This document shows positions 1 to 64,000 of a stretch of 64,000 nt of DNA, one piece after another. The translations under genes were made by a program, and so were the position numbers. The stretch is taken from assembly GCA_003166955.1 (NCBI GenBank), contig PMUI01000107.1, positions 1-64,000 of the forward strand, written 5' to 3'. The first letter of the stretch is position 1, and each line of letters opens with the position of its first letter. Origin of the DNA: Acidobacterium sp. Its GTDB lineage: Bacteria; Acidobacteriota; Terriglobia; Terriglobales; Acidobacteriaceae. The notes under the pieces are model-generated. The model did not search any database. It was not told the origin of the DNA and saw only the letters and a program-made list of their open reading frames with translations.

Positions 1-41
1 ACAACCTGTTGAGCCTCCACAACTAGGGAATAGGGATTAGC

Positions 42-74
42 AAAAAAAGAGGGGAGACCAGGGCGGTCTCCCCT
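42..74 (-). terminator. Rho-independent terminator of the cyd/acs transcript
   Basis: A perfect 10-bp stem (AGGGGAGACC at 50-59, GGTCTCCCCT at 65-74) with a 5-base loop is followed, in minus-strand reading, by C and seven T residues (48-42). It lies just downstream of the acyl-CoA synthetase stop codon at 91 and is a textbook intrinsic terminator for the minus-strand operon. Confidence 0.93.
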
Positions 75-90
75 TTCTGCTGTTTGCGGA

Positions 91-2835
91 TTAAAGTGCG
101 AGCTCGCCGCGGATCAGGGCCTTTTTCTCGGAGAGGACGAAGCCGAGCTTGCGGGAAAGGTTGCGCATGCGGGCGTTCTCCGGGAGGAAGTAGATGAGGA
201 CCTGATGGATGCCTTCGAGGCGGGCTGCTGAAAGAGCGCGGTGCATGAGGGTTTCGCCGAGGCCCTGGCCCTGGAAGTCGTCGGCTACGACGACGGCGAG
301 GGTGGCGGAGCGGCCGTCGTCCTGGCGAATCGTGCGGCTCACACCGCCGATGACGGGGCCGGCGGCGGGATCGATGATTTCCGCGACGAGAGCCAGCTCG
401 CGATCGTAGTCGATGAAGCAGATGCGAGTGAGGCGCTCGTGCGCGGTGCGGGCGTTCAGGTCGAGCGCGGTGAAGTAGCGCTGGACGACGGTGCGCTCGG
501 AGAGGCGATCGTGGAAGGCGACGATGAGGGGCTCGTCCTCGGGACGGATGGGCCGGATGAGCACGCTGGAGCCGGATCTGGTTTTCCACGATGAGGCGTA
601 CTGCACCGGGTACGGGCGGATGGCGGGGCGCGGGAGCTGATCCTCGGTGGTGCCGGGCTCGTGGAGGACGACGCGAGCGTCGAGGGCGATGAGGCCGTCG
701 GGGGAAGCGAGGAGCGGGTTGATGTCGATTTCTTTGATCCAGCGCTGCTCCACGACGAGTTCGCTGAAGCGGACGACGAGCGCGTCGAGGGCATCGAGGT
801 CGACAGGCTTGCGGCCACGCACGCCTTTGAGAGCTTTGAAGATTTTGGTCTGCTCCATTTGATGGCGAGCGAGGGTGGCGGTGAGCGGGGGCAGCGCGAG
901 GGCGCGGTCTTTCCAGACTTCGACGAGCTGGCCGCCGGTGCCGAAGAGGAGGACGGGGCCGAGCTGTGCGTCGATGCTGCTGCCGAGGATGAGCTCGTAG
1001 CCATCGAGTTTGGCGAAGGGCTGGACGGTGACGCCGAGGAAGTGCTCGACACCGACTTTTTCGCTGACGGATTTTTGAATGTCGGGGAAGGCGGCGGCGA
1101 CGTCCTCCGCGGTGCGCAGGTTGAGCTTGACGCCGCCGACGTCGGTTTTGTGGGTGATGGTCTCGGAGTGCAGCTTGAGGACAACGGGATAGCCGATTTC
1201 GGCGGCCCTCGCGACGGCTTCTTCGGAGGTTTTGGCCAGCTCGGTGCGGACGGTGGGAATGCCGTAGGAGGCGAGGAGCTGCTTCGATTCGTATTCGGTA
1301 AGGATGGTGCGGCGGGTTGCGCGGACCCGACTGACGATGCTGTTGGCGATGTCGCGTCTGGTATCGAGGACGGAGCCGGAGAGTGCGGCTGGGGTTTCGT
1401 AGAGGTCGCGCAGATTGCTGGTGTGTTTCCAGGTGGCGACGAAGGCCTCGGCGGCTGCGTCGGGATAGGGGAAGACGGGGATGCCTGCTTTGGTAAGGAC
1501 GGCTTCACCTTCGGCGACGAAATCGCCGCCCATCCAGCTGGCGATGACGGGCTTGCCGGTGGATTGCGCGTAAGGCACCAGATGCTCGGCAACCTGGGTG
1601 GGATTGGTCATTCCCTGGGGGGTGAGGATGACGAGCATGCCGTCGGTGTTGGCATCTTTGGAGGCGATTTCGAGAGCCCTGGAGTAGCGATCAGGCTCGG
1701 CGTCGCCGAGGATGTCGACGGGGTTGTTGTGGCTCCACGCGTCGGGGAGGAAGGCGTTGTAGGTGGCGAGGGTCTCGGGGGAGATTTCGGTGAGTTCTCC
1801 ACCGGCATTGATGAGCGCGTCGGTGGCGAGTACGCCGGGGCCTCCGGCGTTGGTGAGGATGGTGAGGCGCGGACCTTTGGGGCGAGGCTGCTTGGCGAGG
1901 ACTTCGGAGATGTAGAAGATTTCGCTGATGGAGTTGACGCGGAGGACGCCTGCACGCTGGAAAGCGGCGTCGAGGACATCGTCACTGCCGGTGAGCGAGC
2001 CTGTGTGGGAGGCGGCGGCTTTGGCGGCGGCGGCGGTGCGGCCTGCCTTGATGACGAGGATCTGCTTGTTGAGGGCGACGGCGCGGGCGGCAGAGAGGAA
2101 ACTGCGGGCGTCGCCGATGGATTCCATGTAGATGACGATGGAGTCGGTGTTGGGATCCTGGCCGTAGTGGTCGATGAGCTCGCCGAAGGAGACGTCGAGC
2201 ATGGAGCCGGCGGAGACGCAGCCGCTGAGGCCCACGTGCTCGCGAATGCACCAGTCGAGGATGGCGGTGAGGAGCGCGCCGCTCTGGCTGATGAAGGCGA
2301 GGCGGCCGGCGGGGACCATGGCTTTGGCGAAGTTGGCGTTGATGCCGCCGACGGGGTTCATGACGCCGAGGCAGTTGGGGCCGATGAGGCGCATTTTGCC
2401 CTTGATGGTGGCGGCGATCTGGCGCTCGAGGGCTTTGCCGGGCTCGCCGATTTCTTTGAAGCCCGCGGAGATGACGATGGCGGAAGGGACGCCGAAGTCG
2501 ACCGCTTCCTGAATGATGGCGGGTACGGTAGCGGCGGGCGTGGTGACGACGATGAGGTCGGGAACGCCGGGGAGATCTTTGATGGATTTGAACGCGGGCA
2601 CGCCAAGGATGGTGTCGCGCTTCGGGTTCACGGGCCAAACAGGGCCGCCGAAGGGGCTGCCGATGAGGTTCTTGAGTACGGTGCAGCCGACGCTGCCAAC
2701 GCGGTCGGTGGCGCCGATGAGGGCGACGGATTTGGGCGTGAAGATGGAGGCGAGCGGGCTGCGCCGGATGCTGACCAGATCGTGAGCTGGATCGATGATG
2801 AGGGTGTTTTCCGGAGCGACCGTAGGGGAAGCCAT
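91..2835 (-). CDS. Acyl-CoA synthetase (NDP-forming)/GNAT acetyltransferase fusion, Pat/PatZ-like
   Basis: The 914-residue protein has the PatZ/Pka layout: a CoA-binding Rossmann domain (about residues 30-160), a succinyl-CoA-ligase-like region with an [10 protein letters not shown] segment carrying the phospho-histidine position of ADP-forming acetyl-CoA synthetases, an ATP-grasp region (about 490-700) and a C-terminal GNAT domain (about 740-910). Members either make acetate and ATP from acetyl-CoA or acetylate lysines, for example in acetyl-CoA synthetase. The start at 2835 is chosen because AAAGGAGAA sits 7 bases upstream; a longer frame back to 2898 would overlap cydB. It follows cydB by 25 bases and is probably co-transcribed with cydAB. 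Whether it works as synthetase, acetyltransferase or both cannot be told from sequence. Confidence 0.88.
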
Positions 2836-2860
2836 GAGGGAGTTCTCCTTTGAATCTCTT

Positions 2861-3904
2861 TCAGTGTCCATAGCCGGCTTCCGCGGTGACTTTACCACGG
2901 AAGAGGCGGTAGGACACGATGAAGTAAGCCAGGGCGAGGATGAGGCCGAGGGACCACCATATCAGTCCGACGTGAAGAGAATGTGGCCCGGCGAGAGCCG
3001 TGGCGATGGTGATGTTGCGGGCGGGATCGCTGGAGGAAGGCAGGAGCGTGGGATAGAGTCCGACGGCTGCGCCCACCAGCATGAAAACCAGGTAAAAGCA
3101 GGATGAGAGAAACGCGGCGAGGGGCTTGCGCTGCTTGGTGAAGCTGAGGATGCCGATGAGGGTGGCAACGACCAGCGCTGGGATCGCGTAGAGGATCTTG
3201 TGCGCCTCGTAATTGTCGAGCGCGGAGGGACGGACAGCGATAGTGGCGGGCAGGCTGATGAGCGTGACGACCAGCAACGCGACCCAGAGAGCGGAGGCAG
3301 CGTTGCGGGCGCGGGCTTCGAGTTCGCCGGGAGCCTTGAGGACGAGCCAGAGCGCGCCGTGGGTGGCGAGGGCGACGAGGGCGACGACTCCGCCGATGAC
3401 GGTGTACCAGTCGAGAATGCCCGGCTCGGGGCCGACGCGCCAGTTGGTCCAGAGAGGCAGGAAGAAGTAGTTGTCTGCGCCCAGGGGCACGCCACGGATG
3501 ACGTTGGCGAGCGCGGCACCGAAGAAGATGGCGAGCAGCGCGCTGGCGACGAAGAAGAGGCCGTCGAAGAAGCTGCGCCAGACTTCGTGGTCGATGTGCA
3601 TGCGCAGCTCGATGCTGGCTCCGCGCATGATGAGGAGCCAAAGGACGATCATGAGCGGCAGGTAAAAACCGCTGAAGGACGAGGCGTAGAGCAGCGGGAA
3701 GGCGAAGAAGAGCGTGCCGCCACCGGCGAGCAGCCAGACTTCATTGCCATCCCACACCGGGCCGATGGAGCGGTAGAGGGTGCGGCGAGCGTCTTCAGCG
3801 CGGCCGAGGAAAGGAGAGAGGATGCCGACGCCGAGGTCGAAGCCGTCGAGGACGACGTAGGCGGCGATCATGACTGCGACAATCCAGAACCAGACGAATC
3901 CCAT
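2861..3904 (-). CDS. cydB: Cytochrome bd ubiquinol oxidase subunit II
   Basis: This 347-residue polytopic membrane protein has the CydB opening (a helix with [14 protein letters not shown]) followed by about eight hydrophobic segments, and [15 protein letters not shown] typical of the family. CydB pairs with CydA to form the proton-motive quinol oxidase that reduces O2 to water with high affinity. A strong GGAGGAGAA ribosome site precedes the ATG at 3904. It lies 14 bases behind cydA in the same operon. Length matches the shorter CydB proteins. No CydX was seen between cydB and the next gene. Confidence 0.95.
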
Positions 3905-3918
3905 GGTGTTCTCCTCCT

Positions 3919-5283
3919 CTAGACCGTCGTCAGCGTTGCGGGTTCAGGCTCGGGTAAGGCAACGGCGGCAGCGGCCGGGCCGGTGCGGATGAAGCGATAG
4001 ACGAGGACGATCCAGAGGATCGACAGCACAGAGTACATGCCGAGGAAGCCGAGCAGCGTGAAGAGCGCGTTGCCTGCCGAGACGTGGATCGAGTAGCCCT
4101 CGGCGGTGCGGATGAGGCCGTAGACGAGCCAGGGCTGGCGGCCGATTTCGGCAGTCATCCAGCCAGCGGCGTTGGCGACGTAGGGCAGCGGGAAGCTGAG
4201 CAGGATAGGCCAGAGGATCCAGCGCGCGGAGTAGAGTTTGCCGCGCCAGAGCATGATCGCGGCGACGAGCATCAGCAGGAGGAACCAGGTCCCGAGGCCC
4301 GCCATGATGTGGTAGCTGTAATAGAGCAATGGCAGGGGTTCGGGGCGCTGATCCGGCGGAAAGTCGTTGAGGCCTTTCACCTCGGCGGAGGTGGTGCCGT
4401 AGAGGAGGAAGCTGAGGACGTCGTTGATGGGGACCGGGTTGTCGATCTTCTGCGCGTTTTCGTCGGGCTGGCCGATGAGGACGACGGGCGCACCCTTCTG
4501 GGTTCGGAAGAGGCCTTCCATTCCGGCGATGGCGGCGGGCTGATACTTCGCGACGTAGCGGCCGTGGAAGTCGCCGGTGGGGAAGATCTGAATGACGCAG
4601 GAGACGAGGCCTGCGATGACGCCGATTTTCAGGAAGAGGCGGCCGAATTCCTCGTTGCTCTTTTCAAGCAGGTAGAACGCGCCGGTGGAGGCGACGACGA
4701 AGGACGCGGTGACGACCGCGCCGCACATATTGTGCGCGTACTGGATCCACGCCCAGGGATTCAGCATGAATTGCCAGAAGCTCGATACTTCATAGGTATT
4801 GTTGGGGAGCAGGTGATACGCGACGGGGTGCTGCATCCATGCGTCAGTGACGATGATGAAGAAGCCGGAGATCCATGAGCCGAGGAAGACCATAAAGGCC
4901 GCGCCGAAATGAGCGAGCTTCGAGAGGCGCTTCTCGCCAAAGAGAAAGAGGCCGAGGAAGGTCGACTCGAGGAAGAAGGCGAAGACGCCTTCCATAGCAA
5001 GCGGCTGGCCGATGACGCCTCCGGTGCGGCGCGCGAACTCCGACCAGTTGGTGCCGAACTGGAATTCCATGGGGATGCCGGTGACGACGCCGAGGATGAA
5101 GTTGATGGCGAAGATCTTTGCCCAGAAGCGCGAGGCCTGGTTCCAGCGGTCGTTGCCGGTGCGGAAGGCGATGAGCTTCATGACAACCATCAGCAGCGCG
5201 AGGCCCATGGTGAGCTGCGGGAAAAGATAGTGGTAAGTGACGGTAAACGCGAAGTGAAGTCGGTGCAGCAGGAGGGCGTCCAT
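3919..5283 (-). CDS. cydA: Cytochrome bd ubiquinol oxidase subunit I
   Basis: The 454-residue CydA protein has the N-terminal heme ligand His18 in a TYHYLFPQLT segment, the conserved GRQPWLVYGLIRTAEG stretch near residue 385, and about nine membrane segments. The length indicates the short Q-loop form. It oxidises quinol and carries hemes b558, b595 and d. It is first in a minus-strand operon with cydB and probably the acyl-CoA synthetase-acetyltransferase. A CRP/FNR-like palindrome lies 38-53 bases upstream of its start codon, which suggests control by oxygen, redox state or carbon supply. A quinol oxidase fits a locus feeding electrons from hydrogenase into the quinone pool. Confidence 0.96.
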   Translation of the reverse strand: MDALLLHRLHFAFTVTYHYLFPQLTMGLALLMVVMKLIAFRTGNDRWNQASRFWAKIFAINFILGVVTGIPMEFQFGTNWSEFARRTGGVIGQPLAMEGVFAFFLESTFLGLFLFGEKRLSKLAHFGAAFMVFLGSWISGFFIIVTDAWMQHPVAYHLLPNNTYEVSSFWQFMLNPWAWIQYAHNMCGAVVTASFVVASTGAFYLLEKSNEEFGRLFLKIGVIAGLVSCVIQIFPTGDFHGRYVAKYQPAAIAGMEGLFRTQKGAPVVLIGQPDENAQKIDNPVPINDVLSFLLYGTTSAEVKGLNDFPPDQRPEPLPLLYYSYHIMAGLGTWFLLLMLVAAIMLWRGKLYSARWILWPILLSFPLPYVANAAGWMTAEIGRQPWLVYGLIRTAEGYSIHVSAGNALFTLLGFLGMYSVLSILWIVLVYRFIRTGPAAAAVALPEPEPATLTTV

Positions 5284-5320
5284 ACCGTTCTCACGGTAAT
5301 TGCGGAGGGCCTGGCGGGAC

Positions 5321-5336
5321 TGTGACCTTTATCACA
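5321..5336. promoter_or_regulatory. CRP/FNR-family palindrome upstream of cydA
   Basis: TGTGA-CCTTTA-TCACA matches the classical TGTGA-N6-TCACA CRP-type consensus perfectly in both half-sites. It is 38 bases upstream of the cydA start, so it could overlap the promoter core. It is one of six similar palindromes upstream of respiratory genes in this window. Confidence 0.7.
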
Positions 5337-5425
5337 AATCAGGGAGAGCAGACCTTCCATCCATCATGCATGGCCACCGAGACCACGGAGTGCGCTGAGG
5401 GATCATCTCGAAGCGGCTAGTGCCG

Positions 5426-5466
5426 CCCGTGCCTGGCACGGGTGAAGGCACGGCTGAAGCCGTGCC
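5426..5466. repeat. Tandem GC-rich hairpins of an interspersed repeat
   Basis: Two perfect inverted repeats lie side by side. One is CCCGTGCC-T-GGCACGGG (5426-5442); the other is GGCACGGC-TGAA-GCCGTGCC (5447-5466), followed by CTTTCAAA. A related GGCACGGCTGAA...CTTTCAAA arrangement occurs near 29552-29605, and a third GCGTGCCCTTTCAAA lies at about 5714-5728. They look like REP-type intergenic elements. No T-tract follows, so they are not called terminators. Confidence 0.6.
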
Positions 5467-5593
5467 CTTTCAAAGCAGCGAGTTTTCCGCAGGCTGTGAG
5501 GTCTTGCCCTGATGCGGGAGTTGGTAGACCGATCTTTTCGCCTGCGAGGGGATCGGGTTGAGGCGGCTAATCCTCCCAAAACGGGACAAGGCC

Positions 5594-5681
5594 GGTACTT
5601 TGGGGTGAGTCCATTGACGATTACTGTTGATGGGCGACCCGAAAAGGCGTTCGCTGCTTGCTATGGGGTGAACCTGGCCGT
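5594..5681. repeat. Interspersed repeat copy 1 (about 88 bp)
   Basis: This block begins GGTACTTTGGGGTGAGTCCA and ends with a 25-base segment (5657-5681) containing GGGGTGAACCTGGCCGT. The copy at 29619-29707 has the same two end blocks at nearly the same spacing (63 and 64 bases) with a diverged middle. It occupies most of the roughly 450-base gap between cydA and the NrfH-like gene; no coding sequence is convincing in that gap. Confidence 0.6.
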
Positions 5682-5732
5682 CACTATGTCGTCCTTTTTG
5701 CAGCCGGGGAAGGCGTGCCCTTTCAAAACAAG

Positions 5733-7184
5733 CTACTGGAGGTGCAGTTCGTTCTGAAGCTGGAGGTCGTTGAGGACGCTGGGATTGGTTTCGTCGGTGG
5801 CCAGGAGGTTGTGGCAGAGGCTGCAGTCGTTGCTCAGGGTCTTGCCGTCCTTCGTGGCGTGGTTGCCGTCGTGGCAGCGGAAGCAGCCGGGGTACGCCAT
5901 GTGGCCGATGTTGTTGGGGTAGGTGCCCCAGGCGACTTTCATATTGGGGAAGACGTTGCGGTCGTAGATGGCGACGAGGCGGCGCGCGGAGGCGTCGATA
6001 TTCGAGCGCTGGGAGTTGAAGACGTCGGGGTAGCTGGTGCGGTAGTAGTCCTCGAGACCCGCGGTGATTTTCTGACTGGCTTCCGCCTGGGAGGAGTACT
6101 CGGCCTGGATCAGCTGCAGGGCTTCCTTGTGCATGAACGGCAGAGCAGAACTGGGGGTGCCGTCCAGCATGGCTTCGTCGACAGCTTCTTCTGCGGTCTG
6201 GAAGACGTGCGTGGCCTGGTTGTGGCAATCCATGCAGTCCATGGTGCGGTGGACGCCCTGGACGGGGCCTTTCGAGTCGGAGCTGACGTACTCGGTTTTG
6301 GAGCCATCGGGATTGGCGGCGGTGACGGCGATGATGGTCTGCGCGTCGTTGTCGGTGGCGACGTATTCGAAATTGTTGAGATGGTGGCCGTGAATGCCAG
6401 TGAAGTGCGAGACGGAGTCGACGCCGCCGAGGTGCAGGACCAGCACGGTGCGGGTCATGGAGTTCTTCACGTCGTCGCCGAAGGTGGTTTTGACGAGGAG
6501 CTTTTCGCCGATGAAGCGGGTCGGTGAGTGGCATTCCTCGCACGTTGCGCGGGCCGGACGCAACTCGTTCAGAGGAGCGCGGATGGGCGCGGGCCAGGTG
6601 TGGAAGGTGACCTCAATGAGCTGTTTGGTCCCGTTGACCTTGGCCTGGACGTAGGACTTCATGCCGGAGCCGACATGGCACTGGACGCAGTCGACGTGCG
6701 AGTGGGGAGACACTTGAAAGGCAGCCCACTGCGGGGCCATGACGTGGCAGGACTGGCCGCAAAAGTGAGGTGAGTCCATATAGGCGACGCCACGGTAGGT
6801 GGCGGTGCCGACGATGACGAAGTTGATGAAGGTGATGACGATGACAGTTTCGATCCCGCGGCGAAAGACGGGGTTGCGCAGGTCGATCTGCGGATAGACG
6901 GATGGCACTTGTCCGGCGGCGATGAGCTGCCTGCGGCGCAACCAGATGCCGATGGGGATGAGAATGAGGCCGAGGATAAAGAGGCCGGGCAAGAACAGAT
7001 CGAGAACGATGCCGAGGTAGGGATTGGAGGAACCGCCGTGGCCGAAGATCGAAACGATCCAAAAGCCGATGAGGACGAAGGCCGAGGCGGTGGTGATTGC
7101 TCCGCCAATCAGGCTTAGAAGGTTATTGCCAAAGAAGAGAAACGGCTGGAGCCAGTTTTCCTTCAGACTGCGCCACGCGGACAT
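5733..7184 (-). CDS. NapC/NrfH-like multiheme cytochrome c, membrane-anchored
   Basis: The 483-residue protein has N-terminal hydrophobic segments (about residues 15-45, 57-82 and 112-130), then a periplasmic heme domain. Five CXXCH sites are visible (CVQCH, CEECH, CMDCH, CFRCH, CSLCH). The first expected site reads CGQSCH (Cys142, Cys146, His147), a CX3CH motif followed by VM, at the place where NrfH has its quinol-site heme (CXXCHxM). NapC/NrfH proteins oxidise membrane quinols and pass electrons to periplasmic partners. It follows the cytochrome b gene by 9 bases with an AAGGGGAAA ribosome site, so it ends the multiheme operon. Terminal acceptor unknown. Confidence 0.82.
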   Translation of the reverse strand: MSAWRSLKENWLQPFLFFGNNLLSLIGGAITTASAFVLIGFWIVSIFGHGGSSNPYLGIVLDLFLPGLFILGLILIPIGIWLRRRQLIAAGQVPSVYPQIDLRNPVFRRGIETVIVITFINFVIVGTATYRGVAYMDSPHFCGQSCHVMAPQWAAFQVSPHSHVDCVQCHVGSGMKSYVQAKVNGTKQLIEVTFHTWPAPIRAPLNELRPARATCEECHSPTRFIGEKLLVKTTFGDDVKNSMTRTVLVLHLGGVDSVSHFTGIHGHHLNNFEYVATDNDAQTIIAVTAANPDGSKTEYVSSDSKGPVQGVHRTMDCMDCHNQATHVFQTAEEAVDEAMLDGTPSSALPFMHKEALQLIQAEYSSQAEASQKITAGLEDYYRTSYPDVFNSQRSNIDASARRLVAIYDRNVFPNMKVAWGTYPNNIGHMAYPGCFRCHDGNHATKDGKTLSNDCSLCHNLLATDETNPSVLNDLQLQNELHLQ

Positions 7185-7193
7185 GGTTTCCCC

Positions 7194-8084
7194 TTATTCA
7201 GCGATATAGGCGCTCAAAGTGAGCACGAGGAGGGTCAGGCCAATCAATATAGCGGTAAACCCGACCGCCCGGCTGAAGTTTATCAACCAGGGCTGAGGCG
7301 CGTCTGTGATCCTTGTCGCAGACTTGCCTTCGGCGACCATGCGCTTATATTCGTCCGGGCGGCGGGTTTTGAATTCCTCTTCGCTCTCGCGGCCGGTGAA
7401 GATGACCATGTCCATGGGGAAGCTGTCGGGGCGGAGGTGGGTGTTGACGAAGTGGATGGAGAAGATGAAGAGGATGGCGAGGAGGCCTTCTTCACTGTGG
7501 ATGACGAGGGCGGCGTTGAGCGCCCAACCGGGGAGGAAGCGGGCGAAGAAGGGCGCGAACCACATGGCGTATCCGGAGAAGCCGATGACGACCATGCCCC
7601 AGAAGACGGCCCAGTAGTCGAATTTTTCCCAGTAGGCGTAGCGCTCGAATTTTGGCTTGGGGCCGAGACCAAGGAACCAGCGCATGTGGCCGAAGAGGTC
7701 CTTGACGTCTTTCCAGTTGGCCACCATGGAAGTGGGTCCCCAGAAGATTCCCTTCTCGCGCTTGAAGAGGCCGCGGGCGACGATTTCGCGGACATGGATG
7801 ATGAAGGCCAGGGTGAGGACCAGGGCGCAGAACTTGTGGAAGAAGAGGATGGTTCCGAAGCCGTCGACGAGTTTGGCGAAGCGGATGGCCCAGATGGAGC
7901 CGCTGAAGCGCATCATGAGCCCGGTGGCCGCCAGCACCAGGAACGAGGTGAACAGGACGCCGTGGAGGTAGCGCTGGCCCAGGGTGAAGCGGAGGAAGTA
8001 GCGGGGCTTTTCGGGCGCGGCGACCGCCGGGGCGGCGACGATTTCCGGGGCTGGCGCCGGCGTGGCTTGAGTGGGCTCAGGCAT
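7194..8084 (-). CDS. Di-heme cytochrome b (b561/formate dehydrogenase gamma-like)
   Basis: The 296-residue protein has an Ala/Pro-rich N-terminus, then about five membrane segments with histidines suited to bind two b hemes (for example RYLHGVLFTSF, FFHKFCALVLTLAFIIHV, and the last helix with FSIHFVNTHL). It resembles the membrane cytochrome that connects periplasmic multiheme cytochromes with quinones. The ATG at 8084, with GGGAG before it, overlaps the upstream multiheme gene by 8 bases, implying translational coupling. Its sequence, including WEKFDYWAVFWG and a following IFTGR, resembles the C-terminal half of the fused protein at 9879-12038, so the two are likely paralogues. Confidence 0.85.
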   Translation of the reverse strand: MPEPTQATPAPAPEIVAAPAVAAPEKPRYFLRFTLGQRYLHGVLFTSFLVLAATGLMMRFSGSIWAIRFAKLVDGFGTILFFHKFCALVLTLAFIIHVREIVARGLFKREKGIFWGPTSMVANWKDVKDLFGHMRWFLGLGPKPKFERYAYWEKFDYWAVFWGMVVIGFSGYAMWFAPFFARFLPGWALNAALVIHSEEGLLAILFIFSIHFVNTHLRPDSFPMDMVIFTGRESEEEFKTRRPDEYKRMVAEGKSATRITDAPQPWLINFSRAVGFTAILIGLTLLVLTLSAYIAE

Positions 8085-9297
8085 TTTTTTCTCCCGACGA
8101 TTTGCTTTTGACCTGCTGGAGGCGGGAACGGACAAGCCACAGCACGGTGTGGAGCATGAAGAATGTCAATACGCTGGCGAGGAGCAGGTTCATGAAGAGG
8201 CGGATGTAGTAGAGCGCCGGGTTCAGCCTGCGATTGCGCGCGTTGGCGTGCGGCTGGTACTGGACGAAGCTGGCGTTGGCGCCGGCGTGGCAGCGGCCAC
8301 AGGTGGCGATGAGGTTGGCTTTGTTGACGGGCGAGTTGGGATCGGAGGTTGGCAGGACTTCGTGCGCTTTGTGGCAATCCCAGCAGCGGGCGGTTTCGGT
8401 GTATCCACCGAGGAGGCCGAGCTGCGAGTGGAAGGTATCGCGGTAGGTGGAGAACTTGTCGCGATGGCAGGAGCCGCAGATGGGCGTGGACTGCATACGG
8501 AATTCGGCGGAGGTGGGCTCGACGATGCCGTGGGTTGTGTGGCAGTCGGTGCAAACGGGGGCGCTGGTGCTGCCGGCGGCGACGGCTTTGCCGTGGACAC
8601 CCTTCTGATACTGCTCGTTGATGCCGACGTGGCAGGAGCCGCAGGTGCCGGGGATGTTGGTGCGGTAGGTGGAGCTTTGCGGGTCGGTGTGGCTGAGAAT
8701 TTTGTGCGAGCCGTGGCAGCTGGTGCAGTTGGCGGCGACCAGCAGGCCCTCTTTGCCGAGGGCGAAGCCGTGGATGGAGTCGATGTAGAGGGCGTAGACG
8801 TTGGGAAGGTGGAATTTCTTCGCCATGGCGGGGTCGCCGTGGCAGCCGCCGCAGGTCTTGGGGATGTTCAGGGGATAGACGGTGGAATTTGGATCTGTCT
8901 TTGTGACAATTTCGTGGGCGTTGCCGTGGCAGCCAGTGCAGGCATGCGCTTTCCAGCCGGTGGCGCCGGGAACCGACGTGCTGGCTTTGGCGTGGATGCT
9001 GCCGGCGATGGCAGAGGCTTCATCAGCGTGGCAGGTTTCGCACTGGACCGCTGCGGGATGGTCAGGGTGGGGATAATCGTGAATGTCCTTGTGGCAGTCA
9101 TTGCATTTGAGGCCGCCGTGGATGCTCCCGTGAAACTTGTTGGCATCGACACCGACGCTTTTGCCATTGGCGTCCTGCATGGTGGTGTCGCCATGGCAGG
9201 AGAGGCAATCGGTATCCGCGTGCAGAGGCCGCGCGGTCGCGACGAACAGAAGCGCTGACGCAAAAAGTGTCAGGCCGAAAGAAGAAAGGGTCTTCAT
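8077..9297 (-). CDS. Undecaheme c-type cytochrome, exported, C-terminal anchor
   Basis: The 406-residue precursor has a signal peptide (MKTLSSFGLTLFASALLF..., cleavage near residue 26) and eleven CXXCH motifs: CLSCH, CNDCH, CETCH, CTGCH, CGGCH, CTSCH, CGSCH, CTDCH, CGSCH, CWDCH and CGRCH. It ends in a transmembrane helix (about 362-390) and a basic tail, so the heme domain should sit in the periplasm tethered to the inner membrane. Repeated SIHG/VHG segments supply extra histidine ligands. Start 9297 follows GGGAG and gives the signal peptide. It is coupled to the cytochrome b at 7194-8084; together they resemble the fused 13-heme protein upstream. Confidence 0.9.
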   Translation of the reverse strand: MKTLSSFGLTLFASALLFVATARPLHADTDCLSCHGDTTMQDANGKSVGVDANKFHGSIHGGLKCNDCHKDIHDYPHPDHPAAVQCETCHADEASAIAGSIHAKASTSVPGATGWKAHACTGCHGNAHEIVTKTDPNSTVYPLNIPKTCGGCHGDPAMAKKFHLPNVYALYIDSIHGFALGKEGLLVAANCTSCHGSHKILSHTDPQSSTYRTNIPGTCGSCHVGINEQYQKGVHGKAVAAGSTSAPVCTDCHTTHGIVEPTSAEFRMQSTPICGSCHRDKFSTYRDTFHSQLGLLGGYTETARCWDCHKAHEVLPTSDPNSPVNKANLIATCGRCHAGANASFVQYQPHANARNRRLNPALYYIRLFMNLLLASVLTFFMLHTVLWLVRSRLQQVKSKSSGEKNA

Positions 9298-9414
9298 TGC
9301 AGCTCCCGTACTGCTTGCCGTTCGCCTGCGGAGCTGGAAGAGGCAGGACGGTCGCCGCCTCTTCCCTGCATTCACCGCACCGATACGGCTGGTCCCTAGT
9401 CCACTACTCGTCGG

Positions 9415-9732
9415 CTACTTCTGCAGTGTGCGGATGTAGGCGATGACTTCTTTGATCTGGGCGTCGGACAGCTTGGTGCTGTAGGAGGGCATTTTGCCTT
9501 TGCCGCTTTTCGTGGTCGCAATCAGGTCCGCGTCGGAGGCCTTGATCTCCGCGGGATCTTTGAACGACGGGACTTTCATGGCTTTGCCAGTAGGGGTGGA
9601 GGCAGTGCCGTCGGGGCCGTGGCACATGGCGCACTTGGCTTTGTAGGTGTCGGCACCGGCGCTCTGCGCAAAGGCAGGCGCCGCAATGGAGGCGGCGAGC
9701 AGGATCAAGGCCGCGGTTCTGATGCGATTCAT
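9415..9732 (-). CDS. Small monoheme cytochrome c (class I)
   Basis: The 105-residue precursor has a signal peptide ending AFAQ, one CAMCH heme site and a distal methionine candidate in GKMPSY, as in soluble class I cytochromes c. It probably carries electrons in the periplasm between the multiheme proteins. AAGGAG is 6 bases before the ATG at 9732. It is clearly paralogous to the cytochrome at 12196-12516: both share YKAKCAMCHG and end AYIRTLQK. A CRP-like palindrome lies about 76-91 bases upstream, so it may open its own transcript. Confidence 0.92.
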   Translation of the reverse strand: MNRIRTAALILLAASIAAPAFAQSAGADTYKAKCAMCHGPDGTASTPTGKAMKVPSFKDPAEIKASDADLIATTKSGKGKMPSYSTKLSDAQIKEVIAYIRTLQK

Positions 9733-9807
9733 GGATGCTCCTTCAGGGGTTAGTAGGATTCGGTCCCCAGCCCTTCCCGTTGATACCGCACGGGAGATTG
9801 CGTGGGC

Positions 9808-9823
9808 TGTGATCTTTGGCACA
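9808..9823. promoter_or_regulatory. CRP/FNR-family-like palindrome before a cytochrome c gene
   Basis: TGTGA-TCTTTG-GCACA is a near-perfect CRP-type palindrome with one mismatch in the second half-site. It lies in the 146-base gap between the 13-heme cytochrome gene and the 105-residue cytochrome c gene, upstream of the latter. Confidence 0.5.
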
Positions 9824-9878
9824 GACACGGAAAGGTCCATCTTATGACCAACGCATGACAGGATGGAGCGGGCGTGGT

Positions 9879-12038
9879 TCAGTCGTGTCCCTCCGGGGGA
9901 GGATTGGGGGGAGCGGAGTCGGGCCCGGGAGCGGGTTTCTGGTCCGCGGGAGTTTCTTCCTGCATCTCACGCACTTCGTGTTCCGGCCCACGGCCGGTGA
10001 GGAAGGTCCATTTCACCGGGTAAATATCGGGATCGAAGATGACGGCGTAGAAATGCCAGATGACGATGGCGGCGGTGGCGAGGATCGCCTCGTAGAAATG
10101 GACCGCGGTGCTGATGGTGAGGATCGACGCCGGATGCGGAAGATGGGCGAGGATCCAGTCATTGAGCCAGAGCAGCACGCCGGTGATGGCCATGACGATG
10201 GTGCCCCAGACGAGTGCCCAGTACTCGGCCTTCTCGGCGTAATTGAAGCGGCGGTAGCGCGGGAGCTGATCGCGGTGGCCGAGGTTGTATTCGACGGTCT
10301 GGATGGCTTCCTTCGCGTCGCGCAGGTCGGGAACCATGTCTTTGAGCCAGCGGCGGCCGCTCTTTTTTATCGACAGATAGACGATGTGGTAGACCGATGC
10401 GCCGATGAGGACGACGCCGGCGACGCGATGGACCCAGCCGCGAATCGGGAAGCCATGTTCCCAGTGGACGAGGGGCGCGGCCCAGAAGGAATGCGGGAAC
10501 TTGAGGGCGAAGCCGGTGATGACCAGCACGAGGAAGCTGACCACGAGAAGCAGGTGCTGCCAGCGCTCGCTGAGGGTGAGGCGGACCTGGCCGGGAATCT
10601 GACGATAGCCTGCGAGGATTACGTGGGCTTTGCGCCGCAGGTCGATGAGGTTATGCAGCAACATCGCGCCGAGGGTGACGGGGATGACGATGAAGTAGAA
10701 AAGCTTGACGTAGTCGAGGACGCGACCGCCGGGGGTGGTCTTCGACATGACGTGTACGGGCCCGATGGCGAAGCGGCTGCCGGCGTCGTTGTGGCACTGG
10801 CCGCAAGTCTTGCTGAGGTTCGCATGGTTGACGGTGGAGCGCGGATCGCTGGACGGGTAGATGTTGTGGACGCCGTGGCAGCTGGCGCAATTGGCGACAG
10901 TCTGGCGGCCCTCGCGCGCGGCTAGTCCGTGGTAGCTGTCCTGGTAGGTGGGCACGCGGTCCTGCGGCATGGCAAAGCCGGCCATCAGCTGCGTGTCGCC
11001 ATGGCAGTGGGAGCAGGCCTCCTGCGAGACGTTGGCCATGTAAACGGGCGAGCCGGGATCGCCAGGGGCGAGGATTTTGTGTTCACTGTGGCAGTCGGTG
11101 CAGGTTGCTGCCTGGAGGACGCCCTTGGAGACGGCCTGGCCGTGAATGCTCTGCGCGTAGGTGTTGAAGACGGCGGTGTGGCACTGGCCGCAAGTGGAGG
11201 CGACGTTCTGCTTCCAGATCTTCGAGTGCGGATCGGAGACGGGGAGGATGTCGTGGGTGCCGTGGCAATCGTTGCAGGAGGCGGCGCTTTCGTCGCCGTG
11301 CAGGATTGCTCGTCCGTGAACGCTCAGCTTATAGGCCTCGACGGGGCGCACCTCGGTGAACATATATTTGGCGGCGAGCTTTGGATCGGAGTGGCAGGAG
11401 CCGCAGGTGTCAGGCAGATGCTGCTTGCTGACCGGCGATTGCGGGTCAGTGGAGGGCAGCGCGGAGTGCGCGGAGCCGTGGCAGTTCTGGCAGGTGGGCA
11501 CATCGGCGTTGCCGTGGTCGCGCGCGCGGCCGTGGATGCTGGCGCGGTATTGCTCAACTTCGGTGGCGTGGCAGGTGGCACAGAACTGCGGGCCGGCGAC
11601 GGCTTTCGCTACGTTGTTAGTGCCGTGGCAGACGATGCAGGTTTGCGGGTCGTTGGGATTGCCGAGGGCAGAGTGCGCGCCGGATGTCATCGCTTTGGCG
11701 GAATCGGCGTGGCAGGTGACACAGGAGGCGGAGGCAGTCTTTGCGCTGTGGGTTTGCGCAGAGGCGCCGGCGTGGCAATCCACGCAGCCGAGACTGCCGT
11801 GCGGGCCCTTCATGTGGGAGGGGCTGACGGTGATGTCTTTACCCTGGGAGTTCTTTAGTCCCGTGGAGGGACCGTGGCAGAGCAGGCAGTCGGAGGCCTG
11901 CTGGGCGCGGGCGCTGGGAATCAGAAATGCGGCTACCAGGAAAATGAAGAGAAGGACGACCTCTCTGAGGTGGCGTTGGTGAGCCCGGCTGTCGCCGGAA
12001 AAGGATTCCGCAGGCAGTTCTTCCGCGTTGGTCCCCAT
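9879..12038 (-). CDS. Thirteen-heme cytochrome c fused to a cytochrome b domain
   Basis: The 719-residue protein has an uncleaved or late signal/anchor helix (about residues 25-45), thirteen CXXCH motifs (CLLCH, CVDCH, CVTCH, CIVCH, CATCH, CQNCH, CGSCH, CNDCH, CGQCH, CTDCH, CSHCH, CASCH, CGQCH; about residues 50-440), and a C-terminal multi-helix cytochrome b domain (about 450-690) with histidines in its helices. The arrangement places quinone chemistry and a periplasmic heme wire in one polypeptide. The neighbouring genes at 7194-9297 encode the same two parts separately. Start 12038 has only a weak GGAAG site. The acidic, proline-rich tail faces the cytoplasm by inference. Confidence 0.88.
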   Translation of the reverse strand: MGTNAEELPAESFSGDSRAHQRHLREVVLLFIFLVAAFLIPSARAQQASDCLLCHGPSTGLKNSQGKDITVSPSHMKGPHGSLGCVDCHAGASAQTHSAKTASASCVTCHADSAKAMTSGAHSALGNPNDPQTCIVCHGTNNVAKAVAGPQFCATCHATEVEQYRASIHGRARDHGNADVPTCQNCHGSAHSALPSTDPQSPVSKQHLPDTCGSCHSDPKLAAKYMFTEVRPVEAYKLSVHGRAILHGDESAASCNDCHGTHDILPVSDPHSKIWKQNVASTCGQCHTAVFNTYAQSIHGQAVSKGVLQAATCTDCHSEHKILAPGDPGSPVYMANVSQEACSHCHGDTQLMAGFAMPQDRVPTYQDSYHGLAAREGRQTVANCASCHGVHNIYPSSDPRSTVNHANLSKTCGQCHNDAGSRFAIGPVHVMSKTTPGGRVLDYVKLFYFIVIPVTLGAMLLHNLIDLRRKAHVILAGYRQIPGQVRLTLSERWQHLLLVVSFLVLVITGFALKFPHSFWAAPLVHWEHGFPIRGWVHRVAGVVLIGASVYHIVYLSIKKSGRRWLKDMVPDLRDAKEAIQTVEYNLGHRDQLPRYRRFNYAEKAEYWALVWGTIVMAITGVLLWLNDWILAHLPHPASILTISTAVHFYEAILATAAIVIWHFYAVIFDPDIYPVKWTFLTGRGPEHEVREMQEETPADQKPAPGPDSAPPNPPPEGHD

Positions 12039-12195
12039 GGTTCTGCTTCCCGATTCCGGCTGGGAGTGGCTGGGGTTCTCCCGGTGGAATCTGCGTGCCT
12101 GGTACGCGCCCGCACTCAAGCCCGGTCCTGGGTGGCGTGGTCCGGCGCGAGATTCTGGGCCGGCCACTGCTCTGTTGGTTTACTGCGCGTCGCGC

Positions 12196-12516
12196 TTACT
12201 TCTGCAGAGTGCGGATGTAGGCGACGACGTCGTTGATCTGAGCGTCAGTGAGCTTGCTTGCGTATCCCTGCATCTTGCCCACGCCGTCTTTAGTCTGCTT
12301 GAAGAGGTCGGCGTCGGTGGCCTTGATGTCTTCAGGAGACTTGAGAGAGCGCAGCTTCATGTTTTTGCCGATGGGCGTGTTGCCGGTGCCGTCGGCGCCG
12401 TGGCACATCGCACATTTTGCTTTGTAGGTGGCCTCACCCGACTGTTGGGCGATGGCAGGAACGGCAAGCGAAACACTCAAGAGAGTCAGGAACGCAACAC
12501 GGAAATTCGGCTTCAC
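12196..12516 (-). CDS. Small monoheme cytochrome c (class I)
   Basis: The 106-residue precursor has a signal peptide ending AIAQQ, one CAMCH site and a C-terminal GKMQGY that may give the methionine ligand. It is a close paralogue of the cytochrome at 9415-9732. It starts with GTG at 12516, chosen because AAGGAG lies 5 bases upstream and the signal peptide begins there. It lies between the beta-barrel gene and the 13-heme cytochrome; a periplasmic shuttle between these is a reasonable inference. Confidence 0.92.
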   Translation of the reverse strand: MKPNFRVAFLTLLSVSLAVPAIAQQSGEATYKAKCAMCHGADGTGNTPIGKNMKLRSLKSPEDIKATDADLFKQTKDGVGKMQGYASKLTDAQINDVVAYIRTLQK

Positions 12517-12532
12517 CTTTGCTCCTTGCTGC

Positions 12533-12558
12533 GATGGCCGGGGCGAACCCCGGCCATC
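12533..12558 (-). promoter_or_regulatory. Strong intergenic hairpin with UUCG loop
   Basis: An 11-bp perfect stem (GATGGCCGGGG / CCCCGGCCATC) closes a four-base loop that reads UUCG in the minus-strand transcript. It lies between the beta-barrel gene and the cytochrome c gene. There is no T-tract after it in the minus direction, so it may set mRNA processing or stability, or partly end transcription, rather than act as a full terminator. Confidence 0.6.
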
Positions 12559-12569
12559 TTGTTTGCTGC

Positions 12570-15152
12570 TCAGAATTCGTAATGCATTCCGATGACGACG
12601 TTGTTCGCACGGAAGGTTCGGGGCGCGGTCTCTCCGGCATTCGTGAGGGTCAGGCCGGTTTGCAGACCAGCCAGACTCGACGAGTTGCAGGCAACCACGG
12701 GCGACGGGGCCGTGGGCGAGGGATTGACGGTTGTGCAGTAAGGCGCGCCGGAAGGTCCGCCTTCGCCGTAGCCGAAGTAGTCGTATTCCGCTTTCCAGAT
12801 CCAGCCAGGCTTGACTGTCAACGCAACTTTCGCAAAGGGCGACTCATACCTGGAGACCAGAGAGCCTGCAACGTCGCGCGCATCGTTATAGAAGCGGGTA
12901 CCGTCCACGTTGCTTACGCGATAACCGATCGCCCACTTGACGGAATCGGAGGTGGAGACGCGGAGCGCCACGGAGCCGTACTGGGTCGGAGCATCCATGA
13001 AGTCCTTCGTTGGGCCCATGTCGTAGCCTCCTCCCCGGTTGGCGGTAGGAGACGGGCAGGCCGTACCGCTCACTGTTGAGGCGCCCGGCAGGGTGGGGGT
13101 AGCACCGGCGAGATAGCAGATATTCGTCGAGGCATAGACATCGCTGTATGAGTAATTCAGGTCGATGCCATAGTGCTCATTGGGCGACAGCTGCGCACCA
13201 ATGCTGGCCACGCGGCTGTGATCGACATGCTGGAGCGGGCCATCAAGAGGCGCTGTACCTGTGTTGTTGGTGTTGTTATGCCGTTCCAGATCGTTGTAGG
13301 CGCCGGACAGGGTGGCCCAGGACTTTGCCTTGTACAGGGTGTGCACTCTGTAGTGCTGCACCTGACGCGGACCGATCGGGGTGAACGCGTTGTCGTCAAA
13401 GAGAAGCTCGGCGGTGCCGCTGACATCCCAGTCGTTAGTGGGACGCAGAGAGACATTCAGGATGCCCCCGTCTTCGTTAATGGTGACGGTTCCGCAGGTG
13501 ACTCCGGGAGGATTCTCAGCGGTGCACGTGGCTACGGGAACGTTGTGAGGGAGGCCCTCGGAGATGACGTGATTGCGGTGACGATACGTGAGCGAAACCG
13601 TGCCGCGCGACCAGCCATCCCAGGTCCCGGTCAGATCGTTGGATATCCACCTCTGGCCGAAGAAGTCAGGGTTGGGCACGCCGATGGAGCCGCTGCCTTC
13701 AAAAGTGCCGGCGCCTGCGGCCGCGTTGGCCGAGGTCAGCGAAGTTGTGTTGATGGTTTCGTTGCCGGCAGTCGCAGGCGTCGAAACCGTGGTGGCACTG
13801 GTCATGGTGGTGGTTCCCGGTTGCTGCACGTTGTTAAAGCTCACCTGATCGGAGACGCTGAACTTCGGGGAAGCCTGCCAGACGATGCCGTAGTCGGCCG
13901 CCGTTACCTCACGCCTAGCGCTACTGGTGGCGGTGTAGGTGAGCGAGCGGGTGGTTTTGGCCAGCCCCTGGAAGTTGTCGTAGTAGTTGGGCAGGTTCAT
14001 CTTCGCGTTGGTGTAGCGAAAATCGCCGTTCATCGAGATGTTCCGGATACTGGAGCTCTGGAAGCGGAAGATTTCAGTGGGATAGAGAATGCGTGTCGGC
14101 TGGGAACGGAGATAACTGGTGATGACGGCGCATGCCGGGTTGATAACGGGAAGACCACCGTTGGTTGCCGGCGCCGAGAGAACCGGCGTGGTGCCTACGC
14201 TGTTTGCATTGCAGGCGCTGGCGGCGTAGGGCGTGAGGCTGTCATAGTTGGCAAGAAGGGCGACTTTAGTGCCGTCCGGCTCCTGCACGTAGAAGTATTC
14301 AGGATCCATGGTAAAGAACGAGTCGGCCTTGTAGTGGTCGATCTGCTCTTCGTAGGTCAGCCGGGTGTCCCGCACGGGCTTCCAGTCGAGAGCCGCGAAG
14401 AAGTCGTCGGTGCCGTTGCGCTGATACTCCTCGAGCAGGACATCGTAGGAACTGGCGAATTGATAACCGCTGGGGCTGAGGCTTGGACCCTCGAAGGTAT
14501 TGTGCGAGTAGCCTACCCGATAGGTCACCTTATCCAGCGGGAGGAGGGTGAGGCTGGTATCCGTCATGCGGCGCACGGTGTCGTAGGCGAACGGCGACTG
14601 GTTCACCTGCGACCACGGCAGCGAGCCGGTTGGCGCGGCGGCGGGGCCGATGGGAGTCGAAAGACCCGACGGGATATTCGGGTTACCGAGCAGATCGTAG
14701 TCGAAGTACTGACGGTCGCGGCGGAAGAGTCCGGAGAACTCGTAGAGCTTGCCCTTATAGAAATCCATTTTGGCGAAGTCGTAGGGATCGCCGCCAAATC
14801 CGCCGCCCGCGGCGGTAAGAGTATCGAAGAGCGTGTTCTTCGCGTCCGGGAGAGCGCGCATTTCGAAGGTCTCGCCGAAGACGCGGGGCCCCGACTGCTC
14901 GTTCACGAGGGTGTCGTACATGGATCCGCTGCCGTTGACTTTGACGATGCGCCCACCGACATCGACGGTTTGATGGACGGTGTAACCCTTCGGGGCGGTG
15001 ACCGGTTGAGGCTCCGCAGCCGGAGCCTGGGCGACAGCGACAACCGCCGTCATCAATAGAATGGCGACTCCAAAGCCCCCGGCGATACGCCCGAACCTTG
15101 CGGCGGAGGGCTGTTGATTGGAGAGCCGCGAAAACCAGACTGTCTTCATCAT
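12570..15152 (-). CDS. MtrB/PioB-like outer-membrane beta-barrel
   Basis: The 860-residue protein has a long signal region (hydrophobic near residues 25-42), then alternating amphipathic segments typical of a large beta-barrel, many aromatic girdle residues, and a C-terminal phenylalanine in GMHYEF as recognised by BAM. It directly follows a decaheme MtrA/DmsE-like gene, the standard pairing of MtrAB/PioAB conduits in which the barrel sheathes the decaheme cytochrome across the outer membrane. Start 15152 follows GAGG by 6 bases. The family call rests on architecture and neighbour, not on strong motifs; other multi-strand porins remain possible. Confidence 0.75.
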   Translation of the reverse strand: MMKTVWFSRLSNQQPSAARFGRIAGGFGVAILLMTAVVAVAQAPAAEPQPVTAPKGYTVHQTVDVGGRIVKVNGSGSMYDTLVNEQSGPRVFGETFEMRALPDAKNTLFDTLTAAGGGFGGDPYDFAKMDFYKGKLYEFSGLFRRDRQYFDYDLLGNPNIPSGLSTPIGPAAAPTGSLPWSQVNQSPFAYDTVRRMTDTSLTLLPLDKVTYRVGYSHNTFEGPSLSPSGYQFASSYDVLLEEYQRNGTDDFFAALDWKPVRDTRLTYEEQIDHYKADSFFTMDPEYFYVQEPDGTKVALLANYDSLTPYAASACNANSVGTTPVLSAPATNGGLPVINPACAVITSYLRSQPTRILYPTEIFRFQSSSIRNISMNGDFRYTNAKMNLPNYYDNFQGLAKTTRSLTYTATSSARREVTAADYGIVWQASPKFSVSDQVSFNNVQQPGTTTMTSATTVSTPATAGNETINTTSLTSANAAAGAGTFEGSGSIGVPNPDFFGQRWISNDLTGTWDGWSRGTVSLTYRHRNHVISEGLPHNVPVATCTAENPPGVTCGTVTINEDGGILNVSLRPTNDWDVSGTAELLFDDNAFTPIGPRQVQHYRVHTLYKAKSWATLSGAYNDLERHNNTNNTGTAPLDGPLQHVDHSRVASIGAQLSPNEHYGIDLNYSYSDVYASTNICYLAGATPTLPGASTVSGTACPSPTANRGGGYDMGPTKDFMDAPTQYGSVALRVSTSDSVKWAIGYRVSNVDGTRFYNDARDVAGSLVSRYESPFAKVALTVKPGWIWKAEYDYFGYGEGGPSGAPYCTTVNPSPTAPSPVVACNSSSLAGLQTGLTLTNAGETAPRTFRANNVVIGMHYEF

Positions 15153-15198
15153 AAGAAGCCTCACTTGAAAACGTCGAACCCCTCGAATCCGTAAACGT

Positions 15199-15250
15199 AA
15201 AAAAACCTGGTCCAGAATCCGGGCCGCGCCCCTGTGTGTGCGCAGCCCGG
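15199..15250 (-). terminator. Possible terminator/attenuator after the decaheme gene
   Basis: In minus-strand reading an 11-bp stem with one G-T pair (arms 15240-15250 and 15219-15229) is followed after 13 bases by seven T residues (15205-15199). It lies between the decaheme gene and the barrel gene and could lower barrel expression relative to the cytochrome. Confidence 0.45.
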
Positions 15251-15261
15251 CACCATCCCTG

Positions 15262-16182
15262 CTACCGAAGGAACGCCTGGTTGATGTTCGAGCCATGAAT
15301 GTAGGTATGGCAGCTGGTGCAAGGCGCCAACTCATCCGATCCTGCGCCCATCCCGTTGATCGTGTGGTTGGCCACTCGGCTGTGGCACTGGTTGCAGAGC
15401 GTGTTGATGGACGGCATATTCAGCAAGCGAGCGTTCTGCGAACCGTGCGGCGAGTGGCATCCGGTGCAGCCTTCCGCCTTGACCGCGGCGTGCTCGTAAA
15501 CGAACGGCCCGCGCGTTTCCGCGTGGCACTTTGTGCAGACGGCATTCTGATCGGCGGTGGCCTTGATGTTATTCGCCTGGAAGGTGCCGTGCGGATCGTG
15601 GCAGTCGCTGCAGCTAACCGCGCCTTCGTTCACCGGATGATGGAACGGCATGTCGAACGCCGCCTTCTGGTCGGTGTGGCACTGGAAGCAGAGCTTGGGC
15701 TGTTCGGCCTTCAGCAGGCGCTCGGGCGCTTCGGGAGCGTGGACGCTGTGGCAGCCGAGGCAACTGACGCCGGACTTGGCATGCGCGGAGCGCTCGAAAT
15801 TCGGATGAGCGCCGGCGTGGCAGCCGAGACAGGTCGCACTGGCATCTTTGGGGCTGAGTTTGTCGAAGCGGCGAATCTTTGTGACATCGCCTCCGCCATC
15901 GACGTGAGCTTTGCCGGGTCCGTGGCAGCTCTCGCAGGTCACGCCTTTGCCGGCGTGCTCAAGAGCGAGACGAGTGTGCGGATTGGTTCCGAATTTCTTC
16001 GCGACATCCGCGTGACAAGTGGCGCAAGTCTCCTGACCGACGAAATCCGTCGCGTCCGCTGCCGCCTTCGGTTGGGAAGTTGCCGCTGGCTGCTGGCCAC
16101 CGCCGGCAGCGAGCGCCAGCCTGGTTCCTGCGAACCCGGTCAGAAGCAGAAGAAACGCCATGCTGGTAAGAAATCGACGCAT
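15262..16182 (-). CDS. Decaheme c-type cytochrome, MtrA/DmsE/PioA family
   Basis: The 306-residue precursor has a signal peptide (cleavage near residue 25) and ten CXXCH motifs: CATCH, CESCH, CLGCH, CLGCH, CFQCH, CSDCH, CTKCH, CTGCH, CNQCH and CTSCH. The FVGQETCATCHADVAKKF start, the HPVNEGAVSCSDCHDPHG segment and the CTGCHSPHG segment are typical of DmsE/MtrA proteins. Such proteins span a beta-barrel and move electrons across the outer membrane. GAGGTGA precedes the ATG at 16182. Two CRP-like palindromes lie upstream, so it probably heads the multiheme operon. No MtrC/OmcA-type outer-surface lipoprotein cytochrome was seen in the window. Confidence 0.92.
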   Translation of the reverse strand: MRRFLTSMAFLLLLTGFAGTRLALAAGGGQQPAATSQPKAAADATDFVGQETCATCHADVAKKFGTNPHTRLALEHAGKGVTCESCHGPGKAHVDGGGDVTKIRRFDKLSPKDASATCLGCHAGAHPNFERSAHAKSGVSCLGCHSVHAPEAPERLLKAEQPKLCFQCHTDQKAAFDMPFHHPVNEGAVSCSDCHDPHGTFQANNIKATADQNAVCTKCHAETRGPFVYEHAAVKAEGCTGCHSPHGSQNARLLNMPSINTLCNQCHSRVANHTINGMGAGSDELAPCTSCHTYIHGSNINQAFLR

Positions 16183-16295
16183 GCGTATTCACCTCGCACA
16201 GCAAGCGGACGGTTTTGGTGAATCACAGAACCCTGGCTCGCTGAAATTACAGCTCATGTTCTCGTGAAGCATAACGGTGTGCCGGAACGGGACAC

Positions 16296-16311
16296 AGTGA
16301 TGCAAATCACA
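16296..16311. promoter_or_regulatory. CRP/FNR-family palindrome 1 upstream of the decaheme gene
   Basis: AGTGA-TGCAAA-TCACA contains GTGAT-N4-ATCAC exactly. It lies in the roughly 357-base gap between hypB and the decaheme gene, centred about 121 bases before the decaheme start codon. No coding sequence is evident in the gap. Confidence 0.65.
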
Positions 16312-16332
16312 GGGCGGGGTTACTTCTGTTGC

Positions 16333-16348
16333 AGTGATATGTATCACT
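16333..16348. promoter_or_regulatory. CRP/FNR-family palindrome 2 upstream of the decaheme gene
   Basis: AGTGATA-TG-TATCACT is a perfect inverted repeat with 7-base arms. Its centre is 37 bases from that of the first palindrome, which allows two regulator dimers on one promoter. Confidence 0.65.
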
Positions 16349-16539
16349 TAAGCTCGGCCACGGAAAAAGTGTCAGCGGCCAGGCACAAATTCGACCGCGC
16401 CGTCGGTCGGGGAGCTGTAAGCCCTTTGGAATTGTGGGCTTTTCGCGTGGAGGGATGTGGTTCGTCCGCGGCTGGAGCGGGGAGATGCAGTAACTACCTT
16501 GGTTCGGGATTGAGCTGCAGAAAAGCGACGCTGGTTGAC

Positions 16540-17244
16540 TCAGTGTTGCTTGTCTGCCACGACACCGGTGTTGATGGCGGCGGCAATAGGGCGCCGATTG
16601 CCTCGGCGCTCGTCGAGCCACGCACGCCACTCGTCCATGCCCTTGCCGGTGGCGCAGGAGACTTCGAGGATTTCGATGGCGGGATTCACCTGGCGGGCGT
16701 TGGCTTTCGCTGCTTCGATGTCGAAGGGGACGTAGGGAAGAAGGTCGACCTTGGTGAGGATGAGCAGCGCGGCCTTGTGGAAGATGGAGGGATACTTGAG
16801 CGGCTTGTCCTCGCCTTCGGTGACGCTGAGCAGGACGATCTTGGCCTGTTCGCCGAGGTCGTAGCTGGAGGGGCAGACGAGGTTGCCGACATTTTCGATG
16901 AAGAGAATGTCGATGTTTTCCAGCGGCCAGGGTTCGAGGGCGCGCAGGATCATTTTGCCGTCGAGATGGCAGACGCCGCCGGTGACGATTTGCTGGACGG
17001 GAAAACCGTAGCGGGCGATGCGGCGGGCATCGTTCTCGGTTTGCAGATCGCCGGTGAGGACGGCGACCTTTTCTTCGGGACGGAACACGGCCAGGGTGCT
17101 TTCGAGGAGGGTGGTTTTGCCGGAACCGGGTGCGCTGATGAAGTTGAGGCACAGGATGTCGTTCTCTTCAAAGCGGCGGCGCAGATCGAGGGCGATGCGC
17201 TGATTTTCGTTGAGGACTTTTTGTTCGACGCGGACGACGGTCAT
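16540..17244 (-). CDS. hypB: Hydrogenase nickel incorporation GTPase HypB
   Basis: The 234-residue SIMIBI GTPase has a P-loop (APGSGKTTLLE), a DLQTENDARR switch region, a VCHLDGKM metal-site segment (Cys and His) and the TKVD guanine-specificity motif. HypB with HypA delivers Ni to the hydrogenase large subunit. It lacks the N-terminal CxxCGC motif and histidine-rich stretch of some HypBs, so it probably does not store nickel. The ATG at 17244 overlaps the hypA stop (ATGA). Confidence 0.95.
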   Translation of the reverse strand: MTVVRVEQKVLNENQRIALDLRRRFEENDILCLNFISAPGSGKTTLLESTLAVFRPEEKVAVLTGDLQTENDARRIARYGFPVQQIVTGGVCHLDGKMILRALEPWPLENIDILFIENVGNLVCPSSYDLGEQAKIVLLSVTEGEDKPLKYPSIFHKAALLILTKVDLLPYVPFDIEAAKANARQVNPAIEILEVSCATGKGMDEWRAWLDERRGNRRPIAAAINTGVVADKQH

Positions 17245-17600
17245 GGCTCCTCCACTTCTACGAAGGCGATGTCGAGCTGATCGCCGCTGACGAATTTGGT
17301 GCGTTCGCAGTGGCAACGAGGACAGGGCGCATCGGTGAACGGCGACAGGTGCGAAGACGAGAATTCGTGGCCGCAGTCCTCACAGCGATTCACGCGCGGA
17401 CATTTTTCCGTGGTCAGCACGACTTTCTCGTCTTCAGTTTCGGCGGTAATGCATTCAAAAGCAAAACGCAGGGCGTCGATGTCGACGCCGGAGAGCACAC
17501 CAATGCGCACACCGATGCCGATGAGCTTTGCTCCCGGACGGCGGGCGGTTTCACTGTGGGCGGCCTCGAGAATCGAGCTGGCGATGCCGACTTCGTGCAT
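17241..17600 (-). CDS. hypA: Hydrogenase nickel metallochaperone HypA
   Basis: The 119-residue protein starts MHE, with the His2 nickel ligand of HypA, and has a zinc finger with two Cys pairs (CEDCG near residue 73 and CPRCHC near 93). It hands nickel to HypB. It is translationally coupled to hypB and lies 93 bases after the hydrogenase maturation protease gene. hypC, hypD, hypE and hypF are not in the window. Confidence 0.95.
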   Translation of the reverse strand: MHEVGIASSILEAAHSETARRPGAKLIGIGVRIGVLSGVDIDALRFAFECITAETEDEKVVLTTEKCPRVNRCEDCGHEFSSSHLSPFTDAPCPRCHCERTKFVSGDQLDIAFVEVEEP

Positions 17601-17693
17601 CAGGCGTGGCCCGGGGACGGCTGCAATTGGGTTGGTGAGTAAGTCATCGATCCCTCTGGGGTGGGACCCGGCGTAACGAATCTGGTTTGCCTG

Positions 17694-18260
17694 CTACCAA
17701 TACCAGCTTTCTTCGGCGGCCGCCAACTGGAGGCCGTCCAGCTCAGACTGCAGATCATCGCCAGCTTCTGCAGCGATCTCCGCCTGCCACCGCGCGACCT
17801 GGCCGATCGCGCACTCCACCAGCGTAACAAGGGCCGCGTCGATTTTCGCGGTGAGTTCGGTGCCCCAGCCGATCACCTCAGGCTGGATGCCGAGGACTAC
17901 GATTTCCGTCGGCGCAGATTCGACGAGGCGCAGGGCGCCGATGAGGTCGGAGAAGCCGAGCAGGTGGACGCTCTTTGAGACGGGGAGATCGGAGATTTCC
18001 TCGCCGGAGTAGCGGAGCAGCGTGCCGGGCTCGGCGCCGGCGTCGATGGCGTCGAGCGCGAGGAGGTGGGTGACGCCTTCCAGCGGGTAGATGAGGTCGA
18101 GGCCCAGCGTGCCGCCCTCAATGAGCGGAACGGACTGGGGGAAGCGCGCATCGGCGCGGAGACGCTGGAGGGCGAGCATGCCGAGGGCGTCGTCGGTGCG
18201 CATGAGGTTGCCGAGGCCAAGAACAGCAATGCGGGGGAGGGCGATGCGGGGCGTGATCAT
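17694..18260 (-). CDS. hyaD: [NiFe] hydrogenase maturation endopeptidase
   Basis: The 188-residue protein opens with the HyaD/HybD/HycI signature AVLGLGNLMRTDDALG. Expected nickel-contact positions appear as an acidic residue in TDDALG (Asp where HybD has Glu), Asp in LDAIDAG and His in SVHLLG. This protease removes the C-terminal peptide of the large subunit after Ni insertion. Its ATG overlaps the stop of the cytochrome b gene (ATGA). The C-terminus is somewhat longer than in E. coli HyaD. Confidence 0.92.
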   Translation of the reverse strand: MITPRIALPRIAVLGLGNLMRTDDALGMLALQRLRADARFPQSVPLIEGGTLGLDLIYPLEGVTHLLALDAIDAGAEPGTLLRYSGEEISDLPVSKSVHLLGFSDLIGALRLVESAPTEIVVLGIQPEVIGWGTELTAKIDAALVTLVECAIGQVARWQAEIAAEAGDDLQSELDGLQLAAAEESWYW

Positions 18261-19045
18261 CGATCCCAATCCCTGGTGCGGTGGATCTTGCGCTTGCTGA
18301 AGATGTGCCCCGGCTCCAGCCTCGCGATCTCCATTTCTTCGTCGATGGTCTCGTCGTCCACGAATTTGTAACCGCTGAAGATACTTTCCATCTCCGCATT
18401 GCGCTCGGTCATGGCTACCAGCACCGCGCTGTACACGTGGTGGATGAAGAAGGCCATGAGGAAGAAGAGGAAGAGGAAGTGGACGAAGCGGAGCCACTGG
18501 ATGTCGATGACGCGGGGGATCCAGCCCACGAAGAAGCGCAGGGTGGGCGAGCCTTCGACGGTGGCAAAGAGCACCAGACCGGTGATGCATTCGCAGGCGA
18601 TGAGGAAATAGACAACGATGTAGGTAAGCCCGGCGAGGGTGTTGTGGCCGATCTGCTCGAAGGGTTTGCGCTGCTGGAAAGTGTAGTAGCGGAACATCGC
18701 TTTGAGGCTGCGCCACTGGCGCTGGGTGAGGGGCAGGAACTGACGCCAGCGGGCCCAGTGATTGCCGGCAAAGAACCAGTAAATGCGGACGAGGAGAGCA
18801 CCGATGAGCTCGAAGCCGGCCAGCTCATGGATGAAGCGCACCGTTCCCATGGTCCACGAGCGCGGGCCTGGGAAGATGAGGAAGGGGTGGTTCATGTAGA
18901 GGCCGGTCCAGGTGAGGACCGTGACGGCGGCGACGATGCCCCAGTGGCTGAGGCGGACGGGGAGTTCCCAGACGTAGACGGGGACGAGATGCTCTTCGCC
19001 AGCCGCTGCGTGTTTCTTCGGAGCGGGACGGACGAGGGTTGCCAT
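18257..19045 (-). CDS. hyaC: Hydrogenase cytochrome b subunit (HyaC-like)
   Basis: The 262-residue protein has four strong membrane helices with histidines for b-type hemes (RLSHWGIV, RFIHELAG, and FVHFLFLFFLMAFFIHHVY). It resembles HyaC/HydC cytochromes that take electrons from the distal Fe-S cluster of the hydrogenase small subunit and reduce quinone. The ATG at 19045 overlaps the stop of the large subunit gene (TGATG), with CGGAGG upstream. This identifies the hydrogenase as membrane-bound and quinone-linked. Confidence 0.93.
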   Translation of the reverse strand: MATLVRPAPKKHAAAGEEHLVPVYVWELPVRLSHWGIVAAVTVLTWTGLYMNHPFLIFPGPRSWTMGTVRFIHELAGFELIGALLVRIYWFFAGNHWARWRQFLPLTQRQWRSLKAMFRYYTFQQRKPFEQIGHNTLAGLTYIVVYFLIACECITGLVLFATVEGSPTLRFFVGWIPRVIDIQWLRFVHFLFLFFLMAFFIHHVYSAVLVAMTERNAEMESIFSGYKFVDDETIDEEMEIARLEPGHIFSKRKIHRTRDWDR

Positions 19046-20832
19046 CACAGGCCTCCGGTTGCCGCCAGAACTCGAGCCGCTGGAACGGGAGGAAGCGACG
19101 TGGATCCCTCCGGTTCCGGCACAGCCACTACATCACGGCCGTAGCTGCGGCCCTTTCCGTCGACCACATGCACAGCGCAGGCCAGGCATGGGTCAAAGGA
19201 ATGGACAGTGCGGAGCACTTCCAGGGGGCGCTCGGGATCGGCGATGGGCGTGTTCAGCAGGGCGGCTTCATAAGCGCCACGCTGACCGTGGGCATCGCGG
19301 GGTCCGGCGTTCCAGGTGGAAGGAACGATGCACTGGTAGTTGACGATCTTCTTGTTCTCGATCTCGACCCAGTGGCCAAGGGAGCCGCGCGGGGCTTCTT
19401 CAAGCCCGAAGCCGGCGCAGGATTTGGGCCAGCTCTCGGGATCCCATTTGTCGCCATTGTGGATACGAATATCGCCGTGCGCCATGTTGTCGTCGAGCTG
19501 AGCGATATATTCGGGCAGCTTCTGGACGACGATGTCGGCTTCGATGGCGCGCGCGGCGATGCGGCCGAGAGTCGAGAAGAGCGCCGTGGGCGGAGCGTTG
19601 AACTTCGCCAGCACGCTGTCGACGGTTTTCTTCACAGTGGCGTCGCCGGAGGCATAGGCAATGAGGGTGCGCGCCAGCGGACCCACTTCCATGGGCTTGT
19701 CGTCGTAACGCGGCGACTTCAGCCAGGAGTATTTGGCGTCGGTATCGAGGGTGAGGAAGGGCGGCTTGGGACCGGAATACTTCGGGTTGGTCTCGCCTTC
19801 CGCCGGATGACGGCTGGCCTGATCGCCGACCGAGTACTCGTACCAGGAATGTGTGACGTATTCGGCCACTTTGCCGGGATCGACCGGATTGACTTTGGAG
19901 AGGTCGCGGCCGAGCAGGATGCCGCGCGGGAAGAAGTAATCCGAAGGATCGTTGATGCTGCCGGAGGGGAAATCGCCGTAGGCCATAAAGTTGCCGAGGC
20001 CTTCCCCATAGCCGAACCACTCCTTGTAGAAGCCGGCGATGGCGAGAACATCGGGAACGTAGACCTGCTGGACGAAAGTTTTAGCACGAGCCGCAAGCTC
20101 ATTGAAGAGCGTGATGCGCTCCGGATTGATCACAGCTTCCGGCTCGTTGCCATCGATTGCGGTAGACATCCCACCGACCAGATAAGTCTGGAGGTGTGGA
20201 TTTTTACCGCCCAGGACCGCGTGGATGCGAATAAAATCCCGCTGCATATCAAGCGCTTCGATGTAATGCGCGACTGCGAGCAGGTTCGCTTCCGGCGGCA
20301 GTTGGTAAGCAGGGTGTCCCCAGTCACCGCTGCTAAAGAGGCTCAACTGCCGGCTGGCGACCAGCGCCTTGACGCGGTCCTGGACTCCCTTGAAATATGT
20401 AGTGCTCGACTTAGGCCATTCCGAAATGGACTGCGCAAGCTGCGAAGTCTTTGCCGGATCGGCCTTCAAGGCGAGGGTCACATCGACCCAGTCGAGCGCA
20501 TGGAGGTGGTAGAAGTGAACAACGTGATCCTGGACGTTCTGCGCGGCCGCGATGATGTTGCGGACGAGGCGGGCGTTATCAGGAACTTCGATGCCGAGCG
20601 CGTTTTCGACGGCGCGGACGGAGGCGAGGGCATGGACGGTGGTGCAGACTCCGCAAATGCGCTGCGCCCAGATCCAGGCTTCGCGAGGATCGCGGCCGCG
20701 GAGGATGAGTTCGATGCCGCGGAACATGGTGCCGGAGCTCCAGGCGTCAGTAACGCGGCCTCCGTTGACCTCGGTTTCGATGCGGAGGTGGCCTTCGATG
20801 CGGGTTACGGGATCAATGACAACGCGTGCCAT
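19045..20832 (-). CDS. hyaB: [NiFe] hydrogenase large subunit, group 1-type
   Basis: The 595-residue catalytic subunit has both metal-binding signatures: RICGVCTTVH (about residue 60) and DPCLACAVH near the C-terminus, which supply the four cysteines binding the Ni-Fe(CN)2CO site. The part after DPCLACAVH, where the maturation protease cuts, is about 40 residues and ends AATGGL; many group 1 enzymes have roughly 15. Start 20832 gives the canonical MARVVIDPVTRIEGHL opening and lies one base after the small subunit stop. Export is by hitch-hiking with the Tat signal of the small subunit. Exact subgroup unassigned. Confidence 0.96.
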   Translation of the reverse strand: MARVVIDPVTRIEGHLRIETEVNGGRVTDAWSSGTMFRGIELILRGRDPREAWIWAQRICGVCTTVHALASVRAVENALGIEVPDNARLVRNIIAAAQNVQDHVVHFYHLHALDWVDVTLALKADPAKTSQLAQSISEWPKSSTTYFKGVQDRVKALVASRQLSLFSSGDWGHPAYQLPPEANLLAVAHYIEALDMQRDFIRIHAVLGGKNPHLQTYLVGGMSTAIDGNEPEAVINPERITLFNELAARAKTFVQQVYVPDVLAIAGFYKEWFGYGEGLGNFMAYGDFPSGSINDPSDYFFPRGILLGRDLSKVNPVDPGKVAEYVTHSWYEYSVGDQASRHPAEGETNPKYSGPKPPFLTLDTDAKYSWLKSPRYDDKPMEVGPLARTLIAYASGDATVKKTVDSVLAKFNAPPTALFSTLGRIAARAIEADIVVQKLPEYIAQLDDNMAHGDIRIHNGDKWDPESWPKSCAGFGLEEAPRGSLGHWVEIENKKIVNYQCIVPSTWNAGPRDAHGQRGAYEAALLNTPIADPERPLEVLRTVHSFDPCLACAVHVVDGKGRSYGRDVVAVPEPEGSTSLPPVPAARVLAATGGL

Positions 20833-20833
20833 C

Positions 20834-21967
20834 TCAGTGCACCTCCGTCGTCGGCTTTTCGGCCTTCGCTTCTTCGTGGGGCGGGCCGTCTCCGTCGCCG
20901 TTGGGGTGGAAATGCTCGCGCACCACGTTCCCCACGGCGTGAGCCGCGGTGGCCACGGCCACTGCACTGACGACTGTCCAGCCGATCTCGCTGGCAGTGA
21001 CATCGACGCCGAAGCCTGCCGGATGCGGCAGCCTCTCATAGAAGGGCGATTTTGTATCCCAGAAGCGCGAGGATGCGCAGGCGATGCAGCCGTGGCCGGA
21101 TTTCACCGGCCAGCTGGTCGAGTCGTTCCAGCGCACGGTGGGGCAGTTGTAATTGGCTTCGGGGCCTTTGCAGCCCATTTTGAAGAGGCACCAGCCCTTG
21201 CGATGTCCCTCGTCGCCCCATTCCTGCACGTAGCGGCCGGCGTCGTAGTGGGCGCGGCGCTCGCACTGGTCGTGGATCAGCTGGCCGTAGGCGAAGAGCG
21301 GGCGGCCCTCAGGATCGAGCGCGGGCAGCTCATTGAAGGTGAGGAAATGCACCAGAACCGCGGCCGTATTCACCGAGTTTTGCGGGCATCCGGGCAGATT
21401 GACGACTTTGATTCCGGGTACGGCTTCGTGCAGGCCAACCGCGCCGGTGGGGTTAGGATTCGACCGCACCAGACCGCCGTCCCACGCGCACGCGCCCACA
21501 GCGATGGTGGCAGCGGCACCGCCGCAAACCTCGCGGGCGATATCAAGAGCGGTGCGTCCACCGATGGTGCAGTAGACGCCGTCATCCGCAGTGGGAATGG
21601 CGCCTTCGACGACGACCAGGTACTTCCCTTTTCCCTCATCGACTACGCGTTTCAGGGCTGCTTCAGCATGCTTGCCGTAGCCGGCCATGATGGTCTCGTG
21701 GTACTCGAGGGAAAGCGTCTCGAGAACGATGTCTTCAATGGTCGGGTGGGGCGAGCGCAGCATCGATTCCGTATTGCCCGCGCAATCCTGAAACTCGAGC
21801 CATACCATCACGGGCTTGCGCTTTTGGCTCAGCGCGTTTGCGATGGTCTGCGCGTAGCCCTTCGGCAGGGCCAAGGTCGCGGCCATGGTGCCGCAGAACT
21901 CCATGAAGCGTCTGCGCGAAATGCCGCGCCGTCGACATGTATCAAGAACAGATTCTTCTGTGACCAT
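20834..21967 (-). CDS. hyaA: [NiFe] hydrogenase small subunit, Tat-exported, atypical proximal cluster
   Basis: The 377-residue precursor has a twin-arginine signal (SRRRFMEF, residues 18-25) and a C-terminal membrane anchor followed by a His/Glu/Pro-rich tail. Cluster ligands are visible: GACAWDGG and LPGCPQN for the proximal cluster, HDQC and CLFKMGC for the distal cluster, and YNCP with GCIAC for the medial one. The usual ECTGC at the proximal cluster reads DCAGN (Cys62, Asn65), so one ligand cysteine is replaced by Asn. AGGAGG is 5 bases before the ATG at 21967. It heads the hydrogenase operon with a CRP-like palindrome upstream. Confidence 0.95.
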   Translation of the reverse strand: MVTEESVLDTCRRRGISRRRFMEFCGTMAATLALPKGYAQTIANALSQKRKPVMVWLEFQDCAGNTESMLRSPHPTIEDIVLETLSLEYHETIMAGYGKHAEAALKRVVDEGKGKYLVVVEGAIPTADDGVYCTIGGRTALDIAREVCGGAAATIAVGACAWDGGLVRSNPNPTGAVGLHEAVPGIKVVNLPGCPQNSVNTAAVLVHFLTFNELPALDPEGRPLFAYGQLIHDQCERRAHYDAGRYVQEWGDEGHRKGWCLFKMGCKGPEANYNCPTVRWNDSTSWPVKSGHGCIACASSRFWDTKSPFYERLPHPAGFGVDVTASEIGWTVVSAVAVATAAHAVGNVVREHFHPNGDGDGPPHEEAKAEKPTTEVH

Positions 21968-22041
21968 CCGGTCCTCCTGCCTGCAGTTTGGGGCCCTGGA
22001 GAAATGCAGACAGACCGTAACCTTGGGGAAAAACTCTTGTA

Positions 22042-22057
22042 TGTGATTCACGTCACC
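22042..22057. promoter_or_regulatory. CRP/FNR-family palindrome upstream of the hydrogenase operon
   Basis: TGTGA-TTCACG-TCACC has an exact GTGA-N6-TCAC core and lies 75-90 bases upstream of the small subunit start, in the divergent region shared with the universal stress protein gene. Confidence 0.6.
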
Positions 22058-22122
22058 GGTGGCAATTGAGTCCATTGCCACCGGCGCTTCAGACATTAAG
22101 CAACAGGGAGGGGGGATTCGCT

Positions 22123-22138
22123 GGTGATGGCCGTCACA
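22123..22138. promoter_or_regulatory. CRP/FNR-family palindrome upstream of the universal stress protein gene
   Basis: GGTGA-TGGCCG-TCACA has an exact GTGA-N6-TCAC core about 73 bases before the start of the plus-strand universal stress protein gene. With the site at 22042 it may allow coordinated divergent control. Confidence 0.55.
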
Positions 22139-22210
22139 GGCGGTTGTGCGTGCAGTCACAGCTACTTAGGGAGGGTGGGGGGAGACTCTCCGGCAGGGAG
22201 GTTTTTCACC

Positions 22211-23128
22211 ATGAAAACCCTCGACCAGGCTGTTTCCAGCAAGCGCACTTTTGTGGTGCCTGACAAGATTCTGGTAGCAACCGATCTCGCCGACACCGAC
22301 TATCTGATCCCGCATGCGGTGGCCCAGGCACGGGCCTGCGGCAGTTCGCTGACTTTGGCGCACATTATTCCACCTGGACAGGCAATTCCGCTCGACGCCA
22401 GCGCGATCCCGTACTTAGATGTTGCCGAAATGAAGCTGGAGGCGGAAGAGACGCTGAAGCGGGTGGCGGCGCAGGCAGAGGCCAGCGGGATTCAGTGCGA
22501 CATCATTGTGGCGGAGGGCAATCCGCGGGAACAGATTACGACGCTGGCGCGGGAGGTTGGAGCGGGACGTGTGATTGCCGGAACCCATGGGCGGCGTCAT
22601 CTGAAGAAGTTCCTTCTCGGCTCAGTGGCGCACGAAATTCTTCGATCCGCGGAGGTGCCGGTCTACACGATTGGGCCGCACGCACACGAGGCGTCGTCGT
22701 TTGGCGCGCCGCGCAGGATCCTGCACCCGGTATCTCTGTGCGCCGGCTACGAAGACAGCGCGCGGATGGCGATCGAGATGGCGCAGTTCTACCGGGCGGA
22801 CATCACGCTGCTGCATGTGCTGTCGCGGGGCGTGGAGAGCCAGCCGGACGCCGATCGCGTGGTGGAATGGACCAAGTCGGAGATGCGCCGGATCATCCCT
22901 GAAGAGGCGCCGCTGTGGACCCAGATCACGGTTCAGGTGGAGATCGGGGATGTGGTTGAAGAGACGCTGAACGTTGCGGCGGAGATCAACGCGGACCTGA
23001 TCGTGCTGGGCGTGAATGCCGATGTGTCGTTCTGGCCGATTCGCGGCGATGACACGGTGTACAGCATCATCGCTGAGGCCAAATCGCCGGTGCTGAGTAT
23101 TCGGCACGCGGCGGGAGTCAGCGCTTAG
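22211..23128 (+). CDS. Tandem universal stress protein (two UspA domains)
   Basis: The 305-residue cytoplasmic protein has two UspA folds (about residues 16-155 and 165-300). The first keeps the ATP-binding-type GTHGRRHLKKFLLGS loop; the second reads LGVNADVSFWPIRGDD and lacks the G-x2-G-x9-G(S/T) pattern. Tandem Usp proteins are often induced on oxygen limitation or respiratory stress. It is divergent from the hydrogenase operon with CRP-like palindromes between them. Start 22211 is chosen for the GGGAGG upstream and the KTLDQ opening. Confidence 0.88.
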   Translation: MKTLDQAVSSKRTFVVPDKILVATDLADTDYLIPHAVAQARACGSSLTLAHIIPPGQAIPLDASAIPYLDVAEMKLEAEETLKRVAAQAEASGIQCDIIVAEGNPREQITTLAREVGAGRVIAGTHGRRHLKKFLLGSVAHEILRSAEVPVYTIGPHAHEASSFGAPRRILHPVSLCAGYEDSARMAIEMAQFYRADITLLHVLSRGVESQPDADRVVEWTKSEMRRIIPEEAPLWTQITVQVEIGDVVEETLNVAAEINADLIVLGVNADVSFWPIRGDDTVYSIIAEAKSPVLSIRHAAGVSA

Positions 23129-23190
23129 CGGTTTCGGCTGGGCACGAGCAGACGCGACGATCTACCGGCTGGGGAACGAAGAGCCCATTT

Positions 23191-23604
23191 CTAAAGTTGC
23201 AGGACTTTGAGGCCGGGGATGCGCTGGAAGTGCCGCACGTTGAGCGTGGCGACATCGAAGCCGAGATGAAGGGCGGTGGCGCCTATCACCAGGTCCTCGG
23301 TGGCGATGGAAACTCCCTGCGCTGCCTGCTCGCCCTCGATGCGCCCGGCAAGCTGGGCGATGGCGAGCGAGAGCGGATGCACGATCATGTCGCGGGTCAG
23401 TTCCTCGGTGAAGGCTCTGCGTCGAACACGATCGCTGTTCGCCTTTGCCCGGTAGATGCCGTGGGTCAGCTCGATTACGCTGATGGCGGAAAGCGCGCTT
23501 TCTGTTTCGCCAAAGGTGACACGGATACGCTCAAGGACGTGTTTGACGGTCTCGCCGCGCCGTTCGCCCGCGATGAGCACGCTGGAGTCGAGGATCAGTC
23601 CCAT
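23191..23604 (-). CDS. vapC: PIN-domain ribonuclease toxin, VapC family
   Basis: The 137-residue PIN-domain protein has the acidic catalytic set: Asp in LILDSSVLI, Glu in VIELTHG, and Glu/Asp in TEDLVIGATAL, with Asn in LNVRHF. VapC toxins cleave tRNA or rRNA. Its start overlaps the end of the antitoxin gene by 10 bases, as usual for such modules. Confidence 0.88.
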   Translation of the reverse strand: MGLILDSSVLIAGERRGETVKHVLERIRVTFGETESALSAISVIELTHGIYRAKANSDRVRRRAFTEELTRDMIVHPLSLAIAQLAGRIEGEQAAQGVSIATEDLVIGATALHLGFDVATLNVRHFQRIPGLKVLQL

Positions 23605-23882
23605 GCCGAAGTGTCGCGGGGCCTGCGGTTGCGGATGATCTCTTCCAGGTCAGCGGCGAACTCCGCATCCATCACCGGCTCGTAGCCCAGTTCCTTCGCA
23701 TGGGCCTCTGCCAGTGCAATGGATTCCGACAGCAGGCGTCCACGCGGCTCGGCAGCCACGCGCAATATGACGGCGGGCAAAGCTTCCTTCTCAATGACGA
23801 TCTCCTCGCCGGCGCGCACCCGCGCCAGCAACGCCGCAAAATCGCGCTCGGCGTCGTCTTCCAGAATGTGGACCACGGCCAT
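23595..23882 (-). CDS. vapB: Antitoxin of the VapBC/Phd-like pair
   Basis: The 95-residue protein has an N-terminal DNA-binding-like segment (VVHILEDDAERDFAALLARVRAGEEIVI, as in Phd/YefM or short VapB proteins) and an acidic/basic C-terminal tail that should wrap the toxin. It precedes vapC and overlaps it. A GTG two codons earlier (23888) is an alternative start. No clear operator palindrome was found upstream. Confidence 0.8.
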   Translation of the reverse strand: MAVVHILEDDAERDFAALLARVRAGEEIVIEKEALPAVILRVAAEPRGRLLSESIALAEAHAKELGYEPVMDAEFAADLEEIIRNRRPRDTSAWD

Positions 23883-23940
23883 ACTCACGATGTTAACAGG
23901 GGTTCCTCACCCTTTTTGAAAGCCTGCCATCCCAATCCGC

Positions 23941-24978
23941 TCACCCGCGGATGCCGATGGCCGAGAGCATGCGGCCGGTGAATCCCTGCTCGGCGCGGTA
24001 GGAAAAATAGCGGTTGTTGTGGCAGCGGGTGCAGTCGCCGATGACGGCGATGGCGCCGAGGCGCAGGCCTGCGTCGAGCAGCTGGCGGCGATTGGCTTCC
24101 ATCAGGTCGAGATGCAGCGAGGGGCCGAGGTTGCTGTGCCCCGGCGGACGCGCGCTGAGAAACAGCATGGGATATTTCTGGCGGATGGGGTCGGAGTCGG
24201 AGACTTCGTGGAACAGCTCGCGCCCGTACGCGAACTGCGAGGTGAATTCGGTGAGAACCTCCTCGCCCACCGCATAGCAACAGGCGGCGATGCCGGGACC
24301 GATGGCGGCGATCAGGTCTTGGGGCCGGCTGCGGAAGGCGACGCGCATCTTGCCCACGCCGCTCTCGACGATGCGCTTCACGGTGCCGCGCCATCCGGCG
24401 TGAAAGGCGGCGACAGCTTTCTTCTTCACGTCGGCGAGCAGGACCGGGATGCAGTCCGCGGTCTGGATGGCGAGCAGGATGCCGGGCTGGTCGGTCATCA
24501 GGCCGTCGCCCTGGCAGGGTTCGGCGTCGGTTGCATTGTTCTCACCAACACTGAGCACGCTGGAGGAATGGATTTGCTTCAGGGTGATGAGCTTCATCGA
24601 TGGCGGTGCGCCGAGGGCTTTCAGAAAGCGGCGGCGGTTTTCGAGGACGTTTTCGCGGGAATCGGAGCTGGTGAAGCCGAGGTTCAGTTCGCCAGCGCGC
24701 TGCGCGGGACGATACGCGGTGGAGGCGCCGCCGGTGCGGGTGCTGAAGCCGTGGATCAGCCAGGGGACGGAATCGAATGCGGGGGCGCGGATGATTTCGA
24801 TGCGGGATTTTGCTACGCGCCTGGGGGTTTGCGGGGAGATTTCCGCGAGTGCCGGAGGCTTCGACTCGCGCGGTCGCTGGTTTCCGCGCGGCGAGCGAGG
24901 GGCCTTCGCGAGTTCACCTCGGCTGAGCAGCTTGTCGACTGCCTGAGACTTGGTTGAAGCGGAGGCGGAAGGGGGCAT
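23941..24978 (-). CDS. YfiH/LACC1-family purine nucleoside phosphorylase-like (laccase domain) protein
   Basis: The 345-residue protein carries the Zn-site motifs of the family: ADCIPVLLAD, FHAGWRGTV and GPGIAACCYAVGEEV. Members act as copper-independent purine nucleoside phosphorylases or deaminases, older annotations calling them polyphenol oxidases. The first about 60 residues are basic, low-complexity and absent from typical homologues. No downstream Met offers a shorter start before the domain, and AAGG lies ahead of the ATG at 24978. It is divergent from the GH115 gene. Confidence 0.85.
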   Translation of the reverse strand: MPPSASASTKSQAVDKLLSRGELAKAPRSPRGNQRPRESKPPALAEISPQTPRRVAKSRIEIIRAPAFDSVPWLIHGFSTRTGGASTAYRPAQRAGELNLGFTSSDSRENVLENRRRFLKALGAPPSMKLITLKQIHSSSVLSVGENNATDAEPCQGDGLMTDQPGILLAIQTADCIPVLLADVKKKAVAAFHAGWRGTVKRIVESGVGKMRVAFRSRPQDLIAAIGPGIAACCYAVGEEVLTEFTSQFAYGRELFHEVSDSDPIRQKYPMLFLSARPPGHSNLGPSLHLDLMEANRRQLLDAGLRLGAIAVIGDCTRCHNNRYFSYRAEQGFTGRMLSAIGIRG

Positions 24979-25130
24979 CGTAACCTTATATTAACTGCGA
25001 CGCGGGAGGTCGATTCGCGGGGCGGATCGATGCGGCGGGCTCCGCGTTCGCGATGGGCGGTGTGTGGTGACTTTCGTCCGGCGGGCCTGTGGGCTTTCTG
25101 TGAGCTATATTGTTCGGGACGCGAATTTGA

Positions 25131-28100
25131 ATGGATGGGGCCCCGATGTGCTCTTTGTGGATTCGCCTGAACCTCCTGCCTGATTATCTTTCGCGGAATA
25201 CTTTTGATCGCCGGACTCGCAGCTGGATTACCTGCGGACTTCTGATCGCCGGCATCGCGGGCTTTTCGGCGCGGTGCTTCGGGCTGGGAGAACCGCAGTA
25301 CGTGAAGACCACTGCGGGGCTGGGCAGTTTTCCGCTGGCGCATGGTGGAACGGTGGCGAAGCTGTACGTCGATTCCGCGGACTGGCCAGTGGTGATTCGC
25401 GCGGCACACGATCTGCAGGCGGATCTCCAGCGCGTGACCGGGATCGAAGCGGCGTTCAGCGATGGCGTGAAGCCGCCGGCGGGCGATGTGGTTCTGATCG
25501 GGACAATCGGCAAGAGCCAAATCATCGACCGGCTGATTCGCGAGCGCAAGATCGACGTCAGCGAGATTCGCGGGAAGTGGGAGTCGACGCTGGTGCAGGT
25601 GGTCGCGCATCCACTGCCGGGCGTGGCGCGCGCGCTGGTGATCGCGGGCAGCGATAAGCGCGGGACGATTTACGGGATCTACGATCTTTCGGAGGAGATC
25701 GGCGTTTCGCCGTGGTATTGGTGGGCGGATGTGCCGGTCGTGCACAAGGACACTTTGTACGTGGACGCGGGACGGTGGGTTCAGGGGGAGCCGGCGGTGA
25801 AGTACCGCGGCATTTTTCTGAATGACGAAGCGCCGGCGCTGACGGGCTGGGTGAACGAGAAGTACGGCGGCTACAACCACCAGTTCTACACGACGGTTTT
25901 CGAGCTGCTGTTGCGGCTGCGCGCGAATTTTCTGTGGCCGGCGATGTGGAACAGCTCGTTCGCGGCCGACGATCCGCTGAACGCGAAGCTGGCCGATGAG
26001 TACGGGATCGTGATGAGCACTTCGCACGAGGAGCCGATGATGTGCGCGGAGAAGGAGTGGAAGCGCGCGGACGGCCCGTGGAATTATGTGACGAATCAGA
26101 AAAAAATCGAAGACCACTGGCGCGGATGCATGGAGCGCGACAAGAACTATGAGGAAGTGGTGACGCTGGGCATGCGGGGCGAGAACGACACGCCCATGTC
26201 GGCCTCGGCAAACACGGATTTGCTGGAGAAGATTGTTGCGGATCAGCGGGAGATTCTGAAGCAGACGGTGAATCCGGATTTGAGCAAGGTGCCGCAGGTG
26301 TGGGCTCTCTACAAGGAGGTGCAGGGCTACTACGAGAAGGGCATGCGGGTGCCCGACGATGTGACGCTGCTGTGGAGCGACGATAACTGGGGCAATCTGC
26401 GGCGGGTGCCGACGGCGGAGGAGCGCAAGCGCAGCGGCGGCGCGGGGATCTATTACCACTTCGATTATGTGGGCGGACCGCGTTCGTACAAGTGGCTGAA
26501 CACGAACTATGTGCCGAAGATTTGGGAGCAGATGAACCTGGCGCTCAATTACGGCGCGACGCGGATCTGGGTGGTGAACGTCGGCGATCTGAAGCCGATG
26601 GAGTTTCCTATTGAGTTTTTCCTGTCGATGGCGCGGAATCCCGAGCGCTGGGGCAAGGATCATCTCGGGGAGTTTACGCAACTGTGGGCGACGCGCGAAT
26701 TTGGGCCGGAGCATGCTGCGGAGATCGCCGATTTGGTGACGGAGTATACAAAGTTCAATGGCCGCCGTAAGCCGGAGCAGCTGGAGCCGGAGACTTTCAG
26801 TTTGATTCATTTTGACGAGGCCGATCGGGTCTTCGAGGAGTGGAAGGCGTTGACGGATCGCGCGGAACGTATCAACCAGGAGCTGCCGGAGGATCGGCGG
26901 GCGGCGTTTTTTGAGCTGGTTCTGTATCCGCTGAAGGCTTCGGCCATCGTGAACGAGCTGTACATCACCGCGGGCAGGAATCATCTTTACGCGACGCAGG
27001 GCAGGGCGAGCACGAACGATGTGGCTGAGCAGGCGCGGGCGCTCTTCGCTGCGGACGCGCAGCTCTCTGATGAGTACAACCACAAGCTGCTGAACGGCAA
27101 GTGGGACCACATGATGGACCAGACGCACATCGGGTACACGTTCTGGAACGAGCCGCCGGTAAATGCAATGCCGGCGGTGAGCGAGGTGCAGCCGTTGCAG
27201 GGAGCGCACATGGCAGTCGCAGTCGAGGGCGCGCCGTTCGTCGCGGCCGGTCCATTTCCGCCGGTGCCGTTGCCTGCTTTCGACAATTTCAATCGGCAGA
27301 CGCGTTGGATCGACGTTTTCGATCGCGGCAACCAGCCGTTCTCATTTACGGCAACGTCGGAGCAGCCCTGGATTCAGTTGAGCCGGTCTTCGGGCGAGGT
27401 CAGTAAGGATGAGCGCGTCTCCGTCAGCGTCGACTGGGCCGCCGTGCCGCAGGGAGAGACTTCCGGAGCGGTCGTGATCCAGCAGAAGGACGGGCCGGCT
27501 GTTACTGTGCGGGTTCAGGCGGTCAATCCTGCGACGCCCACGCGCGATGCGCTGGAGGGATTCGTCGAGTCGAATCACCTGGTGTCGATCAACGCCGAGC
27601 ATTTCACGCGGCAGACGGCGGCGGGCGATGCGCGTTGGGAGAAGATCCCTGGCTTTGGCGAGACGCTCAGCGGGATGACGATCTTTCCCGCCACCGCGCA
27701 GAGCCTGGAGCCACCGCAGCCTGCGCCGGCGCTCGAATACCGGATGTATCTGCTTGACAGTGGGAAGTGCGAGGTGCAGGCGGTGCTTGCGCCGACGAAC
27801 AACTTTGTCCCCGGGCGCGGGCTGCGCTACGCGATTTCGTTCGACGATCAGCCGCCGGCGGTGGTCGATGCGCTGGCTGACAACTCGCAGAAGGCCTGGG
27901 AACAGGCGGTGAGCGATGGCGTGCGCAAGATCACTTCAACGCTTACGGTCGACAGTCCCGGTTATCACACTCTGAAGATCAGGATGGTCGATCCTGGGGT
28001 TGTGCTGGAGAAGCTGATTGTCGGCTTTGCCGATCCTGCGGCGCGGTTTCCGGGATTTGGTGGCGCGAACCGATCACTGATACCGGAGAGCTATCTTGGG

Positions 28101-28145
28101 CCTCCGGAAAGCTATTACCGTATCCCTTTACTCTCGGAGAAATGA
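25131..28145 (+). CDS. GH115 family xylan alpha-1,2-glucuronidase
   Basis: The 1004-residue secreted enzyme has an N-terminal hydrophobic export segment (about residues 33-50) and the GH115 body (KYRGIFLNDEAPALTGWVNEKYGGYN, LRANFLWPAMWNSSF, LGMRGENDTPM, VTLLWSDDNWGN). A C-terminal beta-sandwich region follows (about 740-1000). GH115 enzymes remove (4-O-methyl)glucuronic acid from internal and terminal xylose of glucuronoxylan. It is followed after 3 bases by a CE15 esterase gene, which acts on the same side chain. Two starts (25131, 25146) are possible and neither has a strong ribosome site. Confidence 0.93.
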   Translation: MDGAPMCSLWIRLNLLPDYLSRNTFDRRTRSWITCGLLIAGIAGFSARCFGLGEPQYVKTTAGLGSFPLAHGGTVAKLYVDSADWPVVIRAAHDLQADLQRVTGIEAAFSDGVKPPAGDVVLIGTIGKSQIIDRLIRERKIDVSEIRGKWESTLVQVVAHPLPGVARALVIAGSDKRGTIYGIYDLSEEIGVSPWYWWADVPVVHKDTLYVDAGRWVQGEPAVKYRGIFLNDEAPALTGWVNEKYGGYNHQFYTTVFELLLRLRANFLWPAMWNSSFAADDPLNAKLADEYGIVMSTSHEEPMMCAEKEWKRADGPWNYVTNQKKIEDHWRGCMERDKNYEEVVTLGMRGENDTPMSASANTDLLEKIVADQREILKQTVNPDLSKVPQVWALYKEVQGYYEKGMRVPDDVTLLWSDDNWGNLRRVPTAEERKRSGGAGIYYHFDYVGGPRSYKWLNTNYVPKIWEQMNLALNYGATRIWVVNVGDLKPMEFPIEFFLSMARNPERWGKDHLGEFTQLWATREFGPEHAAEIADLVTEYTKFNGRRKPEQLEPETFSLIHFDEADRVFEEWKALTDRAERINQELPEDRRAAFFELVLYPLKASAIVNELYITAGRNHLYATQGRASTNDVAEQARALFAADAQLSDEYNHKLLNGKWDHMMDQTHIGYTFWNEPPVNAMPAVSEVQPLQGAHMAVAVEGAPFVAAGPFPPVPLPAFDNFNRQTRWIDVFDRGNQPFSFTATSEQPWIQLSRSSGEVSKDERVSVSVDWAAVPQGETSGAVVIQQKDGPAVTVRVQAVNPATPTRDALEGFVESNHLVSINAEHFTRQTAAGDARWEKIPGFGETLSGMTIFPATAQSLEPPQPAPALEYRMYLLDSGKCEVQAVLAPTNNFVPGRGLRYAISFDDQPPAVVDALADNSQKAWEQAVSDGVRKITSTLTVDSPGYHTLKIRMVDPGVVLEKLIVGFADPAARFPGFGGANRSLIPESYLGPPESYYRIPLLSEK

Positions 28146-28148
28146 TCT

Positions 28149-29489
28149 ATGCGTTGGTCGCGGTTTTCTTTTGTCTTTGTTGGCTGGGCGGCGCTGATCG
28201 CCGTCGCTCATGGGCAGTGCACACCCGTACAGCTCACATCGGAGCAGGATCATCAGCGCACGATGGACCTGCTGCACATCCAGTCGGTGCGGCCGGGGCC
28301 GTCGGGGACGGTGGGCGCGCCGAACGCGACGAACTATGACGAAGACAAGGCCGGGCCTTTCTCAAAGGCGCCCGACCCGCTGGTCCTGAACAATGGCAAG
28401 CGCGTCACGTCGGCAAAGATGTGGTGGAAGCAGCGGCGCCCGCAGATTGTCGATGCGTTCGACGAGAACATTCTGGGACGTATGCCGAAGGATGTTCCCG
28501 CGGTGCACTGGGAAGTGGTCAGCACGACGAACGAGAAGAATGGCGATGTTCCGGTGATCACGAAGAAGCTGGTGGGCCACGTGGATAACTCCGCGTGCCC
28601 TGCGATCAAGGTGGATATTCAGGTGACGCTGAGCACGCCGGCCGATGCGAAGGGGCCGGTGCCGGTGATCATGCAGCTGGATATTTCTCCGGAGATGATG
28701 GCGCAGTTTGCGAAACGCTTTGCGAACATGCCGCGGCCCACCGGACCGACCTGGCAGCAGCAGCTGCTGGCGAAGGGATGGGGTTATGCGAGCTACATTC
28801 CCACCAGCGTGCAGGCGGACAACGGGGCAGGACTGACGGAAGGGATCATCGGGCTGGTCAACAAGGGACAGCCGAGGTCGGCGGATGACTGGGGCGCGCT
28901 GCGCGCGTGGGCCTGGGGCGCGAGCCGGGCGCTCGATTATTTCGAGACGGACAAGGCCGTCGATGCGAAGCACGTGGGGATCACCGGACACTCGCGGTAT
29001 GGCAAAGCGTCGCTGGTGACGATGGCTTACGATGCGCGCTTCGCGATCGGGTACATCAGCTCGTCGGGCGAGAGCGGCGCCAAGCTGTACCGGCACATCT
29101 TCGGCGAGCAGGTGGAGAACGTGGCGGGCACGCAGGAGTATCACTGGATGGCGGGGAATTTTCTGAAATATGCGGGACCGCTGAAAGTGGATGACCTGCC
29201 CGTCGACGCCAACGAACTGATTGCGCTTTGTGCGCCGCGGCCGGTGCTTATCAGCGGCGGAGCGACACAGGGCGATGGGTGGGTGGACGCGAAGGGAATG
29301 TTTCTGGCCGCTGTGGGCGCCGATCCGGTCTACCAATTGCTGGGGGCGAAGGGACTGGGGACGACAGAGTTTCCGCCGATGCTCACGGGGCTGACCAGCG
29401 GGGCGCTTGCGTTTCGGCAGCACAGCGAGGGACACACACCGATGCCGAACTGGCCCACGTTTATCGAGTGGGCGGCGCGGTATTTGTAG
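28149..29489 (+). CDS. CE15-type glucuronoyl esterase
   Basis: The 446-residue secreted alpha/beta hydrolase has a signal peptide ending AHGQ, the nucleophile motif GHSRYGK (GxSRxG), a Glu in SSSGESGAK and the catalytic His in HSEGHTPMPNWP. These are hallmarks of carbohydrate esterase family 15, which cleaves ester bonds between lignin alcohols and glucuronic acid on xylan. GGAG precedes the ATG, 3 bases after the GH115 stop, so the two form an operon for debranching hardwood-type glucuronoxylan. Confidence 0.92.
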   Translation: MRWSRFSFVFVGWAALIAVAHGQCTPVQLTSEQDHQRTMDLLHIQSVRPGPSGTVGAPNATNYDEDKAGPFSKAPDPLVLNNGKRVTSAKMWWKQRRPQIVDAFDENILGRMPKDVPAVHWEVVSTTNEKNGDVPVITKKLVGHVDNSACPAIKVDIQVTLSTPADAKGPVPVIMQLDISPEMMAQFAKRFANMPRPTGPTWQQQLLAKGWGYASYIPTSVQADNGAGLTEGIIGLVNKGQPRSADDWGALRAWAWGASRALDYFETDKAVDAKHVGITGHSRYGKASLVTMAYDARFAIGYISSSGESGAKLYRHIFGEQVENVAGTQEYHWMAGNFLKYAGPLKVDDLPVDANELIALCAPRPVLISGGATQGDGWVDAKGMFLAAVGADPVYQLLGAKGLGTTEFPPMLTGLTSGALAFRQHSEGHTPMPNWPTFIEWAARYL

Positions 29490-29618
29490 GGTTGCTCTGT
29501 TTCAGCCATCGAGATATCCCTCAGCGGCTGGAAGCCCATTTGTTTTGCGGGCCTTTACGGCACGGCTGAACGGCCTGCGGACGAGCTGCGACTGTGCTCT
29601 TTCAAAATGGGAAAAAAC

Positions 29619-29707
29619 AGTACTTTCGGGGTGAACCCAGAATCGATTCGCATTGATTTTTGGGCGGCAGAGGATTCAGCTTCTTGCTGTGGGGTGAACC
29701 TGGCCGT
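29619..29707. repeat. Interspersed repeat copy 2 (about 89 bp)
   Basis: The block starts AGTACTTTCGGGGTGAACCCA and ends with GGGGTGAACCTGGCCGT; the last 25 bases differ from copy 1 (5657-5681) at one position. A GGCACGGCTGAA and a CTTTCAAA motif precede it, as near copy 1. It lies in the 259-base convergent gap after the CE15 gene. Confidence 0.6.
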
Positions 29708-29748
29708 TTCTGTTTTGGGGGTTTGGTTTGTGCGGCTGGATGGGGTGG

Positions 29749-30717
29749 TCAGCGGCCGCGCGACGGGTCGGGGGAACGGCTCTGATCGAGGTCGATGAAG
29801 GTCTGCGGCGCATTGGGCAGGCCTGGTGCATAGCATCCATTGTCTGCGGCGTAAGTCTGCTTGCAGGCGGCGGTGCCTTCTGGCTCGCGCGGAGAACGCG
29901 CGTACTGCCACACCAGCGCGGGCGGAAATCCGCTTTGATTCATGTCCAGCGGCTTTCCCGGAACCAGGCAGCCAGGCGATGGCGGACACTGGTCGTTCCA
30001 GATCCAGAGCGCGGTGCCGGGAAACCGTGAGGCGATGTCCTGCGCCGTCGACATCGTTTTTGGTCCGGAGGGCACTGGGATTCCGGAGCAATAGACGCCG
30101 AGTTTGAAGCTGGAGTGCTCCACGGCTGCGTGACTGACGGTCGAATGACTAACTTCGGAAAGCCATGCGCCGATGTAGGCGGCCTGTTCGGGCAACAGGG
30201 TTCCCCCTTCTTCCTGATCGAGGAAGATGATGGCTCCGGACGGAAATCCTTCGGCCTTTGCGGCAGCGATGGCGGTGGAGGCGTCCTGGCGGCCGAGTTC
30301 GGCGGCGTTTTGATCTTTGAGCTGGGCGTCGAGGCGGCCGTTGAACAGAATGAGGAAGCCGAGGCCGGAGGCGCGCACCGCGCTGCGCTTCCCTGCCCAG
30401 GGATTGCTGGTCATACCGGGCGGATTGTTGAGCCAGTAGCCGGTGAAGGCGAAGGTCCGATGCAGTGCAGGCAGAAGATCGTCGCCGGGATACGCGTTTT
30501 TGTCAAAGCCGGTGTAGGTTCTTTGCGCTCCGGCGGGAGTGGAGAGGGACAAAAGGACGGTGGTGGCAAGGCAACTCAGCACAGCTATCCTCTGCCATCC
30601 GGAGGAGGCAGACCAGCGAGGGCGAGAAGCTTCATGCTGGCGCAGCGGGCCGCCGAGACCAACTCGCAACAGCGTCCCGGGCCTTTGCAACGCGTTCACC
30701 GCCCTTGCAGCTACCAC
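29749..30717 (-). CDS. DUF1906 (glycoside-hydrolase-like, Rv2525c-type) exported protein
   Basis: The 322-residue protein has a hydrophobic export segment near residues 43-64 followed by a domain opening TYTGFDKNAYPGDD with TGYWLNN and IIFLDQEEGG, typical of DUF1906 proteins with a TIM-barrel-like fold related to GH25-type hydrolases. Function is unproven; cell-wall or polysaccharide contact is likely. Its start overlaps the end of the upstream OmpA-like gene by 7 bases. A shorter start near the hydrophobic segment is possible, as the first 35 residues look unstructured. Confidence 0.72.
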   Translation of the reverse strand: MVAARAVNALQRPGTLLRVGLGGPLRQHEASRPRWSASSGWQRIAVLSCLATTVLLSLSTPAGAQRTYTGFDKNAYPGDDLLPALHRTFAFTGYWLNNPPGMTSNPWAGKRSAVRASGLGFLILFNGRLDAQLKDQNAAELGRQDASTAIAAAKAEGFPSGAIIFLDQEEGGTLLPEQAAYIGAWLSEVSHSTVSHAAVEHSSFKLGVYCSGIPVPSGPKTMSTAQDIASRFPGTALWIWNDQCPPSPGCLVPGKPLDMNQSGFPPALVWQYARSPREPEGTAACKQTYAADNGCYAPGLPNAPQTFIDLDQSRSPDPSRGR

Positions 30718-31778
30718 TCCACTAATTCGACGCGGCGATTTTTGGCGCGTCCGTCTTCGGTGCCGTTGGTCTCCACCGGCGAATACAGCCCGCAGCCAAA
30801 TGCATCCAGCCGATTCGCGGCGATGCCCATCCTGCCGGTCAGTTCCCGCACTACGCTGGCGGCGCGCCTCCGGCTCAAATCCAGGTTGTAGTCCGTTTTG
30901 CCCTGATTGTCCGTGTGCCCCACCACATGCAGCCTCAACGACGGTTCGCTCTTCAATAATTTGGCGATTTCGTCCAGGGTGGGCTGCGACTCGGCTTTCA
31001 CCGCATCCTTGTCGGTATCGAAATACAGGCCATAGAGCGCTACCTTACCGGCGTCGTCAAGCGCCTGCTTCATCTCGTCGGCGTTGACGAAGGTCATTTT
31101 CTTTTCCATCTGCTGGGGCGTCACGACCACCAGCTGCGCCACAGCAGACTGGCCCTTCTGCACCTTGCCCTGCAGGCGGTCGGGAAGGACGCCATCCTTA
31201 TAGACCGTAACAAACACGACATAATAGGTGGGATCGGCGTCCTTGCTTTTCCCTACCAGCATGCGTTCTTCCGCTTCGTTGTAAGCAAGGAGTTGTGCGA
31301 CGCCGCTGTCTTCCGCAATCTTGTTGAACGTGGGGCCAAACCAACCGTGCTGCCCGACGGCTTTCTCGTACAGCGTGACGATTCCCAGTCGCTGAAACTC
31401 CAACTTGTAGTTTCGGAACAGTTCCGTGGGCGTGCGTTCCGCCGGAGCCAGATAGGTGTAATAGCTGACCAGCCCTTCGACCGATTTGCTTTTGGGGTAC
31501 ACGGCGGGTTCCAGGCCAGTTGGCGCGCTGAGCGGCAGCACGTACTCATCGAATTTGGGCGCGCGATATCCGATCAGTTCGCTGCCCTCGTAGCGCTTCA
31601 TTCCTGCCGGATCCGTCGAACCCGGCACGTCCTGTGCGCTCGCAACAGAACCTGCAGCGAGACCCATCGACACAACGGCCACCAGCATCGCGGCCATCCG
31701 TGCCGCTCCCCATTGCGGCCCTACCCGGAAATTTCTTCCTGCCCAATTGCTGCAGCTACGCTGTTGGTTCCTGGTCAT
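30711..31778 (-). CDS. OmpA-family protein with N-terminal DUF4892-like region
   Basis: The 355-residue precursor has a signal peptide (cleavage near residue 49, VASAQ) and a middle region (about 60-240) resembling DUF4892. A C-terminal OmpA peptidoglycan-binding domain (about 245-355) has LYFDTDKDAVK, VVGHTDNQGKTDYNLDLSRRRA and NRRVELV, which include the Asp and Arg that bind diaminopimelate. It should tether the outer membrane to peptidoglycan. A G-rich ribosome site precedes the ATG at 31778. Confidence 0.85.
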   Translation of the reverse strand: MTRNQQRSCSNWAGRNFRVGPQWGAARMAAMLVAVVSMGLAAGSVASAQDVPGSTDPAGMKRYEGSELIGYRAPKFDEYVLPLSAPTGLEPAVYPKSKSVEGLVSYYTYLAPAERTPTELFRNYKLEFQRLGIVTLYEKAVGQHGWFGPTFNKIAEDSGVAQLLAYNEAEERMLVGKSKDADPTYYVVFVTVYKDGVLPDRLQGKVQKGQSAVAQLVVVTPQQMEKKMTFVNADEMKQALDDAGKVALYGLYFDTDKDAVKAESQPTLDEIAKLLKSEPSLRLHVVGHTDNQGKTDYNLDLSRRRAASVVRELTGRMGIAANRLDAFGCGLYSPVETNGTEDGRAKNRRVELVEW

Positions 31779-31931
31779 TGAGATCCCCCCCTAGATCGAT
31801 TCACGTCATCGGATGGTACTTCGAGGCGGCTCGACGAATGACCAGCACGGGAGTTGCCGCCGCAGCGCGATTCACTCCACGTCACACCGCAATACTCCTC
31901 ACAATTCCAAGTCTTGATATGTCCCCTAATT

Positions 31932-32858
31932 CTAGGCCCTGATGCGCGGATTGACGACCACGTAGAGGACGTCGGTAGCGAGGTTCACCAAAACATAGGT
32001 GAGCCCCACGGCTAAGATGCAGCCCTGGAGGAGCGGATAGTCGCGATTGGAGATGGCGGAGACGGTGAGGCGGCCGATGCCGGGCCAGCTGAAGATGGTT
32101 TCGGTGACGATGGCCCCGGCGAGCAGGGCGCCGAATTGCAGGCCGATGAGGGTAAGGACGGGGATCATGGCGTTACGCAGCGCGTGCTTGTAAACCACGG
32201 TGCGCTCCGGGAGGCCTTTGGCGCGGGCGGTGCGGATGTAATCCTGGCTGAGCTCTTCGAGCATGGAGGTGCGGACCATGCGGGTGAGGATCGCGGCCAG
32301 CGCGCCGCCCATGGTGAACGCCGGCAGGATGAGGTGGGCGAGATCGCCGGCGCCGGAGACGGGGAGCCATCCGAGCTTGATGGAGATGAGCAGGATGAGG
32401 ATGGGGCCGAGGGCGAAGGATGGAAACGACAATCCGAAGAGGCTCACGACGCTGAGGACATGGTCGCGCGCCCGGCCGCGATGCAGAGCGGCGCTGATGC
32501 CTGCCGGGATGGCGAGCAGCAAAGCTACGAATAGCGCCGCCACGGTTAGCTCGACGGTGAACGGGTAGCGCGCAATGACGAGGTGGGTGACGGAGTCGTT
32601 GAGACGGATAGAGCGGCCGAGGTCGCCGTGGAAGACGCCGCGCCAGTAGTTGAGGTATTGGGTGTGGAGGGGCTTGTCGAACTCGTAGGCGTGGCGCAGG
32701 GCGGCGATGTCGGCGGGGCGCGCACCATCGCCGAGCATCTGTTGAATGGGGTCGCCGGGAACGATGTGGATGAGCAGGAAAACGATGGAGACGACGAGCC
32801 AGAGGACGGGCAAGGTGTAGCCGAGGCGCGTGAGGAGAGATCGCAAAAGCCTTCTCAT
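31932..32858 (-). CDS. ABC transporter permease, DppB/OppB family
   Basis: The 308-residue permease has six membrane helices, the N-terminal VVSIVFLLIHIVPGDPIQQMLG segment of dipeptide/oligopeptide permeases, and the EAA loop (YIRTARAKGLPERTVVYKHALRNAMIPVL) for contact with an ATPase. No second permease, ATPase or binding protein lies nearby, so it is an orphan here. It overlaps the upstream CBS-protein gene by 4 bases (ATGA), so the two are co-translated. Confidence 0.9.
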   Translation of the reverse strand: MRRLLRSLLTRLGYTLPVLWLVVSIVFLLIHIVPGDPIQQMLGDGARPADIAALRHAYEFDKPLHTQYLNYWRGVFHGDLGRSIRLNDSVTHLVIARYPFTVELTVAALFVALLLAIPAGISAALHRGRARDHVLSVVSLFGLSFPSFALGPILILLISIKLGWLPVSGAGDLAHLILPAFTMGGALAAILTRMVRTSMLEELSQDYIRTARAKGLPERTVVYKHALRNAMIPVLTLIGLQFGALLAGAIVTETIFSWPGIGRLTVSAISNRDYPLLQGCILAVGLTYVLVNLATDVLYVVVNPRIRA

Positions 32859-34264
32859 GCGCGGGCCTTCTCCGCGGTCTTGTCCGGGTTTTTGTCGGGG
32901 ATTTTGTTGGGGGTTTTGTCGGGGGCGGGCTCCAGTTGCTCGACGCGGACTTTGCCGATGCGGCGGCCACTCATCTCGAGCACAGTGAGACGGCGGCCTT
33001 CATATTCGATGGACTCACCACCCTGGGGAATTTTTCCGAGCCTGGTGAGGAGAAATCCGGCCAGAGTTTCAACGCCGCCCTCGCGCGGCAGATGCCAATT
33101 CATCTGGGTCTCGATGTCGCGGAGGCTGACGCTGCCGTCGAGGACCATAGCGCCGGTTGCGGTGGTCAGCAGCGCGCGCGGGCCGATGTCGAACTCGTCC
33201 TCCACTTCGCCGATGAGCTGTTCGATGGCGTCCTCGACGGTGACCAGGCCGACGGTGGATCCAAACTCGTCGACGACGATGGCGATGTGACGGCGGCGTT
33301 GCTGAAATTCATGCAGGAGGTCGAGGACGGGCTTGGTCTCCGGAACGACGAGGACTTCGCGCATCACCTGCTGCAGGGACAGGTCGGAGAGAGGCGCTGT
33401 CGAGAAACGCGTGGAGGCTGTGGCGCGAAAATGCATGATGCGGCTGATGTCTTTGGAGTAGACGATGCCGACGATGTACTCCGGCCCGCGCGCGGGATCG
33501 TAGACGGGGACCCGCGAATGCTGCTCTTCGACGATGCGGGCGCTGGCGTCCTCGACCAGCATGTCAGAGGGGAGAGAGAAGATGCGCTGGCGTGGCGTCA
33601 TGATCTCGCGCGTGACGACTTCGTTGACCTCGACGGCGCGGTGGATGAGGAACTCCTGATAGGCGGGCAGCATGCCCATGCGGCGGGCTGCGGTGGCCAT
33701 CAGCTTCAGCTCTTCGGGGGAGTGAACGGCGCCCTCATTCGTGAAGGGCGCGCGAAACAGGCGCAACACGAGCGCAGCGGAGCGGTTCATCAGGCGAACG
33801 ACCGGACGGGCGAGGCGGATGAAGACGTCCATGGGCCCGGCAACGGCGATGGCGATCTGATCGGCGCGGCGTAGGGCGAGGGCTTTGGGAACGAGCTCGC
33901 CGAGCAGAACATGGAAATAAGTGATGAAGGCGAAGGCCAGGGGCACGGCGGCCAGATGCGCATAGAGGCGCGCGTGGGGCAACGGGCCGAGGGCCTGCTC
34001 GAAGACGCCGGCCACGGCCGGCTCGCCGATCCAGCCCAGCGCCAGGCTGCACAGGGTGACGCCAAGCTGGACCGCGGGAAGAAAGTCGCCGAGGTTCTCC
34101 TGCAGACGGCGGACGATGCGGGCTCCGGGATTGCGCTCGGCGATGAGCTGCTCGATGCGCGTCTCGCGGACGCTGACCAGCGCGAATTCCGCCGCCACAA
34201 AGAAGCCGTTCGCCAGGATCAGGATGACGATGGCGACGCCGTGAAAGAGGAGGAACTGCGACAT
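32855..34264 (-). CDS. CNNM/CorC-type membrane protein (DUF21-CBS-CorC_HlyC)
   Basis: The 469-residue protein has an N-terminal DUF21 membrane domain (helices near residues 5-25, 60-85, 95-120 and 135-155), a CBS pair (about 205-335; EIMTPRQRIF, VPVYD, YIVGIVYSKDI, IVVDEFGSTVGLVTVEDAIE) and a C-terminal CorC_HlyC domain. Relatives export or sense Mg2+ or act as membrane-stress proteins. The tail is a short PDKTPNK/PDKNPDK repeat. ATG at 34264 follows GGAGG closely; a start at 34291 is possible. Confidence 0.9.
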   Translation of the reverse strand: MSQFLLFHGVAIVILILANGFFVAAEFALVSVRETRIEQLIAERNPGARIVRRLQENLGDFLPAVQLGVTLCSLALGWIGEPAVAGVFEQALGPLPHARLYAHLAAVPLAFAFITYFHVLLGELVPKALALRRADQIAIAVAGPMDVFIRLARPVVRLMNRSAALVLRLFRAPFTNEGAVHSPEELKLMATAARRMGMLPAYQEFLIHRAVEVNEVVTREIMTPRQRIFSLPSDMLVEDASARIVEEQHSRVPVYDPARGPEYIVGIVYSKDISRIMHFRATASTRFSTAPLSDLSLQQVMREVLVVPETKPVLDLLHEFQQRRRHIAIVVDEFGSTVGLVTVEDAIEQLIGEVEDEFDIGPRALLTTATGAMVLDGSVSLRDIETQMNWHLPREGGVETLAGFLLTRLGKIPQGGESIEYEGRRLTVLEMSGRRIGKVRVEQLEPAPDKTPNKIPDKNPDKTAEKARA

Positions 34265-34310
34265 TGCCTCCGATTCTAACGGCGGGAGCATCGCCCCGGG
34301 GGGGAGCGAG

Positions 34311-35261
34311 CTATTTCAGCTCGAGTTCCCACGTTTGGCCGACGAGATCCTTGCCGAAACTGTGGTGAGGCTGCTCGCTGACAAGATGAAAGCCGGCGTT
34401 GCGGTAGATGTGGTGGGCTGAGGCCAGAATGCTCTGCGTCCAGAGCGTGATGCGGTCATAGCCGGCCTGGTGCGCGAAGTTCACGCACTCGCGAACCAGT
34501 GCCTGGCCCAGCCCCAGTCCGCGCGCCGATGGATCGACGTAGAGGAGGCGCAGTTTCGCCGTTCCGGGCTGCTCCGGGTGGCGCACGAGGAAAACATGGC
34601 CCACGTGCAGCCCGTCGATTTCGGCGACCCAGCAGCGCTCGCGCTGGTGATCAAAGCTGGCGATGAAGTCAGCGACGATGCGCGCGACGAGAGCTTCAAA
34701 GGTCCCATCCCAGCCGAATTGGGTGACGTAGCCAGCACCTTCCAGAGCCACGACGGTGCCCATGTCGCCGGGCCGGTGCGGCCGGAGAATGTAGGGCGTC
34801 TCCTGGGCAGGTTTGGCGGAGACGATTCGGTCGATGATTCGGTCGGCGGTTTGAATCGCGCTGACGAACTGAGCGCGCAGCGGAGGCGGCAGGCCCCTGA
34901 GAACGGCCCGCGCCTGCCGCTCCGACCTTGTGTTGAGGATGCGAAATGCGGCGCGGCCCCGCGGGGTGAGCATGAGGTTCGCCGCACGATTGTCGAGCTT
35001 CGACGTCTTCCTGCGAACCAGCCCGGCTTTGGCAAACTTGGTGAGAATACGGCTGAGGTAGCCGGCATCGAGGCCGAGCGCGTCGGCAATTTCCTTTGCC
35101 TGGGTCCTGGAGTTCACGGCCAGTTCATAGAGGACGCGCCCCTCCGCCCGACTGAATTCGGTGCGCAGAAAACCCTCATTCAGGGTTCCGATGAAGCGCG
35201 TGTAGAGGCGATTGAACTGGCGGAAAGCGGCAGCATCCAGAGCGAGTGTGGGATCGGCCAT
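34311..35261 (-). CDS. MarR-GNAT fusion: transcriptional regulator/acetyltransferase
   Basis: The 316-residue protein has an N-terminal MarR winged-helix domain (about residues 5-140; LGLDAGYLSRILTKFAKAGLVRR recognition region, NRAANLMLTPRG wing) and a C-terminal GNAT domain (about 155-315; LYVDPSARGLGLGQALV acetyl-CoA loop). Such fusions may sense a small molecule through the acetyltransferase half. A perfect 33-bp palindrome at 35275-35307 sits directly upstream, consistent with autorepression. Start 35261 leaves the palindrome outside the gene; an ATG at 35276 would overlap it. Confidence 0.9.
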   Translation of the reverse strand: MADPTLALDAAAFRQFNRLYTRFIGTLNEGFLRTEFSRAEGRVLYELAVNSRTQAKEIADALGLDAGYLSRILTKFAKAGLVRRKTSKLDNRAANLMLTPRGRAAFRILNTRSERQARAVLRGLPPPLRAQFVSAIQTADRIIDRIVSAKPAQETPYILRPHRPGDMGTVVALEGAGYVTQFGWDGTFEALVARIVADFIASFDHQRERCWVAEIDGLHVGHVFLVRHPEQPGTAKLRLLYVDPSARGLGLGQALVRECVNFAHQAGYDRITLWTQSILASAHHIYRNAGFHLVSEQPHHSFGKDLVGQTWELELK

Positions 35262-35274
35262 GCACTCAGCATGC

Positions 35275-35307
35275 ATCCGATTAGTTGACGCAGTCAACTA
35301 ATCGGAT
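35275..35307. promoter_or_regulatory. Perfect 33-bp palindromic operator of the MarR-GNAT gene
   Basis: Two perfect 15-base arms (ATCCGATTAGTTGAC and its complement) flank a GCA spacer. The palindrome ends 13 bases upstream of the chosen start codon. Its length and AT-rich core (TTAGTTGAC-N3-GTCAACTAA) fit a MarR-family dimer site; it could also form a transcript hairpin. Confidence 0.8.
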
Positions 35308-35393
35308 CGGCTGGCACCAGCCTCCGCGACGGTCCCGATTCCAATGGCGGAAGCGACGCGGCCAGCGCCGCAAGATGTGACCAAACGCGCCTT

Positions 35394-35960
35394 TCAGTAG
35401 ACGCCCGGGATCAGGCGCTTCGTGGAGCGGCTGTAGTCGGCATATTCGGCGCCGAAAGCCAGGAGCAGGGCCTGCTCTTCGACGTGGATGCGGTAGAGAA
35501 CCGCGAGGGTGGGAGCGATAAGCATCAGCGCGAGGCAGGCCCAATTTTTTGTGTGCAGGCCGACGGCGAGGAAGCAGATTTCAAGACCAAAGTAGGAGGG
35601 GTGGCGGACGATGCTGTAGAGTCCGCTGCGCTGGATGCTTTGCGAGGCGTGCGTGGCCACGTTGACGGTGAAGGAGCGGCCGAGGGTGACGATGGCGGTG
35701 ATCCGCACGGCGAGCCCGCAGATCATGAGACCGACGGCGAAGGGCCTGAGCCAGTGCCCGACCGGGATGCCCCACGGAAAGTGGGTCGCGACCCAGTCGA
35801 GGGCGAAGATAGAGCCGAAGATGACGCCCCACAGGATGAACTGCGTTCCGCGATCCTGAATGGCGTGTTGGCTGCGGCGGGCTCGGACGAACAGCGCGAG
35901 CAGGATCTCTCCGGCGGCCCAGCCGTACATGAGCCAGGGCCACAGCAGGGTCAGCCTCAT
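35394..35960 (-). CDS. Isoprenylcysteine carboxyl methyltransferase-like membrane protein
   Basis: The 188-residue protein has four or five membrane helices and the ICMT/PEMT signature RHPSYFG near residue 120, followed by [28 protein letters not shown] near the C-terminus. The family methylates lipid-like or prenylated substrates with S-adenosylmethionine. The bacterial substrate is unknown. It lies 133 bases downstream of the MarR-GNAT gene palindrome on the same strand, as a separate unit. Confidence 0.85.
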
Positions 35961-36085
35961 TGATCCCTCTTCAACATGAAGACACGATACGCGAGTTGCA
36001 GGGAGCGAGTTCCACAGTGGCGGGACGACAATTCTGCATCTGCGCGCTACTATGCTCCGTCAGAAACTATGACAGGAGGAACTGC

Positions 36086-36694
36086 ATGAGTCAGGCAAAA
36101 CTGCTGATGATTGTCGGCGATTACGCTGAGGATTACGAGACGATGGTGCCTTTCCAGGCGCTGCAGATGGTCGGACACAAGGTCGATGCGGTTTGTCCGG
36201 GGAAGAAGGCCGGGCAGTCGATACGGACGGCGATCCACGACTTCGAAGGGGATCAGACCTACTCGGAGAAGCGCGGACATAATTTCACACTGAACGCGAC
36301 CTTTGCGGAGGTTCGCCCGGAGGAGTATGACGGGCTGGTTTTGCCGGGCGGACGGGCGCCGGAATATCTGCGGCTGGACGAAAAGGTGCTGGGGATCATC
36401 CGGCATTTCGCCGAGGAGGAGAAGCCGATCGCGGCCGTCTGCCACGCGGCTCAGTTGCTGGCGGCGGCGCGAGTTTTGAAGGGCAGGAAGGTCAGCGCTT
36501 ATCCCGCCTGCGCGCCGGAGGTGGAGTTGGCCGGTGGGACGTATGTGCCGGTGGAGATGACGGCGGCGGTGGTGGATCGCAATCTGGTGACGGCCCCAGC
36601 CTGGCCGGCGCATCCGGCATGGCTGGGGAAGTTCCTGACCGTGCTGGAGGAGCACGCTGGAGCCATGGCGGAAGCGGCTGTTGCAGCCCGGTAA
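36086..36694 (+). CDS. DJ-1/PfpI family protein
   Basis: The 202-residue protein has the glutamine-amidotransferase-like fold with the nucleophile elbow AVCHAAQLL (Cys near residue 125), [13 protein letters not shown] and a Glu near the N-terminus. PfpI/DJ-1 proteins act as deglycases, chaperones or glyoxalases. AGGAGG lies 6 bases before the ATG at 36086, which excludes upstream in-frame starts. Confidence 0.9.
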
Positions 36695-36981
36695 ATGCCG
36701 CAAATTGAGCCGAACTGGTGACGGGATCAGGCATGTACCGGTTCGGCTCAAAATTCCGGAAATATTCAATCAGGAGTATTGACTGTGGGGTAATCCCGGG
36801 CTACTCTGACGGCAACTTCGACTCATTTGTTGCCGACTGCCAACCCGCTTCGTCCGCCCTGCCTGACGCATCCAATCAGTGTGGAGTGGCACCGGTTGCA
36901 AACTTCGGCAATTCACCTCACATTTCAACTTCAACCGCATGGCACAAGGACCGCCATGTTCGGAGGTCATCTCCCCGCCTG

Positions 36982-37986
36982 ATGAGAAAACATCTCGAGA
37001 TCACTCCCAATCTTGAGCCCCTGTTCGGGACCCGCGACGAAAATCTGAGACTGATGGAGGACGCTCTGCATGCTCGCATCGATCTGGTATCCGATGCGGT
37101 GATGGTAGAGGGTTCGGAGGACGCCATTGCGCGCGTGGAGCGGATTTTTCAGGACTATGAAGCGCTGCGGCGACAGGGGATTTCGCTCCAGAACGGTGAA
37201 CTGAACGGGATGCTGCGGCTGGTCACGGCGGACCCGACGGTATCGCTGCGCAGCCTGGGCGAGGCCGGCAAACAGAGGTCCGCCGGCATCAAGCGGATGG
37301 TGCAGCCGCGCTCGATCAATCAGCGGCTGTACGTCGAGGCCATCGAACAGTCGGATATGGTGTTCGGCATCGGGCCGGCCGGGACGGGCAAGACTTACCT
37401 GGCGGTGGCGATGGGGGCGGCGGCGCTGCTGGCGAAGAAGATCAGCCGGATTGTGCTGGTGCGGCCGGCGGTGGAAGCGGGCGAGCGGCTGGGATTCCTG
37501 CCGGGAACGCTGCAGGAGAAGGTGGACCCTTACCTGCGGCCGCTGTACGACGCGCTCTACGACCTGTTGGAACCGGAGCGCGTGGACAAGATGCTGGAGC
37601 GCAACGTGATTGAAGTGGCTCCGCTGGCGTTTATGCGCGGGCGCACGCTGAACGACGCGTTCATCATCATGGACGAGGCGCAGAACACCACCAGCGAACA
37701 GATGAAGATGTTCCTGACGCGCATGGGCAACAACGCCAAGGCGGTGATCACGGGCGACATCACGCAGATCGACCTGCCCAACCCGCGGAAATCGGGGCTG
37801 GTGGAGGCGATCAATATCCTCGAGGGTGTGGATGGAATCCGGTTCATTCGCTTTGAGGACGGCGACGTGGTTCGCCACCATTTGGTGCAGCGGATTATTC
37901 GCGCCTACGAAGGCTTTGGGCGGCAGCGGGAACTGCCTCTGGAGATCGACGGCGAACCAGAGGTCCGGTTTTCCCAGCCTCAATAG
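36982..37986 (+). CDS. phoH: PhoH-family ATPase
   Basis: The 334-residue protein has an N-terminal KH-like region and a PhoH ATPase domain with Walker A GPAGTGKTYLA, Walker B AFIIMDEAQN and the RPAVEAGERLGFLPG segment. PhoH-like proteins (PhoL, YbeZ) act with the endonuclease YbeY in rRNA maturation and ribosome quality control. It precedes ybeY. The frame stays open upstream to 36718, but similarity begins near MRKHLEITPN; the start is a judgement as only a distant GGAGG lies before it. Confidence 0.92.
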   Translation: MRKHLEITPNLEPLFGTRDENLRLMEDALHARIDLVSDAVMVEGSEDAIARVERIFQDYEALRRQGISLQNGELNGMLRLVTADPTVSLRSLGEAGKQRSAGIKRMVQPRSINQRLYVEAIEQSDMVFGIGPAGTGKTYLAVAMGAAALLAKKISRIVLVRPAVEAGERLGFLPGTLQEKVDPYLRPLYDALYDLLEPERVDKMLERNVIEVAPLAFMRGRTLNDAFIIMDEAQNTTSEQMKMFLTRMGNNAKAVITGDITQIDLPNPRKSGLVEAINILEGVDGIRFIRFEDGDVVRHHLVQRIIRAYEGFGRQRELPLEIDGEPEVRFSQPQ

Positions 37987-38033
37987 CTGCGGCTCGCCGG
38001 GCGCGGCAAAATGGATTAAGAGTTACCATCGAA

Positions 38034-38069
38034 GTGGGAGGGTGCAGCTGCCCTCCCACCGTTGTTTTG
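38034..38069 (+). terminator. Intrinsic terminator after phoH
   Basis: A 9-bp perfect stem (GTGGGAGGG / CCCTCCCAC, 38034-38042 and 38051-38059) with an 8-base loop is followed by CGTTGTTTTG. It separates phoH from ybeY and may give partial termination. Confidence 0.7.
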
Positions 38070-38106
38070 TGCATCGGCCACTCCAGAGGCCAGGTTGCAC
38101 TGGATC

Positions 38107-38604
38107 ATGATCCTGATCGAACCCACGATACAAGCCAGTTTCGGCCGCGCTCTGCGGCAAAGGACCCTCGCCGTGTTTCTGAAAGAGGCGGCGCGGGCGG
38201 TGGGGCTCGCGGGAGGGGTGTCGGTTCTGCTCACGGGCGACGAGCATATTCGCAGACTGAACCGGGTCTATCGCGGGAAGAACAAGGCTACGGATGTGCT
38301 GTCTTTTCCGGCGGCTGATCCGGCGAACGGGCATGCGCCGGTGGCCGGGGATCTGGCGGTCTCGGTGGAGACCGCGGTCCGCCAGGCGGTGGAGTTCGGG
38401 CATCCGCTGGCGACGGAGGTGCAGATTCTGGTTCTGCACGGGCTGCTGCACCTGGGCGGGTACGATCACGAGACTGACGAGGGCCAGATGGCGCGCAAGG
38501 AAACGGCTCTGCGAAAGCGATTTGGTTTGGAATGGGGGCTGATCGAGCGCAGCACAGCAGCGGGGCCGAAGCGCAGGAGCCCGGGCAGGCGGCGCAAGCC
38601 ATGA
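38107..38604 (+). CDS. ybeY: Endoribonuclease YbeY
   Basis: The 165-residue protein has the YbeY zinc motif HGLLHLGGYDHE and the KATDVLSFP segment. YbeY matures 16S rRNA 3' ends and removes defective ribosomes. The C-terminal 25 residues are basic (PKRRSPGRRRKP) and may bind RNA. The ATG at 38107 fits the usual start; the stop overlaps the next gene (ATGA). Confidence 0.94.
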   Translation: MILIEPTIQASFGRALRQRTLAVFLKEAARAVGLAGGVSVLLTGDEHIRRLNRVYRGKNKATDVLSFPAADPANGHAPVAGDLAVSVETAVRQAVEFGHPLATEVQILVLHGLLHLGGYDHETDEGQMARKETALRKRFGLEWGLIERSTAAGPKRRSPGRRRKP

Positions 38605-39881
38605 GCATCGTTGCTGCTCTGCTGATCGTGTTGCTGCTGGTGGTGCAGACGCTGGTGTCGTATGTGGACCGGCTCTATTCGGAGATGGGGAAATTTCTGG
38701 CGCGGGAATTTCAGGAGAACATCGACCTGTGGGAGCAGCGGGTGGAACCGCGGCTGGGCATGAACCGCGAGCGGATTGCGCTGTCGGCGGCGATCCTGAT
38801 GCATCTTTCGCTGGCGTTTCTGACGCTGGTGTTCGGCATGCTGCTCTTCGAGCGCGCGCGGGCCGGGGACCGGGCCACGATACCGGAAATCGCGCAGGTG
38901 GTGCTGGGCATCATCCTGGTGATCATCGTGTTCAACCGCCTGCTGCCCTATGCGTTCTTCGCGCGCACACAGGGCGCGTGGATCGTGCGCTGGCGATGGT
39001 TCCTGCAGCTGCTGTTGTGGCTGGTGCTGCCCATCACGCTGTTCGTGCAGTTTTTGCTGTCGATTGCGGCGCTGGCCGAAGAACCGGCCACCGCCAACGG
39101 TGATACCGCTGCCTCGGAAGCGGTTGATGCGCTGATCGAGGCTGGTGAGGAAGAAGGCATCATCGAGGAGAGCGACCGCGAGTTGGTGCGGTCGGCGGTG
39201 GAGTTCGGCGACAAGGTGGTGCGGGAAGTGATGACGCCGCGGCCGGCAATGTTTGCGGTTCCGGGGACGATCACGCTGGAACAGTTCCTGGAGCTGATCC
39301 GAGCACACGCGTTTTCGCGGGTGCCGGTCTACAAGGAATCGCTGGACAACGTCACTGGCATTGCGTTCACGCACGATTTGCTGCAGATTTCGGACGCCGA
39401 GGCGCGATCGAAGACGGTCGCGTCGATCCAGCGGCCGGCGGCGTTTGTGCCGGAGACGAAGAAGGTGAACGAGCTGCTGCGCGAGATGCAGCGCGAGAAG
39501 CAGCACATGCGCATCGTGATCGACGAGTATGGCGGGGTCGCGGGGCTGGTGACGATTGAGGACCTGCTCGAAGAGCTGGTGGGCGCCATTCGCGACGAGC
39601 ACGAGGATGAAGACAACGCGGCGGTGATCCGCGAGCCGGGCGGGACGTGGGTGGTTCCGGGCAATCTCGAAATCGGGCGCGTGGAGGAGATTCTTGGGGG
39701 CGTGGAACTGCCTGAGGATCTGGAGGCCACGAGCGTGGGTGGGCTGGTGAGCGAAACGGCGGGGCGCATTCCGCAGTCGGGCGAAATAGTGGAGGGCTAC
39801 GGGCTGCGCTTCGAGATTCTGGCCTCGACCGACCGCAAGGTGAATCGCCTGCGGGTATCGCGGCTGGCGGAAGCCAGCTAG
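38601..39881 (+). CDS. CBS/CorC-domain membrane protein (hemolysin-C-like)
   Basis: The 426-residue protein has membrane helices near residues 5-22, 62-84, 98-115 and 128-150, then a CBS pair (EVMTPRPAMFAV, RVPVYKES, VIDEYGGVAGLVTIEDLLEEL) and a C-terminal CorC_HlyC domain. YbeX/CorC relatives flank ybeY in many genomes and support ribosome assembly and Mg2+ homeostasis. It overlaps ybeY by 4 bases and precedes era by 9 bases. Confidence 0.88.
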   Translation: MSIVAALLIVLLLVVQTLVSYVDRLYSEMGKFLAREFQENIDLWEQRVEPRLGMNRERIALSAAILMHLSLAFLTLVFGMLLFERARAGDRATIPEIAQVVLGIILVIIVFNRLLPYAFFARTQGAWIVRWRWFLQLLLWLVLPITLFVQFLLSIAALAEEPATANGDTAASEAVDALIEAGEEEGIIEESDRELVRSAVEFGDKVVREVMTPRPAMFAVPGTITLEQFLELIRAHAFSRVPVYKESLDNVTGIAFTHDLLQISDAEARSKTVASIQRPAAFVPETKKVNELLREMQREKQHMRIVIDEYGGVAGLVTIEDLLEELVGAIRDEHEDEDNAAVIREPGGTWVVPGNLEIGRVEEILGGVELPEDLEATSVGGLVSETAGRIPQSGEIVEGYGLRFEILASTDRKVNRLRVSRLAEAS

Positions 39882-39890
39882 GCTAGTGTC

Positions 39891-40904
39891 ATGAAAATGC
39901 GGTCCGGCTTCGTCTCCATTATCGGGCGTCCCAACGCGGGCAAGTCGACGCTGCTGAACGCGCTCATCGGCGAGAAGGTCGCCATTGTTACGGCCAAACC
40001 GCAGACCACGCGCACGCGGATTCGCGGCATGGTCGATGTGCCGGAGCGGAAGGGAAAACATCCGGCGACGCAGATTGTTTTTGTGGACACGCCGGGCATC
40101 CACAAGCCCGCGTCACAGCTGGACCGCGCGATGATGCAGGAGATCCACGAGGCGCTGATGACACGCGACCTGGTGCTGCTGCTGGTGGATGCAGTGCGGA
40201 AACAGCCACGCGCGGAAGACGGGGGGCCGCTGAAATTCGATCGGGCGAGCGAAGAAGCGATGGCCTTCGAGATGATCCGCCAGCTGGATTGCCCGGTCTT
40301 TCTGGTGATCACGAAGATCGACCTGGTGCCGAAGGAGGCCCTGCTGCCGCTGATTGAAGGGCTGAGCGCGCTGCATTCGTTTGCGGAGGTGGTGCCGGTT
40401 TCGGCAAAGAAGGGCGATGGGCTGAGGGTGCTCCTGCACAAAATCGCGGAATACTTGCCCGAGGGAAAACGTTGGTTTCCGAAGGAACAATTCACCGATC
40501 AACCGGAGCGCTTCCTCGTCGCGGAGCTGATCCGCGAACGGATCCTGATGGAGACGGGCGAAGAGGTTCCATACGCGTCGGCGGTGATCGTGGAGCGCTT
40601 CGAGGAGCCCGCGCCCCCGACGAAAAAACCCCGCCCCGGCACCGTGCTCCCGCTCACACGTATCTCCGCCGCGATTTATTGCGAGCGCGCGGGACAGAAG
40701 GCGATCCTCATCGGCAAAGGCGGAAGCAAGCTGAAGGAAATCGGAACCAACGCTCGCCATGAGATCGAAGCTTTGCTGGGCACGCGCGTCTATCTCGAAT
40801 TGCGCGTCCTGGTCCGGGAAAACTGGCGTGATTCGCGCGTCTTCATCGAGTCGCTCGACTGGCGGAAGCAGCTCGAGGAACTGGCGGAGCGGGAAGGCGA
40901 GTAG
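39891..40904 (+). CDS. era: GTPase Era
   Basis: The 337-residue GTPase has G1 GRPNAGKST, the TTRTRIRG switch I, DTPG, TKID, and a C-terminal KH domain with GKGGSKLKEIG. Era binds the 3' end of 16S rRNA during 30S assembly. It is about 35 residues longer than E. coli Era, with extra residues after VDAVRKQPRAEDGG within the G domain. It is last in the phoH-ybeY-CBS-era cluster. Confidence 0.96.
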   Translation: MKMRSGFVSIIGRPNAGKSTLLNALIGEKVAIVTAKPQTTRTRIRGMVDVPERKGKHPATQIVFVDTPGIHKPASQLDRAMMQEIHEALMTRDLVLLLVDAVRKQPRAEDGGPLKFDRASEEAMAFEMIRQLDCPVFLVITKIDLVPKEALLPLIEGLSALHSFAEVVPVSAKKGDGLRVLLHKIAEYLPEGKRWFPKEQFTDQPERFLVAELIRERILMETGEEVPYASAVIVERFEEPAPPTKKPRPGTVLPLTRISAAIYCERAGQKAILIGKGGSKLKEIGTNARHEIEALLGTRVYLELRVLVRENWRDSRVFIESLDWRKQLEELAEREGE

Positions 40905-40933
40905 GTGGAGCTGGAAGCTGGAAGCTGGGAGCC
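40905..40933. repeat. Short tandem repeat, GGAAGCT unit
   Basis: About three imperfect copies of a 7-base GGAAGCT/GGAGCT unit lie directly after the era stop codon, in the convergent gap between era and the PlsC-like gene. Confidence 0.5.
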
Positions 40934-40962
40934 AGCGAATGATAACGGCTGCCCGACTTCAT

Positions 40963-41820
40963 TCAAGCCACTATTTCTCTCTTCATCCTCTTCCGCATTG
41001 CATTCGCCTGCTCGCGGAGTTCCAGCGCGGCGGTTTTGCGGTCGGAGTAGACGTTGCGATCTGGAAAAAACTCAACCTTGGCGAGAACATCCTCGCGCGA
41101 CAGCGTGCGCAGCAGGTGAGGCAGGAAGGGAGCGTCTCCAAACCAGCAGAGGTCGCGCTCTTCCACGCCCCTCGCGCGATAGCCGATGGCAGCGGCCGTT
41201 ATCTCCGCGCCGCGTTCGGCGGCCGGTGCGAGCAGGGTGGGATGAAAGCGCTCGACCTGGCTGCCGTCAGTGCTGGTTCCTTCCGGAAACAGCAGAACGG
41301 GCACCCCGGCTTCGAGCACGGCACCGATTTGGCGGGTCACTTCCCCGGTGCCCGTTCGGCTTTGGCGGTTGACGAAGATGGTTCCCCCGCAGCGAGCCAG
41401 GATGCCAAAGGCCGGCCAGAGGCGCACCTCGCGCTTGGCAACGAAGACGCACGGAGTGGCAGCGGCGTAGACGAGAATGTCGAGATAGCTGAGGTGGTTG
41501 GAGCAGATCAGCCCCTGGGTGGGGCGCAAGCCGCGGCACTCCAGGCGCATGCCCAGACGGCGCAGGATGGTGGCGCAGGAGCGGTGCAGCCATCGAGCGC
41601 GTTGCCAAAGCTGGAGGCGGGCTCCATGCCTGAGGCCAAGAAAGAAAAAACGAAGGCCAACGTCAGCCAGGCTGACGAGCAGAATCAGCAGGCGGAGACT
41701 GGCCCGGACGGGGCCTGCGCTGGTTCGAAGTCCGGAAGGAAGCGGTTCCTCGCTGCCGGCGAAAGCTGCGCCAGATCGAGCAGAGTCAGAAAGTCGATGG
41801 TTCCGAATTCGCGATCCCAT
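40963..41820 (-). CDS. PlsC-type 1-acylglycerol-3-phosphate/lyso-ornithine-lipid acyltransferase
   Basis: The 285-residue protein has the acyltransferase motifs NHLSYLD (HX4D) and FPEGTSTDG, and a hydrophobic segment near residues 43-62. It could acylate lysophosphatidate or, like OlsA, lyso-ornithine lipid; the preceding gene is OlsB-like. The longest frame overlaps that gene by 136 bases, and the first 35 residues look non-homologous, so the true start is probably downstream at a non-ATG codon. Confidence 0.82.
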   Translation of the reverse strand: MGSRIRNHRLSDSARSGAAFAGSEEPLPSGLRTSAGPVRASLRLLILLVSLADVGLRFFFLGLRHGARLQLWQRARWLHRSCATILRRLGMRLECRGLRPTQGLICSNHLSYLDILVYAAATPCVFVAKREVRLWPAFGILARCGGTIFVNRQSRTGTGEVTRQIGAVLEAGVPVLLFPEGTSTDGSQVERFHPTLLAPAAERGAEITAAAIGYRARGVEERDLCWFGDAPFLPHLLRTLSREDVLAKVEFFPDRNVYSDRKTAALELREQANAMRKRMKREIVA

Positions 41821-42581
41821 GCTGGTGCGCCGCAGATTCTGGCTCCCACTGCAATATACGTTTTGAGCAACTTGGGTATCTTAACCGCCCCGTGGCTATC
41901 GGCAGGCACCGCAGGCAGCTCATAGGCAGGCGTGGGCCGCGTGCGCAGAGGCTGCGGGGCCAGGAAGGGCGAAAGTTCCCGGTACATAGACCAGCCTTCC
42001 CGGGGGTCGCGGGAGTTCAGCGACGAGCAACCGATGAGGTAGCGCAGCTTGTAGAACCGGGCGTATTGAGCGATACCGCGCCAAAGAAGGGTGAGTACTT
42101 CGCTGGTTCGGTGCTCGCGGTCGATGGATGCCCGGCCCAGCTCCAGAACCTCGCTGCGAATGGGTTCATAGGAAGAGAAGTCGAATTCCTGTTCGCTGTA
42201 GTAACCCAGTTTCTGAACGGCGGTAACACCGGACTGCATCCGGTAGGTACCGACCACCTCCCGGCGCGAGCGGTCTTCGACAATGAGGTGGTCGCAGAAT
42301 AAGTCAAGGTGGTCCTGATCGAGGCCCGTCTGGTAGGAGGACTCCAGGCCTTCACCGAGTTCGATATTGAATACCTTGAAGCGGAGCCTGCAGGCGGCAT
42401 CGCGCTCGGCCAGGGTTTCAGCCAACCGAATTTCATATTTTCCTAACTGGAGAGAAATATGAGGGGTTTGGGGGACAAAACCCTCAGCTGCAGGGGCCCT
42501 TCCCCCGGTCTGAATCTCAACGGGACTACCCACGCCGGATGCCAGCCGGCGCGGCATTGACACACGTTTGCGTGTTAACAC
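41685..42581 (-). CDS. OlsB-like GNAT N-acyltransferase (hemolysin-like)
   Basis: The 298-residue protein belongs to the acyl-homoserine-lactone-synthase-like GNAT group (AETLAERDAACRLRFKVFNIELGEGL, CDHLIVED, VGTYRMQ, LELGRASIDREHRTSEVLTLLWRGIAQYA, YLIGCSSL). OlsB proteins attach a 3-hydroxyacyl chain to ornithine. A PlsC-type gene follows on the same strand, which matches olsBA. GTG at 42581 or ATG at 42557 may be the start; neither has a strong ribosome site. Confidence 0.8.
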   Translation of the reverse strand: MLTRKRVSMPRRLASGVGSPVEIQTGGRAPAAEGFVPQTPHISLQLGKYEIRLAETLAERDAACRLRFKVFNIELGEGLESSYQTGLDQDHLDLFCDHLIVEDRSRREVVGTYRMQSGVTAVQKLGYYSEQEFDFSSYEPIRSEVLELGRASIDREHRTSEVLTLLWRGIAQYARFYKLRYLIGCSSLNSRDPREGWSMYRELSPFLAPQPLRTRPTPAYELPAVPADSHGAVKIPKLLKTYIAVGARICGAPAWDREFGTIDFLTLLDLAQLSPAARNRFLPDFEPAQAPSGPVSAC

Positions 42582-42799
42582 ACCGCCATCTTGCTGTCGA
42601 GAAAAGAACAGGAGCTTACAAAAAAGAGAAAAATGGACAAATTCTGAGTTAATGTACCGTTTCAGTACAGCGGTAGCAGGGTGCTCCTGAGCGGATGCCT
42701 GGGCCGCAGAATTTTTTGTAACAACCCACTCAATTTGTTATGGTAGGCGGTGTTGCATCCATTCCCTGGATAACTGGTCTACGAAAACGAGAGAAAAAG

Positions 42800-43024
42800 A
42801 TGACACGTGAAGAACTAGTTGCTGCAGTCGATGAAGAAATCAGCCGCCTCGAGAAAGTCCGTGCTCTGCTCGCCAGCACGGGAGGTTCCAAAGTCTCTAC
42901 GGCATCGTTCGGTAACCGTCCGCGTAAGAAGCGCGTTCTCAGCGCCGATGCTCGAGCCCGCATAGCGGCCGCTCAAAGGCGGCGCTGGGCCAAGCAGAAG
43001 GCGGCTCAGGGCGTAAAGAAGTAG
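42800..43024 (+). CDS. Small basic protein of unknown function
   Basis: The 74-residue protein has an acidic helical first third (EELVAAVDEEISRLEKVRALL) and a highly basic C-terminal half with RPRKKRVLSADARARIAAAQRRRWAKQK. The repeated R/K-A pattern suggests a nucleic-acid-binding helix. It has no signal or membrane segment. The start at 42800 follows a purine-rich stretch; an upstream in-frame ATG at 42740 is less likely. I do not recognise a named family. Confidence 0.6.
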   Translation: MTREELVAAVDEEISRLEKVRALLASTGGSKVSTASFGNRPRKKRVLSADARARIAAAQRRRWAKQKAAQGVKK

Positions 43025-43374
43025 CTTTCGAGACGAGGCGGTTGCAGGTCGCCGCCGGGTTTGCGCGATAACCGGTGGTCTTTGACGCACGGCACGAACA
43101 GCAAGACCGTGCTGTCGGCTGGTATTGCCATAATTAGTGCGACGGCATCCCCTCTTTTGGTCAGCAAATGCTGCGGCGGGAGAGGCAAGCTGGAGTATTG
43201 TCCCGGACACGGCAGGCCGATATATTAGAATCCCTGTCGGTGACCTGGAGGCGACTCGAGCCAGGCCAGAAAACTCGGTTCGCAATGCTCAATTGGCGCA
43301 TCGAAGGCCGAGTCTCTGACGGGTTGGTCCCACGGTGCTGGTGGCTATAGCTCGCCGCGCAGACCTGGACTGCA
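43025..43374. other. 350-base gap, no gene recognised
   Basis: This stretch between the small basic protein and the PAS-GGDEF gene shows only short open frames without ribosome sites. A weak GCACGG...CCGTGC inverted repeat lies near 43088-43113. No RNA gene was recognised. Confidence 0.4.
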
Positions 43375-44509
43375 ATGAAACCTGCAATATTACCGACTTT
43401 CGCATTGCGACTGCGTCCGGCCGGCGAACTGCTGAATTCTGTTGCCAGGCCGTTTTATCCGGACACGCTGACGGGATGGGTCTTGCTCGGGGTGCTCGGG
43501 CTGGCTTTCCTGGGCGCGTGCATCCTGGCCTGGAGGCTAATCAGGATCCGCCTGCGCGGCCCGGCGGAGTCGTTTCCCGGCGAACTGGAGACGCTGCGCT
43601 CCGTGATGGAAAGCGTGCCCGACCTGATCTATGTCAAGGATCTGCAGAGCCGCTTCCTGTACGCCAATCAGGGGACAGCGGATGTGATGGGGGCCGTCTC
43701 GGGCGGAGAGCTGCGGGGCAAGTCCGATTTCGACTACTATCCCACCGAGATGGCCGCAGGCTTTTACCAGGACGAGCAGAAAGTCATCCAGTCCGGCGCG
43801 GCCCTGGTAAGCCAGGACGAGCACATCCGGGAAGTTGACGGGCGGATTCGCTGGCTGCTGACCACGAAGGTGCCGTTTCGCGATGCCAGTGGCGAGACGG
43901 TGGGAATTATCGGCATTGGGCGGAATATCACGACGCTGAAGGAAACCGAGGCAGAACTGAAGCGGGCCCGGCAGAACCTGCATTTCAAGGCCACCCACGA
44001 CTCGCTGACGTCGCTGCTGAATCGGGAAGCGATTCCTGGACATGCTGGAGCGCGAGATCGCCCGTAGCTCCCGCGAGCACGCGCCCACGGCGGTTCTGCT
44101 GGCGGATCTGGACCATTTCAAGAACGTCAACGACCGATTCGGACATCCGATCGGCGACGAGGTGCTGCGCGAGACGGCGAGGCGCTTCCTGCGGGCGGTG
44201 CGCACCTACGATCTGGTAGGACGGCTGGGCGGAGAGGAATTCCTGGTGATCCTGGGAGGTTGCGGCGCACAGGAGGCGATGGCGCGCGCCGACCAGTTAA
44301 GGTGCAGCATTGGCGATTTGCCCATGTCCACGGCGTGCGGACCGATTTCGCTCACCATCAGCATCGGCGTGCTTCCGGCGCGGGAGTGGGAGTATCCGCG
44401 GCGGGAAGACGTGCTGCGCGAGGTGGATGTAGCGCTCTACGCAGCCAAAGCGGAGGGACGCAACCGATGCAAGCTGGCGGTGCCTCCGGAGGACGCTTCG
44501 GGGAGCTAG
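43375..44509 (+). pseudogene. PAS-GGDEF diguanylate cyclase gene split by a frameshift
   Basis: The first frame (43375-44067) encodes a membrane helix (about residues 33-55), a PAS domain (about 75-200) and the start of a GGDEF domain (ATHDSLTSLLNREAI). The second frame (from about 44037) continues with LDMLEREIARS..., DLDHFKNVNDRFGHPIGDEVL and the active-site GGEEF, ending at 44509. Removing one C at 44035-44036 (ATTCCTGG to ATTCTGG) rejoins the domain exactly. The RTYD inhibitory-site motif five residues before GGEEF is kept. The intact protein would make cyclic di-GMP. It is either a recent pseudogene or a sequence error, as everything else in the domain is conserved. Confidence 0.82.
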
Positions 44510-44536
44510 CTCCGGTGTCTGGACGGCAAGGCCGGC

Positions 44537-44905
44537 CTACTTCCTCAGATAGGCATCTGTGCCAGCGATCCAGTCGGCGCGGGGCGGAGTGAAGACGTCG
44601 AGGTCCAGGGTGTCCTCCAGGACCTCGGCTTTATGCGGCATGTTGGACGGGATGACCAGAACCTGGCCCGCACCCACGACGATGATGCGGCCATCGCCCA
44701 TGGTGAATCGCAGCGCTCCCTCGAGCACATAGGTGATCTGCTCGTTTTCATGACTGTGCTCGGGCACGATTGCGCCTTTCCTCAACACGAGACGCGCCAG
44801 CATCGCCCGTTCGCCGTAGACAAACTGGCGGTCGATGAGTGGGTTCAGGTGGTCGACGGGAATGGTGTCGAAGCCGGTGTATTGAAGTTCTTTCAGGTCT
44901 GCCAA
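44537..44905 (-). CDS. Small cupin-domain protein
   Basis: The 122-residue single cupin has metal-ligand candidates in PEHSHENEQ (two His, one Glu) and NMPHKAEV (His), with LEGALRFTMGDG between. Single cupins range from isomerases to dioxygenases and sensors, so no reaction is assigned. It is divergent from an SDR gene with a palindrome between them. Confidence 0.85.
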   Translation of the reverse strand: MADLKELQYTGFDTIPVDHLNPLIDRQFVYGERAMLARLVLRKGAIVPEHSHENEQITYVLEGALRFTMGDGRIIVVGAGQVLVIPSNMPHKAEVLEDTLDLDVFTPPRADWIAGTDAYLRK

Positions 44906-44929
44906 GCGATTTCTCCGGGGATGGATGGA

Positions 44930-44945
44930 TTGCAGTGCATTGCAA
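44930..44945. promoter_or_regulatory. Palindrome between divergent cupin and SDR genes
   Basis: TTGCA-GTGCAT-TGCAA is a 16-base inverted repeat with a single mismatched pair. It lies 24 bases upstream of the SDR start and 25 bases upstream of the cupin start, a good place for a shared operator. Confidence 0.5.
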
Positions 44946-44968
44946 TTGTCTCGACTATCATAGGGCGC

Positions 44969-45757
44969 ATGGACACGGGACTGAAAGGCAGACTCGCCAT
45001 AGTGGCGGGTTCAAGCTCTGGAATCGGCAAAGCAACGGCGCTGGCTCTTGCCGCTGAGGGCGCCAATCTCGCACTGTGTGCGCGCCGCCAGGCGGAGTTG
45101 GATCAGGTTGCGGCGGAGGCCAGGAGCCGCTTTGGGGTTGAGACTTTCACGCAGGGGTTCGATGTGGGCGATCCGGCGGCGGTTTTTGCTTTTGTTACGT
45201 CGGCGCAGGCGAAGTTCGGGCGGGTCGACGTCTGCGTGCCGAATGCAGGCGGGCCTCCGGCCAAACCGTTCCTGGATACGACGCTGGAGGATTGGGAGCG
45301 CACCTGGCACCTGAATCTGCGCAGCGCCATCGTCTTTTCGCAGGCGGTGCTGCCGCACATGCAGAAGCAGCACTGGGGGCGCATCATTACGCTGACGTCG
45401 TACACGGTGAAGCAGCCGGTGCCGGAGCTGGTTCTCTCGAACACGATCCGCGCCGGGGTGATGGGCCTCGTGCGTTCGCTGGCTGGGCAGTTCGGGCGGG
45501 ACGGCATCACGGTCAACAATGTTGGGCCGGGATTCACGTCGACCGATCGCTCGCGCAACCTGCTGGAGACCCGCGCGAAGAACCGCAATGTTTCTTACGA
45601 GCAGGTTCTGGGCGATCTGGAGCGCGAGATTCCTATCGGCCGCATGGCGACACCGGAGGAAGTTGCGGCGACGATCGTGTGGCTGGCTTCTGAATCCGCA
45701 GCCAGCATTACGGGGCAGACGATTCTGGTGGATGGGGGAAGCTACAAGGGGCTGTAG
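44969..45757 (+). CDS. Short-chain dehydrogenase/reductase-like protein lacking the YxxxK pair
   Basis: The 262-residue Rossmann protein keeps the NAD(P)-binding GSSSGIGKA and the PNAGG motif. Where a catalytic Tyr-x3-Lys is expected (after TLTSYTVKQPVPE) it reads LVLSNTIRAG, with neither residue. The C-terminus ITGQTILVDGGSYKG is typical of SDRs. It may bind nucleotide without classical catalysis or use other residues. Start 44969 matches the usual N-terminus. Confidence 0.85.
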   Translation: MDTGLKGRLAIVAGSSSGIGKATALALAAEGANLALCARRQAELDQVAAEARSRFGVETFTQGFDVGDPAAVFAFVTSAQAKFGRVDVCVPNAGGPPAKPFLDTTLEDWERTWHLNLRSAIVFSQAVLPHMQKQHWGRIITLTSYTVKQPVPELVLSNTIRAGVMGLVRSLAGQFGRDGITVNNVGPGFTSTDRSRNLLETRAKNRNVSYEQVLGDLEREIPIGRMATPEEVAATIVWLASESAASITGQTILVDGGSYKGL

Positions 45758-45782
45758 CTGCAACGCGGTCTCGGTACGATAG

Positions 45783-45813
45783 TAACGATTGACGTTAGTA
45801 ACGAATGTCGTTA
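45783..45813. promoter_or_regulatory. Paired inverted repeats, probable HigA operators
   Basis: Two inverted repeats sit 16 bases apart: TAACG-ATTGA-CGTTA (45783-45797) and TAACGA-ATG-TCGTTA (45799-45813). They lie just upstream of the higB start at 45824, where the antitoxin would autorepress. Confidence 0.7.
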
Positions 45814-45823
45814 GCATATCCGC

Positions 45824-46105
45824 ATGATTGCCGGTTTCCGGGATCCGGATGCTGAACTGCTTTGGCTCACCGGCAAGAGCCGGAGGATACCCGCGGGTCT
45901 CCGGAAGGCAGCTTTCAGGAAACTTGCCGTGCTGAATGCTGCGCTGGAACCGGCCAATCTTCGCGTCTCTCCCGGCAACCGGCTGGAGAAGCTCAGCGGA
46001 GATCGGTCAGGTCAGTACTCGATCCGCATTAACAACCAGTTCCGCATTTGTTTCCGATGGCACGACGGAAACGCATATGACGTAGAGATCGTGGATTATC
46101 ACTGA
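45824..46105 (+). CDS. higB: HigB/RelE-family mRNA interferase toxin
   Basis: The 93-residue protein has the HigB layout: MIAGFRDPDAELLW start, LNAALEPANLRVSPGNRLEKLSGDRSGQYSIRINNQFRICF and VEIVDYH end. HigB cleaves mRNA at the ribosome. As in typical higBA modules the toxin gene comes first and the antitoxin follows after 12 bases. Confidence 0.93.
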   Translation: MIAGFRDPDAELLWLTGKSRRIPAGLRKAAFRKLAVLNAALEPANLRVSPGNRLEKLSGDRSGQYSIRINNQFRICFRWHDGNAYDVEIVDYH

Positions 46106-46117
46106 GGTTTGTCCTTT

Positions 46118-46405
46118 ATGCCGAAGGTATTTGCAATGCACCCAGGAGAGATTCTCCGCGAAGAATTCATGAAGCCCGCGGGGCTGACGGCCTATCGGTT
46201 GGCGAAGGATCTTTGCGTTCCACTGCCACGGATTCACGACGTTGTCCGAGGCAACCGAGGGATAACAGCTGACACAGCGATCCGGCTGGGGATTTATTTC
46301 GGCCTGCCCGCACAGTTTTGGCTTAATTTGCAGAACGATTACGATCTGCGCCTGGCGGCTCGCAAGAGCATCCACAACAAGGTCAGGCCGCGACAAGCGG
46401 CCTGA
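46118..46405 (+). CDS. higA: HigA-family antitoxin
   Basis: The 95-residue protein has the HigA helix-turn-helix domain: HPGEILREEFMKPAGLTAYRLAKDLCVP, VVRGNRGITADTAIRLGIYFG, FWLNLQNDYDLRLA. It neutralises HigB and represses the operon. ATG at 46118 has GAGG upstream; an upstream TTG is less likely. Confidence 0.92.
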   Translation: MPKVFAMHPGEILREEFMKPAGLTAYRLAKDLCVPLPRIHDVVRGNRGITADTAIRLGIYFGLPAQFWLNLQNDYDLRLAARKSIHNKVRPRQAA

Positions 46406-46425
46406 CGGTCGGGATAATCGCTCTG

Positions 46426-48465
46426 CTACTCCGAGTCCGGCCGTTTGTACGGAGCCTGGATCCAGTGGCGGGCTTCGTTCATCGCGCCTGCGGTGTTGTC
46501 GTTGGTCTGCAGCGCCTGGCGGTACTCGGAAATGGCGCGGTCGCGCTGGCCGGTCAGGTCGAAGATTTTGCCGACGGCGATGTGGCTCCAGACTTCGGTC
46601 CACCTGGGGTCGTTGTCGCCGTTCAGCGCGTCACGGTAGGCATTTACGGCGGCCTGGTAGTTGCGCATGCTGAACAGCAGTTCGCCGATGCGGTAGCTGG
46701 CCAGCGAACTTTGTGGGTTGGCCTTCAGCGCCTTCTGATATTCCGCCAGGGCGCCTCCGGTATCGCCCTGCGCTGCGAGCTGCTGGCCACGCAGGATGGC
46801 CACGCGCACCTCAAGATCGGGGGTGTTCTTCAGCACCCATCCCTGGGGGTCGATGACAACGCGGCGCGGGCGGCCAAAGGTATCGATGACATACTGCGAA
46901 TCGGTACCAACAACGTCGACACGCTTATCGACAGTCTTGCCCTCCGTGTCCACGCGCAGATCGACGGGCATGTTGAAGAGGTCCATGTCACCCTGGATCT
47001 CGCCAATCGTACGGAAACCTTTGTTGTTGCCCAGCCGGTAGACAGCGTATTTGTCGGTGAACTCGGGCGCGCCAGTACCGTCGAGCCATTCGCTGAAGAA
47101 GGGGGTTAGCTGCTGCTGCGACTGCTCCTCGGCGCCGCGCTCAAATTCCCCGGTGCGAATGCCCTTGTCCTTGTACTGGGTCAGGGTCGCGCGCAGAATT
47201 TTTTCGAAGCTGTCGTCGCCGACCTCCCAGCGCAGCATGTGAAAGATCAGCGCGCCCTTGTCGAGGGTCATGGACTGGAACTGCGGCGAATAGGCCAGAG
47301 CAACATCGCCGGCACCGCCCAGGGACCCGGTGCTCGAAAGCGGGATGGTGTCGTAGGCGAGGGCGCTGGCGGCGATGTCGGGCAGAGCGGTCTCAAGCGC
47401 GGAGTGGCCGGCGTCGTCTTCGAGATACATGAGCTCGCCGTAGCGCGCCATGCCGTTGATGATCCAGGCGTCGCTGAGCGTTGCCGGGCTTACCTGGCTG
47501 CCCCACCACTGGTGGGCGATGGTATTGGCCAGCAGCCGGAAGTCGTTTTTGCCGCCGATGCGTGCGCCGGCGACGGCAGCGATCTCAGGAGCCCAGGCGA
47601 CCGGGACGGTGTCGTCGGGCAGCTCCACCACGTTCAGCTCATGCGACTCGGGAAAGCCGAAGGTGCTGGTGAAGTAGGCGAATTCGCGCAGGGTGGTCGC
47701 AGCGTAATCCGCAGCAGCGGCCTTGTGCGCGGCCGTGGTGTAGACATGGATATTCGGAGCGCCTCCCGAGACCGGAGGATCAAACTTACCCGCGATGATG
47801 GTGCCGGGAAAACCGGGCTTGTCCCATTTGAAGTCCCATAGCTGAGTCCCGCCCGCCGATTCCTTCGGCTTGCCGGAGCTGCCGCTGCCGATGACGCGAT
47901 ACCCGGCGGGGGCTTTGACGTGAATCTCGGCAGTGAAGCGGTCAGTGAGATAGCCGGTCATCGGAAACCAGCGGCCTGCATAGAAGAGGTAGCTGATGGG
48001 CTCGCCGACGTAGGCGAGCTTGAGGCCCTCGACAGGTCCTCCGGCGTCAGTTTCCAGCTTGCCGGAATAGTGGAAGGTCCAGGTGATCGATTGCCCCTTG
48101 GCGAGCGGCGTGGAGGGGGTCACGATCAGCGTCGCGCCCGATCCGCGCGCACCATTCAGATTTGCCCCCTTGGCGTCGGTCACTTTATCCACGAGCAGCG
48201 CGCCGTGCAGGTCGAAGATCGCAGTAGGCAGGTCCGCCAGCGGAGTGAAGGTCACCTGTGCGGTGGCGTCGAGCGCGTGATCGGCGGGCCGGAGATCCAC
48301 GTTGATGTTGTAGGCGGTGATGTTCAGCGTCGGCTTCGGCGCGGTGTTCTGCGCCGCAGATGGAAGCGCAGGCAGCAATACAGCGGTGATGATCGCGGCG
48401 CAGCATGCGGCAACGCGCGAGAGGACATACCGCTGCGGCGCGTGGTCAAGGGGGCGATTCTTCAT
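46426..48465 (-). CDS. M1-peptidase-like exported protein with degenerate active site and TPR tail
   Basis: The 679-residue precursor has a signal peptide (about residues 15-38, ending SAAQN), an N-terminal beta-saddle domain, an M1-like central domain and a C-terminal TPR-like region (about 570-670). At the gluzincin motif, where M1 enzymes have HExxHQW and WLNEGFA, it reads NTIAHQWWG and WIINGMA. Two of three zinc ligands and the general-base Glu are thus missing. It is probably non-peptidolytic and may serve in binding or assembly at the periplasm. It is coupled to lpxB (ATGA overlap). Confidence 0.85.
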   Translation of the reverse strand: MKNRPLDHAPQRYVLSRVAACCAAIITAVLLPALPSAAQNTAPKPTLNITAYNINVDLRPADHALDATAQVTFTPLADLPTAIFDLHGALLVDKVTDAKGANLNGARGSGATLIVTPSTPLAKGQSITWTFHYSGKLETDAGGPVEGLKLAYVGEPISYLFYAGRWFPMTGYLTDRFTAEIHVKAPAGYRVIGSGSSGKPKESAGGTQLWDFKWDKPGFPGTIIAGKFDPPVSGGAPNIHVYTTAAHKAAAADYAATTLREFAYFTSTFGFPESHELNVVELPDDTVPVAWAPEIAAVAGARIGGKNDFRLLANTIAHQWWGSQVSPATLSDAWIINGMARYGELMYLEDDAGHSALETALPDIAASALAYDTIPLSSTGSLGGAGDVALAYSPQFQSMTLDKGALIFHMLRWEVGDDSFEKILRATLTQYKDKGIRTGEFERGAEEQSQQQLTPFFSEWLDGTGAPEFTDKYAVYRLGNNKGFRTIGEIQGDMDLFNMPVDLRVDTEGKTVDKRVDVVGTDSQYVIDTFGRPRRVVIDPQGWVLKNTPDLEVRVAILRGQQLAAQGDTGGALAEYQKALKANPQSSLASYRIGELLFSMRNYQAAVNAYRDALNGDNDPRWTEVWSHIAVGKIFDLTGQRDRAISEYRQALQTNDNTAGAMNEARHWIQAPYKRPDSE

Positions 48466-49652
48466 GGAACCTGGCTCAGTCTTTCTTCCGGCGTTGATTG
48501 TCTCAGCATCTCGCATGCGATTTGGGCGACGCGGCCCACGGCACTCTGTTCGCTGCGCAGCATTTCTCCCACGCGCCGCAGATTCGCCTGCATCCGGACC
48601 CGCGCCTCTTCGTTGTCGAGCAGCGGTCTGAGCAGTGAGACTACCTCCGGGGCGGTAAAGTCACCCTGAATCAGTTCGGGTACGATGCGTTTTCCGGCAA
48701 TCAGGTTCACCATGGCCACGTGCGGCACGTCCACCACCCTTTTCGCCACCGCATAGCTGAGCGGTGAAATCCGGTATACCACGATAAACGGATTGCCGAT
48801 GAGCGCCGCTTCCACAGTGGCGGTACCGCTGGCCACGATACTGGCCCGGGCGTGATAGAGGACGGCGCGAGCGTCCTCGACGAGGACGATGTGTGGGGGA
48901 GTGGACTCGGCGGCCAGCAGCTCCGCCAGGAGCGCCCGGATGTGGTCGCGCTGGGGGCCGGTGAGCGTGGACGCAAGCGGCAGCAGAAACTCTGCGTTCT
49001 GGCCCAGCATGGCGCCCGCACGCACCATATCAGGCAGGTTGAGCCGGATTTCGTTGCCGCGGCTCCCGGGCAGCAGCCCAATCCAGGTCCTGGACGGATC
49101 GAGGCCGGCCTGGCGAGCGAATTCGTCGCGGGTGATCGCGGGCGGCTCCCGCTCGGCCAGGGGGTGCCCCACGAACTCTGCATCGACGCCGTGGTCGTGG
49201 TAGAAGCGCTCCTCGAAGGGAAAGATGGTCAGCATGCGATCCACGTATCGCTGCACGCTGCGGATGCGGTATTTCTTCCAGGCCCACAACTGCGGACTGA
49301 CGAAGTAGATCACGGGCACACCCTGCCGCTTCAGGCGCCGGGCCAGGGAGAGATTCACGTCGGGGAAGTCGATGAGTATGGCGATGTCGGGTTTTTCCGC
49401 GGCGACTGAGGCGCGCAGGCGGCGATATTCGCGGTAGATGCGGGGCATGTGGCGCACCACTTCGGTGATGCCCATAACGGCGACGTCTTCGGAGCGCACG
49501 ATGGGCCGAAAGCCAAGCGCCTCCATGCGCCGGCCGCCGAGGCCGAAGAAGTCGGCCTGCGGCGCAAGCTGCTGCAGCGCGGCGATAAGCTCGGCGCCGT
49601 AGTATTCGCCGCTGGCTTCTCCCGCGGAGAGAAAAATCTTAGGGCCGCCCAA
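48462..49652 (-). CDS. lpxB: Lipid-A-disaccharide synthase
   Basis: The 396-residue GT19 enzyme has the N-terminal LSAGEASGEYYGA, FGLGG, SEDVAVMG, DFPDVN and YFVSPQLWAWK motifs, and GSRGNEI in the nucleotide domain. It joins UDP-diacylglucosamine and lipid X in lipid A synthesis, confirming an LPS-type outer membrane. The start is TTG at 49652, one base after the ABC exporter stop, with a poor ribosome site, so it relies on coupling. Confidence 0.95.
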   Translation of the reverse strand: MGGPKIFLSAGEASGEYYGAELIAALQQLAPQADFFGLGGRRMEALGFRPIVRSEDVAVMGITEVVRHMPRIYREYRRLRASVAAEKPDIAILIDFPDVNLSLARRLKRQGVPVIYFVSPQLWAWKKYRIRSVQRYVDRMLTIFPFEERFYHDHGVDAEFVGHPLAEREPPAITRDEFARQAGLDPSRTWIGLLPGSRGNEIRLNLPDMVRAGAMLGQNAEFLLPLASTLTGPQRDHIRALLAELLAAESTPPHIVLVEDARAVLYHARASIVASGTATVEAALIGNPFIVVYRISPLSYAVAKRVVDVPHVAMVNLIAGKRIVPELIQGDFTAPEVVSLLRPLLDNEEARVRMQANLRRVGEMLRSEQSAVGRVAQIACEMLRQSTPEERLSQVP

Positions 49653-49653
49653 T

Positions 49654-51714
49654 TTAGTCAGTTCCCACTGCCAGCGAGGGAGTGAGGCCGCCCGCCGGCT
49701 CGACCAGCTCCTGGTCTTTGTACTGGAGTTGGTAGAGCTTCCAGTAGATGCCCCGGAGCACCAGCAGTTCCTGATGCGAGCCCATCTCGCGCCGCTGACC
49801 GCGATGCATCACCAGGATCGTGTCGGCGCGCTGGACCGTCGAGAGCCGGTGCGCGATGACGACCGAGGTGCGACCCTCCACCATCCGTTCCAAAGCAGCG
49901 CGGACCAGAAACTCCGTATCCGTATCGACGCTCGAGGTCGCCTCGTCGAGGATGAGGATGGCGGGCCGGTGGGCCAGGGCCCGGGCAAAGTTGATGAGCT
50001 GCTTTTGCCCGGTCGAGAGTCCAGCGCCGCGCTCGCGCAGGGGCTCCTTATAGCCGCCGGGGAGCGATTGGATAAAGTCGTCGACATTGACCTGCTCCGC
50101 GGCCAGCCGCATGTCCTTCTCGTCGATGCTCTCGGTGCCCAGCCGGATATTGTCGCCCACGGTGCCGCTGAACAGAAACGGATCCTGCAGCACCACGCCA
50201 AACCGTTGCCGCAGCCGTGTCAGGTCCTGCTCTCGGACATCGACTCCATCGACCAGAACCTGGCCGTGCTGCACGTCGTAGAAGCGCATCATCAGGCTGG
50301 TGATGGTGGTCTTCCCTGCCCCGGTGTGTCCCACGATGGCGGCGGTCTGGTTGGGCTCGACGGTGAACGATACGCCGCGCATGACCCATTCGATGCCGGT
50401 CATCGCCTGCAGCTCCGCTGCGCTGGCGGCGGCGATACGTGTTTTGGTCGCGGCATCGAGGCGCTGATACGTGAACCAGACGTCGCGCAGTTCGATGCGT
50501 CCGGAAGCGTCGCCCTGCTTCGGATTCGGGGGCGAGACGATTTCCGGGGCCGTATCGAGCAGCTTGAAGACGCGCTCGCTGGCCGCCATGGCCGCCTGCA
50601 GGATGTTGTACTTTTCGCTGAGGTCCTGGATGGGCCGGAAGAACCGCTGTGCGTACTGCATGAAGCCCACCAGCGTGCCAAGAAGAACTGTGCCGCGCAA
50701 CACCGCGCCGCCGCCGATCCAGATGATAAGGGCGATGGCGATGGAGCTCAGCAACTCGACCGCGGGGTAGTAGAGGGCGTAGCACAGGATGTTGTCCTTG
50801 AAGGCCTCCATGTGGATGCGGTTGATGGCGGAGAAGTCACGGAAGGCGCGTTGCTGGCGATTGAAGAGCTGCACCAGCGACATGCCGGAGACGTATTCCT
50901 GGGTGTAAGCGTTGATGCGGGCGATGGCCGCGCGGATGCGGCGGTAGGAGTCGCGAACATATTTGCGGAAGATGCGCGTGACCAGGAGGATCAGCGGCAG
51001 AACGGAGAAGGCCATCAGGGCCAGCCACCACTTCATGCGCAACATGACGAACACGATCGCCGCGAGCACGAAGACGTCCTCGAAAATCGCGAAGACGCCG
51101 GAGGTGAACATCTCATTGATGGCATCGACGTCGGTCGTGAGCCGCGTGACCAGGCGGCCGACGGGGTTGCGGTCGAAGAAGCCGATATGCATTTGCTGCA
51201 TGTGCCGGAAGATCTGGCTGCGCATATCGAACATGACCTTCTGGCCGGTCCACTGCATCAGCCAGGTCTGGAGCGCTTCGAGGGCATAGCTGAACACCAG
51301 CGCAGCCAGCCAGACCTCGGCCAGTTCGGAGACGCCCTTCCAGGCGCCGCCGGCCGCCCAGGGGATGAGCCAGTGCGCGAGCCAGGGATGGGCCGCGGCG
51401 CCGCGCAGGGCATCGGCTGCGGCGGCCTGGGAGGTCTTGTCCGCGGCAGGCTTGAGATACAGATCGACGGCGACCGTGGTCAGGTAGGGCCCGAGGACAT
51501 CGGCACCGGCCTTCAGCAGGATCGCAAAGATGGAGGCGATACAAGTCCATTTGTAGGGATAGAGGTAGGTGATGAGCCGCCGCATGAGACGGCTGTCGTA
51601 GGCTTTGCCAACGACGTCGTCGTCCTGCTGCGAACCGGATTTGGGCGCCGGTTTCGGTTCGGGATGCGCGCCCTGGGCGGCGTCCTTTTGTGGCTGCGGC
51701 TCTGAGCTGGGCAT
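49654..51714 (-). CDS. ABC exporter, MsbA/LmrA-like
   Basis: The 686-residue half-transporter has an extended N-terminus, a six-helix membrane domain (about residues 45-375) with a large insert after the first helix, and an ATPase with Walker A GHTGAGKTT, the ABC signature as LSTGQKQ and Walker B ILILDEATSS. It is the first gene of a unit with lpxB, so lipid A or lipid export (MsbA-like role) is plausible but not proven; multidrug exporters look alike. Confidence 0.88.
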   Translation of the reverse strand: MPSSEPQPQKDAAQGAHPEPKPAPKSGSQQDDDVVGKAYDSRLMRRLITYLYPYKWTCIASIFAILLKAGADVLGPYLTTVAVDLYLKPAADKTSQAAAADALRGAAAHPWLAHWLIPWAAGGAWKGVSELAEVWLAALVFSYALEALQTWLMQWTGQKVMFDMRSQIFRHMQQMHIGFFDRNPVGRLVTRLTTDVDAINEMFTSGVFAIFEDVFVLAAIVFVMLRMKWWLALMAFSVLPLILLVTRIFRKYVRDSYRRIRAAIARINAYTQEYVSGMSLVQLFNRQQRAFRDFSAINRIHMEAFKDNILCYALYYPAVELLSSIAIALIIWIGGGAVLRGTVLLGTLVGFMQYAQRFFRPIQDLSEKYNILQAAMAASERVFKLLDTAPEIVSPPNPKQGDASGRIELRDVWFTYQRLDAATKTRIAAASAAELQAMTGIEWVMRGVSFTVEPNQTAAIVGHTGAGKTTITSLMMRFYDVQHGQVLVDGVDVREQDLTRLRQRFGVVLQDPFLFSGTVGDNIRLGTESIDEKDMRLAAEQVNVDDFIQSLPGGYKEPLRERGAGLSTGQKQLINFARALAHRPAILILDEATSSVDTDTEFLVRAALERMVEGRTSVVIAHRLSTVQRADTILVMHRGQRREMGSHQELLVLRGIYWKLYQLQYKDQELVEPAGGLTPSLAVGTD

Positions 51715-51914
51715 GGATGGCTCTTCTTCATCTTACCGGGAATGAGTGCGCAGCTGAGGGCCGCGTCCGGAGGGATGAATGCTCCTCCCCCTCACCCGCC
51801 GAACGCAACCCGGCTCTGGGCGAACGGCCACCACCTCCTTCTCTGCTTGACATCTTTCGCTCCAGCAAGCAAACTTCGCCTACGGGAAAAAAGTCCCCCC
51901 AAAGATCGCGATTC

Positions 51915-52373
51915 ATGAGCGAGGAAGGGCATTTGACAGGACAGCCGGAAAAGCGCGTGACCTATACTCTGGATTCCTCGCTGGACAGCGTGAACAAAGT
52001 CGAGCAGACCGCCGAACAGATGGCGCGCAAGGCGGGTGTGGACGACGATGAGATCTTCCGCATCTCCATGGCGGTGCGGGAAGCGGCGGTCAACGCGGTG
52101 CTGCACGGCAACGCGTACGATCCGGAAAAGCGCATGACAGCATCGTTTGAGAACACGGGCTCGTCGCTGGTGATCCGGATTACGGATGAGGGTAAGGGCC
52201 TGGACCCGTCCACCCTGCCCGATCCCCTGGCGCCGGAAAATCTGCTGCGCGGTTCGGGCCGCGGCATCTTCCTCATACGGTCGTTTATGGATGAGGTACA
52301 CTTCAAACAACTGCATCCCGGAACCGAGCTGACGCTGATCAAGCATCTCGGAACCGCTCCAACCGGCGCCTAA
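51915..52373 (+). CDS. RsbW-like anti-sigma factor/serine kinase (GHKL)
   Basis: The 152-residue protein has an HATPase domain with the N-box [19 protein letters not shown] and GSGRGIFLI. RsbW/SpoIIAB-type kinases bind a sigma factor and phosphorylate a STAS antagonist. A STAS protein gene follows after 38 bases, matching such a partner-switching pair. No sigma factor or phosphatase gene lies in the window. Confidence 0.88.
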
Positions 52374-52411
52374 CTCTCCCGCACTACAAGTTTTCCAAGG
52401 AGGAATTTCTC

Positions 52412-52762
52412 GTGAGCATGAAAATCAGCACTCGTCAGGTAGACGGGATAACGATTCTCGATCTCGGCGGCCGGATCACCCTCGGCGAGGGCAGCGTGCA
52501 GTTGCGTGATTCGGTCCGTGACCTGCTCGCCAAGGGCCAGAAGAAGATTCTGCTGAACCTGGGCGAGGTGAATTACATCGACAGCTCGGGCATCGGCGAG
52601 CTGGTGAGCGCCTACACCACGGTCCGCAATCAGGGCGGCGAACTGAAGCTGCTGAATCTGACGCGCAAGGTACATGACCTGCTGCAGATCACCAAGCTCT
52701 ACACCGTCTTCGACATCAAGGACGACGAGGCCAGCGCCATCGCGTCGTACGCGCACGCCTAA
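52412..52762 (+). CDS. STAS-domain anti-sigma factor antagonist (RsbV-like)
   Basis: The 116-residue STAS protein has [11 protein letters not shown], where the second Ser is the usual phosphorylation site. It should be phosphorylated by the kinase encoded just upstream. It starts with GTG at 52412, with AGGAGG 7-8 bases before. Confidence 0.92.
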
Positions 52763-52784
52763 GCATTCGTTTCGATTTGGAATG

Positions 52785-52812
52785 GGCTGCCACCGGGCAG
52801 CCTTTTCCTTTT
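52785..52812 (+). terminator. Intrinsic terminator after the STAS gene
   Basis: A 7-bp stem (GGCTGCC / GGCAGCC) with an ACCG loop is followed by TTTTCCTTTT. It ends the plus-strand kinase-antagonist transcript before the convergent M3 peptidase gene. Confidence 0.9.
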
Positions 52813-52834
52813 GCAGCTGCGGGCGCGGAGCCGA

Positions 52835-54991
52835 TTATTTCTCCGTGAGGCCGCGATCCTTGAGCATGGCTCCGATCTCCGGAGCCCGCCCGCGCCAGTT
52901 CGCGTACATCGTAGCCAGATTCTCCGTGTTGCCGCGGGAAAGCACCATCCGCCGGAAGCGATCTCCATTGGCGCGGGTGAACCCGCCGTTCTCTTCGAAC
53001 CACTGCCAGGCGTCGTCATCGAGCATCTCGGTCCACTGATAGGCGTAGTAGCCCGCGGCGTAGTCGTTGGACCAGATGTGCAGGAAGTAGGTCGAGCGAT
53101 AGCGAGGAGGAACCGTGGCCAGAGCCACATGGGACTTCTCGAGGGCCTGCTTCTCGAAGTCATCGACGTTTTCGAGCGGCGCTCCAGAAGGCTGCGTGTG
53201 CCACTGCATGTCGAGCATGGACGCGGACAGCAGCTCGGTCAGCGAATATCCCTGGTTGAAGTCGCGGGCCTTGAGAATCTTCGCCGCCAGATCGGCCGGC
53301 ATCGGCTCGCCGGTTTTGTAATGCTTCGCGTAATGCTGGAAGACCGCAGGATACGTAGCCCAATGCTCGTTGAATTGTGACGGGAACTCGACGAAGTCGC
53401 GCGGGACTGAGGTTCCGGAGAGCGTCGGGTATTGAACATTGCTGAGCATGCCGTGCAGGGCGTGGCCGAATTCGTGGAACATCGTCCGCACATCGTCCGC
53501 GCTGATGAGAGCGGGTTCTCCCGGCGCGGGCTTGGGCAGGTTGGCGACGTTGTAGACCACGGGTAGATCGCCGAGCAGGCGGCTCTGATCCACGAAGCTC
53601 GACATCCAGGCGCCGCCGTTTTTGTTGTCGCGCTTAAAGTAGTCGCAATAGAAAAGGGCAAGCGGCGTGCCGTTGGCATCCTGGACCTCGAAGACGCGCA
53701 CATCGGGCTGCCAGACCGGGATGTTTTTACGCTCCGTGAAGCTCAGGCCATAGAGCAGGTGAGCAGCGTAGAAGACGCCGCTTTCGAGGACATTGTCGAT
53801 TTCGAAGTAGGGCTTGATCTGCGACTCGTCGAGATCGTATTTCGCCTTGCGGACCTGCTCGGCGTAGAAATCCCAGTCCCACGGCTCGAGATGGAAGCCG
53901 CCCTGCTGCGCGTCGATGACGGCCTGAATGTCCTTGCCCTCCGCCTGGGCCTTCGCGGTCGCCGCCGGAATCAACTCGTTCAGAAAATGCAGCACAGCAT
54001 CGGGCGTCTTCGCCATCTGATCTTCGAGCTTCCAGGCGGCGTAGGTGTCGAACCCGAGTAGCTTTGCCTTTTGCGCTCGCAGTTGCGCCAGGCGCGCGAC
54101 GACCGGACGCAGATCATTTCCTGGCTGCTCTGCGCGCGTCCAGCCTTGCTGAAAGAGCGTCTCGCGGGTGGCGCGATTGCTCAGCTCCGTCAGGTCAGGC
54201 TGCTGCGTCGTGTTCTGCAGCGGAATGAGGTAGCCCTCGACCTTCCGCGCGGCGGCGGCCTGTGCTGCCGCGGCAATCTGCGCATCGGTCAATCCCGCCA
54301 GCGCGGACTTGTCCGTGGTGGTGTAGGCGGCCTTCTTCGCGGCCTCCAGCAGTCCGCGGCTGAACTCGTCCTCCAGCTTCGACGCTTCTTCATTCAGCTT
54401 CTTCAGTTTCTCCTTGTCGGCATCGCTCAGCGCCGCTCCCGCATGGACGAACTGGTCGTAGACGATCTCCACCAGCCGCTGGCTTTCAGGATCGAGCTGC
54501 AGCCGGGCGCGGGTTTGATAGACGGTCCGGACCCGGGCAAACAACTTCGGGTTCAGGTAAATCGCATCCTGGTGCGCGGCGAGTTTCGGCGCGAGCTCCC
54601 GCTGCACGTTCTGTAAATAGGGATTGGTGTTGGCGCCCGTGACCGCATTGAACGCCGCCTGCGCGCGCTGCAGAAGGAGGCCAGTCTTCTCCATCGCAAC
54701 GAAGGTGTTCTGAAACGTCGGCGCCGCAGAATTGTTGGTGATCACCAGCATTTCCCTCTCCTGCTCCGCCATGCCGGCCTCAATCGCCGGCTGATAGTCG
54801 GCGTCTTTGATGCGGTCGAAGGGCGGCGCATGGAAAGGCAGCGCACTCGGCGAGTAGAAGGGATTCTCCGGCCCGAAGGCCGCGGTCTGAGCGGTGAGCG
54901 ATGTGTCGGTCATGAAGAGAGCGGTCGCGGCGCATGCGACGAAATACAGCGTGCTGCGGATCAATTGAGTGTCCTCAACGCGAAGCTGCAT
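52835..54991 (-). CDS. M3-family peptidyl-dipeptidase (Dcp-like), exported
   Basis: The 718-residue metallopeptidase has a signal peptide (about residues 12-36) and the M3 zinc motif HEFGHALHG, with preceding RTMF and a downstream Glu region as in thimet/Dcp enzymes. It should remove dipeptides from peptide C-termini in the periplasm. Start 54991 gives the signal peptide; an in-frame ATG at 55030 is possible. Confidence 0.93.
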   Translation of the reverse strand: MQLRVEDTQLIRSTLYFVACAATALFMTDTSLTAQTAAFGPENPFYSPSALPFHAPPFDRIKDADYQPAIEAGMAEQEREMLVITNNSAAPTFQNTFVAMEKTGLLLQRAQAAFNAVTGANTNPYLQNVQRELAPKLAAHQDAIYLNPKLFARVRTVYQTRARLQLDPESQRLVEIVYDQFVHAGAALSDADKEKLKKLNEEASKLEDEFSRGLLEAAKKAAYTTTDKSALAGLTDAQIAAAAQAAAARKVEGYLIPLQNTTQQPDLTELSNRATRETLFQQGWTRAEQPGNDLRPVVARLAQLRAQKAKLLGFDTYAAWKLEDQMAKTPDAVLHFLNELIPAATAKAQAEGKDIQAVIDAQQGGFHLEPWDWDFYAEQVRKAKYDLDESQIKPYFEIDNVLESGVFYAAHLLYGLSFTERKNIPVWQPDVRVFEVQDANGTPLALFYCDYFKRDNKNGGAWMSSFVDQSRLLGDLPVVYNVANLPKPAPGEPALISADDVRTMFHEFGHALHGMLSNVQYPTLSGTSVPRDFVEFPSQFNEHWATYPAVFQHYAKHYKTGEPMPADLAAKILKARDFNQGYSLTELLSASMLDMQWHTQPSGAPLENVDDFEKQALEKSHVALATVPPRYRSTYFLHIWSNDYAAGYYAYQWTEMLDDDAWQWFEENGGFTRANGDRFRRMVLSRGNTENLATMYANWRGRAPEIGAMLKDRGLTEK

Positions 54992-55036
54992 TGTATCGCC
55001 CCGGCGAGGCGGCCGATACGTCCCTGACAACGACGA

Positions 55037-56629
55037 TCAGCGCTTCAGCAGATCCACGAGCTCGTCGGCATTCGTCGCGCGAAAATACGGCGCCAGGGCC
55101 GGGTGTTTTCGTTCCACGGCGCGGTACATTTCCCACGCTACGCGGCGGTACGAGAAATGCCCCTGCGGCGCGGAACGCAGCTCGGAGATGTACAGGGCTT
55201 CGGCGAAGTCCATCTTGAACAGCGCGCGGTTCTTCGTGCCCAGCGGCAAAACATACTGCGCGGAGTCTGCAGCTTCGGGAGCGGAGCCAGCGGCCAACGC
55301 TGCGTAGGCCGCATGGGCCGACTGCACTGTCTCCTCGTAGAGCGGCTGCACACCAGCCTCGGAAACGCCCTCGGGAATGGCGTAGCCGTGCGCCGCAGTG
55401 AATCCCTGGAGGATCTGCACGCAGCGCCGGTGGCGGTGCATGTCGCGAAAGCCGCCGATGTCCATGAGGATGTCGAAGCGCAGCGCCTGGCCGGCGGCGA
55501 ATTCGCGCAGCAGCTCGTCGTGGGGTCCACGATGGCGCACGCCAAAGTCGATGATCTCGTTGCGCCGGGCCTCGCTAAGGGCGGCGACATGGCGACGGAT
55601 CTGCCGGTAGGGATTATGGCACTGGCCGTAGAGCAGCGTGGTGGCCAGATCGATCTCGAGAGAATCAGCGCTGTCGATCAGGTCCACCAGCGGCGCTGCT
55701 TCGATGGCCTCACCCTTCAGGAGGTCAGCGGCTGCCTGGCGCAGCTCTTCCCGCGTGCGTGCCTGATATTCGTTGATGGCAGCGTATTTCACCAGCGTCG
55801 GCGCGGTCTTTACGTCGCGGGTCAGGAGGGCGGCGGCGCGCTCGCCAAGCGCCGGATCGAGAGCGGCGATGTCGCGCTGCAGCGCGGCAAAATCGTCGCC
55901 GTAGACATTCCAGGCCGGGCCGGTAGCGGCTGCCTGGAGCCGAACGCCAAGCTGGCGGACTTCCGCAATCGGGCTTGTGAGGAGGCGCGAAATCTGCGTC
56001 TCCAGGGTTCGCGCGTTGACGATTTGTCCCAGCGAAGTGTTGGTCGCCAGCGGCAGCAGGTAACGCGCCACGTCGAAAGCGCGAGCCTTGAGGGTGCGCT
56101 CCCAGGTCTCCTGCTTCATCTCCTCGGGTTTGGGCACCTGCACCTGCAACGACGCAAAGACGGCCTCGAAAACTTTGTGATAACCGGCAAAAAGCTGGTC
56201 AATCGTCTCGCGATACCGGTTTGCCGAACTAGCGTCGGAGCCGAAATCCGGCATGTACCAGCCGCTCTTGCGAAAATTCTGGTACCGCGTCGAGCGCTCC
56301 TGTCCATCCCAGCGCTGCTCGTCGACAAGTACGATGGCCGCGAGCAGCGAGAGCCTCTCGACGGCGAAGGCGACATGTGCCAGATCGGCGATGGAGCGAT
56401 GGCCGTACTGGAAATAGAAGGTATTGAGAAACTGCTCCGCCCTCTGGCTGCTGATCTCGCGCAGCGACTCCTTCATCGACAACGCGGACCGCGAATATTT
56501 CGCCATCGCGTAGGCCAGGACTTCAGGATCGGCTCCGTGGACGGCGAAAACTTCGGTCTGGTTGTTGCGGCTTTCGGGAGACACCGGTGCGTCGGTCCGA
56601 GCTGGAGGAGTTTCCGTCATGGAAGGCAT
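55037..56629 (-). CDS. Tandem ThyX-like (FAD-dependent thymidylate synthase family) protein
   Basis: The 530-residue protein looks like two ThyX-related halves. The first half (about 30-260) has FQYGHRSIADLAHVAFAVERLS and ERSTRYQNF, the Ser-x-Arg-Tyr end of the ThyX motif. The second half (about 270-530) has YGQCHNPYRQIRRHVA and DMHRHRRCVQILQG, with the RHR part. Neither half has the full RHRxxSxNExSxRY signature. Standard ThyX is about 220-250 residues and tetrameric. Whether it still makes dTMP is open. Confidence 0.78.
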   Translation of the reverse strand: MPSMTETPPARTDAPVSPESRNNQTEVFAVHGADPEVLAYAMAKYSRSALSMKESLREISSQRAEQFLNTFYFQYGHRSIADLAHVAFAVERLSLLAAIVLVDEQRWDGQERSTRYQNFRKSGWYMPDFGSDASSANRYRETIDQLFAGYHKVFEAVFASLQVQVPKPEEMKQETWERTLKARAFDVARYLLPLATNTSLGQIVNARTLETQISRLLTSPIAEVRQLGVRLQAAATGPAWNVYGDDFAALQRDIAALDPALGERAAALLTRDVKTAPTLVKYAAINEYQARTREELRQAAADLLKGEAIEAAPLVDLIDSADSLEIDLATTLLYGQCHNPYRQIRRHVAALSEARRNEIIDFGVRHRGPHDELLREFAAGQALRFDILMDIGGFRDMHRHRRCVQILQGFTAAHGYAIPEGVSEAGVQPLYEETVQSAHAAYAALAAGSAPEAADSAQYVLPLGTKNRALFKMDFAEALYISELRSAPQGHFSYRRVAWEMYRAVERKHPALAPYFRATNADELVDLLKR

Positions 56630-56793
56630 GCAGGAATGCTAAACCCCGGACTTGCGGAAAAGCTCGCCCGCATCTGGGAAGACACGGGCCAGGGCAATCG
56701 ATGTTATGCGCCTGAAAACGAAGAACGGGTACCATGGGAGTGTTTTGGCGGACCTACCCCGGAGAAAATTTCGCTCCGGTACGGCCATTGTTC

Positions 56794-57585
56794 ATGAACA
56801 AAATCCTCTCGACGACCGAGCATCGTCCGTGGCCTCTGCCAAAATCGCCCTGGGTAATGACCCAGCGCTGGAACGATCTGCTGTTCGCGCACTGGCCGTT
56901 GCCGGCCAGCGAGCTGACGCACCTGCTGCCCGAGGCACTCACGGTGGACACCTTCGACGGCTCGGCGTGGGTCGGCGTGGTTCCCTTCTGGATGGACCAG
57001 ATTCGGATGCGGGGTCTGCCGCGCATTCCTGGCGCCAGCCGTTTCCCCGAACTCAACCTGCGGACCTACGTGCGGGAGCGGCATACCAATCAGCCGGGGG
57101 TGTATTTCTTTTCGCTCGATGCGGCCAATCCCTTCGCCGTATCGGCCGCGAGGATTTTCTTCCGGCTGCCCTACTACTGGGCGCACATGAAAATCGAGTC
57201 GGACGAAAGTCGGGGGATTCACTACAGGAGCGATCGTCTGCTCAGCCGGCGCTCTGCGCATTTCCGCGCCCAGTATCGCAGCCTGGGCAAACCCTGCGTG
57301 AAGGGCGGCATCGAGAGCTTCCTTACCGATCGCTACGCGCTGTTCACGGCCGGGCGTCACGGCGAGATGGCGCGCGTCAACATCCACCATTTGCCGTGGC
57401 CTCTGGAACTGGCCGAAGCTGAGTTCGAGGTGAACGACCTGCCGCAGGCGCACGGCATCCGACTTCCGGACACGAAGCCGCTGCTGCAGTACAGCCGCGA
57501 GCTGACTGTTTACATCTGGGCGCTGGAAGGGCTGGGATCGCCGGCGACTCGCCGAGCAACGGCGCCGGTTCCGGCGGGTCCGTGA
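56794..57585 (+). CDS. DUF2071 (YqjF-like) protein
   Basis: The 263-residue protein fits DUF2071: MTQRWNDLLFAHWPLPASELTHLLP, DTFDGSAWVGVVPFWM, FPELNLRTYVR and FSLDAANPFAVSAARIFFRLPYY. The family has an acetoacetate-decarboxylase-like fold with no known reaction. An in-frame ATG at 56734 is possible; neither start has a clear ribosome site. Confidence 0.82.
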   Translation: MNKILSTTEHRPWPLPKSPWVMTQRWNDLLFAHWPLPASELTHLLPEALTVDTFDGSAWVGVVPFWMDQIRMRGLPRIPGASRFPELNLRTYVRERHTNQPGVYFFSLDAANPFAVSAARIFFRLPYYWAHMKIESDESRGIHYRSDRLLSRRSAHFRAQYRSLGKPCVKGGIESFLTDRYALFTAGRHGEMARVNIHHLPWPLELAEAEFEVNDLPQAHGIRLPDTKPLLQYSRELTVYIWALEGLGSPATRRATAPVPAGP

Positions 57586-57659
57586 CAGGCAAAGACGCCG
57601 TCGCTGAGCGCAGCCTGGCGATGGCCCCGGCGCTCCCATCGCTGCGGTAGGCTATACCC

Positions 57660-58406
57660 ATGTCTTCACTTCAGGGAAAGGCGGCTCTGGTCACGGGAGC
57701 CTCACAGGGGATTGGCCGCGCCTGCGCGTTGGCGCTCGCCGCAGCCGGGGCGAAGGTCGCTCTGGCGGCAAGGAACGAGGCAAAGCTGAACGAAGTGGCT
57801 GCCGAGATTGCCACATCCGGCGGAGCGGCGGCGGTTTTCGCGCTGGACATTGCCAGCGAAGAGTCCATCAGGAGCTGCGCCAAAGCTGCTATCGCTCATT
57901 TCGGCAGCATTGAAATTCTCGTGAACAATGCCGGCATCGCCCGCGACACATTGCTGCTGCGCATGAAGCGCGCGGACTGGGACGATGTGCTCGGGACCAA
58001 CCTGACCGGAACGTTTCTGATGACCCAGGCTATGCTGAGCCCCATGCTGAAGGCGCGCTGGGGGCGGATTATCAACATCTCGAGCGTCGTAGGCGAAACC
58101 GGCCAAGCCGGACAGGCCAATTACGCGGCCAGCAAAGCAGGGCTCATTGGCCTGACCAAATCGCTGGCGCGCGAGCTGGCTTCGCGCAACATCACTGCCA
58201 ACGCGATTGCTCCAGGCTACATCGAAACTGCTATGACTGCGGCACTGGACGAGAAGCAGCGCGAGGCCATGCTGTCGCATATCCCACTGGGGCGCGCGGG
58301 AACCGACGCCGACATCGCGCATGCGGTACGCTTTCTCGCCTCCGATGAGGCCGCTTACATCACCGGCCACGTGCTCGACGTAAACGGCGGCATGTATATG
58401 GGCTGA
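57660..58406 (+). CDS. fabG: 3-oxoacyl-[acyl-carrier-protein] reductase FabG-like SDR
   Basis: The 248-residue SDR has GASQGIGRA, NNAG, Ser in NISSVVGETG and the catalytic YAASK. The end TGHVLDVNGGMYMG is typical of FabG. It reduces 3-oxoacyl-ACP with NADPH in fatty acid synthesis, though isolated FabG-like SDRs can have other substrates. It is in a plus-strand run with nnrD and tsaE. Confidence 0.88.
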   Translation: MSSLQGKAALVTGASQGIGRACALALAAAGAKVALAARNEAKLNEVAAEIATSGGAAAVFALDIASEESIRSCAKAAIAHFGSIEILVNNAGIARDTLLLRMKRADWDDVLGTNLTGTFLMTQAMLSPMLKARWGRIINISSVVGETGQAGQANYAASKAGLIGLTKSLARELASRNITANAIAPGYIETAMTAALDEKQREAMLSHIPLGRAGTDADIAHAVRFLASDEAAYITGHVLDVNGGMYMG

Positions 58407-58448
58407 ATCACAGCGCAAGGGCCCGGGCATCGTCTACCATCGTTTGCG

Positions 58449-60050
58449 ATGAAGATTCTTACCGCCGACGAGATGCGCACCGCCGATCGCGTGACGACGG
58501 ACCGGTTTGGCATTGGGTCGCTCGACCTGATGCACAACGCCGGGCGCGCGGTTGCGCAGTTTGTTCTGCGCGAATTTCCGGATCAGCGGCACATCTGCGT
58601 TCTCTGCGGCAAAGGCAATAACGGCGGCGACGGATTTGTGGCGGCGCGCGAACTGGATGCGGCTGGGCGCAAGGTTCGGGTCCTGCTGCTGGGCTACCCG
58701 GCCGATCTGAAGGACGATGCGAAGGCCGCTTTCGAAGAGATGACCCTGGCTCCGGTGCTCGCGCCGGAGGAGGCCGCACTCGATTCTTCCGAGGCAGGGA
58801 GCGCGCTGAGTTCGGCCGATCTGCTGATCGATGCGATTGTCGGCACCGGGTTCAAACCGCCCCTCCGCGGGGTGGCTGCGGCTCTCCGCGACCGGGTCAA
58901 CGCGCTCAGGACTCCTGTGGTCGCCGTCGATCTGCCGTCCGGCTGGGATGCCGACTCTCGCTCGATTACTAACGAAGGCGCCTTTCGCGCGAATGCGGTG
59001 GTCACCTTCACCGCGCCAAAGCTGGCGCACATGAGCGGCAATCTGACCGGCAGCGCTGCCGGGCCAATCGTCGTCGCGCCCATCGGATCGCCGGACGAAG
59101 CAATCGTCTCCGCGACGAACCTGACCTGGGCCGGCTCGTCGAAGCTGCTCACGGAGCAGCCGCGCGCCGCCGACTCCAACAAGGGACTGTATGGGCATGT
59201 GTTGATCGCGGCGGGAGGACGGGGCAAATCCGGCGCTCCGGCGATGGCCTCACTCGCGGCTCTGCGTGCCGGAGCTGGCCTGGTGACGGCGGCCGTCCCG
59301 GAGTCGATTCTTACCTCGGTAGCCGCCATTGCGCCGGAGTTGATGACGCTGCCGCTTCGCGAAGGCCCCAGCGGCGAGATCGATAAGTCGAACCTCGAGC
59401 CGGAGCAGCTTCGCCGTCTCACCGAGCGCGCTACCGTCATCGCAATGGGACCGGGGATGGGACCGGAGCCGGAAGAATTCGTTCTCGGCCTGATCGAAAA
59501 GACCACGCAGCCGCTGGTCCTCGACGCGGATGCGCTTAACATCCTCGCCGGGCACACGGACAAACTCGACGGCCGTGGGCGCACCGTGGTGCTGACGCCG
59601 CATCCGGGGGAAATGGGGCGGCTGGCCGGCATCAGCATTAAGGAAGTGCAGGCCAATCGCGAGCCGCTTGTTCGTGAATTCGCAACGAAGCACAATGTGA
59701 CAGTCGTGTTAAAAGGCTGGCGCACGCTCATCGCGCATCCCGACGGGCGCATCGCAATCAATACCACCGGCAATCCTGGCATGGCCAAAGGCGGCAGCGG
59801 CGACATTCTAACGGGTATCGTCGCGGCCCTGCTGGCCCAGCATCCGGACCATCCAGCCGAAGCGGTCGAGGCCGCCGTCTACCTGCACGGGCTGGCCGCC
59901 GACTTCGCGCTGCGCGAGCAGGACGAGCACACCCTGCTCGCCACTGACACAGTCGGTCATCTTTTTCGCGCTTTTCACTTTCGCTCATGGGACGAAGCGG
60001 GATATGTTTGGGTGGAGGGAATTCCTTCCTCCGCGGCGAGGTCGAGATGA
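58449..60050 (+). CDS. nnrD: Bifunctional NAD(P)H-hydrate repair enzyme
   Basis: The 533-residue protein has an N-terminal epimerase domain (NnrE; CGKGNNGGDGF, VDLPSGWD) and a C-terminal ADP-dependent dehydratase domain (NnrD; NPGMAKGGSGDILTG, HPGEMGRL). It repairs hydrated NAD(P)H. The stop overlaps tsaE by 4 bases, a common pairing. Confidence 0.95.
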   Translation: MKILTADEMRTADRVTTDRFGIGSLDLMHNAGRAVAQFVLREFPDQRHICVLCGKGNNGGDGFVAARELDAAGRKVRVLLLGYPADLKDDAKAAFEEMTLAPVLAPEEAALDSSEAGSALSSADLLIDAIVGTGFKPPLRGVAAALRDRVNALRTPVVAVDLPSGWDADSRSITNEGAFRANAVVTFTAPKLAHMSGNLTGSAAGPIVVAPIGSPDEAIVSATNLTWAGSSKLLTEQPRAADSNKGLYGHVLIAAGGRGKSGAPAMASLAALRAGAGLVTAAVPESILTSVAAIAPELMTLPLREGPSGEIDKSNLEPEQLRRLTERATVIAMGPGMGPEPEEFVLGLIEKTTQPLVLDADALNILAGHTDKLDGRGRTVVLTPHPGEMGRLAGISIKEVQANREPLVREFATKHNVTVVLKGWRTLIAHPDGRIAINTTGNPGMAKGGSGDILTGIVAALLAQHPDHPAEAVEAAVYLHGLAADFALREQDEHTLLATDTVGHLFRAFHFRSWDEAGYVWVEGIPSSAARSR

Positions 60051-60523
60051 CGCAGACTGCAGAACTGAAGATGCAGAAGTTCGAGAGCCACAGCGGCAAA
60101 GAGACCATCGCCGTCGGCCACCGCATTGCGGAGCTGCTGGCGCCGCCGAAGTTCATCATCCTGCGCGGCGACCTGGGCGCAGGCAAGACCACGCTGGTGA
60201 AAGGCATTGCCGAAGCGCTCGACGCCGCCGATCCCGACGAGGTCACCAGCCCGACGTTTACGCTGATTCACGAGTACGAAGGCACGCGCACCGTCGATGG
60301 GCACAAGGAACCGGTGATGCTTTATCACCTGGATCTCTACCGCATCCAAAATGAGCGGCAGCTCGACTCACTGGGCCTCGATGATCTGATCGGGCCGGCC
60401 AGCATCGTTCTGGTGGAGTGGGGCGAGAAATTCCCCAGCGTGGTCAAGCGCAGTCAGGGCGAGATCGAGATGCGCACCACGGGTGGTGACTCGCGCAGCA
60501 TCACGCTCACTCTGAAGGACTGA
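60047..60523 (+). CDS. tsaE: tRNA t6A biosynthesis ATPase TsaE
   Basis: The 158-residue protein has Walker A GDLGAGKTTLVKG, the SPTFTLIHEY switch, YHLDLYR and LVEWGEKF. TsaE acts with TsaB, TsaC and TsaD to make t6A in ANN-decoding tRNAs. Start 60047 comes from the ATGA overlap with nnrD. Confidence 0.95.
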   Translation: MTQTAELKMQKFESHSGKETIAVGHRIAELLAPPKFIILRGDLGAGKTTLVKGIAEALDAADPDEVTSPTFTLIHEYEGTRTVDGHKEPVMLYHLDLYRIQNERQLDSLGLDDLIGPASIVLVEWGEKFPSVVKRSQGEIEMRTTGGDSRSITLTLKD

Positions 60524-60570
60524 GGAGAACAAGACTGAGGCGACTCTGGCGCCGGCGCCGAACGCAGACG

Positions 60571-61269
60571 TCAGAAGTGGTGAATCTTCTCCGGCTGCGC
60601 GACTTCGACCGGACGAGCCGCTTCACGTTCCAGCGAGCGGCTGACCAGATCGCGAGACCCAAGCCCAACAGCAAGAGACAACGCAAAAACGATCCCGCCG
60701 AAGAGAATCCCGAACCCCAGCTCGACGATCGCCCCGCCCAGCGCCAGGTGGTCGAGCACCATGGCTCCGGTCAACACCAGGATCATCCAGCGCACGCCCA
60801 TACTGAGCAGGCGCGCATAGCTGAGGTTGAGATTGACACCGGTAATCAGCACGCTGCGTGACACGAACCGCGCGAGCACGTTGCCGGCGAGCAACAGGAT
60901 GGCCGCGCCGACGACGCGTGGGACGTAGCCCAGCATCCAGCCGGAGACGATGTGCTCCGACGTCCCGAGCGCCGAACCCCCAACCACCACCCCGGCAATG
61001 ACGAAACACCAGAAGACGATGCGGCCGACCAGCAGCGATGGTGTGGCGCGCGGGCTCCATTCCGCCATGGCGTGGGCGCCGCGGCCCATGCGTTCATCGA
61101 AGCGAAGCGCGGAGAGGATGCGGGTGACGAGCAGGGAGAGCAGCCATCCGACGAGAAGAAAAAACAAAAAAGCCACGATAAATGCCAAAATTCCCGGCAG
61201 CAGCGTGGCGATCTGGTTCATCACGCGGCCCATCGATAAGTGAAGCGATTGTTCTACCTGCTGCCACAT
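60571..61269 (-). CDS. Small-conductance-channel-like membrane protein (conserved TM helix repeats)
   Basis: The 232-residue protein has five or so membrane helices. The first pair (LLPGILAFIVAFLFFLLVGWLLSLLVTRIL) and the last (GGIVFALSLAVGLGSRDLVSR) resemble the conserved TM-helix family related to MscS pore helices. A role as a mechanosensitive channel or scaffold is inferred only. AAGGAGAAG precedes the ATG at 61269. Confidence 0.78.
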   Translation of the reverse strand: MWQQVEQSLHLSMGRVMNQIATLLPGILAFIVAFLFFLLVGWLLSLLVTRILSALRFDERMGRGAHAMAEWSPRATPSLLVGRIVFWCFVIAGVVVGGSALGTSEHIVSGWMLGYVPRVVGAAILLLAGNVLARFVSRSVLITGVNLNLSYARLLSMGVRWMILVLTGAMVLDHLALGGAIVELGFGILFGGIVFALSLAVGLGSRDLVSRSLEREAARPVEVAQPEKIHHF

Positions 61270-61292
61270 AGCTTCTTCTCCTTTCGATCGCT

Positions 61293-62543
61293 CTACGGAT
61301 TGAAGCGATCGGGCCATCTCCACCGCGAAAGCAGATATGGCTTCTTCTCTTCCCAGGCGCGAGCGAATTGCTCGAAGCGCTGCTCCGCGGCCGCGCTGTT
61401 CAGATTGGAAACCTCGCGAACCCAGGACGCAACCCAACCGAGGTACAGAGGCGTGAGCGCGCCCAGCAAATGCACGCGGCTGATGGTGCGCAGGCGATAG
61501 GCCAGCGCAAAGTCGTACACGATGCTCGCCCACACATCGTCGGGTATGCGGAACTGATCGGGCGTCGCGCGCGTCAGCCGCTTCAGTTCCAGCAGCGTGT
61601 TGGGCGGCAGCAGCAAACGCCACACTTCGTCCAGGCTCTTCGATCCCAGCAGAAAAGAATCCAGCAAGGGCTGCGCGTCGATCGCCTGGCCGTCCGGCTG
61701 ATTCTCACTGCCGTTTCCCCACGTGGGCGTTGCCTGCGAACCGCGAATGCGCTGCCAGTGGGAAGCGCACGCATCCATCTCCTGGAAGATGGAGCCGGTG
61801 AGCTGCCCCAGCACAGCGCTCAATTCCAGTCCTTCCGTGGCCACCTTGTGTTGCACGCCGATATGCACCTGGCCAACCGGCACCTGTGGGAATTGCGTCG
61901 CGGCAATGGTCACCGGCCACAACAGCGCATTGCCTGCAGTCTCCGCAGACGGGGACACACGCGCCAGAGGTGCACACAGTGCGCCCGAGGCCGCAAAGTC
62001 GAAAGCCAGCGGATTGCGAACTCGTCTGCCATAGAGAGCCCGGCTCAAAGGAGAGAGAATCCCGCTGTTGATGAGGCCGTCGTATTTCGCGACGGGATAG
62101 ACAGGGATGGCAAGGCCACACTGGCGCTCCAGGATGGCGTAAGCAAAGAGCTGGATCGAGTGAGCGTCGAGGGCGGCCAGATCCGGCCCAAGAACAATGC
62201 AAACCCGGGCATTCAGCGAAGCGGCGAGATTCAACACGGCGCGCTGATTGGCCGAGACTCCCGCCCAGAATTCCGCCGCGCTGAGCGCGGGCGGCGAAAA
62301 CGGCAGCATGGCGAAGGTGGAATCCTCAGCGGCTGGCGCAGCTTCGGCCGCGGGTTCAGGGGCCGGCCAGGCAAAGACGAAGCGGAGCGACGAGACACCG
62401 GAACCGAGTTCCTGCATGATGTGGCCGGCGCGCGCGCGGAGTTCTTCGGGAGAGACGGTGCCGGCGATGCCGACAACCACATCGGCGGAGCCGATCCTCT
62501 CGACCTGCTGTTTCGTTTCCTCCGTGATTTCGACAGCTGCCAT
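61293..62543 (-). CDS. GT2-like protein with degenerate donor site
   Basis: The 416-residue protein resembles GT-A glycosyltransferases of the type found near trehalose/glycan genes: KYDGLINSGILSPLSRALYGRRVRNPLAFDFAASGAL, the Gly-Val-Gln-His segment before LTGSIFQEMDACASHW, and VWASIVYDFALAYR. The N-terminal VVVGIAGTVSPEEL and GPDLAALDA stand where active relatives have a nucleotide-binding loop and a DxD-type motif, so metal-nucleotide binding may be lost. It lies 22 bases downstream of the TreS/maltokinase gene. Substrate unknown. Confidence 0.6.
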   Translation of the reverse strand: MAAVEITEETKQQVERIGSADVVVGIAGTVSPEELRARAGHIMQELGSGVSSLRFVFAWPAPEPAAEAAPAAEDSTFAMLPFSPPALSAAEFWAGVSANQRAVLNLAASLNARVCIVLGPDLAALDAHSIQLFAYAILERQCGLAIPVYPVAKYDGLINSGILSPLSRALYGRRVRNPLAFDFAASGALCAPLARVSPSAETAGNALLWPVTIAATQFPQVPVGQVHIGVQHKVATEGLELSAVLGQLTGSIFQEMDACASHWQRIRGSQATPTWGNGSENQPDGQAIDAQPLLDSFLLGSKSLDEVWRLLLPPNTLLELKRLTRATPDQFRIPDDVWASIVYDFALAYRLRTISRVHLLGALTPLYLGWVASWVREVSNLNSAAAEQRFEQFARAWEEKKPYLLSRWRWPDRFNP

Positions 62544-62564
62544 TTCAGTGGTTCAATCCTTGTG

Positions 62565-64000
62565 TCACAACGGCAGTGACAATATCCCATGCAGCGGGAT
62601 GCGAATCCAGGCCGGGCGACTATTCAGTTCGTACACGAGTTCATACAGCGCTTTATCGAGCATATAGATTTGCAGCAGCTGATCGAAGTCCGCTCGATCC
62701 GCCGGTACGATGGGCGAGTCCGCGATGCTCTCGCGATACGATCGCAGAAACTCGCCCGAAACAGAAACCTCCCACAGCCGCGCCCACGATTCGAGCTGCG
62801 CAAAATCCTCCGGGCGCCGCGTCGTGTACTGCGTGAGCGCAACAAACGCCGCATAGCTGAAGGAGCGCAGCATCCCGGCCACGTCCTTCAGTGGAGAGTG
62901 TTTTGCCCGGCGTTCCGCGAGCGGCCGCGCCGGTTCGCCCTCAAAATCGAGAATCGCAAAGTCGCCCTTCGAGCGCAGCACCTGCCCGAGGTGGTAATCG
63001 CCGTGGATGCGCGTCCACTGCCCAGGGTTCTTCAGCCCCGGAAGCGTGCGAAATTTCGTCAGCAGAACGCCGCGGCGGCTGAGCGCAAGACCTGCAGATT
63101 CGACGATGTCCTCCGGCAACCGCGAGAGATTCGTCTTCAGAAGATCGAAGGCGTGCGCGGCGTGACCCGCGAGACGATCGCGCAACGTTTCCAGATCGCC
63201 GGGCCCTGGATTGCAGGGCGCGAAAGCGGCGTCGCGGCCGGAGGCCAGCGCGCGATGCATCTCCGCGGTGCGGCGGCCCAGCATCGCGGCTGCATCCAGA
63301 TAGATTGCTGCGTGTTCGCGCGCCTCGGGATGCACCTCGTCACCCTCGGATGCATTGGCCGAAACAGCAGGAGATTTCACGGACGCAGTGCTCTCGTAAT
63401 AGCGATCCAGTTCCTCCAGCGTCCACTGCCATCCGTCGCCTTCGTTCTGGACCAGACCCTGCAGCAGCGCCACGGTTGCCAGCTCCTCATCCGCACGGCG
63501 CACCTCGATCGATCCTCCAAACGGCGGAATGTTGGAGAAGTTCGTTGTCTCGGTGAGGAACCGCCCGATCTCCACATCGGGATTCTCGCCGGGCTGTTGG
63601 CGCCGGAACAGCTTCATGATGAGCCGGTCGCCGAAGATGGCGGAGGTGTTGCTCTGCTCCGCAGAGCCCACCCGCGCCGTGAGGGGCTGCGATCCTCGGA
63701 GGCTGCCGAGCACCGAACTCGGCAGGCCGATCAGCGTTCCGCCGCGTGTGCGCAGTTCCTGGCCGCCGGCCAGAATTTCCAGCAGCGCACCGGGCGCACT
63801 CCGTTGCAGGCCTTCGTGCAGAACGCCGGTCCGGGCTGCCGATCCCACAGTGGCGAGAATCTGGTTCGGCGTCAATTCGCGCAGTGCGCCGGCCGATTCG
63901 CCGAAACTCATCGCCAGGCACAGCAGCCAGCTGTCGGAATCGCCTTCGACATAATCGACGCCGACCCAGATCAGGGCAGATTGATGCTCGTCGAACAACA
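62565..64000 (-). CDS. Trehalose synthase/maltokinase, C-terminal part (5' end outside window)
   Basis: The visible 478 residues are a maltokinase-type kinase domain: N-terminal cap, ATP-binding LIMKLFRR, the HGDYHLGQVL catalytic loop and DFEGEP metal site. The frame is open to the window edge and the first codon is an internal TTG, so the gene continues beyond 64000. In relatives this domain is often fused to trehalose synthase (TreS), linking trehalose to maltose-1-phosphate for alpha-glucan synthesis by GlgE. The fusion itself cannot be seen here. Confidence 0.82.
   Translation of the reverse strand, partial: LFDEHQSALIWVGVDYVEGDSDSWLLCLAMSFGESAGALRELTPNQILATVGSAARTGVLHEGLQRSAPGALLEILAGGQELRTRGGTLIGLPSSVLGSLRGSQPLTARVGSAEQSNTSAIFGDRLIMKLFRRQQPGENPDVEIGRFLTETTNFSNIPPFGGSIEVRRADEELATVALLQGLVQNEGDGWQWTLEELDRYYESTASVKSPAVSANASEGDEVHPEAREHAAIYLDAAAMLGRRTAEMHRALASGRDAAFAPCNPGPGDLETLRDRLAGHAAHAFDLLKTNLSRLPEDIVESAGLALSRRGVLLTKFRTLPGLKNPGQWTRIHGDYHLGQVLRSKGDFAILDFEGEPARPLAERRAKHSPLKDVAGMLRSFSYAAFVALTQYTTRRPEDFAQLESWARLWEVSVSGEFLRSYRESIADSPIVPADRADFDQLLQIYMLDKALYELVYELNSRPAWIRIPLHGILSLPL

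Follow-up and report, generated by a model that had tools for sequence, protein, structure and literature searches.

An apparent hydrogen-to-outer-membrane electron circuit in one gene neighbourhood of a soil acidobacterium

Conduits without the surface cytochrome MtrC are typical of the Pio and Mto systems, in which PioAB or MtoAB form a two-protein conduit with no surface decaheme, and an N-terminal CXXC is a motif of the gammaproteobacterial MtrB. In Shewanella MtrCAB (PDB 6R2Q), the decaheme cytochrome and the barrel are found together with MtrC. Geobacter offers a further pair, GSU2203/GSU2204 (families NF041028 and NF041027), as well as the inner-membrane quinol oxidases CbcL and ImcH (PMC6295460). 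Within the Acidobacteriia, a 'group 5' of MtrCAB has been described (PMC8805035), in which, according to that report, mtrC is present, mtrB is followed by a tetraheme gene and the vicinity lacks a quinone oxidoreductase. MtrA/DmsE-type decaheme sequences have also been reported from Arctic peat acidobacteria, there proposed as Fe reducers, and the accessible text of that study (PMC3669403) does not describe a barrel, an adjacent hydrogenase or quinol modules. The window studied here, that is, the whole stretch of 64,000 nucleotides from an Acidobacterium sp. whose genome is 99% complete, contains what looks like a circuit leading from H2 through the inner membrane and out across the outer membrane, encoded in one gene neighbourhood. 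In it, an MtrAB-type conduit is surrounded by a HyaSLC hydrogenase, three quinol modules (two CbcL-like, one ImcH-like), a bd oxidase and two monoheme cytochromes.

The core of the locus is of the MtrA/MtrB type, as in the acidobacterial 'group 5'; unlike that group, as far as the consulted part of PMC8805035 describes it, the locus has no mtrC and carries three quinone modules. On the minus strand, the gene of a DmsE/MtrA-family decaheme c-type cytochrome (15262..16182) is followed by that of a divergent MtrB-like outer-membrane barrel (12570..15152). The cytochrome has 306 residues, a signal peptide and ten CXXCH motifs, and belongs to the DmsE family TIGR03508 (260.4 bits; curated cut-off 192.2). 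It also matches NF041028, one of the two families of the Geobacter pair, at 231 bits, under the cut-off of 325. All ten heme motifs are invariant in an alignment of 14 sequences and, among 48 sequences, every heme-motif position is invariant except one Cys, C263, conserved at 90% or more. Its closest solved relative in a sequence search of the PDB is 6r2q_A (E 7.8e-38), which is also the top structural match of its AF2 model (Z 12.2). The title of this PDB entry reads 'Structure of the Mtr complex' and, although the molecule name of chain A is printed as 'Cystathionine beta-synthase', we take chain A to be MtrA and chain B to be MtrB.

The barrel ORF (12570-15335(-), 921 aa) ends in Phe. Translation likely starts at a Met near 15152, a signal peptide comes next, and the mature barrel of 818 residues begins at about 15026. 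These features, together with the TIGR03508 score and the ten CXXCH motifs of its neighbor, bore out the earlier note, which had read the pair as an MtrA/DmsE-type decaheme followed by a large Phe-ending barrel. However, the MtrB/PioB HMM search (TIGR03509/PF11854) proposed there as a check came out negative: with the single barrel sequence as query, neither NCBIfam nor Pfam gave a family at E 0.01 or better, TIGR03509 and PF11854 included. Within the phylum, TIGR03509 has matches in 62 of 297 genomes, but none in the host genome; since, in addition, the curated cut-off is not reached, the barrel is not filed in the curated TIGR03509/PF11854 family. Standard protein-family models miss this barrel, so remote is it from the known ones. 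As a single sequence, it reached only 13.9% against the TIGR03509-type profile and found no match among PDB sequences, and the profile of its family reached no MtrB sequence in the PDB. Profile-profile comparison with hhalign, on the other hand, aligned the barrel family with TIGR03509-type barrels at 99.6% (E 1.5e-24, 607 columns), versus 0.5 to 29.4% for the controls (LptD, 4.7%; reversed profiles, 7.7 to 29.4%). The long subfamily of the window barrel, taken alone (30 sequences), still gave 97.4% (E 1.4e-11), with controls at 7.2% and 0.4%.

The AF2 model of the barrel (pLDDT 82, pTM 0.78) has about 26 strands, counted by reading the DSSP listing and not from coordinates. Foldseek matched it to 6r2q_B with E 3.6e-14 and TM scores of 0.71 by target and 0.57 by query, and structural alignment gave Z 25.3 and an rmsd of 3.5 over 573 of the 649 residues of 6r2q_B. 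Taken together, the profile-profile comparison and the AF2 model show a predicted distant MtrB. Could it instead be a transport porin of the ordinary kind, or a TonB-type receptor, standing beside the decaheme by chance? The lack of any single-sequence HMM match would agree with this, as would the scores that generic barrels reach with the model (Z 14.6 to 16.7, the upper value being that of the next-ranked PDB barrel). Yet 6r2q_B lies 8.6 Z units ahead of every other listed barrel, the profile homology stands well above its controls, and the barrel keeps to a ten-heme gene wherever this could be assessed. In a barrel-led sample of 26 loci, 24 barrels directly follow a same-strand ten-heme gene, one of the others being cut by a contig end and the other a 75-aa fragment without a decaheme (24/24 of the assessable ORFs). 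Conversely, a decaheme-led scan found a family barrel in 68 of 80 loci, always directly downstream and on the same strand (68/68). Finally, in a further locus, L159, from an acidobacterial MAG, decaheme and barrel form one 1046-aa ORF, a natural fusion that matches both NF041028 and NF041027, each below cut-off, and whose C-terminal 716 residues reach 95.0% against the A2 profile (E 3.8e-8), with no control above 4.1%. A chance neighborhood is thus hardly credible, and identity as an ordinary porin or TonB receptor is already contradicted by structure match, profile homology, pairing and fusion; the unrelated TonB or sugar porin that the earlier note had named as the finding that would undo its reading was not what emerged.

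Both predicted folds match their Shewanella counterparts best. Unlike Shewanella MtrB, the window barrel falls below the TIGR03509 model, is longer, is only 9% identical in the structural alignment, and lacks the N-terminal CXXC, which was found within the first 120 residues in one of 64 barrels, the window barrel not being that one. Instead, it carries Cys pairs in loops (272/299, 637/657 and 764/780, mature numbering), and about half of the sampled members of the family have such pairs in long loops. The cysteine pairs probably brace long loops that would frame the outermost heme. In contrast to Shewanella MtrCAB, the window conduit is without MtrC: none of the heme-bearing ORFs in the window is a lipoprotein-type surface cytochrome, judging from their signal peptides by eye, and TIGR03507 (MtrC/OmcA) gave at best E 0.18 over the genome, a statement that leaves aside five genome ORFs outside the window with 4 to 7 hemes and one further match. 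The absence of an MtrC/OmcA-type lipoprotein cytochrome, already claimed from the letters alone, therefore holds within this scope. The barrel also differs from the Geobacter pair in showing no match to NF041027 up to E 0.01.

Downstream of the barrel, and always on the minus strand, come the genes of the modules that would feed the conduit and then those of a bd oxidase. A periplasmic monoheme cytochrome c (12196..12516; PF13442/PF00034) precedes a CbcL-like protein (9879..12038) in which a 13-heme cytochrome c (six PF14522 stretches) is fused to a C-terminal cytochrome b domain (PF01292). The latter has the CbcL/MtrH/MtoC architecture, with 13 hemes, PF01292 and five C-terminal TM segments by simple hydropathy, six being the number in most homologs according to the accessible part of PMC6295460. 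It scores E 1.4e-19 with TIGR01583, below cut-off, and shares 34% identity with a multi-TM protein that carries nine hemes in a Desulfuromonadaceae MAG; its matches in the Geobacter MAG were only weak (E 1.1e-5). A second periplasmic monoheme cytochrome c (9415..9732; PF13442) is followed by an 11-heme cytochrome c with a C-terminal TM segment (8077..9297; PF14522 and heme count) and its partner, a b561/FdnI-like membrane cytochrome b (7194..8084; PF01292, 31.3 bits, cut-off 30.1; five hydropathy TM segments). These two make up a split CbcL-like module, in whose place the L043 locus has one 687-aa ORF. Next lies an ImcH-like NapC/NirT-type cytochrome (5733..7184; PF03264) with three TM segments, one CX3CH (CGQSCH) and five CX2CH motifs, in line with the three N-terminal TM segments, one CX3CH and 5-9 CX2CH given for ImcH in the consulted portion of PMC6295460. 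Relatives with 36-41% identity occur in six of seven non-acidobacterial genomes searched (37-39% in the Desulfuromonadaceae and Geobacter MAGs). The cluster ends with CydA (3919..5283; PF01654) and CydB (2861..3904; PF02322, and TIGR00203 over cut-off), subunits I and II of a cytochrome bd oxidase.

These partners bear on the direction of electron flow. Sequence fixes neither direction nor substrate, and a terminal bd oxidase would also suit electron uptake. In one alternative, electrons would enter from Fe(II) or another outside donor, in PioAB/MtoAB style, and pass via the CbcL-like modules to quinone, with the bd oxidase as sink and the hydrogenase as a second donor system. As in Pio/Mto, no MtrC-type protein was found; cydA or cydAB stands at the cluster end in the window and in L040, L043, L044 and L051; and, according to PMC6295460, MtoC-type CbcL relatives adjoin mtoAB and homologs of CbcL/MtrH/MtoC are found in Fe(III) reducers and Fe(II) oxidizers alike. 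In contrast, an ImcH-like gene with the CX3CH motif lies near the conduit in 22 of 68 barrel loci, and quinol oxidation is the only role in which that same paper finds ImcH homologs implicated to date; nor did a scan of selected ORFs between 91 and 37983 show a PioC-type HiPIP. Neither MtoD nor CymA was seen in that scan, and monoheme cytochromes are present here. Moreover, the MtrB/PioB model does not recognize the window barrel, and its partners, unlike those of PioAB/MtoAB, are an ImcH-like protein, two CbcL-like modules and a hydrogenase. We consider uptake unlikely. Quite improbable is a DmsEF-like system that respires a single extracellular compound, its terminal reductase being encoded elsewhere in the genome: the decaheme does score as DmsE family and no MtrC was found, but the same scan contained no molybdoenzyme, molybdopterin or other terminal reductase domain. 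The particular closeness to PioAB/MtoAB or DmsEF that had been suggested thus received no specific support, given a barrel outside TIGR03509 and the CbcL-like and ImcH-like modules. Rather, the conduit's partner genes, which share the architectures of the Geobacter oxidases as presented in PMC6295460, resemble Geobacter export more closely than Pio/Mto uptake.

Upstream of the conduit lie the [NiFe] hydrogenase genes, also on the minus strand: a small subunit with a Tat motif (20834..21967; TIGR00391 over cut-off), with one proximal-cluster Cys replaced by Asn (DCAGN); a large subunit (19045..20832; PF00374, RICGVC and DPCLACAVH motifs); the b-type cytochrome HyaC (18257..19048; TIGR02125, 124.2 bits, cut-off 121.5); the maturation protease HyaD/HycI (17694..18263; TIGR00072 over cut-off); the nickel chaperone HypA (17241..17600; PF01155); and the nickel-insertion GTPase HypB (16540..17244; TIGR00073 over cut-off). 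L1/L2 motifs, a Tat small subunit and HyaC, which we take as the marks of the type, identify a Group 1-type membrane-bound uptake hydrogenase. The gap between hypB and the decaheme gene is 357 bp, so conduit and hydrogenase may be separate transcripts. Upstream DNA could be read at 11 further conduit loci of the genus; nine of them have hydrogenase or hyp genes, one a decayed hydrogenase, and one, L053 (a second, divergent copy), none. It is possible, though we regard it as the less probable case, that this neighborhood is incidental, the conduit serving general respiration and the hydrogenase feeding the bd oxidase only. A hydrogenase adjoins only one of 80 decaheme loci in the available flank (absent from 79), and one of the 41 with at least 5 kb upstream and at least 8 kb downstream (absent from 40); in the congeneric L044, it is decayed while the conduit is intact; and L267 and L269 carry a hydrogenase of the same type with cydAB within one 20-kb stretch, without a conduit. 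Nevertheless, the linkage recurs in two other genera (L262; L106/L270), and gene orders differ among the three. The earlier note's picture of an MtrAB-type porin-cytochrome conduit without a surface cytochrome, adjoining a genuine uptake hydrogenase, is supported; as to their coupling, the hydrogenase (HyaS, HyaL, HyaC) is real and coupling plausible, but it is optional, as the single case in 41 loci indicates.

These observations can be integrated in the reading that we hold to be probable, namely that quinol, partly H2-derived, would be oxidized outward through the conduit to extracellular acceptors. Periplasmic HyaSL, assigned from its domains, would oxidize H2 and pass electrons via HyaC to quinone. 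The ImcH-like protein and the two CbcL-like modules, one fused (13 hemes) and one split (11-heme protein plus cytochrome b), would then, judging by their architecture, oxidize quinol and feed periplasmic cytochromes, the two monoheme ones included. Electrons would cross the outer membrane through the decaheme, presumably housed within the divergent, roughly 26-stranded barrel, as the pairing and the predicted folds suggest, and the outermost heme would hand them directly to an extracellular acceptor such as Fe(III) or humics. In the presence of oxygen, the bd oxidase would take the quinol. H2 would be one feed among several, because no hydrogenase adjoins the conduit in nearly all of the relatives sampled. 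Some Acidobacteriaceae, of the group concerned here, reduce Fe(III) in culture, as stated in the available part of PMC8790237.

The barrel family is widespread in Acidobacteriota, and the locus provides a gene-level candidate for electron passage across the outer membrane in a phylum abundant in soils and peat, with a barrel that the usual MtrB/PioB model was shown to miss. Here an ImcH-like gene and an MtrAB-type pair share one cluster, a combination (mtrAB or mtoAB beside imcH) not reported in the accessible portion of the earlier survey (PMC6295460). Since the same conduit is present in the genomes of Silvibacterium bohemicum S15 and Acidobacterium sp. S8, genetic and electrochemical testing is possible. 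More tentatively, Acidobacteriota may possess a conduit branch of their own that acts as a terminal reductase by itself, in which disulfide-braced loops of the MtrB-like barrel would replace the surface cytochrome and let the acceptor make direct contact with the outermost heme. Within this genus, it would form part of a respiratory island leading from H2 to the outside, with hydrogenase, three quinol-oxidizing modules and bd oxidase, while elsewhere its two proteins have been fused; and, as the barrel escapes current HMMs, such a capacity may be undercounted in a very abundant soil phylum.

The decaheme gene of the conduit (15262-16182, minus strand) encodes a secreted protein of 306 residues with ten CXXCH motifs, as read from its ORF, which scored 260.4 bits with TIGR03508, the model of the DmsE decaheme family, against a cut-off of 192.2. 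Its best solved relative in sequence comparison was chain A of the Mtr complex 6r2q (E 7.8e-38), which we take to be MtrA, and the same chain was the top structural match for the model of the protein (E 2.0e-10, Z 12.2). Among plasmids, the search with this cytochrome found a single match (over 80% of the query), carried by a megaplasmid of Photobacterium, which served as a named reference and supplied an MtrB barrel. The barrel gene of the window follows about 110 bases downstream, also on the minus strand; its ORF spans 12570-15335, with the likely start at a Met near 15152, followed by a signal peptide, and its product ends in Phe.

The earlier note had proposed an HMM search with MtrB/PioB as a check, and this search gave no support: the single window barrel was assigned to no NCBIfam or Pfam family up to E 0.01. 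TIGR03509, the MtrB/PioB model, had no match in the own genome, while 62 of 297 sampled genomes of the phylum do have one, and the single sequence reached only 13.9% against a profile of TIGR03509-type barrels. This profile was built from 22 barrels, namely those of 21 of the 30 fetched TIGR03509 loci (16 over the cut-off and 5 below) and that of Photobacterium; the profile of the window's own family comprised 64 barrels (that of the window and those from 63 of the 68 loci carrying a family barrel). Against PDB sequences, MtrB was reached neither by phmmer with the window barrel nor by the family profile; the TIGR03509-type profile reached chain B of 6r2q, presumably MtrB, with E 1.2e-115. The comparison of the two profiles with each other gave 99.6% (E 1.5e-24, 607 columns), versus 4.7% for the family profile against 24 LptD proteins, 7.7% against the reversed TIGR03509-type profile and at most 29.4% for other reversed combinations. 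LptD was chosen as the control, the porin families PF13372 and PF07396 having yielded too few sequences. The long-barrel subfamily to which the window belongs gave 97.4% on its own (30 sequences, E 1.4e-11; controls 7.2% and 0.4%). An AlphaFold2 model derived from the 64-sequence alignment (pLDDT 82.0, pTM 0.78) had, on our reading of the DSSP listing, about 26 long strands, and Foldseek returned chain B of 6r2q as the top solved structure (E 3.6e-14; TM 0.71 by target and 0.57 by query). The two superposed with Z 25.3 and an rmsd of 3.5 over 573 of 649 residues, the second-ranked barrel having Z 16.7. The profile comparison and the predicted structure show the window barrel as a distant MtrB.

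The association of this barrel with the decaheme cytochrome was followed across relatives. The barrel is present in 23 of the 41 genomes searched (the own genome and 40 relatives), and at 24 of the 26 loci examined (the window and L039-L063), leaving out a 205-residue chance match in L049, it directly follows, in the same orientation, a gene with ten hemes; the exceptions are L051, which stops at a contig edge, and L063, a 75-residue fragment without a ten-heme gene. A broader scan for the decaheme family returned at least 588 stretches, at least 501 of them confirmed, and the best 80 of the 501 were kept, so that the counts describe a sample from which genomes very near the window were possibly left out. 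Among these best 80, the family barrel occurs in 68, directly downstream and on the same strand every time. By record name, 66 of the 68 loci are acidobacterial, the other two being L109, a 'bacterium', and L122, from a MAG named Bordetella parapertussis; L122 bears an acidobacterial conduit, and its name is probably wrong. The family barrel is absent from the remaining 12 of the best 80, 10 of which are named as other groups (Planctomycetota, Armatimonadetes, Elusimicrobia, Deltaproteobacteria, Desulfuromonadaceae, Geobacter), and at 9 of the 12 a barrel was matched by the TIGR03509-type profile, one only weakly. The decaheme cytochrome and the barrel are a fixed unit. A chance pairing, or an ordinary porin beside a cytochrome, was ruled out by the profile homology with its controls, the structural match and the gene pairing; the porin-cytochrome pattern read in the earlier note was thus borne out, and the alternative of a TonB or sugar porin was contradicted.

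Several loci stood out in these searches. In acidobacterial MAG BP7.bin70, a single ORF of 1046 residues (L159, 9983-13120, plus strand), counted among the 12 of the best 80 that lack the family barrel, contains both a ten-heme part and a barrel part, an arrangement, seen in this one MAG only, that would be expected if the partners form a working complex. The fusion exceeded the cut-off of TIGR03508, and its matches to the GSU2203 family and to NF041027 (the GSU2204 family; E 1.2e-19 for the C-terminal part) fell below theirs. Its C-terminal 716 residues gave 95.0% (E 3.8e-8) with the family profile and 90.2% with the TIGR03509-type profile, the reversed, shuffled and LptD controls remaining at or below 4.1%; no match to this part was found among PDB sequences, and an eleventh CXXCH sits inside it. 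The congener G007 carries a second, divergent decaheme-barrel pair (L053, 16652-19828). In a groundwater acidobacterial MAG (L124), the conduit lies among many further multiheme ORFs of 3 to 11 hemes each, which perhaps include a surface cytochrome.

Gammaproteobacterial MtrB is known to carry an N-terminal CXXC. The window barrel, in contrast, lacks this motif, and its paired cysteines are placed inside long loops. In mature numbering, the pair 272/299 was complete in 29 of the 64 barrels, half present in 1 and missing in 34; the corresponding figures were 26, 4 and 34 for 637/657, and 12, 0 and 52 for 764/780, the fourth window pair, 501/511, not being conserved (both residues in 1 of 64). 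The fact that the cysteines of one loop are nearly always both present or both missing suggests that they form disulfides, in loops that would point outward. The pairs follow the long-barrel subfamily (median 854 versus 692 residues as ORFs), and shared ancestry therefore accounts for part of the pattern.

Downstream of the conduit, the first gene encodes a monoheme cytochrome; next come a 13-heme cytochrome with a fused cytochrome b domain, another monoheme cytochrome, an 11-heme cytochrome accompanied by a separate cytochrome b, a protein of the NapC/NirT type and, last, CydAB. In architecture, the 13-heme protein agrees with what has been published for CbcL; a Desulfuromonadaceae MAG encodes a relative of it with nine hemes and several TM segments at the C-terminus, and the matches of the 13-heme protein in a Geobacter MAG were weak (E 1.1e-5). 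At the congeneric locus L043, a single 687-residue ORF with 11 hemes (11222-13282) takes the place of both the 11-heme gene and the cytochrome b gene, an indication that the two products act as one CbcL-like unit. The possibility that the 13-heme or the 11-heme protein is a hidden surface cytochrome was discarded, as each has a cytochrome b partner or domain as well as membrane segments, and inspection by eye showed no lipobox. The earlier claim that an MtrC/OmcA-type cytochrome is missing held for the window and, by TIGR03507, for the genome; elsewhere, the genome encodes five more ORFs of 4 to 7 hemes, and another surface cytochrome may be encoded among such multiheme ORFs. The criteria published for ImcH include three TM segments and one CX3CH (PMC6295460), and the NapC-type protein fits them, with three TM, one CX3CH and five CX2CH. 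Relatives 36-41% identical to it were present in 6 of 7 searched genomes of other phyla, including Geobacter and Desulfuromonadaceae. The survey that gave these criteria reports no mtrAB or mtoAB next to imcH (PMC6295460); in the present loci, an ImcH-like gene does accompany an MtrAB-type pair, a gene of this kind with CX3CH sharing the locus in 22 of the 68 barrel loci from the best 80 of 501.

Upstream of the conduit, on the same strand, lies the uptake hydrogenase set that the earlier note had placed beside it: HyaS, HyaL, HyaC, a maturation protease, HypA and HypB, with 357 bp between hypB and the decaheme gene. HyaC (approximately 18260-19048, minus strand) exceeded the cut-off of TIGR02125, ruling out a hydrogenase devoid of its own cytochrome b and wired directly into a multiheme protein. 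Upstream DNA could be read at 11 further conduit loci of the genus (L043 and L051, at contig ends, were left out), and 9 of these have hydrogenase or hyp genes upstream. Of the other two, L044 in congener G003 has hydrogenase genes decayed to fragments (12675-13728) and an intact conduit cluster, and L053, the second conduit of G007, has no hydrogenase in 16 kb upstream. Among the best 80 of 501 decaheme loci, a hydrogenase was found in one, L106, which belongs to the 41 loci whose flanks reach 5 kb or more upstream and 8 kb or more downstream. A HyaS relative occurs in 73 of 200 genomes of the order, with at least 65% identity in 21, including the window and two congeners; 18 such loci fetched from outside the genus, some on short contigs, had a conduit within the stretch in two cases, L262 and L270, which differ in gene order, L270 being the same region as L106. 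Two others, L267 and L269, have the same hydrogenase type and cydAB in a 20-kb stretch, and no conduit. By these counts, the linkage between hydrogenase and conduit exists in three genera, yet it is not obligatory.

In HyaS itself (20834-21967, minus strand), the second Cys of the proximal cluster is replaced by Asn (DCAGN). The Asn is found in 7 of 7 intact copies; among 18 further loci with the motif read, 17 have it (L270 again being the region of L106 among the intact copies), and L264 retains Cys; two 45% hydrogenases, L280 and L281, did not match the pattern and were left out. A new kind of cluster was ruled out, as an exchange of Cys for Asn at proximal position 2 had been listed before, in Nostoc punctiforme (PMC4070099), and it is a rare substitution with that precedent. 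Elsewhere in the window (25131-29489, plus strand), a GH115 gene is followed by a glucuronoyl-esterase-like gene, perhaps a glucuronoxylan-degrading pair.

Related systems have been reported in the phylum: decaheme genes in Arctic peat (PMC3669403), an MtrB homologue and an ExtB/E-type conduit in Holophaga (PMC7399161), EET systems unlike that of Geobacter in three hot-spring MAGs (PMC6137239), PioA/MtoA homologues in Acidobacteriia (PMC10654088) and, in the same class, five MtrCAB sets with mtrC, described as lacking neighbouring quinone oxidoreductases (PMC8805035). Searches of an open-access library brought up no earlier account of the divergent barrels as a family, or of such barrels combined with hydrogenase and quinol modules.

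The genes present, the arrangement of their hemes and membrane segments, the folds and the pairing are demonstrated here; beyond them, an electron path can be proposed in which HyaSLC would pass electrons from H2 to quinone, the CbcL-like and ImcH-like proteins would transfer them from quinol to periplasmic hemes, and the decaheme cytochrome in its barrel would carry them from the periplasm to the outside, leaving directly from the last heme with no surface cytochrome in between. The conduit may instead serve electron uptake. The outward direction is preferred, because ImcH homologues have so far been linked to quinol oxidation only (PMC6295460), and because Acidobacteria of this group reduce Fe(III) (PMC8790237).
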